From the NCBI GenBank assembly GCA_944385535.1, contig CALWXR010000031.1, forward strand, positions 1 through 35,243: a stretch of 35,243 bases of DNA, given 5' to 3'. How positions within the stretch are numbered: position 1 is the stretch's first letter; the number at the start of each line of letters is the position of its first letter. This document shows positions 1 through 35,243 of the stretch, one piece after another. The notes below the pieces were generated by a model. It was not told the DNA's origin. It did no database searches and worked only from the letters and a program-made list of their open reading frames with translations. The DNA is from an uncultured Oscillospiraceae bacterium (GTDB lineage Bacteria; Bacillota; Clostridia; Oscillospirales; Oscillospiraceae). Made by a program: the position numbers and the translations under genes.

Positions 1-72
1 TTTTCTCTACCTACTACCTGCAATTTTTCCTTTCGTCAGGCTCATTTTGGGCTTGACTTTTTATTTGCAGGC

Positions 73-1212
73 TTATCCGTAAATCTCGTAAGCGGCCTTA
101 CGCAGCCGGAATTGCTTGCTTTCCTCCCGGTAGCGGGTCAGGATGTTTTCCCGATCCCAGTCCGGCTGTTCAAACTCCCGGTGTCCCGCCAGCAGGGAGA
201 TGAAGGGTTTTCCATCCTGCCGAACCGGGGGCAGGAAAGCAAAGTCCTTCGGGTACATCTGCCGGAGCAGATCCAGCAGCCGGACGCCCAGTTCCACCGG
301 TTCCAGGGCGGTTTCGTCGGTGATGTGCAGATGGATGCCGCCGCACAGAACCCCCTGGTGCTTGGAGGTGGTGGGGGTGAAGTACACCGGCGTGGCAGCC
401 ACTCCCGGACAGCCAAGGCCGTTGAATGCCCTGGCAAAGCCCTCCGCCCGGATAAAGGGCGCGCCGATGATGGCAAAGGGATCGGCGGTGCCCCGGCCTT
501 CGGAGCAGTTGGTGCCCTCGATAAGACAGGTGCCGGGATACAGCAGGGCTGTTTCATACCGGGGGATCCCCAGGCTGGGCATAACCCAGTAGTGATCCCA
601 GTCCCGGAAGGTCATCTGCCTGGTCAGCCCGCTGCAGGGGATGATATGCAGATCGCAGTTCACCTGTTCCTCCCGGCGGATCATTTGGGCCAGCTCGCCG
701 CAGGTCAGTCCGTAGCACACCGGAATGGGATAACAGCCTACAAAGCTGGCGGTCTCCTGCCTCAGAAGCCCCCCTTCCACCCGATCCCCCAGAGGGTTGG
801 GCCGATCCAGCACCACCAGCCGTTTCCCGGCGGCGGCGCAGTCGTGGATGCAGTAGCGCAGCGTGGAGATGAAGGTATAGTACCGGCAGCCAACGTCTGC
901 AATGTCATAGACCAATGTATCAAATTTCTCCAGAGCCTGGGCAGACAGCCGCTTGGACTCCTTGGTATACAGGCTTTGCACCGGCAAGCCGCTTTCCTCG
1001 TCCAGCTCGTCATCAAACAGAGCGCCCGCAGCCTTATCTCCCCGGACCCCATGCTCCGGGGCCAGAAGCAGCCGCAAATCACAATGCTCTGCCAGCGCTT
1101 CTATGGTGGACCGGTTGTCGCTGGTTCGTCCTGAGGGGCCGGTGAGCAGAGCCACCCGCCCGGTAAACACCGGGGCAAATTCCCCAATCCGATCCGCGCC
1201 GAATAAAACCAT
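73..1212 (-). CDS. namZ: NamZ-type exo-beta-N-acetylmuramidase (DUF1343), apparently cytoplasmic
   Basis: Family role: removes terminal MurNAc from the non-reducing end of peptidoglycan fragments. The protein carries the family's conserved block LLAPEHGVRGDKAAGALFDD, then SGLPVQSLY, DIADVGCRYYTF, VLDRPNPLG, and the C-terminal EGTNCSEGRGTADPF segment. I chose the ATG at 1212 (379 aa) over the longer frame because AAGGAGG lies 8 nt upstream and the protein then starts in the family's usual way (GADRIGEFAP). No signal peptide or lipobox is visible, unlike the secreted Bacillus enzyme, so it probably acts inside the cell on imported saccharides. It is divergent from anmK with only 68 bp between starts. 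Family assignment is firm; location and exact substrate are inferred. Confidence 0.88.
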   Translation of the reverse strand: MVLFGADRIGEFAPVFTGRVALLTGPSGRTSDNRSTIEALAEHCDLRLLLAPEHGVRGDKAAGALFDDELDEESGLPVQSLYTKESKRLSAQALEKFDTLVYDIADVGCRYYTFISTLRYCIHDCAAAGKRLVVLDRPNPLGDRVEGGLLRQETASFVGCYPIPVCYGLTCGELAQMIRREEQVNCDLHIIPCSGLTRQMTFRDWDHYWVMPSLGIPRYETALLYPGTCLIEGTNCSEGRGTADPFAIIGAPFIRAEGFARAFNGLGCPGVAATPVYFTPTTSKHQGVLCGGIHLHITDETALEPVELGVRLLDLLRQMYPKDFAFLPPVRQDGKPFISLLAGHREFEQPDWDRENILTRYREESKQFRLRKAAYEIYG

Positions 1213-1225
1213 AGCAATCTCCTCC

Positions 1226-1254
1226 TTGACATTTTCCCTCCAAGCCAATACACT
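1226..1254 (+). promoter_or_regulatory. Candidate sigma-A promoter for anmK
   Basis: TTGACA (1226-1231), a 17-nt spacer, then TACACT (1249-1254) lies just ahead of the anmK ribosome site (AAAGGAGG, about 1265-1272). The transcript leader would be only about 20 nt. The -35 box overlaps the ribosome site of namZ on the other strand, so the two divergent genes may interfere with each other. Confidence 0.5.
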
Positions 1255-1280
1255 GAAATCATCTAAAGGAGGTACGGGCA

Positions 1281-2453
1281 ATGGAGCATATATTTACAAA
1301 ACTGTGGAATCAGCCCTCCCGGCTGGTAGTGGGGCTGATGAGCGGCACCTCGGCCGACGGTGTGGACGCCGCCCTCACTCGGATCACCGGTTACGGCTTT
1401 GACACCAAAATAGAGCAGCTGGGCTTTTTCTTTCAGCCCTTTGACGAAGCCACCCGCCGGCGGATCCTGGCGGTGTGCGGCGGCGAAGAGGGAGGCAGCC
1501 GGGAGCTTTGCCTGCTGTCCACCCATCTGGGCAAGCTCTATGCCCGGGCTGTCCAGGAACTGATGGCCTCTGTGGGTATGGAAAAACCGGATCTCATCGG
1601 CTGTCACGGCCAGACCGTGTATCACATTCCCGAGCAAACCGAGTACCTGGGAGCCAAGCTTCGCGGCACCCTGCAGATCGGCGATCCATCCTACCTGGCC
1701 GAGGAATTCGCCTGCCCGGTGGTCAGCGATTTTCGCGTCCGGGACATGGCGGCAGGGGGTCTGGGCGCGCCTCTGGTGCCCTACACGGAATTTTTGCTGT
1801 ACCGCAGTGAAACAGAAGACGTGGCTTTGCAAAACATCGGCGGCATCGGCAACGTAACCCTGCTTCCCGCCGGGTGCTCTTTAGACCAGGTCACCGCCTT
1901 CGACACCGGCCCGGGGAACATGGTCATGGACGCCCTGGCCAGGAGAATCACCGGCGGCAAGCAGTTTTATGACGACGGGGGCCGCCTTGCCGCCTCCGGC
2001 AAGGTAATCCCGGAGCTGCTCAGCTGGATGCTGTCCGATCCCTATCTGTCCCGGAAGCCTCCCAAAACCACCGGCCGGGAGTATTACGGCCAGGCCTATG
2101 TGGAAAAGCTGCTCCGCTTTGGGGATTACCCGCTGAGGGATGTGCTTGCCACCGCCACCGCCTTCACCGCCCAGTCCATCGCCCTGAGCCTGCAGCGATT
2201 CGCCCCCCGCATGCCCAACCGGCTGGTGGTAGGCGGCGGCGGAAGCCGCAACCCCACCCTGCTGGCCTTCCTGCGGGAAGCCCTGCCCCAGTGCCTGGTT
2301 CAGACCCAGGAGGATCTGGGGCTGGACAGCGACGCCAAGGAAGCCGTGGCCTTCGCCATTTTGGCCAACGAGGCCCTGTTCGGTCAGTGCAACAACGCCC
2401 CCACCGCCACCGGCGCCAGCCACGGCGTGGTCATGGGCCGGATCAATCTGTAA
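1281..2453 (+). CDS. anmK: Anhydro-N-acetylmuramic acid kinase
   Basis: AnmK hydrolyses the 1,6-anhydro ring of anhydroMurNAc and phosphorylates it, giving MurNAc-6-P for MurQ. The 390-aa length is normal. Visible hallmarks are the N-terminal phosphate loop VVGLMSGTSADGVDAAL, the sugar-site region FRVRDMAAGGLGAPLVPYTE, the DTGPGNMVMDAL segment, VVGGGGSRNPTL, and the C-terminal SDAKEAVAFAILANEAL. The start is supported by AAAGGAGG 8 nt upstream. It stands alone on the plus strand, with its own promoter and terminator, between namZ and the salvage operon. No separate MurNAc kinase (MurK, ROK or BadF type) is in the window, so AnmK may be the only phosphorylation step here. Function by family is firm; use of plain MurNAc would be inference. 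Confidence 0.93.
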   Translation: MEHIFTKLWNQPSRLVVGLMSGTSADGVDAALTRITGYGFDTKIEQLGFFFQPFDEATRRRILAVCGGEEGGSRELCLLSTHLGKLYARAVQELMASVGMEKPDLIGCHGQTVYHIPEQTEYLGAKLRGTLQIGDPSYLAEEFACPVVSDFRVRDMAAGGLGAPLVPYTEFLLYRSETEDVALQNIGGIGNVTLLPAGCSLDQVTAFDTGPGNMVMDALARRITGGKQFYDDGGRLAASGKVIPELLSWMLSDPYLSRKPPKTTGREYYGQAYVEKLLRFGDYPLRDVLATATAFTAQSIALSLQRFAPRMPNRLVVGGGGSRNPTLLAFLREALPQCLVQTQEDLGLDSDAKEAVAFAILANEALFGQCNNAPTATGASHGVVMGRINL

Positions 2454-2459
2454 TGCCAT

Positions 2460-2487
2460 ACCGCCCCATAACGGGGCGGTACTTTTT
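2460..2487 (+). terminator. Rho-independent terminator of anmK
   Basis: CCGCCCC (2461-2467), loop ATAAC, GGGGCGG (2473-2479), followed by ACTTTTTAT. The T-run is only on the plus strand. It sits between the convergent anmK and esterase genes and its tail touches the esterase stop codon. Confidence 0.85.
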
Positions 2488-3220
2488 ATATTTGGAAGTA
2501 TTCCAGGCACTTTACCAGGGATTCCTCCCAGAAATCCCAGGTGTGATCCCCGTCCCTGTGGTCAAATCGCACCTTCGCGCCCAGCTGAACAAGATGGTTT
2601 ACAAAGGCTTCATTGGCCGGAAAATGCCGGTCCTGCCTGCCGCAGGAGATGTAGATGGGAGGAAGGCTTTGGGCGTTCCGGGCCAGCTGAAACAGGTCGT
2701 TTTCCGGCCCCACCACATGCTCCGGCCCGATCAGGGCGGTCAGCTCCCGCTCCCGTAAGGGAATGGCGGGGGCCGCCATAAAGGTAGCCAGATCCGTGAC
2801 CCCGGAGAAGCTTCCGCACCCGGCGTACCGGTCCGGGTAGGTCAGCGCGCACTTTAAGGCGCCGTAGCCTCCCATCGACAGGCCCATGATATAGTTCTTT
2901 TCCCGCTCCAGGCTCAGTCCGAACATCCGGTGAACCGCCTGGGGCAGTTCCTGAGAAACATAGGAAAAATAATTCAGCCCGTAGACCCCGTCCATGTAGA
3001 AGCTGCGCTGAACCTCCGGAATCACCATCGCCGCCCCCCGCTGCCTGGCATACCGCTCGCAGGCGGTATACCGGGTCCAGCCGGTGCAGTTGTCCATAAG
3101 GCCGTGGAGCAGAAAGATGACCTTCGCCCGGTCAAGACGCCCCTCGTCCGGCAGAATCACCTGAAAGGAGGTGTTCATTTCCAGAGCCTTGGAGGAATAC
3201 TCTACCCTTGCCAGCGCCAT
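2486..3220 (-). CDS. Alpha/beta-hydrolase serine esterase (EstA / esterase D family)
   Basis: A 244-aa cytoplasmic esterase of the tributyrin-esterase/S-formylglutathione-hydrolase-like group. The nucleophile elbow GLSMGGYGA places Ser at residue 115; the acid is probably the Asp in SCGRQD and the base the His in DGDHTWDFW. The oxyanion-side motif FLLHGLMDN is present. The start follows the murQ stop by one base (TAA-G-ATG) with GGAGAA upstream, so it is translationally coupled and is the last gene of the salvage operon. Neighbourhood suggests it removes an ester, perhaps an O-acetyl group from MurNAc or another acylated cell-wall sugar, before or after phosphorylation. The ester substrate is inferred; the fold and catalytic class are clear. 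Confidence 0.85.
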   Translation of the reverse strand: MALARVEYSSKALEMNTSFQVILPDEGRLDRAKVIFLLHGLMDNCTGWTRYTACERYARQRGAAMVIPEVQRSFYMDGVYGLNYFSYVSQELPQAVHRMFGLSLEREKNYIMGLSMGGYGALKCALTYPDRYAGCGSFSGVTDLATFMAAPAIPLRERELTALIGPEHVVGPENDLFQLARNAQSLPPIYISCGRQDRHFPANEAFVNHLVQLGAKVRFDHRDGDHTWDFWEESLVKCLEYFQI

Positions 3221-3221
3221 C

Positions 3222-4118
3222 TTATTTCTCCAGCACCTTGGCTATCCGGCCTCCGGCCTTTTCCAGCATGGCCTGGGCCTCCTGGGCGGAAACTCCCAGC
3301 AGGATCATCACAATGGCCGCCTTAGGCCGGTATTCACACTGCTCCAGGGCCGCCTTGGCGGCGGCGTCCTCACAGCCGGTGGCGGCGCATACGATGCTGA
3401 CGCACCGCTGGATCAGCTTTTCGTTGGAAGGCTTCACATCCACCATCAGATTTCCGTAGACCTTTCCCAGCTTAATCATAGCGCCGGTGGAGAGCATGTT
3501 CAGCACCATCTTCTGAGCGGTGCCGGACTTCATCCGGGTGGAGCCGGTAATCACCTCCGGGCCGGGCGCCGGGGCAATGCCGATATCGGCGTAGCTGTCC
3601 AGCACCGAGCCGGGGCAGCAGGTAACGGCAATGGTGGGCGCTCCCAGCTCCCTGGCATACTCCATGCACCCCAGCACATAGGGGGTGCGGCCGCTGGCGG
3701 CAATGCCCACCAGCACGTCCTTACCGGTAAAATGGATATTGCGCATATCCTGAACGCCCAGCTCCTTGCTGTCCTCCGCCCCTTCCACGGCCTTGAAAAT
3801 GGCGGGATATCCCCCGGCCATCAAAGCCTGCACCATCTCCGGCTCTGTGGAATAGGTAGGGGGGCACTCCACCGCGTCCAGGATGCCCAGTCTGCCGGAG
3901 GTGCCCGCCCCGCAGTAGATCAGACGACCGCCCCGGCTTAATTGCCCGGCGATCAGATCCACCGCCCGGGCGATCTGCTCTGTGACCAGGCTTACCGCCT
4001 CCGCCACACTGTGATCCTCCTGATTGATGAGCTTCACCATATCCAACGTGGACAATGTGTCAATATTCATGGTGTTGGGGTTGCGCTGTTCTGTGGCAAT
4101 CGCTTTCAATTCCACCAT
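3222..4118 (-). CDS. murQ: N-acetylmuramic acid 6-phosphate etherase
   Basis: MurQ cleaves the D-lactyl ether of MurNAc-6-P, giving GlcNAc-6-P and D-lactate in the cytoplasm. The 298-aa length is typical. Seen: the N-terminal TEQRNPNTMNIDTLST signature, the SIS-fold segment LIYCGAGTSGRLGILDAVECP (the catalytic Glu lies in VECPPT), the second acid in EGAEDS, the GIAASGRTPYVLG loop, and TGSTRMKSGTAQKMVLNML. A C-terminal UBA-like helical tail follows. Start: GGAGGAGATCTGAA before the ATG. It lies one base after the deacetylase stop and one base before the esterase start, a tightly coupled operon. This is the key gene fixing the locus as MurNAc salvage. Confidence 0.95.
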   Translation of the reverse strand: MVELKAIATEQRNPNTMNIDTLSTLDMVKLINQEDHSVAEAVSLVTEQIARAVDLIAGQLSRGGRLIYCGAGTSGRLGILDAVECPPTYSTEPEMVQALMAGGYPAIFKAVEGAEDSKELGVQDMRNIHFTGKDVLVGIAASGRTPYVLGCMEYARELGAPTIAVTCCPGSVLDSYADIGIAPAPGPEVITGSTRMKSGTAQKMVLNMLSTGAMIKLGKVYGNLMVDVKPSNEKLIQRCVSIVCAATGCEDAAAKAALEQCEYRPKAAIVMILLGVSAQEAQAMLEKAGGRIAKVLEK

Positions 4119-4119
4119 T

Positions 4120-4827
4120 TCAGATCTCCTCCAATGATTTTACCCACTTGCACTGTTCCGGGGGGATCATAAAGCACTCGCAGTAGCCCTTCCGCCCCTG
4201 GATCCCCCGAAGCCGCTTCAAATGGGAGTAGTACTCTTTATAGGGGAAGCTGGTGGAATGCACCGCGAACCAGTGGTGATCGATCGCCTTTTCCCAGAGC
4301 TGGTAGCCGTCGGTCACATCCAGATATACCAGGGGCTGAAAGTCCTGGGCGTCCTCCCAGTTTTCCGCAAAATACAGGTGGGGCGCGAAATGCTTCGGCA
4401 GTTCCCGTTGAAATCCGCCGATGGCGGCATAAAACCAGGCGTCCGCCACAATCTTGTGGCAGAGGGCGTGATCCTTGTGCATGCTTTTCTCGTGGTGGGT
4501 CACCAGGATGTCCGGCTTGACCCTTCGGATGATATCGCACACCGCGAACCGGACTTCCTCATTGTCCGGCAGCAGTCCGTCCTCATAGTCCAAAACGAAT
4601 GCCTCGCCCCCCAGCTCCCGGGCAAAGGCCCGGGCCTGCTCCACCTTTTCCCGGCGGTAGCAGGCAATATCCGCCCCGGCAGGAGCGCCCTTCTCGCCGG
4701 CGGTCAGGGCAAGGGTCACAGCCCTGCCTCCCTGGACAGCGCAGGCCGCCAGCAGCGCGCCGCTGGTCAATTCCGCGTCGCCCACATGGGCGCCGATGGC
4801 CAGGACAGTATGTTTCTTATGTTCCAT
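4120..4827 (-). CDS. PIG-L/LmbE-family deacetylase-like protein with altered active-site motif
   Basis: 235 aa with the PIG-L fold: the N-terminal metal motif is AHVGDAE rather than the canonical AHPDDE, and the second metal element is SMHKDHALCH. The zinc ligands (His and the second Asp of the motif, plus His of HKDH) are kept, but the first Asp, the general base in studied deacetylases, is Gly. Known members remove acetyl from N-acetylglucosaminyl groups. Position between murQ and a GNAT gene suggests a muramic or glucosamine derivative as substrate. I recall this AHxGDxE variant as a recurrent Clostridial subfamily, so it is probably functional in some way and not simply dead. ATG with GGAG 9 nt upstream; it starts 3 nt after the GNAT stop. 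Confidence 0.8.
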   Translation of the reverse strand: MEHKKHTVLAIGAHVGDAELTSGALLAACAVQGGRAVTLALTAGEKGAPAGADIACYRREKVEQARAFARELGGEAFVLDYEDGLLPDNEEVRFAVCDIIRRVKPDILVTHHEKSMHKDHALCHKIVADAWFYAAIGGFQRELPKHFAPHLYFAENWEDAQDFQPLVYLDVTDGYQLWEKAIDHHWFAVHSTSFPYKEYYSHLKRLRGIQGRKGYCECFMIPPEQCKWVKSLEEI

Positions 4828-4830
4828 AGG

Positions 4831-5796
4831 TCATAGCTCCTTCATCATCACCCCGAAGGCCCGCGCCTCCCGGAACCCGGCGTCCAGATAGATCTGCCTT
4901 GCCGGATTATTTTCCCCGGTAAACAAAGACATATAGCTTGCTCCCGCCGCCTTTTCCCGTTCCAGCAGCCGGTAAAACAGCAATGTGGCCAGTCCCTTCC
5001 TCTGGAATTTCGGCGCCACGCCGATCCCGGCAAAGTATCCCCGGCCGCTTTTCTCAGGATAGATGGGCCCGGTGAATCCGGCGCAGGTATTGCCCTCCAG
5101 GGCCACCAGCACCTCCATGCCCTTCTCCGCGGCCTCGGGAATTTCCGATGACCACATGGGATTTTCCAGGGCCGCGAGCATTTCCTTCAGCCCGGTGTGC
5201 CGGCGGGGGTCATACCGCTCCACGGTGTATCCCCGCTCCCCCATGACCGCCGCCTTTTCCTTGATTTTTTCCGGAACCTGATAGTCCCTTAAGTCCCGGT
5301 ACATGGCCGTTTCCCGGGCCGCCTCCCGGTAGCCCAGGGACAGCATTCTGCCGTACAGTGGCAGATCCACCCCCACCCCGGGGGCGTTGTTATGCTGATG
5401 GCCTTCCGTGCCGGGGATCACCCAGCTGAACCGGATGGGACACCAGAAGCAGCTAACGCTGTATGTTCTTCCCGCCTTCCGAAAGGCGTTCTCCAGGGCT
5501 TCCAGCAGAGCGGCGGTATGCTCCAGGCTGTCCGCCCCCTGCTTGAGCAGCAGACAGCTGACGTAGCCCCGCAGATCTCCTTTTGGAATGTGGTCCCCCG
5601 TGCAGCCGTTGACGAATCCCTGCAGGATTCCGTTTTCTTCCAGAAGGAAGGTATATTCCGGGGAAAAATCCGGGTGATCCAGAAGCTTCTCCCGGAATTC
5701 CCCCGCATCCATCGGGACATAGCCCGCTGCCGCTCCGGCGGTATTCCACAGCCGGAGCAGCTCGGGGGCGTCTTTTGGTTGATAGTTGCGAATCAT
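4831..5796 (-). CDS. GNAT-family N-acetyltransferase
   Basis: A 321-aa protein whose C-terminal half holds the acetyl-CoA loop: YFAGIGVAPKFQRKGLATLL, followed by a helix and a final beta strand (YMSLFTGENNPARQIYLDAGF). The N-terminal half (RNYQPKDAPELLRLWN, then FVNGCTGD) looks like a second, degenerate GNAT domain, giving about twice the single-domain length. Two in-frame ATGs exist, at 5802 and 5796; the ribosome site GAGGA abuts the first, so the second with 6-nt spacing is the better start. Substrate unknown. In this operon an amino sugar, perhaps re-acetylation of a glucosamine or muramic acid, is the natural guess. Confidence 0.8.
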   Translation of the reverse strand: MIRNYQPKDAPELLRLWNTAGAAAGYVPMDAGEFREKLLDHPDFSPEYTFLLEENGILQGFVNGCTGDHIPKGDLRGYVSCLLLKQGADSLEHTAALLEALENAFRKAGRTYSVSCFWCPIRFSWVIPGTEGHQHNNAPGVGVDLPLYGRMLSLGYREAARETAMYRDLRDYQVPEKIKEKAAVMGERGYTVERYDPRRHTGLKEMLAALENPMWSSEIPEAAEKGMEVLVALEGNTCAGFTGPIYPEKSGRGYFAGIGVAPKFQRKGLATLLFYRLLEREKAAGASYMSLFTGENNPARQIYLDAGFREARAFGVMMKEL

Positions 5797-5847
5797 AAGC
5801 ATTCCTCACGCCATGGCTCAGACAGAGCCCCGGCCCATATGGTTTTC

Positions 5848-6717
5848 TCAGCCCTTCACCGCGCCGATGGTCACGCCTTCCATGAAGTACTTCTGCAAGG
5901 AGAAGAACATGATGAACATAGGCAGCGCGGAAATGGTCGCGCCTGCCATCATGGGGGCGAACAGGGTTTCGTTGGCGAATTTGAACTGCTTCAGACCAAC
6001 CTGAATGGTGTACATGGCAGGATCGTTGGTCACCAGGAAGGGCCAGAAGAAGTTGTTCCAGCTGGACATGAAGGTATTGATGGCCATGACCGCCAGAACG
6101 GTCTTGCCCAGAGGCAGGACGATCTTCACAAAGATCTGGAACTGATTGCACCCTTCGATCTTGGCGCTTTCAATCAGGGGGGTGGGCAGTCCGGCAAAAA
6201 ACTGCTTGCACAGGAAGATGTTGTAGGCGGTACACAGGCTGGGCAGGATCATGGCCGCATAGGTGTTGGTCATGGAGAATTTCTGCACCATCAGGATGTA
6301 CAAAGGCACCTGGGTCACCTGGTAGGGGATCATCATCGCCACCAGGATCACGCCGAAGAGGGTCGAGCTGCCCTTAAAGCGGATTTTGGCAAAGGCATAG
6401 CCCGCCATGGAGGCAAAAAGCACATTGCCCACAACGGTGCCCGCCGCTACCACAAAGGAGTTCCAGATCCAGCGCAGGGAGTGGGGACTGAAATCAAAGA
6501 AGGCCTGAAAGGATTCCAGCGTCCAGCGGCTGGGGAAGATGGTGCGCATGTTGCCGGCGGTGGACACATTGGGGCCGAAGGCCGACAGAATCATATAAAC
6601 AATGGGGAACAGGGTTGCCGCCGCGAATAAGATCAGCACCAAGGCAATCACGGCATTGCGCAGATAGAGCACCTTGCGGTTATTTAAGTGCTGAGAATAC
6701 AGTCCGGTTGTAGCCAT
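5848..6717 (-). CDS. Carbohydrate ABC transporter permease, MalG-like
   Basis: 289-aa inner-membrane permease with about six transmembrane segments (first at the N-terminus around NAVIALVLILFAAATLFPIV). The EAA loop that docks the ATPase is visible as LIESAKIEGCNQFQIFVKIV followed by LPL. The C-terminal IQKYFMEG-like end (SLQKYFMEGVTIGAVKG) is the normal MalG/CUT1 ending. Start chosen at 6717 because AAGGAGG is 8 nt upstream; it overlaps the stop of the preceding permease. It forms a heterodimer with the next gene. No ATPase gene is present, so a shared MsmK-type ATPase elsewhere must power it. Confidence 0.92.
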   Translation of the reverse strand: MATTGLYSQHLNNRKVLYLRNAVIALVLILFAAATLFPIVYMILSAFGPNVSTAGNMRTIFPSRWTLESFQAFFDFSPHSLRWIWNSFVVAAGTVVGNVLFASMAGYAFAKIRFKGSSTLFGVILVAMMIPYQVTQVPLYILMVQKFSMTNTYAAMILPSLCTAYNIFLCKQFFAGLPTPLIESAKIEGCNQFQIFVKIVLPLGKTVLAVMAINTFMSSWNNFFWPFLVTNDPAMYTIQVGLKQFKFANETLFAPMMAGATISALPMFIMFFSLQKYFMEGVTIGAVKG

Positions 6718-6730
6718 TCCACACCCCTCC

Positions 6731-7654
6731 TTAATATTCCACATCCACGCCCATGAGCCGGAACTGGAACAAGGACATAATGGCAATGACGATGGTCAGC
6801 AGGATGGCCTGGGCGCAGGCGAGGCCGTACTTGCCGTATTCAAAGGCGTTGTTGTAAATCAGCAGGCCGATCATGGTGGTGGCGTTGTCCGGGCCGCCGC
6901 CGGTCATCATATAGGCGTTCATGAACACCTGGAAGGAGCCGATTACGCCGGTGACCATCAAAAACAGCGTGGTAGGCTTTACCAGGGGCCAAACAATGAA
7001 GCGAACCTTCTGGAAGAAGGTCGCGCCGTCCAGCTCCGCGGCCTCAAAGTAGCTGTTGTCAATGCCCAGCAGGGCGGCAATGTAGGTGATGATTTGCGTG
7101 CCGTGGCTGGACAGCAGGGCCATAATCATCAGAGACAGCATGGCGGTTTTGGTGGAGGACAGCCAGTTCTGGGCGGGAATTCCGAAAAATCCCAGCAGCT
7201 GGTTAAACAGGCCGTCGGGGGAGGAATCGTACAGCCACAGCCAAACCACGGACAGCGCCACGCCGGACGCCACGCCGGGCAGATAGTACACCGCCTTGAA
7301 CACAGACTGTGTCTTCTTCGAGAAGGGCAGGATCATCACCGCCACAGTGAAGGAGATCAGCAGGGACAGGGGCACCACCACAGCGGTGTACACCAGGGTA
7401 TTCAGAGCCGCCTTGTAGAACAGGTTGAATTTGGAATACTTCAGGGTATCCACATAGTTTTGCAGTCCCACAAATTCGGAGCCGAAGGGCTTGTATTCCA
7501 GAAAGCTGGTATAAATGGCGTTGAACACCGGGTACAGGGTGAACACGCAGAAAATAATCATCGCCGCCGCGATAAAGATGTAGCCCCACAGATCCTCGTT
7601 GGTAAACCGCAGTTTCCGTCCGTTTTTCAGCTGTCTGACTTTGGTTTCGTTCAT
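6731..7654 (-). CDS. Carbohydrate ABC transporter permease, MalF-like
   Basis: 307-aa permease of the CUT1 sugar family. N-terminal cytoplasmic stretch, then six transmembrane helices (first around LWGYIFIAAAMIIFCVFTLY). EAA loop: YFEAAELDGATFFQKVRFIV followed by WPL. The TGGGPDNATT motif near the C-terminus is characteristic of MalF/UgpA-like permeases. Start supported by GAAGGAGG 6 nt before ATG. Second gene of the operon; a stable stem-loop separates it from the binding-protein gene, which usually lowers permease output relative to the binding protein. Confidence 0.93.
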   Translation of the reverse strand: MNETKVRQLKNGRKLRFTNEDLWGYIFIAAAMIIFCVFTLYPVFNAIYTSFLEYKPFGSEFVGLQNYVDTLKYSKFNLFYKAALNTLVYTAVVVPLSLLISFTVAVMILPFSKKTQSVFKAVYYLPGVASGVALSVVWLWLYDSSPDGLFNQLLGFFGIPAQNWLSSTKTAMLSLMIMALLSSHGTQIITYIAALLGIDNSYFEAAELDGATFFQKVRFIVWPLVKPTTLFLMVTGVIGSFQVFMNAYMMTGGGPDNATTMIGLLIYNNAFEYGKYGLACAQAILLTIVIAIMSLFQFRLMGVDVEY

Positions 7655-7680
7655 TGTCTACCTCCTTCAAGATAAAAATT

Positions 7681-7709
7681 CCCCCACCCCACCGGCAGTG
7701 GGGTGGGGG
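7681..7709 (-). promoter_or_regulatory. Intercistronic GC stem-loop (attenuator/mRNA stabiliser)
   Basis: Perfect 12-bp arms CCCCCACCCCAC (7681-7692) and its complement (7698-7709) around a 5-nt loop, between binding protein and permease. On the minus strand it is followed by AATTTTTATC, so it resembles a leaky terminator: full-length termination would give excess binding-protein mRNA and read-through would give the rest of the operon. Confidence 0.75.
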
Positions 7710-7718
7710 CGATCTTAC

Positions 7719-9158
7719 TTATCCGATTTTGCCGGATACACAGTTCTCCTCACCGAAAGCAGCGTAAGCAGCTTCACAGATATGGTCATAAACCTCCTGG
7801 GCAGTGGCTTCGCCGGCCAACAGCAGCTGGAACTTGGGCACGATCTGCTCGTCCATCAGCTTCTTGGCAGTGGCGGTCATCTCCGCGGTAACACCGGCGG
7901 GAGGCGCCTCAACCATGGCGATGCAGCGGGCGGCAGTCTCCAGGTTATCGGGATCACGGCCCTCTTCCAGAGTCAGCGCGTCACGGCCGGACTGGCACAC
8001 GGGATCCAGATACAGCTCGTTCATGCAGGAGGCGATCCGCTCACCGGAGCAGATGTAGTCCATAAACAGCAGCACGTTCTCCAGGTGCTCGTCGGTGGTG
8101 TTCTTGTTGCGCATGGCGATCAGTCCGTCCACGGTGCCGTAGCAGGATTCCTCACAGCCCATCATGGTGGGAACGGGCAGGAACGCGTAGTCCATCTTCA
8201 GAGAGTTCTCCACGGCGGTGCCGTCGTTGGCGTCCAGGGCCGCGTTGTTCGTGCGGAAATTGTTCTCGAACAGGGGCATGGCCTTGCCGAAGATCATGGC
8301 GTTGCCGGTCTGGCACATGACCATTCTCTGGCCGGCTTCCACGCCGTAGTTGGGCATATAGCCGGACTGGGTCATCTCTTCAATGGCGGACAGCAGGGTC
8401 AGCATGTTGTCGGAGGTGAAGGTATACTTCAGATCCTCAGTGAAGTTGTTGCTCAGGCCGCAGCCGGCGCCGAAGATGTTCAGCATGTCGGAAGCGGTAA
8501 CGCCGGCATTGGCAAAGACGAAGCCGAAGCGTTCATCCGTGGTGCCCAGCTTGATAACGTCCAGGAACTCCTCGTAAGTCCAGCCTTCCTGCTGGATCTT
8601 GGCAACATCAATGCCCAGCTCTTCCATCAGGGTCTTGTTGGCGCCGATGGACTGAATGGTCAGGTACAGCGGCAGGCCGTAAACGGTGCCTTCCAGGCTC
8701 ATGTAGGACAGGGCGTTGGCGTCGTAGTCGGCCAGCCGCTCTGCGCTCATATACTGAGAAATGTCGATGGCCACGCCCATTTCCACATAGGTGCCCAGGG
8801 CGCCGGAGGAAATCTCTGCGATATCGGGGGCCTCGCCTGCCTGGGCCATGGTGGACAGCTTATCGGAGTGATCGCCCCAGGAGGTCTCGATCACTTCCAC
8901 GGTCAGATGGGGATATTCCTTCTTGAAGTCCTCCGCCCAAACCTTCAGGCTGGCAAGGTAGTTGCCGGTAACAGGGGGCGCCATGACCACGATGGTGTCT
9001 TCCTCAGGCGCGTCGCCGCTGTCGTCTCCCTGGGCGCCGGCGGTCTCCTGATTGCCGGACTGGGCCTGGGTTTCTTCCGGTTCCTGACTTGAACCGCATC
9101 CCGCGAACAAGCCCAGCACCATAACACATGCCAGCAGCAGTGCAATGATTTTCTTCAT
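7719..9158 (-). CDS. Sugar ABC transporter substrate-binding lipoprotein
   Basis: 479 aa, family 1 extracellular solute-binding protein (CUT1). Signal peptide with lipobox LFAGC (MKKIIALLLACVMVLGLFAG then Cys), then an acidic Ser/Glu/Gln linker, then the two-lobed binding domain (KEYPHLTVEVIETSWGDHSD). First gene of the minus operon, directly behind a strong promoter, as usual for the most abundant transporter component. Given MurQ, NamZ and a MurR-like regulator around it, the ligand is probably a MurNAc-containing saccharide such as MurNAc-GlcNAc or a muropeptide, but the sequence alone does not prove it. Confidence 0.9.
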   Translation of the reverse strand: MKKIIALLLACVMVLGLFAGCGSSQEPEETQAQSGNQETAGAQGDDSGDAPEEDTIVVMAPPVTGNYLASLKVWAEDFKKEYPHLTVEVIETSWGDHSDKLSTMAQAGEAPDIAEISSGALGTYVEMGVAIDISQYMSAERLADYDANALSYMSLEGTVYGLPLYLTIQSIGANKTLMEELGIDVAKIQQEGWTYEEFLDVIKLGTTDERFGFVFANAGVTASDMLNIFGAGCGLSNNFTEDLKYTFTSDNMLTLLSAIEEMTQSGYMPNYGVEAGQRMVMCQTGNAMIFGKAMPLFENNFRTNNAALDANDGTAVENSLKMDYAFLPVPTMMGCEESCYGTVDGLIAMRNKNTTDEHLENVLLFMDYICSGERIASCMNELYLDPVCQSGRDALTLEEGRDPDNLETAARCIAMVEAPPAGVTAEMTATAKKLMDEQIVPKFQLLLAGEATAQEVYDHICEAAYAAFGEENCVSGKIG

Positions 9159-9248
9159 TTCTAAACTCCTCCTAAACTTTTGTTGTGCGTCCCTCCCTCC
9201 GCCTTCCGCTGTGCGGATTCATCGGAGCTTTCCGGTGACGTCACATAT

Positions 9249-9277
9249 ATAGTAAAACAAAAAGTATTTTGTGTCAA
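9249..9277 (-). promoter_or_regulatory. Sigma-A promoter of the salvage operon
   Basis: On the minus strand TTGACA (9272-9277), a 17-nt spacer, then TACTAT (9249-9254): a near-consensus promoter about 90 nt upstream of the binding-protein start. The 9159-9517 intergenic region otherwise holds possible operator repeats (listed separately) and no gene. Confidence 0.8.
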
Positions 9278-9294
9278 CAATTTAACCAATGATA

Positions 9295-9354
9295 GAAACT
9301 TTATTTCAAACCCCGGTTCAAAAACACACTTCTCAGCACATATTATGAAACTTT
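9295..9354. promoter_or_regulatory. Phased GAAACTTT direct repeats, possible regulator sites
   Basis: GAAACTTT occurs at 9295-9302 and again at 9347-9354, 52 bp apart, close to five DNA turns. The first copy extends to GAAA-N5-TTTC (9295-9307), an inverted half-site shape seen in several RpiR-family operators. They lie just upstream of the operon's -35 box. Binding is inferred. Confidence 0.35.
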
Positions 9355-9375
9355 TTTAAAATATCTGTTAAGAAA

Positions 9376-9390
9376 TGTGCATATTGCACA
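9376..9390. promoter_or_regulatory. Perfect inverted repeat, candidate operator
   Basis: TGTGCA-TAT-TGCACA is a perfect 6-bp inverted repeat with a 3-nt centre, midway between the divergent operon and the rpiR-like gene. Its place suggests a binding site for that regulator or autoregulation. No direct proof. Confidence 0.4.
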
Positions 9391-9517
9391 AAAGCGACGT
9401 AACTTTTTTAGTGATATAGCGTATGGTCTTTCCGCCCTTCTTCGGATAAAATAGTTTCATGCTGCCGCGAAAAAGGAAAACATTGTTTCGCGGACGTTTG
9501 AAAGAGAGGAACCTTTT

Positions 9518-10384
9518 ATGACCAACGCCCTGCTGCGTCTCCGGGAACGCTCCAAATCCTTTTCCAGTACGGAACGGGAGGTGGCGGAGAGCATTTTGGC
9601 AGACCCTCAGCTGGTGGTGGATATGAGCATCCACGAACTGGCAAAGCATACCTTCTCTTCCGCCTCCACCATTGTCAGGCTGTGCAACCATACCGGCTAT
9701 ACCGGCTATAAGGAATTCCGCAAAGCCCTGACCTATGAGCTGGCCCAGCGGGAGCAGACCAAGAAAAATGAGCAGAAGGAGATCTCCCGGTCCGACTCCC
9801 TGGAGGAGATCATCCAGAAGATCACCTATTCCAATGTGCTGTCCCTGGAGGAGACCCGGGATCTGATGGATATGGAGGTTCTGCGCGCTTGCGTGGACAT
9901 GCTTCGCAATGCAAAGGTGATCTATCTGTTTGGCATGGGCGCCTCCCTGTGCGCCGCCAAGGACGCCTATCTGAAATTTCTGCGGCTGAACCGGCTGTGC
10001 GTCATCAACGAGGACTGGCACTCCCAGCTGGTCCAGGCCCGGAACGCCACCCGGGAGGATCTGGCTTTGGTGGTGTCCTACTCCGGCGCTACCGTGGAGA
10101 TCATCGAATGTATGAAGGCCCTGCGGGAAAACGGCACTCCCATCATTGCCATCACCCGGTTCGTCCAGTCCCCGGTTTCGGAGATGGCCACCCAGAATCT
10201 CTACACCCCCGCCAACGAATCCATCTTCCGCAGCGGGGCCATGTCCTCCCGCATGTCTCAGCTGAATGTGATCGATATTTTGTATACCGCCCTGGCCAAC
10301 AGCCAGTATGAGGAATCCCTCAATCAGCTTTCCAAGACCCATATCCACAAGCCGGAACCCGCCCCGGGAAAAGCCTCCCGGTAA
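9518..10384 (+). CDS. RpiR/MurR-family transcriptional regulator
   Basis: 288 aa. N-terminal HTH_6 domain (about residues 1-80: TEREVAESILADPQ, SIHELAKHTFSSASTIVRLC), then a SIS sugar-phosphate-binding domain (about 125-260: YLFGMGASLCAAKDAYLKFL, LALVVSYSGATVEIIECM). Members sense phosphosugars; MurR responds to MurNAc-6-P. Divergent from the MurQ operon, so it very likely controls that operon with MurNAc-6-P or a related sugar phosphate as effector. Ribosome site AGAGGA upstream of ATG 9518. The ligand is inferred from context. Confidence 0.9.
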   Translation: MTNALLRLRERSKSFSSTEREVAESILADPQLVVDMSIHELAKHTFSSASTIVRLCNHTGYTGYKEFRKALTYELAQREQTKKNEQKEISRSDSLEEIIQKITYSNVLSLEETRDLMDMEVLRACVDMLRNAKVIYLFGMGASLCAAKDAYLKFLRLNRLCVINEDWHSQLVQARNATREDLALVVSYSGATVEIIECMKALRENGTPIIAITRFVQSPVSEMATQNLYTPANESIFRSGAMSSRMSQLNVIDILYTALANSQYEESLNQLSKTHIHKPEPAPGKASR

Positions 10385-10412
10385 CCTGCCCAATACCGAA
10401 AGGATGATCCTG

Positions 10413-11072
10413 TTGAAATTCTCCCCCGACTCCAAATTCATGAACTTCTGCCAGAAAGCCGTGGAGCTGACCAAGCTCAATCTGCTGTGGCTTTTGTGCT
10501 GTGTGCCGGTGTTCACCGCCGGCGCTTCCACCACCGCCCTGATCACCGCCCTCTACGCCTACCGGGAGGGGGAGGACTGCGGCGCCGGAACGTTTTTCCG
10601 GGCCTTCCGGGCCTCCTTCCGGAAAGCCACGGTGATCTGGCTGCTGAGCCTGCTGCTGGGCTGTATGCTGGCTCTGGATTATTGGATCGTGGCCTACCTG
10701 GAATTTCCAGGGCGCATGGCTGTAATCGGCCTGATCTTTTTCGCCTTTTTCCTGCTGGTTTTGTTTTCCGGGATCATCTATCCCCTGCTTTCCCAGTTCC
10801 CCGGTTCCGTAAAAGAGATGATCGTCAACGGGGTTTTGCTTTGCCTGGCCAATCTTCCCAAGGCGCTGCTGATCGCCGCCATGAACCTGCTTCCGCTGCT
10901 GCTTGCCCTGGTGCTTCCCCAGGTGCTGGTGCTGTTTGGCTGGCTGTTTCTGCTGTGCGGCTTCTCCTTGATGGCCCTGTATGATATCCAGGTGGCGGAA
11001 CGGATCTTCGCCCCCTTCCGGCAGCGTGCCGACGGCGGACAGCCGGTGCGTGCATCCTCTCAAGAAAAATAA
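10413..11072 (+). CDS. DUF624 (YesL-like) membrane protein
   Basis: About 219 aa. The opening FSPDSKFMNFCQKAVELTKL plus NLLWLLCCVPVFTAGASTTA is the classic DUF624 start; about five to six transmembrane segments follow. Function is unknown, but the family sits beside carbohydrate ABC transporters in Firmicutes. Start: the ATG at 10404 has its only purine-rich stretch directly touching it, whereas TTG at 10413 has AAAGGA with 8-nt spacing, so I prefer the TTG. Follows the regulator by 28 nt and is probably co-transcribed with it. Confidence 0.8.
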   Translation: MKFSPDSKFMNFCQKAVELTKLNLLWLLCCVPVFTAGASTTALITALYAYREGEDCGAGTFFRAFRASFRKATVIWLLSLLLGCMLALDYWIVAYLEFPGRMAVIGLIFFAFFLLVLFSGIIYPLLSQFPGSVKEMIVNGVLLCLANLPKALLIAAMNLLPLLLALVLPQVLVLFGWLFLLCGFSLMALYDIQVAERIFAPFRQRADGGQPVRASSQEK

Positions 11073-11085
11073 GGAGGCTTTTCTT

Positions 11086-11142
11086 TTGAAGCCATCCCCC
11101 ATGCTCTATAAGCATTTACCAATTTTATTTTCCCATCTCTAA
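11086..11142 (+). pseudogene. 5' stub of a gene cut off by the adjacent MITE
   Basis: AAGGAGG (11071-11077) with 8-nt spacing precedes a TTG that opens an 18-codon frame (KPSPMLYKHLPILFSHL after the start) running straight into the terminal repeat of the MITE-like element, where the stop TAA arises. The strong ribosome site directly after DUF624 implies a third gene once stood in this operon. I could not find its continuation beyond the element. Confidence 0.4.
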
Positions 11143-11414
11143 ATGAGCAAATTCAAATTGTACACAAATTGCAGAAAAAGGAAGCAGTCAAAGGCCCCCT
11201 TGTGTAAAGGGGGCTGTCACGGCGAAGCCGTGACTGGGGGATTGACGCGGCAGGGCGCTTCCCTTTTTGCCGAAGTGCGGGCGAATTCGCAACATTTCAC
11301 TGCACAATCCCTCAGGCCCTACGGGCCAGCTCCCTTTACACTTTTGGAGCCTTGGGAGCTCCCGCTCCAGTGCAAATCCGAAATTGTGCATTTTTCAAAT
11401 CTGCTCATTTAGAG
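11137..11414. mobile_element. MITE-like element with terminal inverted repeats
   Basis: CTCTAAATGAGCA at 11137-11149 is repeated in inverse at 11402-11414; the match continues inward imperfectly. Inside are two hairpin arms (around GTCACGGC-GAA-GCCGTGAC at about 11216-11234, and GGCCC-TAC-GGGCC near 11316) and a central palindrome GCGAATTCGC (11281-11290), making the whole a 278-bp imperfect palindrome with no transposase. I see no clear target-site duplication. The 11073-11708 stretch has no other gene apart from the stub. Confidence 0.7.
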
Positions 11415-11542
11415 TTTAATAACTTATGCCGGCTTGCTGGCTACTTATCTGGGGGTAGACGGCACGCCAGAAAATTTTGTGTAAGCGAATTTCGACAAAC
11501 TCAAGAATATCACGTTTACAATGTGCATAATTGGGGCTTATT

Positions 11543-11625
11543 CCCCTTGTCTACTGTTTTCCCGGGAGGGTGGGATGGTATGCGCGAATGCCGTCCCACC
11601 CTCCCGGGAGCCCTAATGCAAGGGG
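11543..11625. repeat. Nested hairpin element downstream of sigK fragment
   Basis: Inner 15-bp perfect arms (CCCGGGAGGGTGGGA at 11561-11575, complement at 11594-11608) inside outer arms CCCCTTG (11543-11549) and CAAGGGG (11619-11625). No coding content. It may be another short palindromic repeat, or a strong transcription stop for sigK; no T-run on either side. Confidence 0.6.
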
Positions 11626-11708
11626 ATCCGCCCACCTTCCGGTCGGTGAACAGGATCCGCAGCTGACTGAGCGCCATGTCCCAATTCCGGCACCGGACGC
11701 CCCTTTCC

Positions 11709-12206
11709 CTATTCCCCCTCCAGCGCCACGCGAAGCTTCTGCAGCGCCCGCTTCTCGATCCGGGATACATAGCTACGGCTGATGCCGGTGATTTGGGCTA
11801 CCTCTCGCTGCCGCTTGGGCTGAGCGCCGTTTAAGCCGTAGCGAAGGAGGATCACCTGCCGTTCCTGATCCGTCAGGCAGCTGTCTATCGCCCGGCGAAG
11901 ATTCCTGGCCATCTCCCTGGCAGACACCTGCTCCATCAGATCGCAGTCCTCACTGACCACATCCATCAGAGAAAGCGCCGCCCCGTCGGTTCCGGTTTCG
12001 ATGTAGTCAGACAAGGAAACATCCTGGGCGCTCTTCCGCTGAGAACGAAAGTGCATCAGGATCTCATTTTCCACACACCGGGCGGCATAGGTAGCCAGTC
12101 TTGCCCCCTTGGCCGGGTCAAAGGTGGCGATCCCTTTGATCAGGCCGATGGTGCCAATGGAGATCAGATCCTCTTGATCCGCTGTCTGGGCGTAGTATTT
12201 TTTAGA
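11709..12206 (-). pseudogene. sigK: sigK 3' part: C-terminal half of sporulation sigma factor K, interrupted
   Basis: The frame reads from KKYYAQTADQEDLISIGTIG through GARLATYAARCVENEILMHF (region 2.3-2.4) to QREVAQITGISRSYVSRIEK (region 4 helix-turn-helix) and stops at 11709: about 165 residues matching the second half of sigma-K, the late mother-cell sigma factor. Regions 1-2.1 are absent. Upstream of the KKYY codons the frame stays open but no longer resembles a sigma factor, and the recombinase gene occupies that DNA. This matches sigK split by a skin element, with the 5' half expected further right beyond the window. A permanent pseudogene is the alternative. I separate sigK from sigE/sigG by the KDVS-like QDVSLSDYIETG segment and the context. 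Confidence 0.85.
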
Positions 12207-13831
12207 CGGATGATGCTTGCGGAGGTTTTTGAGGGGGCATATACCGCCTCATACCGCTCCCCCAGCTTTAGATAGATATCCAGGTGGATTTCCTCCTTGG
12301 TACTCCCCTTTTTTACAACAATTTTTTCTAAAATGGACGCAGCCAGAGGGGTGTTGATACTCCCTGCAAAGCTTAATTCCTGATCGAGAACCCGGCGGAT
12401 TTCCCCAATATTCATCTGCCCATCCACACATTTGGCTTCCTCCTCCCGGATTGCCTGCAGCTGCGTTTCCAGCATCCGGATTTGTCCGTTCATGGCATCG
12501 TTTCGCTGTTTGAATTCCTCTACCCTCAAGGCTCCCGCCACGCTTAAATCCAGCAGGCGGTCCTTTTTTATGTTGATTTCTTCAATCTGGTTCTCAATCC
12601 GGCGGCGCTGGTATCCATAGTCCACTTCCTTGGGTACGCTTTGCAGCACGGTGACAAGAGCGTCAATGATGATTTGCTTATCCTTCATCAGCTCCTTAAA
12701 AATCATACTGAGGATCAAATCCAGTTCACTGCTGCGGATTTGGGGCGCGGAGCAGGCCGCACGGCCGTGGGTACGATAGACCTTGCACTGCCAGACCTCC
12801 TTCTTTCCCTTGCTGCTTTCCAGTACCTGCCGGTGGAAGGTGGTACCGTGTTCCTCGCAGATGATTTTCGTGCTGTAGGGATACCGGTTGTGAAAGCTTT
12901 CGCCGCTGCTGTGTGCCATCATTTCTTCTCTCCTTTTCTTGTACAGGGCGTTTGCCCGGTTCCATAGTTCTTCCGGAACAATGGCGGGGATCGTCGGGTC
13001 AGGGTACATGATCCACTCGCTTTCATCCAAAAATGCTTTCTTTTTGGTACGATAGTCTATGCTTGTGGTTTTATTGCCGCAATACCAGCCCTTGTACTTG
13101 GGATTTTCCAGAATGTGACGGATGGTGAGGGTGTTGAAGGCGTTCCCCTCCCGGCTGGTGTAGCCCATTTCGGTGAGCTTCTTGGAAATGCTCCGGGTAC
13201 CCAGCTTCTGATTGGCGTAAAGATCAAAGATCCTTCGGATAATCTCCGCTTCCTCCTGATTGATGGTCAGAACGCAGTCCTTTTTGTCGTAGCCGTAAAG
13301 CTTATCATTGCCCAGCACATGACCGTTTTTAATGGCCTGCCGAAATCCGAACTTCAGCCGCTCGGACAGCTTGCGAATTTCATCCTGGGCCACACCCGCC
13401 ATGACCACCAGGCGGAACTCGCTGTCAGAATCCAGGGTGTTGATGTTATCGTTTTGAAACAGCACCCCCACATTGTTCTCCAAAAGCTCCTGGGTATACT
13501 TGATGCTGTCTAAGGTAGAACGGGAAAAGCGGGATATTTCTTTCGTGATGATGAAGTCAAAGCGTCCGGCTTTGGCATCCGCAATCATCCGATTGAAATC
13601 GTCCCGCTTTTTCGTGGTGCCGCCGGAGATACCCTCGTCGATATATCCTGGCACAAAGATCCAATTAGGGTTGCTTTGAATCAGCTCGGTGTAATACTGC
13701 ACCTGATTGTCCAGGCTGTTCAGCTGGGCGTCCATATCCGTGGACACTCGGGCGTAGAAGGTCACTCGCAGAGATAGGTCGTAAATCGACCTACCTTGCT
13801 GAAGTGCCCGTCGGATTTGAAGTAAATCCAC
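12164..13831 (-). CDS. Large serine site-specific recombinase (SpoIVCA-like)
   Basis: 555 aa. Resolvase domain with catalytic Ser30 in YARVSTD, then DEGISGGTTKKRDDFNRMI, ITKEISRFSRS, and VVMAGVAQDEIRKLSERLK; a Recombinase domain (about 170-290, GHVLGNDKLYGYDKK, NPKYKGWYCG); a zinc-ribbon-like region (ICEEHGTTF ... QCKVYRTHGRAACSAP, with a C-x2-H first pair); and a coiled coil (about 390-450) near the C-terminus. It sits against the sigK 3' part, same strand, the place held by spoIVCA in Bacillus. Its last 14 or so codons use sigK DNA in another frame, so excision would remove or change its own tail. Its start overlaps the small upstream gene by 41 nt. Function: excise or integrate the element at sigK. 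Confidence 0.92.
   Translation of the reverse strand: MDLLQIRRALQQGRSIYDLSLRVTFYARVSTDMDAQLNSLDNQVQYYTELIQSNPNWIFVPGYIDEGISGGTTKKRDDFNRMIADAKAGRFDFIITKEISRFSRSTLDSIKYTQELLENNVGVLFQNDNINTLDSDSEFRLVVMAGVAQDEIRKLSERLKFGFRQAIKNGHVLGNDKLYGYDKKDCVLTINQEEAEIIRRIFDLYANQKLGTRSISKKLTEMGYTSREGNAFNTLTIRHILENPKYKGWYCGNKTTSIDYRTKKKAFLDESEWIMYPDPTIPAIVPEELWNRANALYKKRREEMMAHSSGESFHNRYPYSTKIICEEHGTTFHRQVLESSKGKKEVWQCKVYRTHGRAACSAPQIRSSELDLILSMIFKELMKDKQIIIDALVTVLQSVPKEVDYGYQRRRIENQIEEINIKKDRLLDLSVAGALRVEEFKQRNDAMNGQIRMLETQLQAIREEEAKCVDGQMNIGEIRRVLDQELSFAGSINTPLAASILEKIVVKKGSTKEEIHLDIYLKLGERYEAVYAPSKTSASIIRLKNTTPRQRIKRI
12190..12206. other. Predicted attachment/crossover region of the sigK element
   Basis: Sigma-like coding begins at the KKYY codons (minus strand AAAAAATACTAC, 12192-12203). 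To the left all sequence is sigK; to the right it is recombinase. The crossover core should lie here or a few bases upstream. Exact core unknown without the other junction. Confidence 0.55.
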
Positions 13832-14000
13832 TGTTTTTTACCTCCTCTTGGTAGCACAAAGGATACTGAAAAAAGGCCGGAAAGTCTATACGAGAATTCA
13901 CCAAATGAATGGCTTTATCATGTACCGTTTTGCTGATCAATTCTTTATCTAGCAGCATGTCTATCAGTACACTCATAACATCGTGTTGCAGTGCTGCCAT
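13791..14000 (-). CDS. Small protein coupled to the recombinase
   Basis: 69 aa beginning MAALQHDVMSVLIDMLLDKE, a helical, SHOCT-like pattern (LISKTVHDKAIHLVNSR), then an aromatic tail. Start at 14000 is fixed by GAGGTGATAAGC before ATG, better than the longer frame from 14051. It overlaps the recombinase start by 41 nt, so the two are translationally coupled. Small proteins of this kind are common next to large serine recombinases in Clostridia; a role as a directionality or accessory factor is a guess. Confidence 0.65.
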   Translation of the reverse strand: MAALQHDVMSVLIDMLLDKELISKTVHDKAIHLVNSRIDFPAFFQYPLCYQEEVKNSGFTSNPTGTSAR

Positions 14001-14100
14001 GCTTATCACCTCAAAATAACCTATGTTATTATTCAGGCGTTCATGCTCCAATCACAAAGGAATCCCGCCGATAGCTATTGATCATAGCAGGATTCGTACT

Positions 14101-14157
14101 GAACAACGGGCGAAATACCTTGAGAGCCATGGCTCTCAGACATTTCGCCCGTTGTTC
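14101..14157. repeat. Nested palindrome upstream of recombinase operon
   Basis: Perfect 16-bp arms GAACAACGGGCGAAAT (14101-14116) and complement (14142-14157) enclose a perfect 18-nt palindrome TGAGAGCCATGGCTCTCA (14121-14138). A weaker outer pair (AGCAGGATTC near 14085, AATCCCTGCT near 14190) extends the symmetry. No gene inside. Resembles a MITE/REP-type element or a structured leader. Confidence 0.7.
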
Positions 14158-14211
14158 CGGCGTAGGGATTTGCGCTGTTTTTCGCAGAATCCCTGCTCCC
14201 GCCGATTTTCA

Positions 14212-14270
14212 CCTTTATGGAATGCAGCGATCCGTGAATAAGCCGCAAATCGGCTTATTCAGCAGATATT
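14212..14270 (-). repeat. Diverged copy (D) of the TAATGTCTG repeat family
   Basis: Read on the minus strand it begins AATATCTGCTGAATAAG, forms the hairpin GAATAAGCCG-atttg-CGGCTTATTC, and ends ATTCCATAAA, the same order of blocks as the repeats at 18964, 23999 and 24267. More diverged than these. Confidence 0.5.
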
Positions 14271-14298
14271 CTTTGCACGTTTTGCCGGTGATCCGTGC

Positions 14299-14436
14299 TC
14301 ATACATAAAGCCGCATGGTTGCGTCAAATTTTCTGCGGAGCTGTGTCCGGTCAATGATGCCGTCCTCCATCAGCCGAATCATTCTTATCAAAACAATCAA
14401 GCTAATAGCAACCCAATACTCTGATCCACGCAAAAA
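14299..14436 (-). pseudogene. Small ORF remnant, SHOCT-like tail
   Basis: The C-terminal stretch EYWVAISLIVLIRMIRLMED and GIIDRTQLRRKFDA resembles the short helical proteins found beside Clostridial recombinases. No start codon with a ribosome site lies in reach, so I read it as a decayed gene. Weak call. Confidence 0.3.
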
Positions 14437-14471
14437 CGAGAATCCGAAAAGCCAATATGGGAAGCTGCTTG

Positions 14472-14654
14472 TTATAGCTCTGTAACCACCTCTACCCCGT
14501 GGATCTTGTGAAGCTTCAACAGGAAATCTACGGAGCTCTGCTTTTTGGCCGGACGCAGAGAAAGAATTACGCAAGCATTATGACCGCCCCCCATCTGCCG
14601 TGTAAACTCCAAGCCTTCAACTTTCAGCTCATTTTCTTTACTCAAACTTCGCAC
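14472..14654 (-). pseudogene. Possible MgtC/SapB C-terminal fragment
   Basis: 60 residues: KVEGLEFTRQMGGGHNACVI, SLRPAKKQSSVDFLLKLHKI, HGVEVVTEL at the end. The pattern (a Leu/Arg-rich strand, then a helix, then a GVEVVTEL ending) recalls the ACT-like cytoplasmic tail of MgtC-type membrane proteins. The membrane part is missing and its 5' end runs into an IS remnant, so it is at best a broken gene. Confidence 0.35.
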
Positions 14655-14974
14655 CCCGTTTCTGGTGCGGAAGTAGCCATTAACCCTGCAAAATCCAGGA
14701 ACCGCTTCGTGTCAGCAGGCAGACCCGCAAGGAAATCCACCACAAGCGCAGAAATTTCCTCTTTCCGGGCAATAAATCCCTCCAGCAGTTTTTGGAGAAA
14801 AAGTTGCAATTTCTCAAAGGCGACAGCAAAGGAAATGTCTGCCAGTTCATCCGCAACTAGGCAAAACAGCGGCCCGGACGAGCGCAGATCGCTGTCCTCC
14901 CGGACACCGACTGCCAGGAACATATACCGCATCAATACAACGGCAGTCTGGGCGCACATTGCGTCATAGGACAT
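14642..14974 (-). pseudogene. IS4-like transposase, C-terminal remnant
   Basis: 110 residues starting MSYDAMCAQTAVVLMRYMFL, then REDSDLRSSGPLFCLVADEL, ADISFAVAFEKLQLFLQKLL and a short leucine-rich end. The block S-Y-D-A-x3-x-T-x-V-x-x-x-RY, followed by D-x-R-x-x-G-x-LF and DE-x-AD-x-x-F, is the C-terminal tail of IS4-type DDE transposases. The catalytic core (DDE) is absent and nothing in frame precedes it, so the element is dead. It abuts the MgtC-like fragment. Confidence 0.65.
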
Positions 14975-15079
14975 TTTAAAAGAGAATCAATATAACAATT
15001 CTAAAACATTATTCAAACAACTCAAAAACAGCCGGGAGGTACAATCAGCGCACAAAATCAAGAAAAGGAGATCATTACA

Positions 15080-15295
15080 ATGTCAAAAATCGTAGAAGCA
15101 AATGAAAAAATCGCAGAGAAGGTCGTCGAGGGCTACAAAAAGATCGAGAACGGCGTTGTCGGCGGGTACAAGAAAATCGAAACCGGTGTGGTAGATGGGT
15201 TCGGAAAAGTCACGGATAAGTGCGTGGCTGTGCTGTTTGCCAGAGAAGGGGAAACCGTGGAGGATGCGAAAAAGCGCCTTTCCGGCGAAAAGTAA
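15080..15295 (+). CDS. Small soluble protein with 11-residue repeats
   Basis: 71 aa. Three imperfect 11-residue units (EKVVEGYKKIE, NGVVGGYKKIE, TGVVDGFGKVT) form a likely amphipathic helix; the C-terminal part AREGETVEDAKKRLSGEK is charged. No signal peptide. Ribosome site AAAAGGAGAT is well spaced before the ATG. Such proteins occur widely in Firmicutes but I know no function; an 11-residue helix may lie on a membrane surface. It precedes a small membrane protein and a two-component system, so it may be part of their response. Confidence 0.8.
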   Translation: MSKIVEANEKIAEKVVEGYKKIENGVVGGYKKIETGVVDGFGKVTDKCVAVLFAREGETVEDAKKRLSGEK

Positions 15296-15376
15296 AAAGC
15301 CATGGAGCGGGAGGAACGCAAGCAGATCCCCAGTAAAAAATTTAGATCCCAAAATCATGAAATGAGGTTATTTATT

Positions 15377-15742
15377 ATGAATCAGAACGAACAGGAGTTT
15401 ATCATCCAGAAGATCCGCACCCAGTATACCGAAAAGCAAGTCACCGAGCTTGACGCTCTGCGTGAGCTGGACGCCAGAGTAAAGCGCCCTGCCAATGTTT
15501 TTGCCTACATCTTCGGAACAATCGGCGCAATCATCATGGGCAGCGGTATGAGCCTTGTAATGACCGACATCGGTAATACAGTGGGAATTGCGGATCCGCT
15601 GGTTCCCGGCATCGTGATCGGTGTTGCGGGTATGGTTATGATGATTCTCAACTACCCAATGTACAAGGGCATCCTGGCTTCCCGTAAGAAGAAGTATGCC
15701 GGCAAAATCATCGCTTTGACCGATCAGCTGCTGAGCCGGTGA
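15377..15742 (+). CDS. Small two-helix membrane protein (often labelled 'dihydropteridine reductase')
   Basis: 121 aa from MNQNEQEFIIQ (ATG 15377, GAGG 9 nt upstream); the longer frame from 15302 lacks a ribosome site. N-terminal charged helix (QVTELDALRELDARVKRPAN), two transmembrane helices (VFAYIFGTIGAIIMGSGMSL; GIVIGVAGMVMMILNYPMY), then a basic tail ending in LTDQLLSR. Strongly resembles the protein at 18514-18921 in length, layout and ending. I do not accept the enzyme name sometimes given to this family: no reductase motif is visible. Followed by a terminator. Confidence 0.8.
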   Translation: MNQNEQEFIIQKIRTQYTEKQVTELDALRELDARVKRPANVFAYIFGTIGAIIMGSGMSLVMTDIGNTVGIADPLVPGIVIGVAGMVMMILNYPMYKGILASRKKKYAGKIIALTDQLLSR

Positions 15743-15758
15743 TCCGCGTCATAAATTC

Positions 15759-15794
15759 TGCGGAGGCGGCGCGAAATTGCCTCCGCACTTTTTT
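15759..15794 (+). terminator. Rho-independent terminator
   Basis: TGCGGAGGC (15759-15767) pairs with GCCTCCGCA (15779-15787), followed by CTTTTTT. Separates the small-protein pair from the two-component operon. Confidence 0.85.
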
Positions 15795-15832
15795 AAAAGC
15801 CGCGAAACAGCAACAAAACTTTAACATTCCCG

Positions 15833-15841
15833 TGGTATACT
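15833..15841 (+). promoter_or_regulatory. Extended -10 promoter of the two-component operon
   Basis: TG-G-TATACT (15833-15841) is an extended -10 element about 50 nt upstream of the response-regulator start. No good -35 box at 17 nt, as expected of extended -10 or activator-dependent promoters. Confidence 0.45.
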
Positions 15842-15893
15842 GAAAAAGTAAAAGTTTGATCGGGAGAGAAGCAATCGGTGGGAGGCTCAGAGA

Positions 15894-16565
15894 ATGTTTA
15901 AAATATTGGTTGTAGAGGATGACAAAGACCTGAACCGCGGTGTGTGCAGTTTCTTGAATAAGAGCGGCTATGAAGCCACAGGCTGTCTTGGGGCGGAGGA
16001 TGCCTATGATCTGATGTACAAAGCCACCTTTGACTGCATTGTGTCGGATATTATGATGCCGGGTATTGACGGCTTTGAATTTGTGAAAACCGTCCGTTCG
16101 CTCAACGAGGATATTCCCATTCTGTTTATGACCGCCCGTGATGATTTTGAGGCAAAACAGCGAGGCTTCCGTGTAGGCATAGATGATTATATGATCAAGC
16201 CCATTGATCTGGATGAGCTGTTTCTGCGGATCGGCGCGCTTCTCCGACGCAGCAAAATCGCGTCCAGCCGCCGCATTGAGGTGGGCGGCTTCGTCATGGA
16301 CGCGGATGAACGAACCGCTATTTTGGACGGTGAGGAAATACCCCTCACCCAAAGAGAATTTGATCTGCTTTATAAGCTGCTGTCCTATCCAAAGAAAGCC
16401 TTCACCCGTCAGCAGCTGATGGACGAATTTTGGGATGTGGATACGAGGGCAAGCACACGGACGGTGGATGTCTATATGACCAAGCTCCGTGGGAAGCTGG
16501 CAAACTGCACCTCCTTTGAGATACAGACCGTTCACGGTCTTGGCTATAAGGCGGTGCTGAAATGA
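15894..16565 (+). CDS. OmpR/PhoB-family response regulator
   Basis: 223 aa. Receiver domain (1-115) with acidic pair Asp9/Asp10, phospho-acceptor Asp52 in IVSDIMMP, Thr80 and Lys102 (IKP); winged-helix DNA-binding domain (about 128-223) with LTQREFDLLYKLLSYPKKAF, RQQLMDEFW and the typical VDVYMTKLRGKL and TVHGLGYKA ending. Its stop overlaps the kinase start by 4 nt (ATGA). Partner of the next gene. Likely targets include its own operon and the neighbouring small membrane proteins; the signal is unknown. Confidence 0.95.
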   Translation: MFKILVVEDDKDLNRGVCSFLNKSGYEATGCLGAEDAYDLMYKATFDCIVSDIMMPGIDGFEFVKTVRSLNEDIPILFMTARDDFEAKQRGFRVGIDDYMIKPIDLDELFLRIGALLRRSKIASSRRIEVGGFVMDADERTAILDGEEIPLTQREFDLLYKLLSYPKKAFTRQQLMDEFWDVDTRASTRTVDVYMTKLRGKLANCTSFEIQTVHGLGYKAVLK

Positions 16566-17662
16566 AAAGACAGACGCCGCTGAAAAAGGTATTATTATCC
16601 CTGTACCACTATCTTTGCTTTTTCCTGTTAATGGCGTTTGTCATTTCCTGCTGTGTTTCGCTGTTTGTCAGCACCATGAGCAGAACCATGGAGATCACAT
16701 GGACGGACGAAATGCTGGGCGCCGCGGCCAAGCGCACATTCCTGAATGTGCTGTTTTTAAGCTTTGTATGCACCGTGATCGATGAGATACGCAGAAAAAT
16801 CACGGTGGAGCGGCCGGTCAAAACCATCGTTTCCGCCGCGGAGCGAATCGCAAAGGGCGATTACTCGGTGAGGATACCGCCGCTGAAGGGCAGCCATGAA
16901 CATGACGGACTGGGCGAAATTGTGGAATCCATCAATCAGATGGTGGAGGAACTGTCCGGCGTAGAAACCTTGCAGACAGATTTTATTGCCAATGTGTCCC
17001 ACGAGCTGAAAACGCCCATTGCCGTCATGCAAAACTACGCCGCCCTGCTTTGCCAGTCTGACCTTTCGGAAGAGGAAAGACTGCGTTATGCAAAATCTGT
17101 TTTGGAGGCTTGCAAGAGGCTCAGCGGCTTAGTGACCAATATTCTGAAGCTCAACAAGTTGGAAAGTCAACAGATATATCCGCAAACGCGAAGCTATAAC
17201 CTGACTGCGCAGATTTGCGAGTGTCTGCTTGCCTTTGAGAATGTATGGGATGAAAAGAGCATTGAGATTGAAACGGATTTGGAGGAAGATGTCAAAATCT
17301 CCGCCGATCCCGAATTGCTTTCTTTGGTGTGGAACAATCTGTTCTCCAACGCGCTGAAATTTACGGACAACGGCGGCAAGGTGAGCGTTTCCCTGAAAGT
17401 AAATAATACAGCTGTGGAGGTCAGCGTTGCCGATACCGGCTGCGGCATCCCGCCGTATGTGGGCAAGCATATTTTTGACAAGTTTTATCAGGCAGACACC
17501 TCCCACGCCACACAGGGCAACGGGCTTGGACTTGCGCTTGTAAAGCGGGTGGTCAGCATCGTAGGCGGTGATATTTCCGTTGCAAGCGAAGTGGGCAAAG
17601 GCAGTACCTTCACGGTCACTTTAAGGGGGGCGTCCATTGGAAACATGGAAGAAAATCGGTAA
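16562..17662 (+). CDS. Sensor histidine kinase
   Basis: 366 aa. Two transmembrane helices (about 13-37 and 57-73) separated by only about 20 residues, so almost no external sensor domain; HAMP (about 78-132); HisKA with His147 in FIANVSHELKTPIAVM; HATPase with N box WNNLFSNALKF, G1 VADTGCGIPP and G2 QGNGLGLALVKRV. The tiny loop suggests it senses membrane stress or a neighbouring membrane protein, as in intramembrane-sensing kinases. Its 3' end overlaps the start of the next gene by 26 nt. Confidence 0.94.
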   Translation: MKRQTPLKKVLLSLYHYLCFFLLMAFVISCCVSLFVSTMSRTMEITWTDEMLGAAAKRTFLNVLFLSFVCTVIDEIRRKITVERPVKTIVSAAERIAKGDYSVRIPPLKGSHEHDGLGEIVESINQMVEELSGVETLQTDFIANVSHELKTPIAVMQNYAALLCQSDLSEEERLRYAKSVLEACKRLSGLVTNILKLNKLESQQIYPQTRSYNLTAQICECLLAFENVWDEKSIEIETDLEEDVKISADPELLSLVWNNLFSNALKFTDNGGKVSVSLKVNNTAVEVSVADTGCGIPPYVGKHIFDKFYQADTSHATQGNGLGLALVKRVVSIVGGDISVASEVGKGSTFTVTLRGASIGNMEENR

Positions 17663-18512
17663 AGCACTGCTGCTGCCCCATATGGCGATTATGCTGATCC
17701 TGCTCCCGGTAGCTGCAGCACTGCTTGTATATGAGCTTGCGTTTGCCGAAACGGAGACGATCCGAACCTATAGTTCCTATGGCTTGGGGTTTTATACCCT
17801 GATGGTATGGTGTATTCGGATACCGGATTGCGTCAAGCGATTCAGGGAAATTCGGGATGGAAACCGATACATTCTGCGCTGGCGGGAGGATGTCCGCCTG
17901 CGGATGCATGTATCCCTTTACGGCGCCTTTGGGTGGAATGCGGCCTATTCGGCGTTTCAGTTCTGCCTTGGATTGTATCATAAGTCGGTTTGGTTTTACG
18001 CAATGGCGGGATACTACATACTTCTTGCCGTTATGCGTTTTTTTCTTGCCGGACATACCCGAAAGTACAAACCCGGAGAAAAAATGGGGTTAGAACTTAT
18101 CAAGTACTGCGCCTGCGGCTGGATCTTCCTGCTGATGAATGCCGCGCTTACTGTGATGATTTTCTTTATGGTGTATTGGAACCGGACATTTCACCACCAT
18201 GAGATTACCACCATCGCCATGGCAACATACACCTTCGTTGCATTCACCGTTGCCATTGTCAACATTGTGAAATATCGAAAATACAACAGCCCGGTCTATT
18301 CAGCCTCCAAAGCGATCAGCCTTGCGGCGGCCTGCGTGTCCATGCTGACGCTGGAATCCACCATGCTGACCACCTTTGGCAATGGCTCAATGGACTTGGC
18401 CACCCGCAGGCTCTTTCTCGCGCTCAGCGGCGGCGCTGTATCGGCGTTTATCATCGCTATGGCGATTTACATGATTATGAAGGCGTCTAGGGCCTTGAAA
18501 CAGGAGAAGTAA
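17637..18512 (+). CDS. Multi-pass membrane protein of the two-component operon
   Basis: 291 aa, about eight predicted membrane helices (LLLPHMAIMLILLPVAAALL; LGFYTLMVWCIRIP; FYAMAGYYILLAVMRFFLAG; WIFLLMNAALTVMIFFMVYW; others to the C-terminus). No known domain recognised. The start is TTG at 17637, inside the kinase gene, with AAGGGGGG about 7 nt upstream; no ATG gives a comparable site. Overlap with the kinase implies coupling, so it may be the sensory or output partner of a kinase that has no sensor domain of its own. Confidence 0.75.
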   Translation: METWKKIGKALLLPHMAIMLILLPVAAALLVYELAFAETETIRTYSSYGLGFYTLMVWCIRIPDCVKRFREIRDGNRYILRWREDVRLRMHVSLYGAFGWNAAYSAFQFCLGLYHKSVWFYAMAGYYILLAVMRFFLAGHTRKYKPGEKMGLELIKYCACGWIFLLMNAALTVMIFFMVYWNRTFHHHEITTIAMATYTFVAFTVAIVNIVKYRKYNSPVYSASKAISLAAACVSMLTLESTMLTTFGNGSMDLATRRLFLALSGGAVSAFIIAMAIYMIMKASRALKQEK

Positions 18513-18513
18513 T

Positions 18514-18921
18514 ATGAGCGAACAAAATAACAGTTTCCACTACACCTATTCCTCCGCGCAGCAGAAAGAGGTCGAGGCGATCCGAAAAAAATATGTGTCT
18601 GACACGGCGGAAATATCCGAAAGCAAGCTGGAAAAGCTGCGAAAACTGGATGCCGGTGTTACCAATAAAGCAGCCACGATTTCCCTTTGCGTCGGCATTA
18701 CCTGCCTGCTGATCATGGGCCTTGGCATGAGCCTGATTATGAGCGAATTTGGAGATGGGCTTGGTACAGCGTTGGAGTGGACGCTCGGGCTGCTCTGCGG
18801 TGGGATCGGCATGGCGGGTATCATTGCCGCCTACCCCCTTTATCAGTGGGTGCTGAAAAGAGAACGCAAAAAGGCCGCTCCTCAGATTCTGAAACTGACG
18901 GAGGAGTTATCCCAGGAATAA
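18514..18921 (+). CDS. Small two-helix membrane protein, resembles the one at 15377
   Basis: 135 aa. N-terminal soluble helix (QQKEVEAIRKKYVSD, KLEKLRKLDAGVTNK), two transmembrane helices (TISLCVGITCLLIMGLGMSL; TLGLLCGGIGMAGIIAAYPL), a basic stretch KRERKK, and a LTEELSQE end. Same plan as the 121-aa protein before the two-component system: KLRKLDA/ALRELDA, MGLGMSLIM/MGSGMSLVM, AYPLY/NYPMY. Last gene of the operon, one base after the previous stop region. Function unknown. Confidence 0.82.
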   Translation: MSEQNNSFHYTYSSAQQKEVEAIRKKYVSDTAEISESKLEKLRKLDAGVTNKAATISLCVGITCLLIMGLGMSLIMSEFGDGLGTALEWTLGLLCGGIGMAGIIAAYPLYQWVLKRERKKAAPQILKLTEELSQE

Positions 18922-18935
18922 TCCTTTCCACAACG

Positions 18936-18962
18936 GCAGAGAGCGAAGGTTCTCTGCTGTAT
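18936..18962 (+). terminator. Weak terminator-like hairpin after the two-component operon
   Basis: GCAGAGA (18936-18942) and TCTCTGC (18951-18957) with an 8-nt loop, then TGTATTT. Short U-tract, so weak. Confidence 0.4.
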
Positions 18963-18963
18963 T

Positions 18964-19085
18964 TAATGTCTGTTGAATAAATCGTGATAACGACTTATTC
19001 ACACACTGAAGGTGTGTAATTCCATAAAAGCGGCTCTTTTTAACCGCTTTTATGGAATTCAGACAGCAATCAATGGGTATCTTAT
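18964..19085 (+). repeat. 122-bp repeat, copy A
   Basis: Starts TAATGTCTGTTGAATAA, contains a 16-bp perfect-arm hairpin (AATTCCATAAAAGCGG and complement, about 19018-19060), and ends GGGTATCTTAT. Same length as copy B (23999-24120), opposite orientation; I count 6 mismatches, all in the first 45 bases, with the rest identical. The rest of 18922-19552 holds the palindromic element and hairpin listed next, and no gene. Confidence 0.9.
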
Positions 19086-19154
19086 TTGATGGTTCGAATC
19101 TCCTCTGAGAGCAAAACATACAGGCACCCTTTGGGGTGCCTTAGAGTGTTGAAA

Positions 19155-19444
19155 AAGCTTCTGGCGCTTACAGCGCCAAAGGCCCCCTTGTGCAAAGGGT
19201 AAGCCAAGCGCAGTCGCGGTAGTGAATGACAGCGTAAGTGGGCAGTCAGAGCCGCGACCGGGCTCGCCGCAGCGAGCTGTCACGGCTTAGCCGTGACTGG
19301 GGGATTGTGCGGTACAATGTGCGAATTCGCCCGCACTACGGCAAAGAGAGAACATTCTGCCGCTCCAATCCCTCCGAGCAGGCTTCGCCTGCCCACCTCC
19401 CTTTACGCAAGGGAGGCTTTGGCGCGGTGCTTGTTTATAAGCTT
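19155..19444. repeat. Imperfect palindromic intergenic element, related to the core of the 11137 MITE
   Basis: Ends AAGCTT at 19155 and 19439-19444, with inverted arms sharing GCGCCAAAG and CTTGxGxAAAGGG. Inside are the CACGGC-TTA-GCCGTG hairpin, GGGGGATTG and a central GCGAATTCGC (19321-19330), all shared with the element at 11137-11414. Outer ends differ between the two. Confidence 0.7.
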
Positions 19445-19476
19445 CTACCCGGAAACTTACTTTCTCGGCAGTCTGA

Positions 19477-19532
19477 GGATTCTCTAATAAACGCTTTCAT
19501 CCGAATGGATGAAAGCGTTTATTAGAGAATCC
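19477..19532. repeat. Perfect 26-bp hairpin between repeats and lacI end
   Basis: Left arm 19477-19502 (begins GGATTCTCTAATAAACGC) is exactly complementary to 19507-19532; loop GAAT. It lies 20 bp past the lacI stop. No T-run on either strand follows, so it is not a typical terminator, though it could protect the 3' end of the mRNA. Confidence 0.85.
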
Positions 19533-19552
19533 GTATAAAACTGTTTTGCCGC

Positions 19553-20653
19553 TTACGATGTGCGCTTGGTTCGCAGGCGGTGAGAATTTACAGGTCCCGT
19601 ACTCCCTCTAACCACCAGCTTGGGATAATACTCAACTCTTGTGACGCCCTCCGGATTACTGTTTTGTTCGGAAGCGTCACTGTTGATCTTTTTAACCATA
19701 ATATTCACCAACTCCCGCCCCGTCTGGCGAGTGTACGCGTCAACTGAAGTAAGAGAAACGGTTTCATACTTGGACAGGTCTGTGTTGTCACAGCCGCAAA
19801 TAGAATAATCCTCCGGAACCCGCTTTCCCGCTTTTAATATGGCATCCTTTATACCAACCGCAATCACATCATTGATGGTTACAAACGCCGTAATATCCTC
19901 ATCCCGCTGAATGATTCTCTGGGCAATCGCAAACCCCAGCTCATATCCTTCTGCCGGAAAGCTGCTTTCCACCAATTCCGTATCGGGAGTGTATACCCTT
20001 ATACACTGATCCGGGTCGAATCCCTTTGCTGAATAGGCGCTGCGCAGCCCCTCTAAACGCTGGATGCGAGTTGACTGCTTTGTGTTGAAGGTGGAGGATA
20101 CAAACGCCACTCTCCGATGCCCGAGCGCGCATAAGTGCTCTCCGATCAGGGCCCCCATTTTCAAACCGTCAATCTCCAAAACGGTGGCGTATCTGCAATC
20201 GCCCTTATTGCAGTGGAACATCAGCGGCTTATCAGCTTGAATAAGCTGAGGCAAAGTATCATCCTCAAAGGGATAGCACACAATGATCCCGGCAATCGGG
20301 AATTGGGTGCAAATCTTAGCTATAGCCGCTTCCTGCGCTACTTCCCGGAAAGAATTAAAGGCAATCAGCGTGTATCCCAATTCCTTTGCCCGCTGCTGCA
20401 TAGCTTCCAGCGTGTGAACATAACTTAAATTGGAAAACGAAGGAACAACCGCGGCAATGGCCTTGGTGGTATCGGTTTCCTTGATCGTGATTTTCCGAAC
20501 GTACCCCAATTCCTTACAGGCGGCGATCACCCGGCGGCAGGTTTCCTCCGGGAATTTCGTTTCGTTACCGCCGTTCAAAATCATGGATACCGTTGTAGGA
20601 GATACACCGGCCCGCTGGGCGACATCTTTTGCAGTGATTCTCTTTGGCCTCAT
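19553..20653 (-). CDS. LacI-family transcriptional regulator
   Basis: 366 aa. N-terminal helix-turn-helix and hinge (ITAKDVAQRAGVSPTTVSMI followed by LNG), then a periplasmic-binding-protein-like effector domain (AIAAVVPSFSNLSYVHTLEA; VEIDG-like VLEIDGLKMGALIGEHL; DITAFVTINDVIAVG; YSICGCDNTDLSKYETVSLT). Start at ATG 20653 with GGGGTG 6 nt upstream rather than the TTG 21 nt earlier. Last gene of the minus operon, with its own -10 box, so probably a repressor of the polyol dehydrogenase/epimerase operon. Effector unknown. Confidence 0.92.
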   Translation of the reverse strand: MRPKRITAKDVAQRAGVSPTTVSMILNGGNETKFPEETCRRVIAACKELGYVRKITIKETDTTKAIAAVVPSFSNLSYVHTLEAMQQRAKELGYTLIAFNSFREVAQEAAIAKICTQFPIAGIIVCYPFEDDTLPQLIQADKPLMFHCNKGDCRYATVLEIDGLKMGALIGEHLCALGHRRVAFVSSTFNTKQSTRIQRLEGLRSAYSAKGFDPDQCIRVYTPDTELVESSFPAEGYELGFAIAQRIIQRDEDITAFVTINDVIAVGIKDAILKAGKRVPEDYSICGCDNTDLSKYETVSLTSVDAYTRQTGRELVNIMVKKINSDASEQNSNPEGVTRVEYYPKLVVRGSTGPVNSHRLRTKRTS

Positions 20654-20699
20654 ACAATACACCCCATTTGCCAATCACGCGGCAATTCTGCTTAACGAT

Positions 20700-20705
20700 A
20701 TTATA
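20700..20705 (-). promoter_or_regulatory. -10 box upstream of lacI
   Basis: Minus strand TATAAT (20700-20705), about 45 nt upstream of the lacI start, in the 124-bp gap after the dehydrogenase gene. The -35 region is poor, so lacI may have a weak own promoter as well as read-through. Confidence 0.45.
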
Positions 20706-20777
20706 CATTTTCAAGGTGCAATTTTCAGCAGGAAAGTATGTACCACGGCTTGCGGCGTGCGCGGGATATGGACACTG

Positions 20778-22028
20778 TCAAGCATCGATCATCCATCGAA
20801 TCCGCATCATCGTTAAGCGGTTTCTCGCGGAAGGAGAATACTTCAATATAGCAGGCAGATATTCCGCAGGAATCCCCATATCTTCCAAGCTTGACTTCAT
20901 TCCGGTTTTGGAATACAGGCGGGTCAACTCTGTGGGGGACGGAATCTCCCCAATAATCTGGCGAATTTGGGGCCAGGTCAAAATTAGTTTTCCGGCAGTC
21001 ACTCCGGCCATACAGTCATTCTTATTTTCCTCCAGCGTTGAACGCCAGAGCCGCTCCCCGTAAAAGGAGCGGATCTCGCTTTCGCCAAGGAATGTATATG
21101 GTTTGACGCAGGATGTAATATCCTCAATTTCCGCAATCCTGTGGAATTCCTCGGATGCCAGAATTGTTCCTACGCCGACCTTCTCCCCATGCAGCGCATC
21201 AGAATGGGACGGAAGGGCAGCGGGCTCCATTTCAATCAAATGGGAGATATGATGCTCACAGCCGGACGCGGGCCGGGAATTGCCCATCATCTGCATAGCC
21301 AGGCCTGACAGAATAAGGGCATACATGAGCTGGGCAACCGCTTCCGTGTCTCTTTGAGACAGCTTTTCGCAGCACTGATGTACGGCTTCCACCGCATCCC
21401 GTGTCATGGTTTCGATTCTGGGACAGAAGTATTCCCCTGTAAGGGCATGGGCGATTTTCCAGTCCGCAAGGGCGGTATACTTGCCAAAAATATCTCCCGC
21501 ACCGCTAAGTGTCAATCTCAACGGAGCTTCTTTGATGATGTCGATATCTGCCAGCACCAATATGGGCGCAATGCCCGGCAGAGTTTTCTTAAAACCATTC
21601 CACGTCATTGCGGAAATGGTGGAGCAAAAACCGTCAACGCTGGCCGCGGTAGGACAGGCCACAAAGGGAATCCCCCGGCTGTGGGCACAATAGCGGGTAG
21701 TATCATGGATGGTTCCGCCTCCGATTGCCGCCAAATAGCGCACATCCTTATCCAACTGCCTCAGCACAAGCGCCACCGCTTTTTCGTCAGCATGCAGGTT
21801 TCTTGCAGGCAATACGATTTCCTGATCCGCTTGGGGGCGAACCATGTTGACGGCACAGTAAGTATTTTCATCGTAAATTGCGGCAAACTTGCCTGTAAGG
21901 CCGTGCTTTCGCGTATAGCGGCTTAATTGCTTCAAGCATCCCGGCTCAATAACAGCCTCTTTTGTAGCCATTTCATGGCAGTACCCACAGGAGCACGGGC
22001 CGTTATACTGTGTGCTGTCAATAATCAT
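20778..22028 (-). CDS. sn-Glycerol-1-phosphate dehydrogenase-like iron/nickel-type dehydrogenase (AraM/EgsA family)
   Basis: 416 aa. NAD-binding IGGGTIHDTTRYCAHSRGIP and CPTAASVDGF; metal ligands Asp in SGAGDIFGKYTALADW, His in CEHHISHLIE and His in SDALHGEKVGVG: the signature of AraM-type glycerol-1-phosphate dehydrogenases, which interconvert dihydroxyacetone phosphate and G1P. B. subtilis AraM lies in the arabinose operon and its ligand use is somewhat open. Start: AAGGAG then ATG 22028. It follows the zinc dehydrogenase and epimerase on one transcript, suggesting oxidation of a polyol phosphate. Family firm; substrate here inferred. Confidence 0.85.
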   Translation of the reverse strand: MIIDSTQYNGPCSCGYCHEMATKEAVIEPGCLKQLSRYTRKHGLTGKFAAIYDENTYCAVNMVRPQADQEIVLPARNLHADEKAVALVLRQLDKDVRYLAAIGGGTIHDTTRYCAHSRGIPFVACPTAASVDGFCSTISAMTWNGFKKTLPGIAPILVLADIDIIKEAPLRLTLSGAGDIFGKYTALADWKIAHALTGEYFCPRIETMTRDAVEAVHQCCEKLSQRDTEAVAQLMYALILSGLAMQMMGNSRPASGCEHHISHLIEMEPAALPSHSDALHGEKVGVGTILASEEFHRIAEIEDITSCVKPYTFLGESEIRSFYGERLWRSTLEENKNDCMAGVTAGKLILTWPQIRQIIGEIPSPTELTRLYSKTGMKSSLEDMGIPAEYLPAILKYSPSARNRLTMMRIRWMIDA

Positions 22029-22119
22029 ATATAATACTCCTTTGACGATTTTGGGAGAATATAGCCCACATCAGTATGTATATCCACTGCCTTTTCCATG
22101 ACGGTTCACATGTTTCTTC

Positions 22120-23193
22120 TTAATCCAGCTCAGCAAGGTAAAGGGCCTTACAGGAGACTACTTCACGCTTAAAGATTTTGTCGATAAGTACAGGAATCTC
22201 CTCAATATCCGCCCGATGGGAAATCAAATCCTGACACTCAAACTTACCGGCATCCATCATCGCCACAGTAAACTCCCATTCATTGATAGGGGTTCCACCA
22301 AAGTGACTGTTCCAAATGCCTTTGATATTCAGTTCCTTGCGCAGAACCTGACTGTGCGCTTTTAGGGTAATGGTTGTATTTCCAGCAGGATTTCCCAGCA
22401 AAACAACATTTCCAAACGCCTTGGTACACCAAATGCAGTTCTCCAGAGCAGAGCCAAAGCCAGTTCCTTCAATGGATACATCGGCCAGCTTGCCGCCAAA
22501 GGCTTCTTTCACGGCCTTGACCAGTTCCTCGCCGTTTGCGGTGGTTGCATCCATTCCGTGCTCCCGGGCAAACTCAGCCTTGGATTCCACTACATCTACC
22601 AGCAAAACATTGGACGCTCCGCTGATCTTCGCCCATCTGCCAGCCATAATACCAATGGGGCCGGCACCGAAGATCAGCACATTGGAGCCAGCAAACACAT
22701 CGCCCTTACGGACAGCGTGCTGGGCAACACAGGCGGGCTCGGTCATTGCCAGCACTTCCATGGGAACCTCTTTGTTCTTGGAGGAAACAAAGTGCCATTG
22801 GCTGGGAATCAGGCAATACTGCGCAAAACCGCCGTCACTGCGAGAACCCAGATAATCGTAATCCGCACACATGGCATAATGCTCAGTCAAACAGCTCGGA
22901 CACTTACGGCAGGGAATCAGAGGAAAAACAGCGCCACGCTGACCAATCAACGAGGGATCCGCTTCTTCACCAACAGCCACCACCGTGCCGGCAAACTCAT
23001 GTCCCACGGTCAGCGGGTATTTCCCGTTACTGGAGCCGTGATGGTAGATACGGGGCAGATCACTTCCGCATACTCCGCATGCACCGACCTTGATCAGCAG
23101 CTCCTTGCCATGGGGAACCGGAATGGTTTCCTCAACAGTACGGAAGTCGCCGATCTGAAACAGCCTTGCGGCTTTCATAGTATTTTCGCTCAT
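22120..23193 (-). CDS. Zinc-dependent medium-chain polyol(-phosphate) dehydrogenase, GatD-like
   Basis: 357 aa MDR enzyme. Catalytic zinc site CGVCGSD and GHEF; structural zinc cysteines in PCRKCPSCLTEHYAMC; NAD(P) fold LIFGAGPIGIMAGRWAK. The C-terminal part (INEWEFTVAMMDAGKFECQD followed by LISHR) resembles galactitol-1-phosphate 5-dehydrogenase and related pentitol-phosphate dehydrogenases. Start ATG 23193 with AAAGGAG 8 nt upstream; it begins 5 nt after the epimerase stop. Probable reaction: polyol phosphate to ketose phosphate, the product then handled by the epimerase. Threonine/sorbitol dehydrogenase activity is possible. Confidence 0.88.
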   Translation of the reverse strand: MSENTMKAARLFQIGDFRTVEETIPVPHGKELLIKVGACGVCGSDLPRIYHHGSSNGKYPLTVGHEFAGTVVAVGEEADPSLIGQRGAVFPLIPCRKCPSCLTEHYAMCADYDYLGSRSDGGFAQYCLIPSQWHFVSSKNKEVPMEVLAMTEPACVAQHAVRKGDVFAGSNVLIFGAGPIGIMAGRWAKISGASNVLLVDVVESKAEFAREHGMDATTANGEELVKAVKEAFGGKLADVSIEGTGFGSALENCIWCTKAFGNVVLLGNPAGNTTITLKAHSQVLRKELNIKGIWNSHFGGTPINEWEFTVAMMDAGKFECQDLISHRADIEEIPVLIDKIFKREVVSCKALYLAELD

Positions 23194-23198
23194 CTACA

Positions 23199-23873
23199 CT
23201 ACTCCTTTCCAATGACCCGGTTCATCTTCATCAGGTTATCCGCCATAGACGCGCCCTTAAAGAACACGCTGGAGCTGCCCCCCACAAAGATATCCGCGCC
23301 AGCCTCACGCATCTGAGCGGCGTGTTCAAAGCTAACATTCCCATCCACCTCGATCAGGGCATCCTCACGGTCATGGCTGTCAAGGAATTCTCGAACCTGT
23401 CTGATCTTCCGCAAAGCGGAGGAGTACATGGGCTGTCCGGCAAAGCCGGGATTGACGGTCATGACCAGAACACCGTCGATTGCGTCAATCAGGTGGTCGA
23501 TCACATCTACAGGAGTAGCGGGATTGATCGCAAGAAAGGGTTTTGCGCCCTTTTCACGGATAGCGGAGAGGACGCGGGGAACATGGGGTGTGCTTTCCCA
23601 ATGGACAGCAACAATCTCGCCGGGCTGTATATTGAAGCGGTCAATTTTAAGATCAGGCCGTTCAATCATTAAATGGATATCCAGAGGGATATTGGTCAGC
23701 TTCCGGAGCTGATTGCAGAAATCAGTGCCAAGGGCATAGTTGGGAACAAATTCACCATCCATAACATCCATATGTAAGTAGTCAACACCGTACTCCTTGA
23801 AAGTCTTTAAGGTTTCCTCAGTACGGGCAAGATCCATACACATCATGGAGGGGGCTAATAGGCTTTTACTCAT
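23199..23873 (-). CDS. Ribulose-phosphate 3-epimerase family enzyme (Rpe/AlsE-like)
   Basis: 224-aa TIM barrel. Metal and acid/base residues: LLAPSMMCMDLA start, HMDVMDG, DIHLMIERP, VHWES, VMTVNPGFAGQPMY, IEVDGNVSFEHA, GGSSSVF at the phosphate site. The AAVHxE-like position reads VAVHWE, typical of variants such as allulose-6-phosphate epimerase (AlsE). First gene of the operon (ATG after GGAG). Likely role: C3 epimerisation of D-ribulose-5-P to xylulose-5-P, or of a hexulose-6-P. Not the housekeeping Rpe, given its place in a catabolic operon. Confidence 0.88.
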   Translation of the reverse strand: MSKSLLAPSMMCMDLARTEETLKTFKEYGVDYLHMDVMDGEFVPNYALGTDFCNQLRKLTNIPLDIHLMIERPDLKIDRFNIQPGEIVAVHWESTPHVPRVLSAIREKGAKPFLAINPATPVDVIDHLIDAIDGVLVMTVNPGFAGQPMYSSALRKIRQVREFLDSHDREDALIEVDGNVSFEHAAQMREAGADIFVGGSSSVFFKGASMADNLMKMNRVIGKE

Positions 23874-23902
23874 GTTTTATCTCCATTTCCAGTGTGCTTA
23901 TT

Positions 23903-23915
23903 CTGTTTGCAACAG
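23903..23915. promoter_or_regulatory. Inverted repeat in epimerase leader, possible LacI operator
   Basis: CTGTT-TGC-AACAG, 30 nt before the epimerase start region. Fits the operator size of small palindromic repressors but lacks the central CG of most LacI sites. No clear -35/-10 pair found in 23874-23998. Confidence 0.3.
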
Positions 23916-23998
23916 CTTCAGAACCTGATTCGCAAAGTAATGTGACATTCGTTCGTATTTAATGCGCACTGCTTATCCGGCATGGTTCGCCATGCCGG

Positions 23999-24120
23999 AT
24001 AAGATACCCATTGATTGCTGTCTGAATTCCATAAAAGCGGTTAAAAAGAGCCGCTTTTATGGAATTACACACCTTCCGTGTGTGAATATGTCGTGATCAC
24101 GACTTATTCCGCAGACATTA
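23999..24120 (-). repeat. 122-bp repeat, copy B
   Basis: Inverted copy of the 18964-19085 repeat. Its end at 23999-24003 is also the end of a perfect 14-bp hairpin with a TTCG loop (23972-24003), which is degenerate in copy A. The 23874-24330 gap has no gene: it holds this copy, a terminator and copy C. Confidence 0.9.
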
Positions 24121-24161
24121 TTTAATCAAGAAATAGTGTTACTCCTCCTAATACCCCATTG

Positions 24162-24193
24162 AAAAGAGGCGTGACCCAAGCGGGTCACACCTC
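24162..24193 (-). terminator. Terminator of the ABC importer operon
   Basis: On the minus strand GAGG-T-GTGACCC, loop GCTT, GGGTCAC-G-CCTC, then TTTT. 137 bp past the binding-protein stop. Confidence 0.7.
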
Positions 24194-24266
24194 TCTCGGG
24201 CATGGTAGCGCATGAATTGTTTGACACAGGACATTTGCGCGGACGCTTAGCGGCCGAATGGTTTGT

Positions 24267-24333
24267 TTTTATGCAATTACGCACCGAACGGCGTGGGAAT
24301 AAGTCGTGATAGCGGCTTATTCAGCAGACATTA
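24267..24333 (-). repeat. Partial repeat copy C, fused to the binding-protein stop codon
   Basis: Reads TAATGTCTGCTGAATAAG, hairpin to CTTATTC, then GTAATTGCATAAAA; stops where copies A and B have their 16-bp hairpin. Its first three bases (24331-24333) are the TAA stop of the solute-binding gene. Confidence 0.75.
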
Positions 24334-25425
24334 GTTGGCGGTAATCTTGTCCCACTCAGCAATCAAGCGTTCCTTGTTCTCCGCAGCCCACGCGTAGTCC
24401 AGCTCGACAACCGCAGTATCAGCAAACTCCTCCAGACCGGCGCCGGCAACGCCGCATGCATACATGATGCCTCTTGCGAATTCCTTATTGCGTTCAGCCC
24501 AGCCGGTGCTGGCCACCAGATCGGCGATGGCCTTGGCGTTGGCTTCGTTCTTGCAGCCCTTGATAACGGCGCTGCCGGTGACCTCCAGACCAGTTCCTTC
24601 GGAAGGCGCGGAGATAACCATGTTGGTGTAGCCTTCGTCGATCAGAGACAGACCGTGCTGCATATAGCCGATGCCGACGGGAGCTTCGCCCAGAGCAACA
24701 GACTGGGAGGGGCCGCTGCCGCCGGAGGCGTAGGTCTTAACATTCTCGTGCAGCTTGGCGTAGTAAGCCAGGCCTTCCTCTTCGCCCATCAACTGAACCA
24801 GCGTAGACAGCACCATGTAGCCTGTGGTAGAGGTGCCGGGGTTGGTGACAATGATCTGACCCTTCAGAGCGGGATCAAGCAAATCCTCCCAGCTATCGGG
24901 AATCTCAACGCCGTTGGCTTCGCACCATTCCTGATCCACATAGAAGCCCAGGTAGGAAAGGTTGAAAGCAAACCAATTCCAATCCGCATCGTGCGCATAG
25001 TCGGGATAGGCGTCGCCGCCGGCGGGTTTGTAGGGCAGCAGAGCACCCTCTTCCGCCAACTGAATGTAGGATTCGCAGCCTGCGCCGCACATGAAGTCGC
25101 CCTGGGGGTTGCCCATTTCAGCTTCAACACGGTTAATCATTTCGCCGCCGTTCATCTTAACCATGTTAATGGTCAGATCGGGATAGATCTCATTGGCGTA
25201 CTCGGTAAATGCCAGCACCCAGTCGTCAGCCCATGTGGTATAAATGTTGACCTCGCCCTCGATCTTGGGAGCGGGTTCAGTGGTCGCTTCGGTTTCCGCG
25301 GGAGCGTCAGTCTCAGCAGGCGCCGCGGATGCGGACGCTTCGGTTTCTGCGGACTCAGCGCTTCCACAGGCAACCAGCGACAGGACCATAATCATGGCCA
25401 GGAGCAGTGCAAGTAACTTTTTCAT
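24331..25425 (-). CDS. Solute-binding lipoprotein, AfuA/Fbp-like family
   Basis: 364 aa with a lipobox (LSLVAC) after a 20-residue signal, then an acidic Ala/Thr/Glu linker (residues about 22-52) and the binding domain: GEVNIYTTWADDWVLAFTEY, RVEAEMGNPQGDFMCGAG, TNPGTSTTGYMVLSTLVQLM, SGGSGPSQSVALGEAPVGIG. This is the iron(III)/spermidine type-II fold, of which AfuA binds hexose phosphates. The twin-Tyr iron site of FbpA is not visible, and the neighbours are phosphosugar enzymes, so a sugar phosphate, polyol phosphate or similar anion is likelier than iron. Last gene of its operon, with AAGGAG before ATG. Its stop codon belongs to the inserted repeat C. Confidence 0.88.
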   Translation of the reverse strand: MKKLLALLLAMIMVLSLVACGSAESAETEASASAAPAETDAPAETEATTEPAPKIEGEVNIYTTWADDWVLAFTEYANEIYPDLTINMVKMNGGEMINRVEAEMGNPQGDFMCGAGCESYIQLAEEGALLPYKPAGGDAYPDYAHDADWNWFAFNLSYLGFYVDQEWCEANGVEIPDSWEDLLDPALKGQIIVTNPGTSTTGYMVLSTLVQLMGEEEGLAYYAKLHENVKTYASGGSGPSQSVALGEAPVGIGYMQHGLSLIDEGYTNMVISAPSEGTGLEVTGSAVIKGCKNEANAKAIADLVASTGWAERNKEFARGIMYACGVAGAGLEEFADTAVVELDYAWAAENKERLIAEWDKITAN

Positions 25426-25497
25426 TTTTGAATCTCCTTCATTTTTATTTTATCGGGCAAGCCCAATAATTACATAGTAAGCGGGAACGGACGGGAA

Positions 25498-26580
25498 TCA
25501 AATAATGTGCAGGGTGTTTTCCTTAAAGGCGACATAGACATCCTCACCCTCGCTGTATGCCTTGTGCTGGGCGTAATCATAGTCCTCCACGATGATCTGC
25601 ATACCGTCTGTATCGCAGATGTATTCCTGCATGGCTCCCATGAAGATGGAAGAGTTGATGTGAGTCTTGAATACACCCTGGTCTGCCAAACGGACGGATT
25701 CAGGACGCGCCATAACAGTGACGGTTTGACCGGCAGTACGATTCTGCCATGCGGTATCCTGGATCTCAAGCGTCTTGCCGTACATATCCACAGTGGTGAC
25801 ACCTTCCCCGACAGAGCGAACCTTACATTCGATAAAATTGGAGCGGCCTATGAAGTCCGCGACAAACACGGAAGCGGGATGGCTGTAGATTTCGTTTGGA
25901 GTGCCGATCTGCTCGATAACACCCTTGTTCATAACGATGACCCGGTCAGAAAGAGCCATAGCCTCAGACTGGTCATGGGTAACATAGATGCTGGTGATCC
26001 CCAGGCGGCGCTGGATACGCTTGATCTCATTTCTCATGGAGACACGGAGCTTTGCATCCAGATTGGAAAGAGGCTCGTCAAAAAGCAGCACACCAGGCTC
26101 AACCACCAGAGCTCTGGCAAGGGCAACACGCTGCTGCTGACCGCCGGAGAGCTGATTGGGTAAGCGCTCGCCCAGACCTTTCAAGCCTACCAGTTCCATA
26201 ATCTCCTTCGTGCGCTTGTTGATCTCATCTTCTTTGAGTTTGCGCAGCCGCAGGCCAAAGGAAATATTGTTGAATACATCATAGTGCGGGAACAGGGCAT
26301 AGCTCTGGAACACCATGGCGGTATCCCGGTTGTCAGGCGTTACAGCAGTAACGTTCTCGTCACCGATGAACACATCGCCGGAAGTAGGATTTTCAAAGCC
26401 GGCGATCATACGCAGAGTCGTTGTCTTGCCGCATCCGGAAGGTCCCAACAGGGTAACAAACTCGCCGGAGTGAATTTCCAGAGAGATGTCATTGACTGCC
26501 CGGAAGGTCTTTTTATCAGGGGAAACATATTCACGGATAACATTTTTTAAGGTAACATTCTTGGTGTTTGTATTTTTCAT
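25498..26580 (-). CDS. ABC importer ATP-binding protein (PotA/FbpC/AfuC-like)
   Basis: 360 aa. Walker A GPSGCGKTT, Q-loop FQSYALFPH, signature LSGGQQQRVALARAL, Walker B VLLFDEPLSNLDAKLR, H-loop YVTHDQSEAMAL, then a TOBE domain (about 280-355). The start is ATG 26580 (GGAG 8 nt upstream), not the TTG 21 nt further out. Its own permease and binding protein flank it, so unlike the MurNAc importer this system is self-contained. The TOBE domain and spacing match the spermidine/iron/hexose-phosphate class. Confidence 0.93.
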   Translation of the reverse strand: MKNTNTKNVTLKNVIREYVSPDKKTFRAVNDISLEIHSGEFVTLLGPSGCGKTTTLRMIAGFENPTSGDVFIGDENVTAVTPDNRDTAMVFQSYALFPHYDVFNNISFGLRLRKLKEDEINKRTKEIMELVGLKGLGERLPNQLSGGQQQRVALARALVVEPGVLLFDEPLSNLDAKLRVSMRNEIKRIQRRLGITSIYVTHDQSEAMALSDRVIVMNKGVIEQIGTPNEIYSHPASVFVADFIGRSNFIECKVRSVGEGVTTVDMYGKTLEIQDTAWQNRTAGQTVTVMARPESVRLADQGVFKTHINSSIFMGAMQEYICDTDGMQIIVEDYDYAQHKAYSEGEDVYVAFKENTLHII

Positions 26581-26644
26581 ATGTAAGCTCCATTCCGCCA
26601 ATTTGATTCTGGCATTTCAGATAGTCGGGGTATTTATCTCTGCA

Positions 26645-28312
26645 TTACAGCAGCTTAATTTCTTTCCGGTTTACGCCGAACAAGCCAATCAGTCCATACA
26701 GGCAGGCAATGGCTATCAGGACAACAATAATCATCATCGTGCCCATAGCACAGGCGGCGCCGTAACGGCCATCCGCTACCATCCGCATGATGGTGGTGGT
26801 CAAAAGCTGGTGTCTGGGAGACACAAAGAAAATCAGCGCGGACATGGAGGTCATAGTCCGAACAAACACATACACAAGACCGCCGAAGAACGCGGAGCGA
26901 ATCAGAGGAATGGTAACCTTAACAAACACTTTCATACTGTTCGCGCCAAGGTCAGCAGCAGATTCCTCAATGGAGGGATCGATCTGCCGCAGGGAGGTAA
27001 CGCCGGAGCTCAGGCCCAATGGCAGATAGCGGCTGCAGCAAGACGCTACCATCAGGATCAGGCTGCCGGTCAAGACAATGGGAGGCTCGTTGAATTGGAG
27101 AACATAGGCATAGCCCAGAATCGTACCAGGAATGATCATACCCATCATACCAAGCGTATTCATTAAGCCTGTCAGCTTATTCTTTTTGCGCACGATCAGG
27201 AAAGACATCAGCATGGACAGCAAGCCGGTCAAAGGCGTTGTTATCACCGCCAGCCACAGGGTATCAAACAGAGCTTCGCTGCCCAGCTTCCATGCCTGCT
27301 GATAGTTCTTAAAGGTAAACTCATAGTTGACACCCCAGACCTTAATAAAGGAAACAACGGGAATCATGAAGTACATCAGCAGAACCAGGGCGGTCACAAC
27401 GCCGCAGAAAATATTTAAGGGGATGGTAATGTGCTTTTCCTCAATGGGCGTGCGTTCACGGGTGGCCTTGCCTGTAATGGTAACATAGGTTCGCTTGGTC
27501 AAAACAGACTGAGACAGCAGGTAGATGATCAATGTCATAACCAGCAACAGCATCGCCAGGGCACAGCAGCGCTGCATCTCATAACCGCCGGTAGCCTGGA
27601 AGTAAATCTGGGTCGCCATGGTCAGGTAGTCGCCGCCGATAAAGTTGGGATTGCCAAAATCCGCTACACATTTAATAAAGACAACCAAAAACGCGTTGCC
27701 AATGCCGGGCAGTGCCAGAGGCAATGTAACCTTGGTAAAGGTTTTCCAGCGGGAGGAACCCATATCTCTTGCCGCTTCCTCAATGGAGGGATCGATGCTT
27801 GCCAGAACACCCTTCAAAGCCAGATATGCCATAGGAAAGAAGCTGAACGTCTGCGCAAACAGCAGTCCCCAGAATCCATAGATGTTCGCGTTCTGGATTC
27901 CAAGAAGAGTCTTGGAAATCAGGCCCTTGCCGCCGAACAGCAGAATCGTGGACAGGGACATGGCAAAAGGCGGGGAGATGATCGGAAGCAGCGCCACAAA
28001 GTCAAACAGCCGCTTGAACCGCATCTTCAAATAGCAGGAGCAATAGGCGAAAATAAAGCCAATGATGGTGGACAGCAGTGCCGCCAGAGAGCTTGACACC
28101 AACGTGTGGATGATGGCCTCCCGGTTCTGCTCATACTGGAAGGCTCTCACATAACCCATAAAGGAATATGTAACACCATCGGCGTTGGTAAAGCTTTCAA
28201 TCAAAATCTTAATAAGAGGCAGTACGTTGAACACTACCAGCGACGCAATAATGATCAGCGTAAATGTTGCCGAGATTGGATCAAACACTCGCTTGCGATT
28301 TGTCAGGTTCAT
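26645..28312 (-). CDS. ABC importer fused permease (two BPD_transp_1 domains; FbpB/AfuB-like)
   Basis: 555 aa, about 12 transmembrane helices in two homologous halves. Each half has an EAA loop: EEAARDMGSSRWKTFTKVTL (first) and EESAADLGANSMKVFVKVTI (second). This double-permease layout is typical of iron and hexose-phosphate importers. First gene of the operon, behind a strong minus-strand promoter; AAAGGA precedes ATG 28312. Confidence 0.93.
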   Translation of the reverse strand: MNLTNRKRVFDPISATFTLIIIASLVVFNVLPLIKILIESFTNADGVTYSFMGYVRAFQYEQNREAIIHTLVSSSLAALLSTIIGFIFAYCSCYLKMRFKRLFDFVALLPIISPPFAMSLSTILLFGGKGLISKTLLGIQNANIYGFWGLLFAQTFSFFPMAYLALKGVLASIDPSIEEAARDMGSSRWKTFTKVTLPLALPGIGNAFLVVFIKCVADFGNPNFIGGDYLTMATQIYFQATGGYEMQRCCALAMLLLVMTLIIYLLSQSVLTKRTYVTITGKATRERTPIEEKHITIPLNIFCGVVTALVLLMYFMIPVVSFIKVWGVNYEFTFKNYQQAWKLGSEALFDTLWLAVITTPLTGLLSMLMSFLIVRKKNKLTGLMNTLGMMGMIIPGTILGYAYVLQFNEPPIVLTGSLILMVASCCSRYLPLGLSSGVTSLRQIDPSIEESAADLGANSMKVFVKVTIPLIRSAFFGGLVYVFVRTMTSMSALIFFVSPRHQLLTTTIMRMVADGRYGAACAMGTMMIIVVLIAIACLYGLIGLFGVNRKEIKLL

Positions 28313-28423
28313 GGTGACATCCTTTCCAGTTGAGAAATTGGCGTGGGCCGCGGAAATTGTTGGCTATATGGTATCAACAATCAGTGTTTTCTTCAATCTG
28401 CATTTTTTAGGGATAGTTGCCGA

Positions 28424-28452
28424 AATTATACAAATTTTGTACAATTTATTCA
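28424..28452 (-). promoter_or_regulatory. Promoter of the ABC importer operon
   Basis: TTGAAT (28447-28452), a 17-nt spacer, TATAAT (28424-28429) on the minus strand. Just around it CAATTTTG and CAAAATTTG form an imperfect inverted repeat that could be an operator. The 28313-28622 gap holds this and the divergent promoter, and no gene. Confidence 0.75.
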
Positions 28453-28554
28453 AAATTGTTACAGTCAAATTAAGCGAAATGACCGGCGATTTGCTTTGCT
28501 TTTTTTATATCACTTTGCAGTTTTTATATTCCGGACCGCAAAAGCCGCCGTTGC

Positions 28555-28583
28555 TTGATTTTTCCAGCCGTCCATGTTAAACT
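28555..28583 (+). promoter_or_regulatory. Promoter of the AraC-type regulator
   Basis: TTGATT (28555-28560), 17-nt spacer, TAAACT (28578-28583), followed about 30 nt later by the AAAGGAGGG ribosome site. Divergent from the importer promoter. Confidence 0.55.
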
Positions 28584-28622
28584 GTAATCTCAAGAAAAGC
28601 GCAGTGCAAAGGAGGGATTGAA

Positions 28623-30911
28623 ATGCGGGTAAAGATCAAACGCACCTTTGCTGTGCGCTTATTTGTTTCTATGCTGGCAGTTCTGATTCTTCCGATCTGT
28701 GTCCTTTACGCCATGTATCAGCAATACATCGCCAAAGAGGTTGTGGAAGAATTCAACAACATGATAAAAAATGAGCAAACCGCTTCTGTACGGCTCCTTG
28801 ACAATGCGCTGCTGAGCCATCAGGAGAAGTGCTTGTTTCTTCAGCAGGGCGATGGCATCGAATCCTACTTGATGAATCTGAAATTTGTTACCGATAATAA
28901 CGGCGACATTTCCAGCGAGCTCATTCTCAACGACCTTTCTTATGCCTACCGCCTGTCTCAGGATATCGATGGATTGTTTGTCTATTTCCCGGAATCAGAT
29001 ACCATAATCAGCTCAGGTATGCACGCATCCATTGCCCGGCCATCTGTATTTTTCACGGATTGCTATGTGGATACCACAGGGCGAGATTTGAAGGAGTTTA
29101 TTTCCGCTCAAAAGTATTTTACTTCTCTCAGTACCGCTACAATGAGCAATACGCTGCCGGGAAGCTCCCATATTTCCCTGATCTATCCCATTCGGGCTAC
29201 CACAGATACCTATATTGTGCTTTGCGTTCCCACCAGCTCCTTAGCGGATTTCTTTGACATTCACTCTGATGACATGGCTTTGACAACGCTGGTATTCAAT
29301 CAGGACGGCGAGTTCATGTTCTGTAACGACCACAACGAGTCCGACGAGCTGGTTGACTACTTCTCAGCCCCGGAAAACAGAATTCCTGTGGATGGGCAGG
29401 AGCACGAAATCCAGTGGCAGGGCAAAAAATATTTGACGGTACAGACCATTTCTGCCAGATATGGCTGGCAGGCTGTCACATTCATCCCAATGGACAGCAA
29501 TATTTATTCCACGCTGTTTAATGTAGGCGATTTCTTCCTTATTTTCTTGCTGCTTACAGCCATTGTCGGTGGTGTGCTGATCTATCTTCTTGTTTATGTC
29601 AACTATCAGCCTGTTAAAAAGCTGCGTAAGAATGTGGAACACCCCATACAGAACACCGCGGATCAGGGCCCGCTGGACGATTTCTCTATGATCAGAAACG
29701 CTTTCCATCATCTGCGCACAGAAAACTCCAGACTGAACGAGACTATGTCCGCCAATGTGGATGCGATTCAAAGAACCCGGCTGCACTATCTTCTGAACGA
29801 CGCTTACGGAAGCCTGAAGGACTTTAACGCCGACTGTGAGCAGATCGGTCTGGCGTTTAAGCATTCCTATTTCTTCGTCAGTACCTTCCTGATTCCGAAA
29901 GATAAACGCAGTTCTATGGATCTGATTGCATCAGCCATCAGCGAGGAGCTGTGCAAAACAATGGACAGCAAGTATGTTTTCTCAATTAAGAGAGACCAGC
30001 TTGTGTTTATCCATAATGTTCCAAATTCGCAGGCTGCCAACAATCTGGAGCCGTTCTATGCCGCGCTGGGTCAGTTGAATGATAATTTCGGTTTTACTTC
30101 TGTGGTAGGCATCGGCCACGTCCACGAAGGAACCTTAGATGTCAATAAATCGCTGCTGCAAGCTGTCAGCGCGTTGGAATACCGGACTGTAAAGGGCGCG
30201 GGCATTGTAATTCCCTATGATGAAGTTACCTCTAACTTCAACTTCAACCGCCCCTACCCCAGGCAAGAAGTCAGGAAACTGCAAAACGTCATTACGTCCG
30301 GTGACACAAAGCAGATTGGCGCTTCCATAGATGTTCTGCTGCAGTACATCATAGATTACGATATGCCTACTTACCTTGCAAGAAGTATCTGCGCGGATAT
30401 TCTCAAGGCTTTGCTGAACGACTCTTCCGGTTTTATCAACGACGCAAATATACTCTCTGAATTGCTTATGCAGCTGAGCAAAGCCGAGACGTTTCATCAG
30501 CTAATCGATATCGTAAATTCCGCCCGCGCTGTTATGACCCAAGCAAAAGAAACGGCATCCGGCACGAGTGACAGCAAATTGCTGAGTGAGCTTCTTTCCT
30601 ATATTTCAGAAAATTATCACCGCTGTGATTTCTCTATGAATGAAGTCGCGACCCATTTCTCCATGCTTCCTTCCAATATGAGCAGCTTCTTCAAGGAGAA
30701 TATGCAGTGTACCATGATGGATTATTTGATCAAGCTTCGTATGACACGGGCAAAGGAGCTTCTGCGTACTACATCTATGCCCTTGCAGGAAATATGCGAT
30801 CAGGTTGGATACTACAATGTTTCCAGCTTCAGCCGCAGATTTAAGAGCTATGAGGGCATTACCCCCAACACTTACCGCTTCCAGAATCAGAAGCCGCAAA
30901 CCGGCGCTTGA
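28623..30911 (+). CDS. Membrane-anchored AraC-family regulator with external sensor domain
   Basis: 762 aa. Transmembrane helix 1 at about 13-35 (FVSMLAVLILPICVLYAMY), an extracellular Cache-like sensor region (about 40-300), transmembrane helix 2 at about 302-325 (FFLIFLLLTAIVGGVLIYLL), an unassigned cytoplasmic middle part, and a C-terminal AraC double helix-turn-helix (about 663-755: DFSMNEVATHFSMLPSNMSS, LLRTTSMPLQEICDQVGYYN, SFSRRFKSYEGITPNTYR). Such one-component receptors switch on sugar importers in Firmicutes. It diverges from the importer operon, so the external ligand is probably its substrate or a parent molecule. Co-transcribed with the SGNH hydrolase. Confidence 0.9.
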   Translation: MRVKIKRTFAVRLFVSMLAVLILPICVLYAMYQQYIAKEVVEEFNNMIKNEQTASVRLLDNALLSHQEKCLFLQQGDGIESYLMNLKFVTDNNGDISSELILNDLSYAYRLSQDIDGLFVYFPESDTIISSGMHASIARPSVFFTDCYVDTTGRDLKEFISAQKYFTSLSTATMSNTLPGSSHISLIYPIRATTDTYIVLCVPTSSLADFFDIHSDDMALTTLVFNQDGEFMFCNDHNESDELVDYFSAPENRIPVDGQEHEIQWQGKKYLTVQTISARYGWQAVTFIPMDSNIYSTLFNVGDFFLIFLLLTAIVGGVLIYLLVYVNYQPVKKLRKNVEHPIQNTADQGPLDDFSMIRNAFHHLRTENSRLNETMSANVDAIQRTRLHYLLNDAYGSLKDFNADCEQIGLAFKHSYFFVSTFLIPKDKRSSMDLIASAISEELCKTMDSKYVFSIKRDQLVFIHNVPNSQAANNLEPFYAALGQLNDNFGFTSVVGIGHVHEGTLDVNKSLLQAVSALEYRTVKGAGIVIPYDEVTSNFNFNRPYPRQEVRKLQNVITSGDTKQIGASIDVLLQYIIDYDMPTYLARSICADILKALLNDSSGFINDANILSELLMQLSKAETFHQLIDIVNSARAVMTQAKETASGTSDSKLLSELLSYISENYHRCDFSMNEVATHFSMLPSNMSSFFKENMQCTMMDYLIKLRMTRAKELLRTTSMPLQEICDQVGYYNVSSFSRRFKSYEGITPNTYRFQNQKPQTGA

Positions 30912-30966
30912 CTCTTGCGGGCAAAATCGGGTAAGCCCCTTATAAACCAGGAAAGGAACTGTCAGT

Positions 30967-31614
30967 ATGAAAAACATTCTATGTTACGGTGATTCCAATA
31001 CATGGGGATATACACCTGGTACCGGAGCGCGTTATCCTCGAAGCGTTCGTTGGACGGGACGGATGGCACAGGCGCTGGGAAAAGACTATTATGTGATAGA
31101 AGCGGGTCTATCGGGACGAACCACTGTCTATGACGACCCAATGAATCCCATCCTGAACGGTCTGGAATACCTCCCTATGGTGCTGAAGCAATCTGCCCCT
31201 CTGGATATGGTTATTCTGTCTCTTGGCACCAATGATTTGAAATTTGTTGACGCTATCCGGTCTGCCCGCGGTATGGAAAAGCTTGTAGACGTCTGCAAGC
31301 GCGCAAATGCGACGCTGGCTTCATCTTCCCCCATTTTTAACGAAAACGCAAAAATCCTGGTGGTTTCTCCTATTGAACAGAGCCGCCGTATGTTTGAACT
31401 GAATCCTTACAGCAGCTTCCTGCCAGAGGCTCCGGAGGAATCCAAGAAGTTCCGTGAGATATACTCCCACTACGCAAAGCTTGAGAATGTGGAATTCTTT
31501 GATGCCGCGTCGGTTGCGTCCGCGTCCGATGTGGACGGTGTGCATATGTCACCTGAAAGTCATGCGGCTTTGGCTGCTGCTCTTACAGAAAAAGTTCTTG
31601 AAATATTCAAATAA
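30967..31614 (+). CDS. SGNH/GDSL-family hydrolase (esterase or deacylase)
   Basis: 215 aa, no signal peptide. Block I GDSNTWGYTPG (Ser9 nucleophile), block II Gly in AGLSGRTTVYDDP, block III LSLGTNDLK (Asn), block V DGVHMSPESH (Asp and His). Similar to arylesterases and acyltransferases acting on acylated sugars. Placed 55 bp after the AraC-type regulator and ending at a terminator, so it belongs with the uptake system; it could remove acetyl or acyl groups from the imported compound. Substrate unknown. Confidence 0.9.
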   Translation: MKNILCYGDSNTWGYTPGTGARYPRSVRWTGRMAQALGKDYYVIEAGLSGRTTVYDDPMNPILNGLEYLPMVLKQSAPLDMVILSLGTNDLKFVDAIRSARGMEKLVDVCKRANATLASSSPIFNENAKILVVSPIEQSRRMFELNPYSSFLPEAPEESKKFREIYSHYAKLENVEFFDAASVASASDVDGVHMSPESHAALAAALTEKVLEIFK

Positions 31615-31624
31615 GCGCGTAAAA

Positions 31625-31648
31625 GGCCGACTTTCGTCGGCCATTTTT
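31625..31648. terminator. Bidirectional terminator
   Basis: GGCCGAC, loop TTTC, GTCGGCC (31625-31642), then ATTTTT on plus and TTTTA on minus, between the convergent SGNH and DeoR genes. Confidence 0.85.
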
Positions 31649-31712
31649 CTGCATATATTCGTTTGCAGCAAATTCGTCGCTATGGGCAGGTTTTCTTTGC
31701 CGGCTGGCAGAA

Positions 31713-32465
31713 TCAATACACGGTGACATTATGCTTTCTGCATTCTTCCAGGAACTCCGGTTGCAGCGCCCCATCGGAAATGATGATATCCACATCGGGA
31801 AGATCACAAATCGTAAACGTGCTCTTTCTTCCGACCTTGGAGGAATCCATCAAAACCGCAACCTGTTCACTCCGATGCAGCACCGTCTGCTTCAGCTTGG
31901 CTTCCATCTCCACGCCGCAGGTAAAGCCCACATCCTGGCTGTAACAGGTGACCCCTAAGAACATCATGTTGAAGTTGACCATGCGCATTTCTTGGATCGC
32001 CTGAATCCCGCAGACGCTCATAGAATAACGGTTCAGTGTGCCGCCGGGGACAAAAACTGTGGGGGCAGTAAGCCGTGCCAGCTCCATAGCGCAGCTTAGA
32101 CCATTGGTAAATATTAAATAGGATTCATCAGGAATGGCGTGGGCCAAAGCGGTGGTGGTACTGCCGGAATCCAAATAAATTGTTGTATTGGGATGAAGCA
32201 GCTTCACCGCTTTTTCTGCGATCTGCTCCTTGGCGCTCATATTGCGGGTCATTCTGCGGCCCAGCAAATCGTCCGTGCCGATGACCTGCTCTATAGATTT
32301 CGCACCGCCGTGAATGCGGACGATCCGCTTTGCCTGATCCAACGCTTTCAAATCCGTCCGCAGGGTCATTTCGGAAACCTGGGGAAAGGCAGCTTTCAGT
32401 TGGGAAAAGCTGATAGAGCCCTGACTGTCTACCAATTTTACAATAGCATTGCGGCGTTGTTCCAT
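31713..32465 (-). CDS. DeoR-family transcriptional regulator
   Basis: 250 aa from MEQRRNAIVKL (ATG 32465, AGGAGG 8 nt upstream). N-terminal winged helix (GSISFSQLKAAFPQVSEMTL, RTDLKALDQAKRIVRIHGGA) and DeoRC sugar-phosphate domain (IYLDSGSTTTALAHAI, TNGLSCAMELA, VFVPGGTLN, AVLMDSSKVGRKS). Effectors of this family are phosphorylated sugars. Last gene of the operon with PfkB and the SorE-like reductase, presumably their repressor. Confidence 0.92.
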   Translation of the reverse strand: MEQRRNAIVKLVDSQGSISFSQLKAAFPQVSEMTLRTDLKALDQAKRIVRIHGGAKSIEQVIGTDDLLGRRMTRNMSAKEQIAEKAVKLLHPNTTIYLDSGSTTTALAHAIPDESYLIFTNGLSCAMELARLTAPTVFVPGGTLNRYSMSVCGIQAIQEMRMVNFNMMFLGVTCYSQDVGFTCGVEMEAKLKQTVLHRSEQVAVLMDSSKVGRKSTFTICDLPDVDIIISDGALQPEFLEECRKHNVTVY

Positions 32466-32560
32466 AGCGAAGCCTCCTGATTTTGTTCTGCCCCAAGTAT
32501 AGCACATCTACAGGCGGCAGGCAAACGGAAATAGCATGGGCTCAGGCTTTTCTGATATCC

Positions 32561-33814
32561 TTACTGCTTAGGGGCGTTCTCCAGCAGATAAGCTTCTGCT
32601 TCATTGCACCACAGGCCGCCGTTGCGCTCCACGATCTCCGCAAGGTTGCGGTACAGCTCGTTCGTTTTACCCAGTTCAGGCAGGTCGGCAATGGCAATCA
32701 GGGGCAGATCCAGAGCGTTGTAGCACACTTTTTTGGCGCCGCTGGGCTTCTCCATAGCCAGCAGCGCATCCTTTGCGGCGTTCAGACCCAGAATGTGGGA
32801 TACCAGCACACCGCCGCGAATTTTGTTTTCTTCCATCAGGGTCAGAATGTCGGTCATGTCCACCGGAATGCTGCCAGCAGTACCCACCACATGGATGCCG
32901 TCGTAATGGACGCGGTACAGGTTCAGAGAACCAGGCATATCGTGGACAGCGGGACCGGCAAAGAAGTTAATACAGCCGTCCTCCCGGGCGATCCGCTCGG
33001 ACATGGAGAATAGGGCAGGAACAGGAACCATAACGAACACATCGTCAAAGCCGCCCTCGGACAGCTCCAGAAGATACTTCTCAGGATCTTCCAGACCGCT
33101 GGTATTGACATAGTGCAGATCCACGCCCTTTTCCTTGGCGTAAGCAGGGGTGACCTTGGCGGCGGCAAAATCCAGCCGTTCCTGGTTCAAGTCGGTTACA
33201 ACGACCTGCTTCACGCCCGCGTAGCCGATAGCCAGCTCTACGGTGCCGATACCCATGGGCCCGGCGCCGCCTAAGATAGCGATTCTGCCGTCCTTCTTGG
33301 CTCCATCGAAACGTTCATAGTTGGTATAGTCGGTGTGATACAGACCCTTGTAGCCCCGGATGATGCAGCCAAGGCTTTCTGCAAGAGAGCCGCCGAAGTA
33401 GCCCTCCCCATTGTAGGGCAGCAGGCAGCCCCGCTCCAGAACCACCTTAGGAACTACGGCATACTGGGTATTGCCGCCGATGTAGGGATAGGAATAGCCG
33501 GGATCGTAGCCGGTGGGCAGCTTCAGGGCAGGCTGGATAACCACCTTCTGGCCTACCTTCCACTGGTCAGCGAGTTTTTCACCCACCTGCAGGATCTCGC
33601 CGCACATCTCATGGCCCAGGATGACGGGATGCTCGGCAATATCCTTGGGAACCCGCTTATGGGCAGAGCCCTGCTTGATGGCTTTATAGGTAGAAGCACA
33701 CAGCGAGTCGCTGACCACACGCATCAGAACTTCTTCCTCGGTGATTTCGGGCAGTTCCATTTCTTCCAGACGGATGTCATAGGCGCCGTACATTCTCAAT
33801 GCTTTTGTTTTCAT
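32561..33814 (-). CDS. L-sorbose-1-phosphate reductase-like Zn-dependent dehydrogenase (SorE-like)
   Basis: 417 aa. N-terminus KALRMYGAYDIRLEEMELPE, then DSLCASTYKAIKQGSAHKRV, VILGHEMCGEILQVG, the NAD(P) fold ILGGAGPMGIGTVELA, GFDDVFVMVPVPALFS and VSHILGLNAAKDALL line up with SorE of Klebsiella, which reduces L-sorbose-1-P to glucitol-6-P. The four structural cysteines of ordinary MDR enzymes are missing, as in SorE. Middle gene of the operon, 18 nt after PfkB. No sorbose PTS is present here, so the natural ketose phosphate is open. Confidence 0.82.
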   Translation of the reverse strand: MKTKALRMYGAYDIRLEEMELPEITEEEVLMRVVSDSLCASTYKAIKQGSAHKRVPKDIAEHPVILGHEMCGEILQVGEKLADQWKVGQKVVIQPALKLPTGYDPGYSYPYIGGNTQYAVVPKVVLERGCLLPYNGEGYFGGSLAESLGCIIRGYKGLYHTDYTNYERFDGAKKDGRIAILGGAGPMGIGTVELAIGYAGVKQVVVTDLNQERLDFAAAKVTPAYAKEKGVDLHYVNTSGLEDPEKYLLELSEGGFDDVFVMVPVPALFSMSERIAREDGCINFFAGPAVHDMPGSLNLYRVHYDGIHVVGTAGSIPVDMTDILTLMEENKIRGGVLVSHILGLNAAKDALLAMEKPSGAKKVCYNALDLPLIAIADLPELGKTNELYRNLAEIVERNGGLWCNEAEAYLLENAPKQ

Positions 33815-33832
33815 CGCTTGATTCCTCCCAAA

Positions 33833-34762
33833 TTAAATGACTTTGTATTGTACTTTTCCGATCAGGGATTCAATGACTTCATATTCCGCCGCTTGAGAAC
33901 CGCTGCACATGACGTTGGCGGCTCCGGTGGCGGTGGACAGGCAGACCGCTTCTTCCAATGACAGGCCGCGTTCTTCGGCAACAGCCAGGGCCGCAACTAC
34001 ACTGTCACCGGCTCCCACAGTGCTGCCCACAGGAACTTTCAATCCCTCAGCCTGAATGACGGTTTCTTTGGTAATATACAACGCGCCCTTGCCGCCCATG
34101 GAAACAACTACTTTTTCCACGCCTAAATCCAGCAGTTCCCCGGCGGCGGAGGTCAGTTCTTCTATGGTTTCCAAGGGCTTCCCCACCAGCCGGGACAGCT
34201 CCTCGTTGTTGGGCTTTACCAGATAGGGAACCGCCTTCAAGCCATCGGCCAGCAGCGCACCATCCACATCCAGGAACGCCTTGGCCCCGGCTTTCTTACA
34301 TTCGGAAACCCAGCGGTAATAGGTATCCTTGGGAGAGCCCTTGGGCAGGCTGCCGGAGATGGCAACGATATCCCCGGGTTTCACCATAGCAACCAGTTCA
34401 CAGAGCATACCATTCAGAATTTCCCCGGTGACTTCAATGCCCGGCTCATTAATATCTGTGTTGGTATGTCGCACCGGGTCAACCACTTTTAGATTGGTGC
34501 GGGTTTCCCCGGGGATAAAGGTCACGCGGCATTTCAGCCCCATTTCCTCCAATGCATCTGCAATCTTATGGCCTGTACTGCCACCCAGCAGCGCAAGGAC
34601 GGTGCTTTCGCCCCCCAGCTTCTGGATAACCTTGGACACATTAATGCCCTTGCCGCCGGGATCGGTACGCATCTCGGTGATGCGGTTGACGGCGTCCACC
34701 GTCATGTTGGGCACCTGGACGGTTTTATCCAGAGCGGGATTCAAAGTAACTGTGTAAATCAT
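33833..34762 (-). CDS. PfkB-family sugar-phosphate kinase (1-phosphofructokinase/tagatose-6-P kinase type)
   Basis: 309 aa from MIYTVTLNPALDKTV (ATG 34762, AAGGGA upstream); the 46 extra codons of the longer frame have no family match. Motifs: DPGGKGINVSKVIQKLGG (phosphosugar site), VAISGSLPKGSPKD, KPNNEELSRLVG, SMGGKGALYI, and the anion hole/catalytic GSTVGAGDSVVAAL. The family phosphorylates fructose-1-P or tagatose-6-P to the bisphosphate for aldolase. First gene of the operon with the SorE-like reductase and DeoR. fruK would normally have a PTS gene fruA beside it; none is here. Confidence 0.88.
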   Translation of the reverse strand: MIYTVTLNPALDKTVQVPNMTVDAVNRITEMRTDPGGKGINVSKVIQKLGGESTVLALLGGSTGHKIADALEEMGLKCRVTFIPGETRTNLKVVDPVRHTNTDINEPGIEVTGEILNGMLCELVAMVKPGDIVAISGSLPKGSPKDTYYRWVSECKKAGAKAFLDVDGALLADGLKAVPYLVKPNNEELSRLVGKPLETIEELTSAAGELLDLGVEKVVVSMGGKGALYITKETVIQAEGLKVPVGSTVGAGDSVVAALAVAEERGLSLEEAVCLSTATGAANVMCSGSQAAEYEVIESLIGKVQYKVI

Positions 34763-34893
34763 GCAAGCAGTCCCTTCTTTTTTAGGAAAGCTCTGATGAA
34801 ATCGGCAAGAGCGGATGGGGCTTTCGATCCGGCCGTCCGCCCAAGACGATTTATTCAGAGGTTCCTTAGATTTTCTTCGTTTCAGACGCGATT

Positions 34894-35193
34894 TCAACAC
34901 AAATCAAGAAGCTCCGGAAAAGTATGAATTTTCGCTGTATACTTTTCGGGCTCTCCAAATCCATAAGATGCCCAAATAAATGGAATCCCCGCTTCCACAG
35001 TGGCCTCGTAATCGTGCTGCGTATCTCCGATGTAAACGCAGCTTTCAATATGATAGCGCTCCATCAATACGCGGATTGTTTTTCCTTTACTCAGACGTGT
35101 ATCTCCGTGGCAAAGGTGTCCTTGAATGTAGGGAGTTAATCCCATTTTTTCAATACATATTTCAGGCGAAAATTGCAAGTGCAAGTTGGACAC
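34894..35193 (-). pseudogene. HAD-family phosphatase, C-terminal part, broken or cut by window edge
   Basis: The frame holds a HAD C-terminal half: VSNLHLQF (motif II strand), GDTRLSKGKTIRVLM (motif III Lys) and CVYIGDTQHDYEATVEAGIP (motif IV), then FIWASYGFGEPE. Motif I (DxDxT) is absent. Just upstream the same frame has a TAA (35209-35211), yet the residues before the stop (HPKPWLEL) still look like HAD sequence, so this is probably a single-base-damaged or frameshifted gene rather than a genuine start at the GTG 35193. The other half would lie beyond the window. Confidence 0.7.
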
Positions 35194-35243
35194 CAGCTGG
35201 TAGAAATTTTACAACTCTAGCCATGGTTTTGGGTGGATCGTCA

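Follow-up and report, generated by a model that had tools for sequence, protein, structure and literature searches.

A recombinase-bearing, probably skin-like element divides sigK in an uncultured Oscillospiraceae bacterium

Skin of Bacillus subtilis is described as a 48-kb prophage-like region (PMC13141910), and skinCd of Clostridioides difficile as encoding a serine recombinase, CD1231, which is constitutively expressed, together with a directionality factor, CD1234, whose expression is sigE-dependent (PMC5025042). Also described are prophages in sigK of C. tetani, C. perfringens and Alicyclobacillus (PMC5553647, PMC13141910), the yin element in yabG (PMC10747680), and gin, a non-phage element of 28.6 kb with three serine recombinases in gerE of Bacillus cereus ATCC10987, where the host gene is rebuilt in sporulation (PMC5595907); PMC4430133 belongs to the same literature. 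Because gin is non-phage, prophage-like content is not strictly defining for such elements. As far as these sources go, the skin-like elements described so far follow the pattern of one element in one gene, and no report of more than one element in one sigK was found in the literature searched, most subscription papers lying outside it.

The window analysed here is the whole of contig C31, 35,243 nucleotides from an uncultured Oscillospiraceae bacterium (genome G000; assembly of 2.85 Mb in 121 contigs, 99% complete, contamination 2.31%). Positions 11709-12206 of its minus strand matched the NCBIfam SigK subfamily profile NF004471 at profile positions 68-228 of 235 (E 6.1e-61), and since the match starts at position 68, about the first 67 SigK positions are missing from the window. 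The sigK 3' part (11709..12203, minus strand; region 2.1 onward) begins with KKYYAQTADQ, and its best public matches were mostly Oscillospiraceae or Clostridiales/Eubacteriales assemblies, with a few Candidatus Faecousia. It is preceded on the same strand by the gene for a large serine recombinase of 555 aa, recombinase A (12164..13831, minus strand), which matched Pfam Resolvase, Recombinase and Zn_ribbon_recom as well as a PHROGs integrase (4.3e-113). A sequence-only reading of the window had described a minus-strand recombinase that runs directly into the sigK 3' part, and this was confirmed: there is no gap between the two, and the last codons of the recombinase overlap the sigK frame. SigK DNA thereby supplies the codons for the C-terminal tail of the recombinase (window 12164-12206), which excision would alter.

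No sigK 5' part is present in the window. When G000 was searched with the N-terminus of the SigK of an intact relative, a single occurrence was found at C74:11322-11507 on the plus strand, with 82% identity over 62/62 residues. The encoded part ends in LRLVAHIM followed by a few foreign codons, and this end coincides exactly with the junction. The 5' half thus lies outside the window, as had been predicted, and its orientation relative to the 3' part, across two contigs linked by a HAD hydrolase gene, is one that can join. An intact sigK elsewhere in the genome, and a 5' half that is absent or faces the wrong way for joining, had been named as outcomes that would speak against a split gene. 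Neither was seen: the 5' half is joinable, and no second or intact copy was found in G000 when the genome was searched with both the 3' part and the N-terminus. A 244-aa frame on C7, second in rank as a match to the 3' part, is 47% identical to it and probably SigE.

In relatives that are uninterrupted at the position after LRLVAHIM (site A), the sequence reads ATG AAR AAR TAY. The G000 junctions read ATG-AA-TAAATGC on the 5' side and CGTCT-AA-AAAATACTAC on the 3' side, and since both match the uninterrupted site only at AA, these 2 bp were taken as the recombination core (12202..12203, minus strand). A core of 2 bp is expected of serine recombinases. In the comparison with uninterrupted relatives that had been proposed with the sequence-only reading, the junctions agree at AA, and AA was also present at every other site-A junction read; in some lineages the agreement extends beyond it. 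For the empty site, intact relatives were used in place of a single syntenic sister, because a tblastn comparison of the ORFs of the window and C74 with sigK-bearing loci showed few neighbours in common. As attP sits at the 3' end of the recombinase gene itself, the last residues of the recombinase differ between the integrated and the circular form. Joining the two G000 halves at AA produced a single frame of 226 aa, which passed the SigK subfamily cut-off of NF004471 (281.8 bits against 252) but, at 274.8 bits, fell short of the more demanding TIGR02846 cut-off of 298.65 bits, a point against the presence of an excisable element. At the level of sequence, both halves, a joinable orientation, a 2-bp core, an in-frame join and a recombinase at one end are established, and the earlier claim that a recombinase-bearing element cuts sigK of G000 in two is confirmed to this extent.

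The element would run from C74:11508 to the end of that contig and then from window position 35166 back to 12204. C74 extends 803 bp into the element and takes in the 5' part of a HAD hydrolase gene before it ends; the 3' part of this gene lies at the right end of the window (34894..35166, minus strand). Profile HAD_2 was matched at positions 1-106 on C74 and at positions 112-177 in the window, in the orientation that the element model requires. A 13-bp repeat (35154..35166) is also found at C74:12221 and flanks an unassembled insert in the HAD gene. Based on the two gene halves and the repeat, C74 and C31 were taken as adjacent and parted by this insert. The size of the element was thereby calculated as 726 + 22,963 - 13 = 23,676 bp plus the insert. 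That the halves lie on separate contigs with an unread insert between them counts against the element. The earlier estimate of at least about 23 kb, including the two-component locus and the phosphosugar island, fits contig ends that have one HAD gene in common. An insertion sequence in the HAD gene was suggested by the 13-bp repeat; the 82-bp end of the insert on C74 occurs only once in G000, so the insert was not called an insertion sequence.

An assembly of this fragmentation and contamination level could in principle combine C31 and C74 from different strains, the real sigK being intact but unassembled. This explanation is extremely unlikely, as G000 holds a single 5' piece and a single 3' piece, the contig ends have the HAD gene in common, and the same sigK split recurs in other genomes. 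GC content was 0.58 (C31) and 0.574 (C74) outside the element and 0.49-0.51 (C31) and 0.41 (C74) inside, giving a step at both junctions; 17 other G000 stretches, among them one that overlaps the element (L009), served as the reference and ranged over 0.53-0.61. On the other side, single windows outside the element dip to 0.43-0.51. The closed element of a relative (G145), with 0.564 inside, shows a weak contrast.

The cargo, as annotated with Pfam, comprises a two-component system with flanking small proteins (15302..18921, plus strand); a LacI regulator, an Fe-ADH, a Zn-ADH and a ribulose-phosphate 3-epimerase (19553..23873, minus strand); an ABC transporter with solute-binding protein, ATPase and permease (24331..28312, minus strand); an AraC-type regulator and a GDSL/SGNH hydrolase (28623..31614, plus strand); and a DeoR regulator, a Zn-ADH and a PfkB kinase (31713..34741, minus strand). 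One recombinase was recognised among the element ORFs scanned. When ten element proteins were compared with PHROGs, the recombinase matched an integrase, two proteins fell into families classed as of other or unknown function, and the remaining seven had no match; apart from the integrase, no phage-type gene was recognised among these ten proteins. It had been suggested that such cargo is unlike that of described skin elements. The metabolic content and the lack of recognised phage genes other than the integrase bear this out, but the contrast is not complete, as the non-phage intervening element gin has already been described. A repeat of about 330 bp (window 19143-19476) was also observed on three other G000 contigs, and a 122-bp inverted pair lies inside the window (18964-19085 / 23999-24120); both have matches in relatives.

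The locus resembles skin of B. subtilis with its recombinase SpoIVCA in that sigK is split by an element bearing a large serine recombinase and rejoining restores the frame, and differs from it in its metabolic cargo and in that no phage gene save the integrase was recognised among the ten proteins compared with PHROGs. It shares with gin the non-phage nature and a serine recombinase in a sporulation gene; unlike gin, which lies in gerE and has three recombinases, it targets sigK, has one recognised recombinase and carries other cargo. Integration into sigK is common to this element and the prophages of C. tetani, C. perfringens and Alicyclobacillus, whereas those prophages carry structural genes and occur, in the descriptions cited, as one element per sigK.

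The distribution of the split was examined in 136 genomes of the genus, with a threshold for recombinase A of at least 67% identity and E of at most 1e-100. Recombinase A was found in 18 of them and adjoins sigK at the same codon in 16; in the remaining two, one contig ends before sigK (G005) and the other has an attP-like junction (G137). This recurrence at one codon, together with the in-frame join of the G000 halves, indicates that the recombinase/sigK junction is not due to chance. A shortened recombinase relative in G025 fell below the threshold, yet has the sigK junction. Nineteen of the 136 genomes hold sigK 5' pieces that stop at site A, and in three of the nineteen (G148, G131 and G151) there is, in addition, a copy without interruption at this site. 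Both ends of the element were located on one contig in direct orientation in G145 (10,703 bp, with in-frame rejoining) and G147 (3,055 bp, in frame up to a junction at a second site, site B), and on one contig in G085 (about 8.3 kb, estimated from coordinates alone, the join itself being unread). The G145 element carries GH94 and GH1 glycosidase genes, and that of G085 encodes two ABC-ATPase proteins and one GHKL-domain protein.

An ordinary chromosome rearrangement could also have parted the two halves, in which case the 23 kb would be chromosome and joining would need a large deletion or inversion. In line with this, the two-component block, which has no second match in G000 among the matches listed, occurs at a distance from sigK in a large part of the genus, on contigs without a known sigK piece or, in G017, on the same contig far from sigK. 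Cargo is hardly shared either: in the comparison of site-A stretches, which included short ones, only the recombinase was widely common, the other matches being distant ABC and LacI proteins and one gene present in both G035 and G016. The junctions of G035 are at least 57 kb apart, over two contigs. Such a rearrangement is nevertheless very unlikely and was set aside, given the elements with both ends on one contig (G145 and G147 in direct orientation, and G085), the GC step at both G000 junctions and the HAD gene common to the ends of C74 and C31.

Directly upstream of recombinase A lies a small ORF of 69 aa (13791..14000, minus strand), homologues of which occupy the same position at the other recombinase A loci listed, with 37-49% identity. 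It had no match in Pfam or PHROGs and, guessing from its position, may be a directionality factor or co-regulator. The arrangement is like that of skinCd, in which a sigK element combines a serine recombinase with a small protein, the directionality factor there and a candidate for this role here; compared with the constitutive CD1231 and sigE-dependent CD1234, the small ORF stands directly before the recombinase. A CATA resembling a -10 element of the sigE/sigK type is located 25 nt upstream of the small ORF (14022..14025, minus strand). It was present 25-27 nt before the small ORF in 14/14 upstream sequences listed, several of which are near-copies and which were counted without a shuffle control, and a similar [CA]ATAC box was found 26-28 nt before sigK in 24/102 sequences.

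Taken together, the locus is very probably a skin-like gene-intervening element in sigK at site A that would be excised in the mother cell, and not a prophage. We infer excision, its timing and its control from the skin precedents. Late in sporulation, a sigE-type promoter would drive expression of recombinase A together with its small partner in the mother cell. Crossing of attL with attR at AA by the recombinase would release the element, cargo included, in circular form, and sigma-K would be made from the restored sigK. The forespore would keep the element, so that it would be inherited. The element may accordingly be pictured as a carrier whose cargo is exchanged between strains. By analogy with skin, sigK would probably be stitched by DNA excision at each spore formation. 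A point against this reading is that a search of viral_contigs for a free copy of the element, using the reconstructed attP pattern, gave 0 matches. Relatives of recombinase A were found at 16 loci in the same collection, three of them at 66-80% identity.

Alternatively, sigK could be dead, with the insertion a fossil from which nothing is excised and with late sporulation lost or being lost. The 5' piece of G028 is degenerate, a divergent split copy adjoining recombinase A in G083 is accompanied by an uninterrupted sigK, and copies uninterrupted at site A occur together with split ones in G148, G131 and G151; these observations also count directly against an element in use. On the other hand, the reading frames of the halves have stayed open in G000, G145 and G147, where the halves are separated by 3 to 24 kb and join in frame, all 18 recombinase A matches are without an inner stop (the G137 copy lacks its first 45 residues), the small ORF and its upstream CATA are kept, and SpoIVA is retained in G000. 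A dead gene is therefore considered unlikely.

Site A is not the only position at which sigK is interrupted in the genus. A search of the 136 genomes with the later part of SigK gave matches in 106, of which 22 start only near the VENEIL position, pointing to a second site after AARC (site B), and 15 end near SRSYVS, the candidates for a third site after this motif (site C). The 3' junctions at site B were read in eight of the 22 (G019, G031, G017, G001, G028, G033, G011 and G018) and have AAATG, or AAACG in one, in common with the 5' side. The site-B element of G011 is closed, spans 4,307 bp and yields a full SigK on rejoining; its recombinase is a distant second type with 34-35% identity to recombinase B. 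We take the insertion site of skin in B. subtilis to match site B here and not site A. Site C was confirmed by sequence in nine of the 15 candidates, six with a third recombinase alongside (G003, G027, G144, G145, G018 and G138) and three without one within 400 bp (G015, G034 and G118); the others are candidates by match end alone (G066, G071, G081, G141, G142 and G151). In a tree of 61 rows, some of which are copies from one genome, recombinases A, B and C each formed a group of their own; the branches that join the groups are long and unsafe.

Two splits were often found in the same gene. Seventeen site-A sigK pieces were read (the 16 genomes above and G025), and eight of them run into a site-B junction (G064, G149, G154, G083, G019, G085, G147 and G028), all three pieces of the gene being found in four (G019, G064, G085 and G154). 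Two further site-A pieces, those of G145 and G138, are also split at site C, and G018 combines splits at B and C. Double-split genomes that have no other copy would need two separate joins for sigma-K. In a poorly resolved sigK tree (84 rows, 100 columns), the split states required 6 changes for A, 8 for B and 8 for C, with starred branches forcing at least 4, 3 and 2 changes, respectively, which weakly suggests that the splits were repeatedly gained or lost.

Three recombinase families have repeatedly targeted a single developmental gene; up to two elements are present at a time, and their non-phage cargo differs greatly in size. Elements intervening in sigK are known; a cargo-bearing non-phage element in a sigK that is split at three sites is, to our knowledge, new. 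With somewhat better than even confidence, we propose that sigK in this group is spliced at the DNA level from two to three pieces by three distant recombinase families, each with its own site and often two at once. On this proposal, sigma-K from a doubly split gene would form only if two separate recombinases are active in one mother cell, so that the final stage of sporulation would be doubly locked, and sigK would serve the elements as a protected place for exchangeable metabolic cargo, which every mother cell would discard. Relatives with no, one or two splits allow a test between parasites tolerated in a terminal cell and locks on the timing of sporulation. Since sigK looks broken in such genomes, annotation of gut assemblies could mistakenly record a loss of spore formation.

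Several loci showed further arrangements. In G137 (C29; L238:2956), the 3' end of recombinase A meets, at the AA core, a half-site of the type seen on the inner side of 5' junctions. An excised or tandem element would leave such an attP-like junction, which favours the excision reading; as this recombinase is without its first 45 residues, the junction may be a fossil or part of a tandem array. The contig beyond it has genes named by eye that we take to be a type I-C CRISPR-Cas locus, and a gene beside the junction matches one inside the G033 element. On G033:C16 (L155, L156 and L168), 44 kb of the contig separate a clean site-A 5' part of sigK from a site-B 3' part, and no middle piece was found in this interval, a point against the element reading. 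Two site-A 5' parts are located about 4.5 kb apart in G064 (C24:18063 and 22534), and G148 has an extra 5' part about 9.3 kb from the copy uninterrupted at site A (C1:39849 and 30218).

A paralogous recombinase with about 41% identity to recombinase A (G000:C35:2164-3858; L242) is present in many genomes of the genus. Its last codons (GHTFKKMIEAYEQG..Q) are nearly identical in most genus copies, and the tail is perhaps the host-encoded end of another split gene; a check for such a gene gave no named candidate. In viral_contigs, one of the three closest relatives of recombinase A (L303) also bears a sigK piece and, by eye, further serine-recombinase-like ORFs, and L305 is another relative in a contig filed as viral. 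A site-A junction was also observed in an assembly called Clostridiales U.9_7 (L093), where a sigK piece 65% identical to that of the window lies at the contig start.
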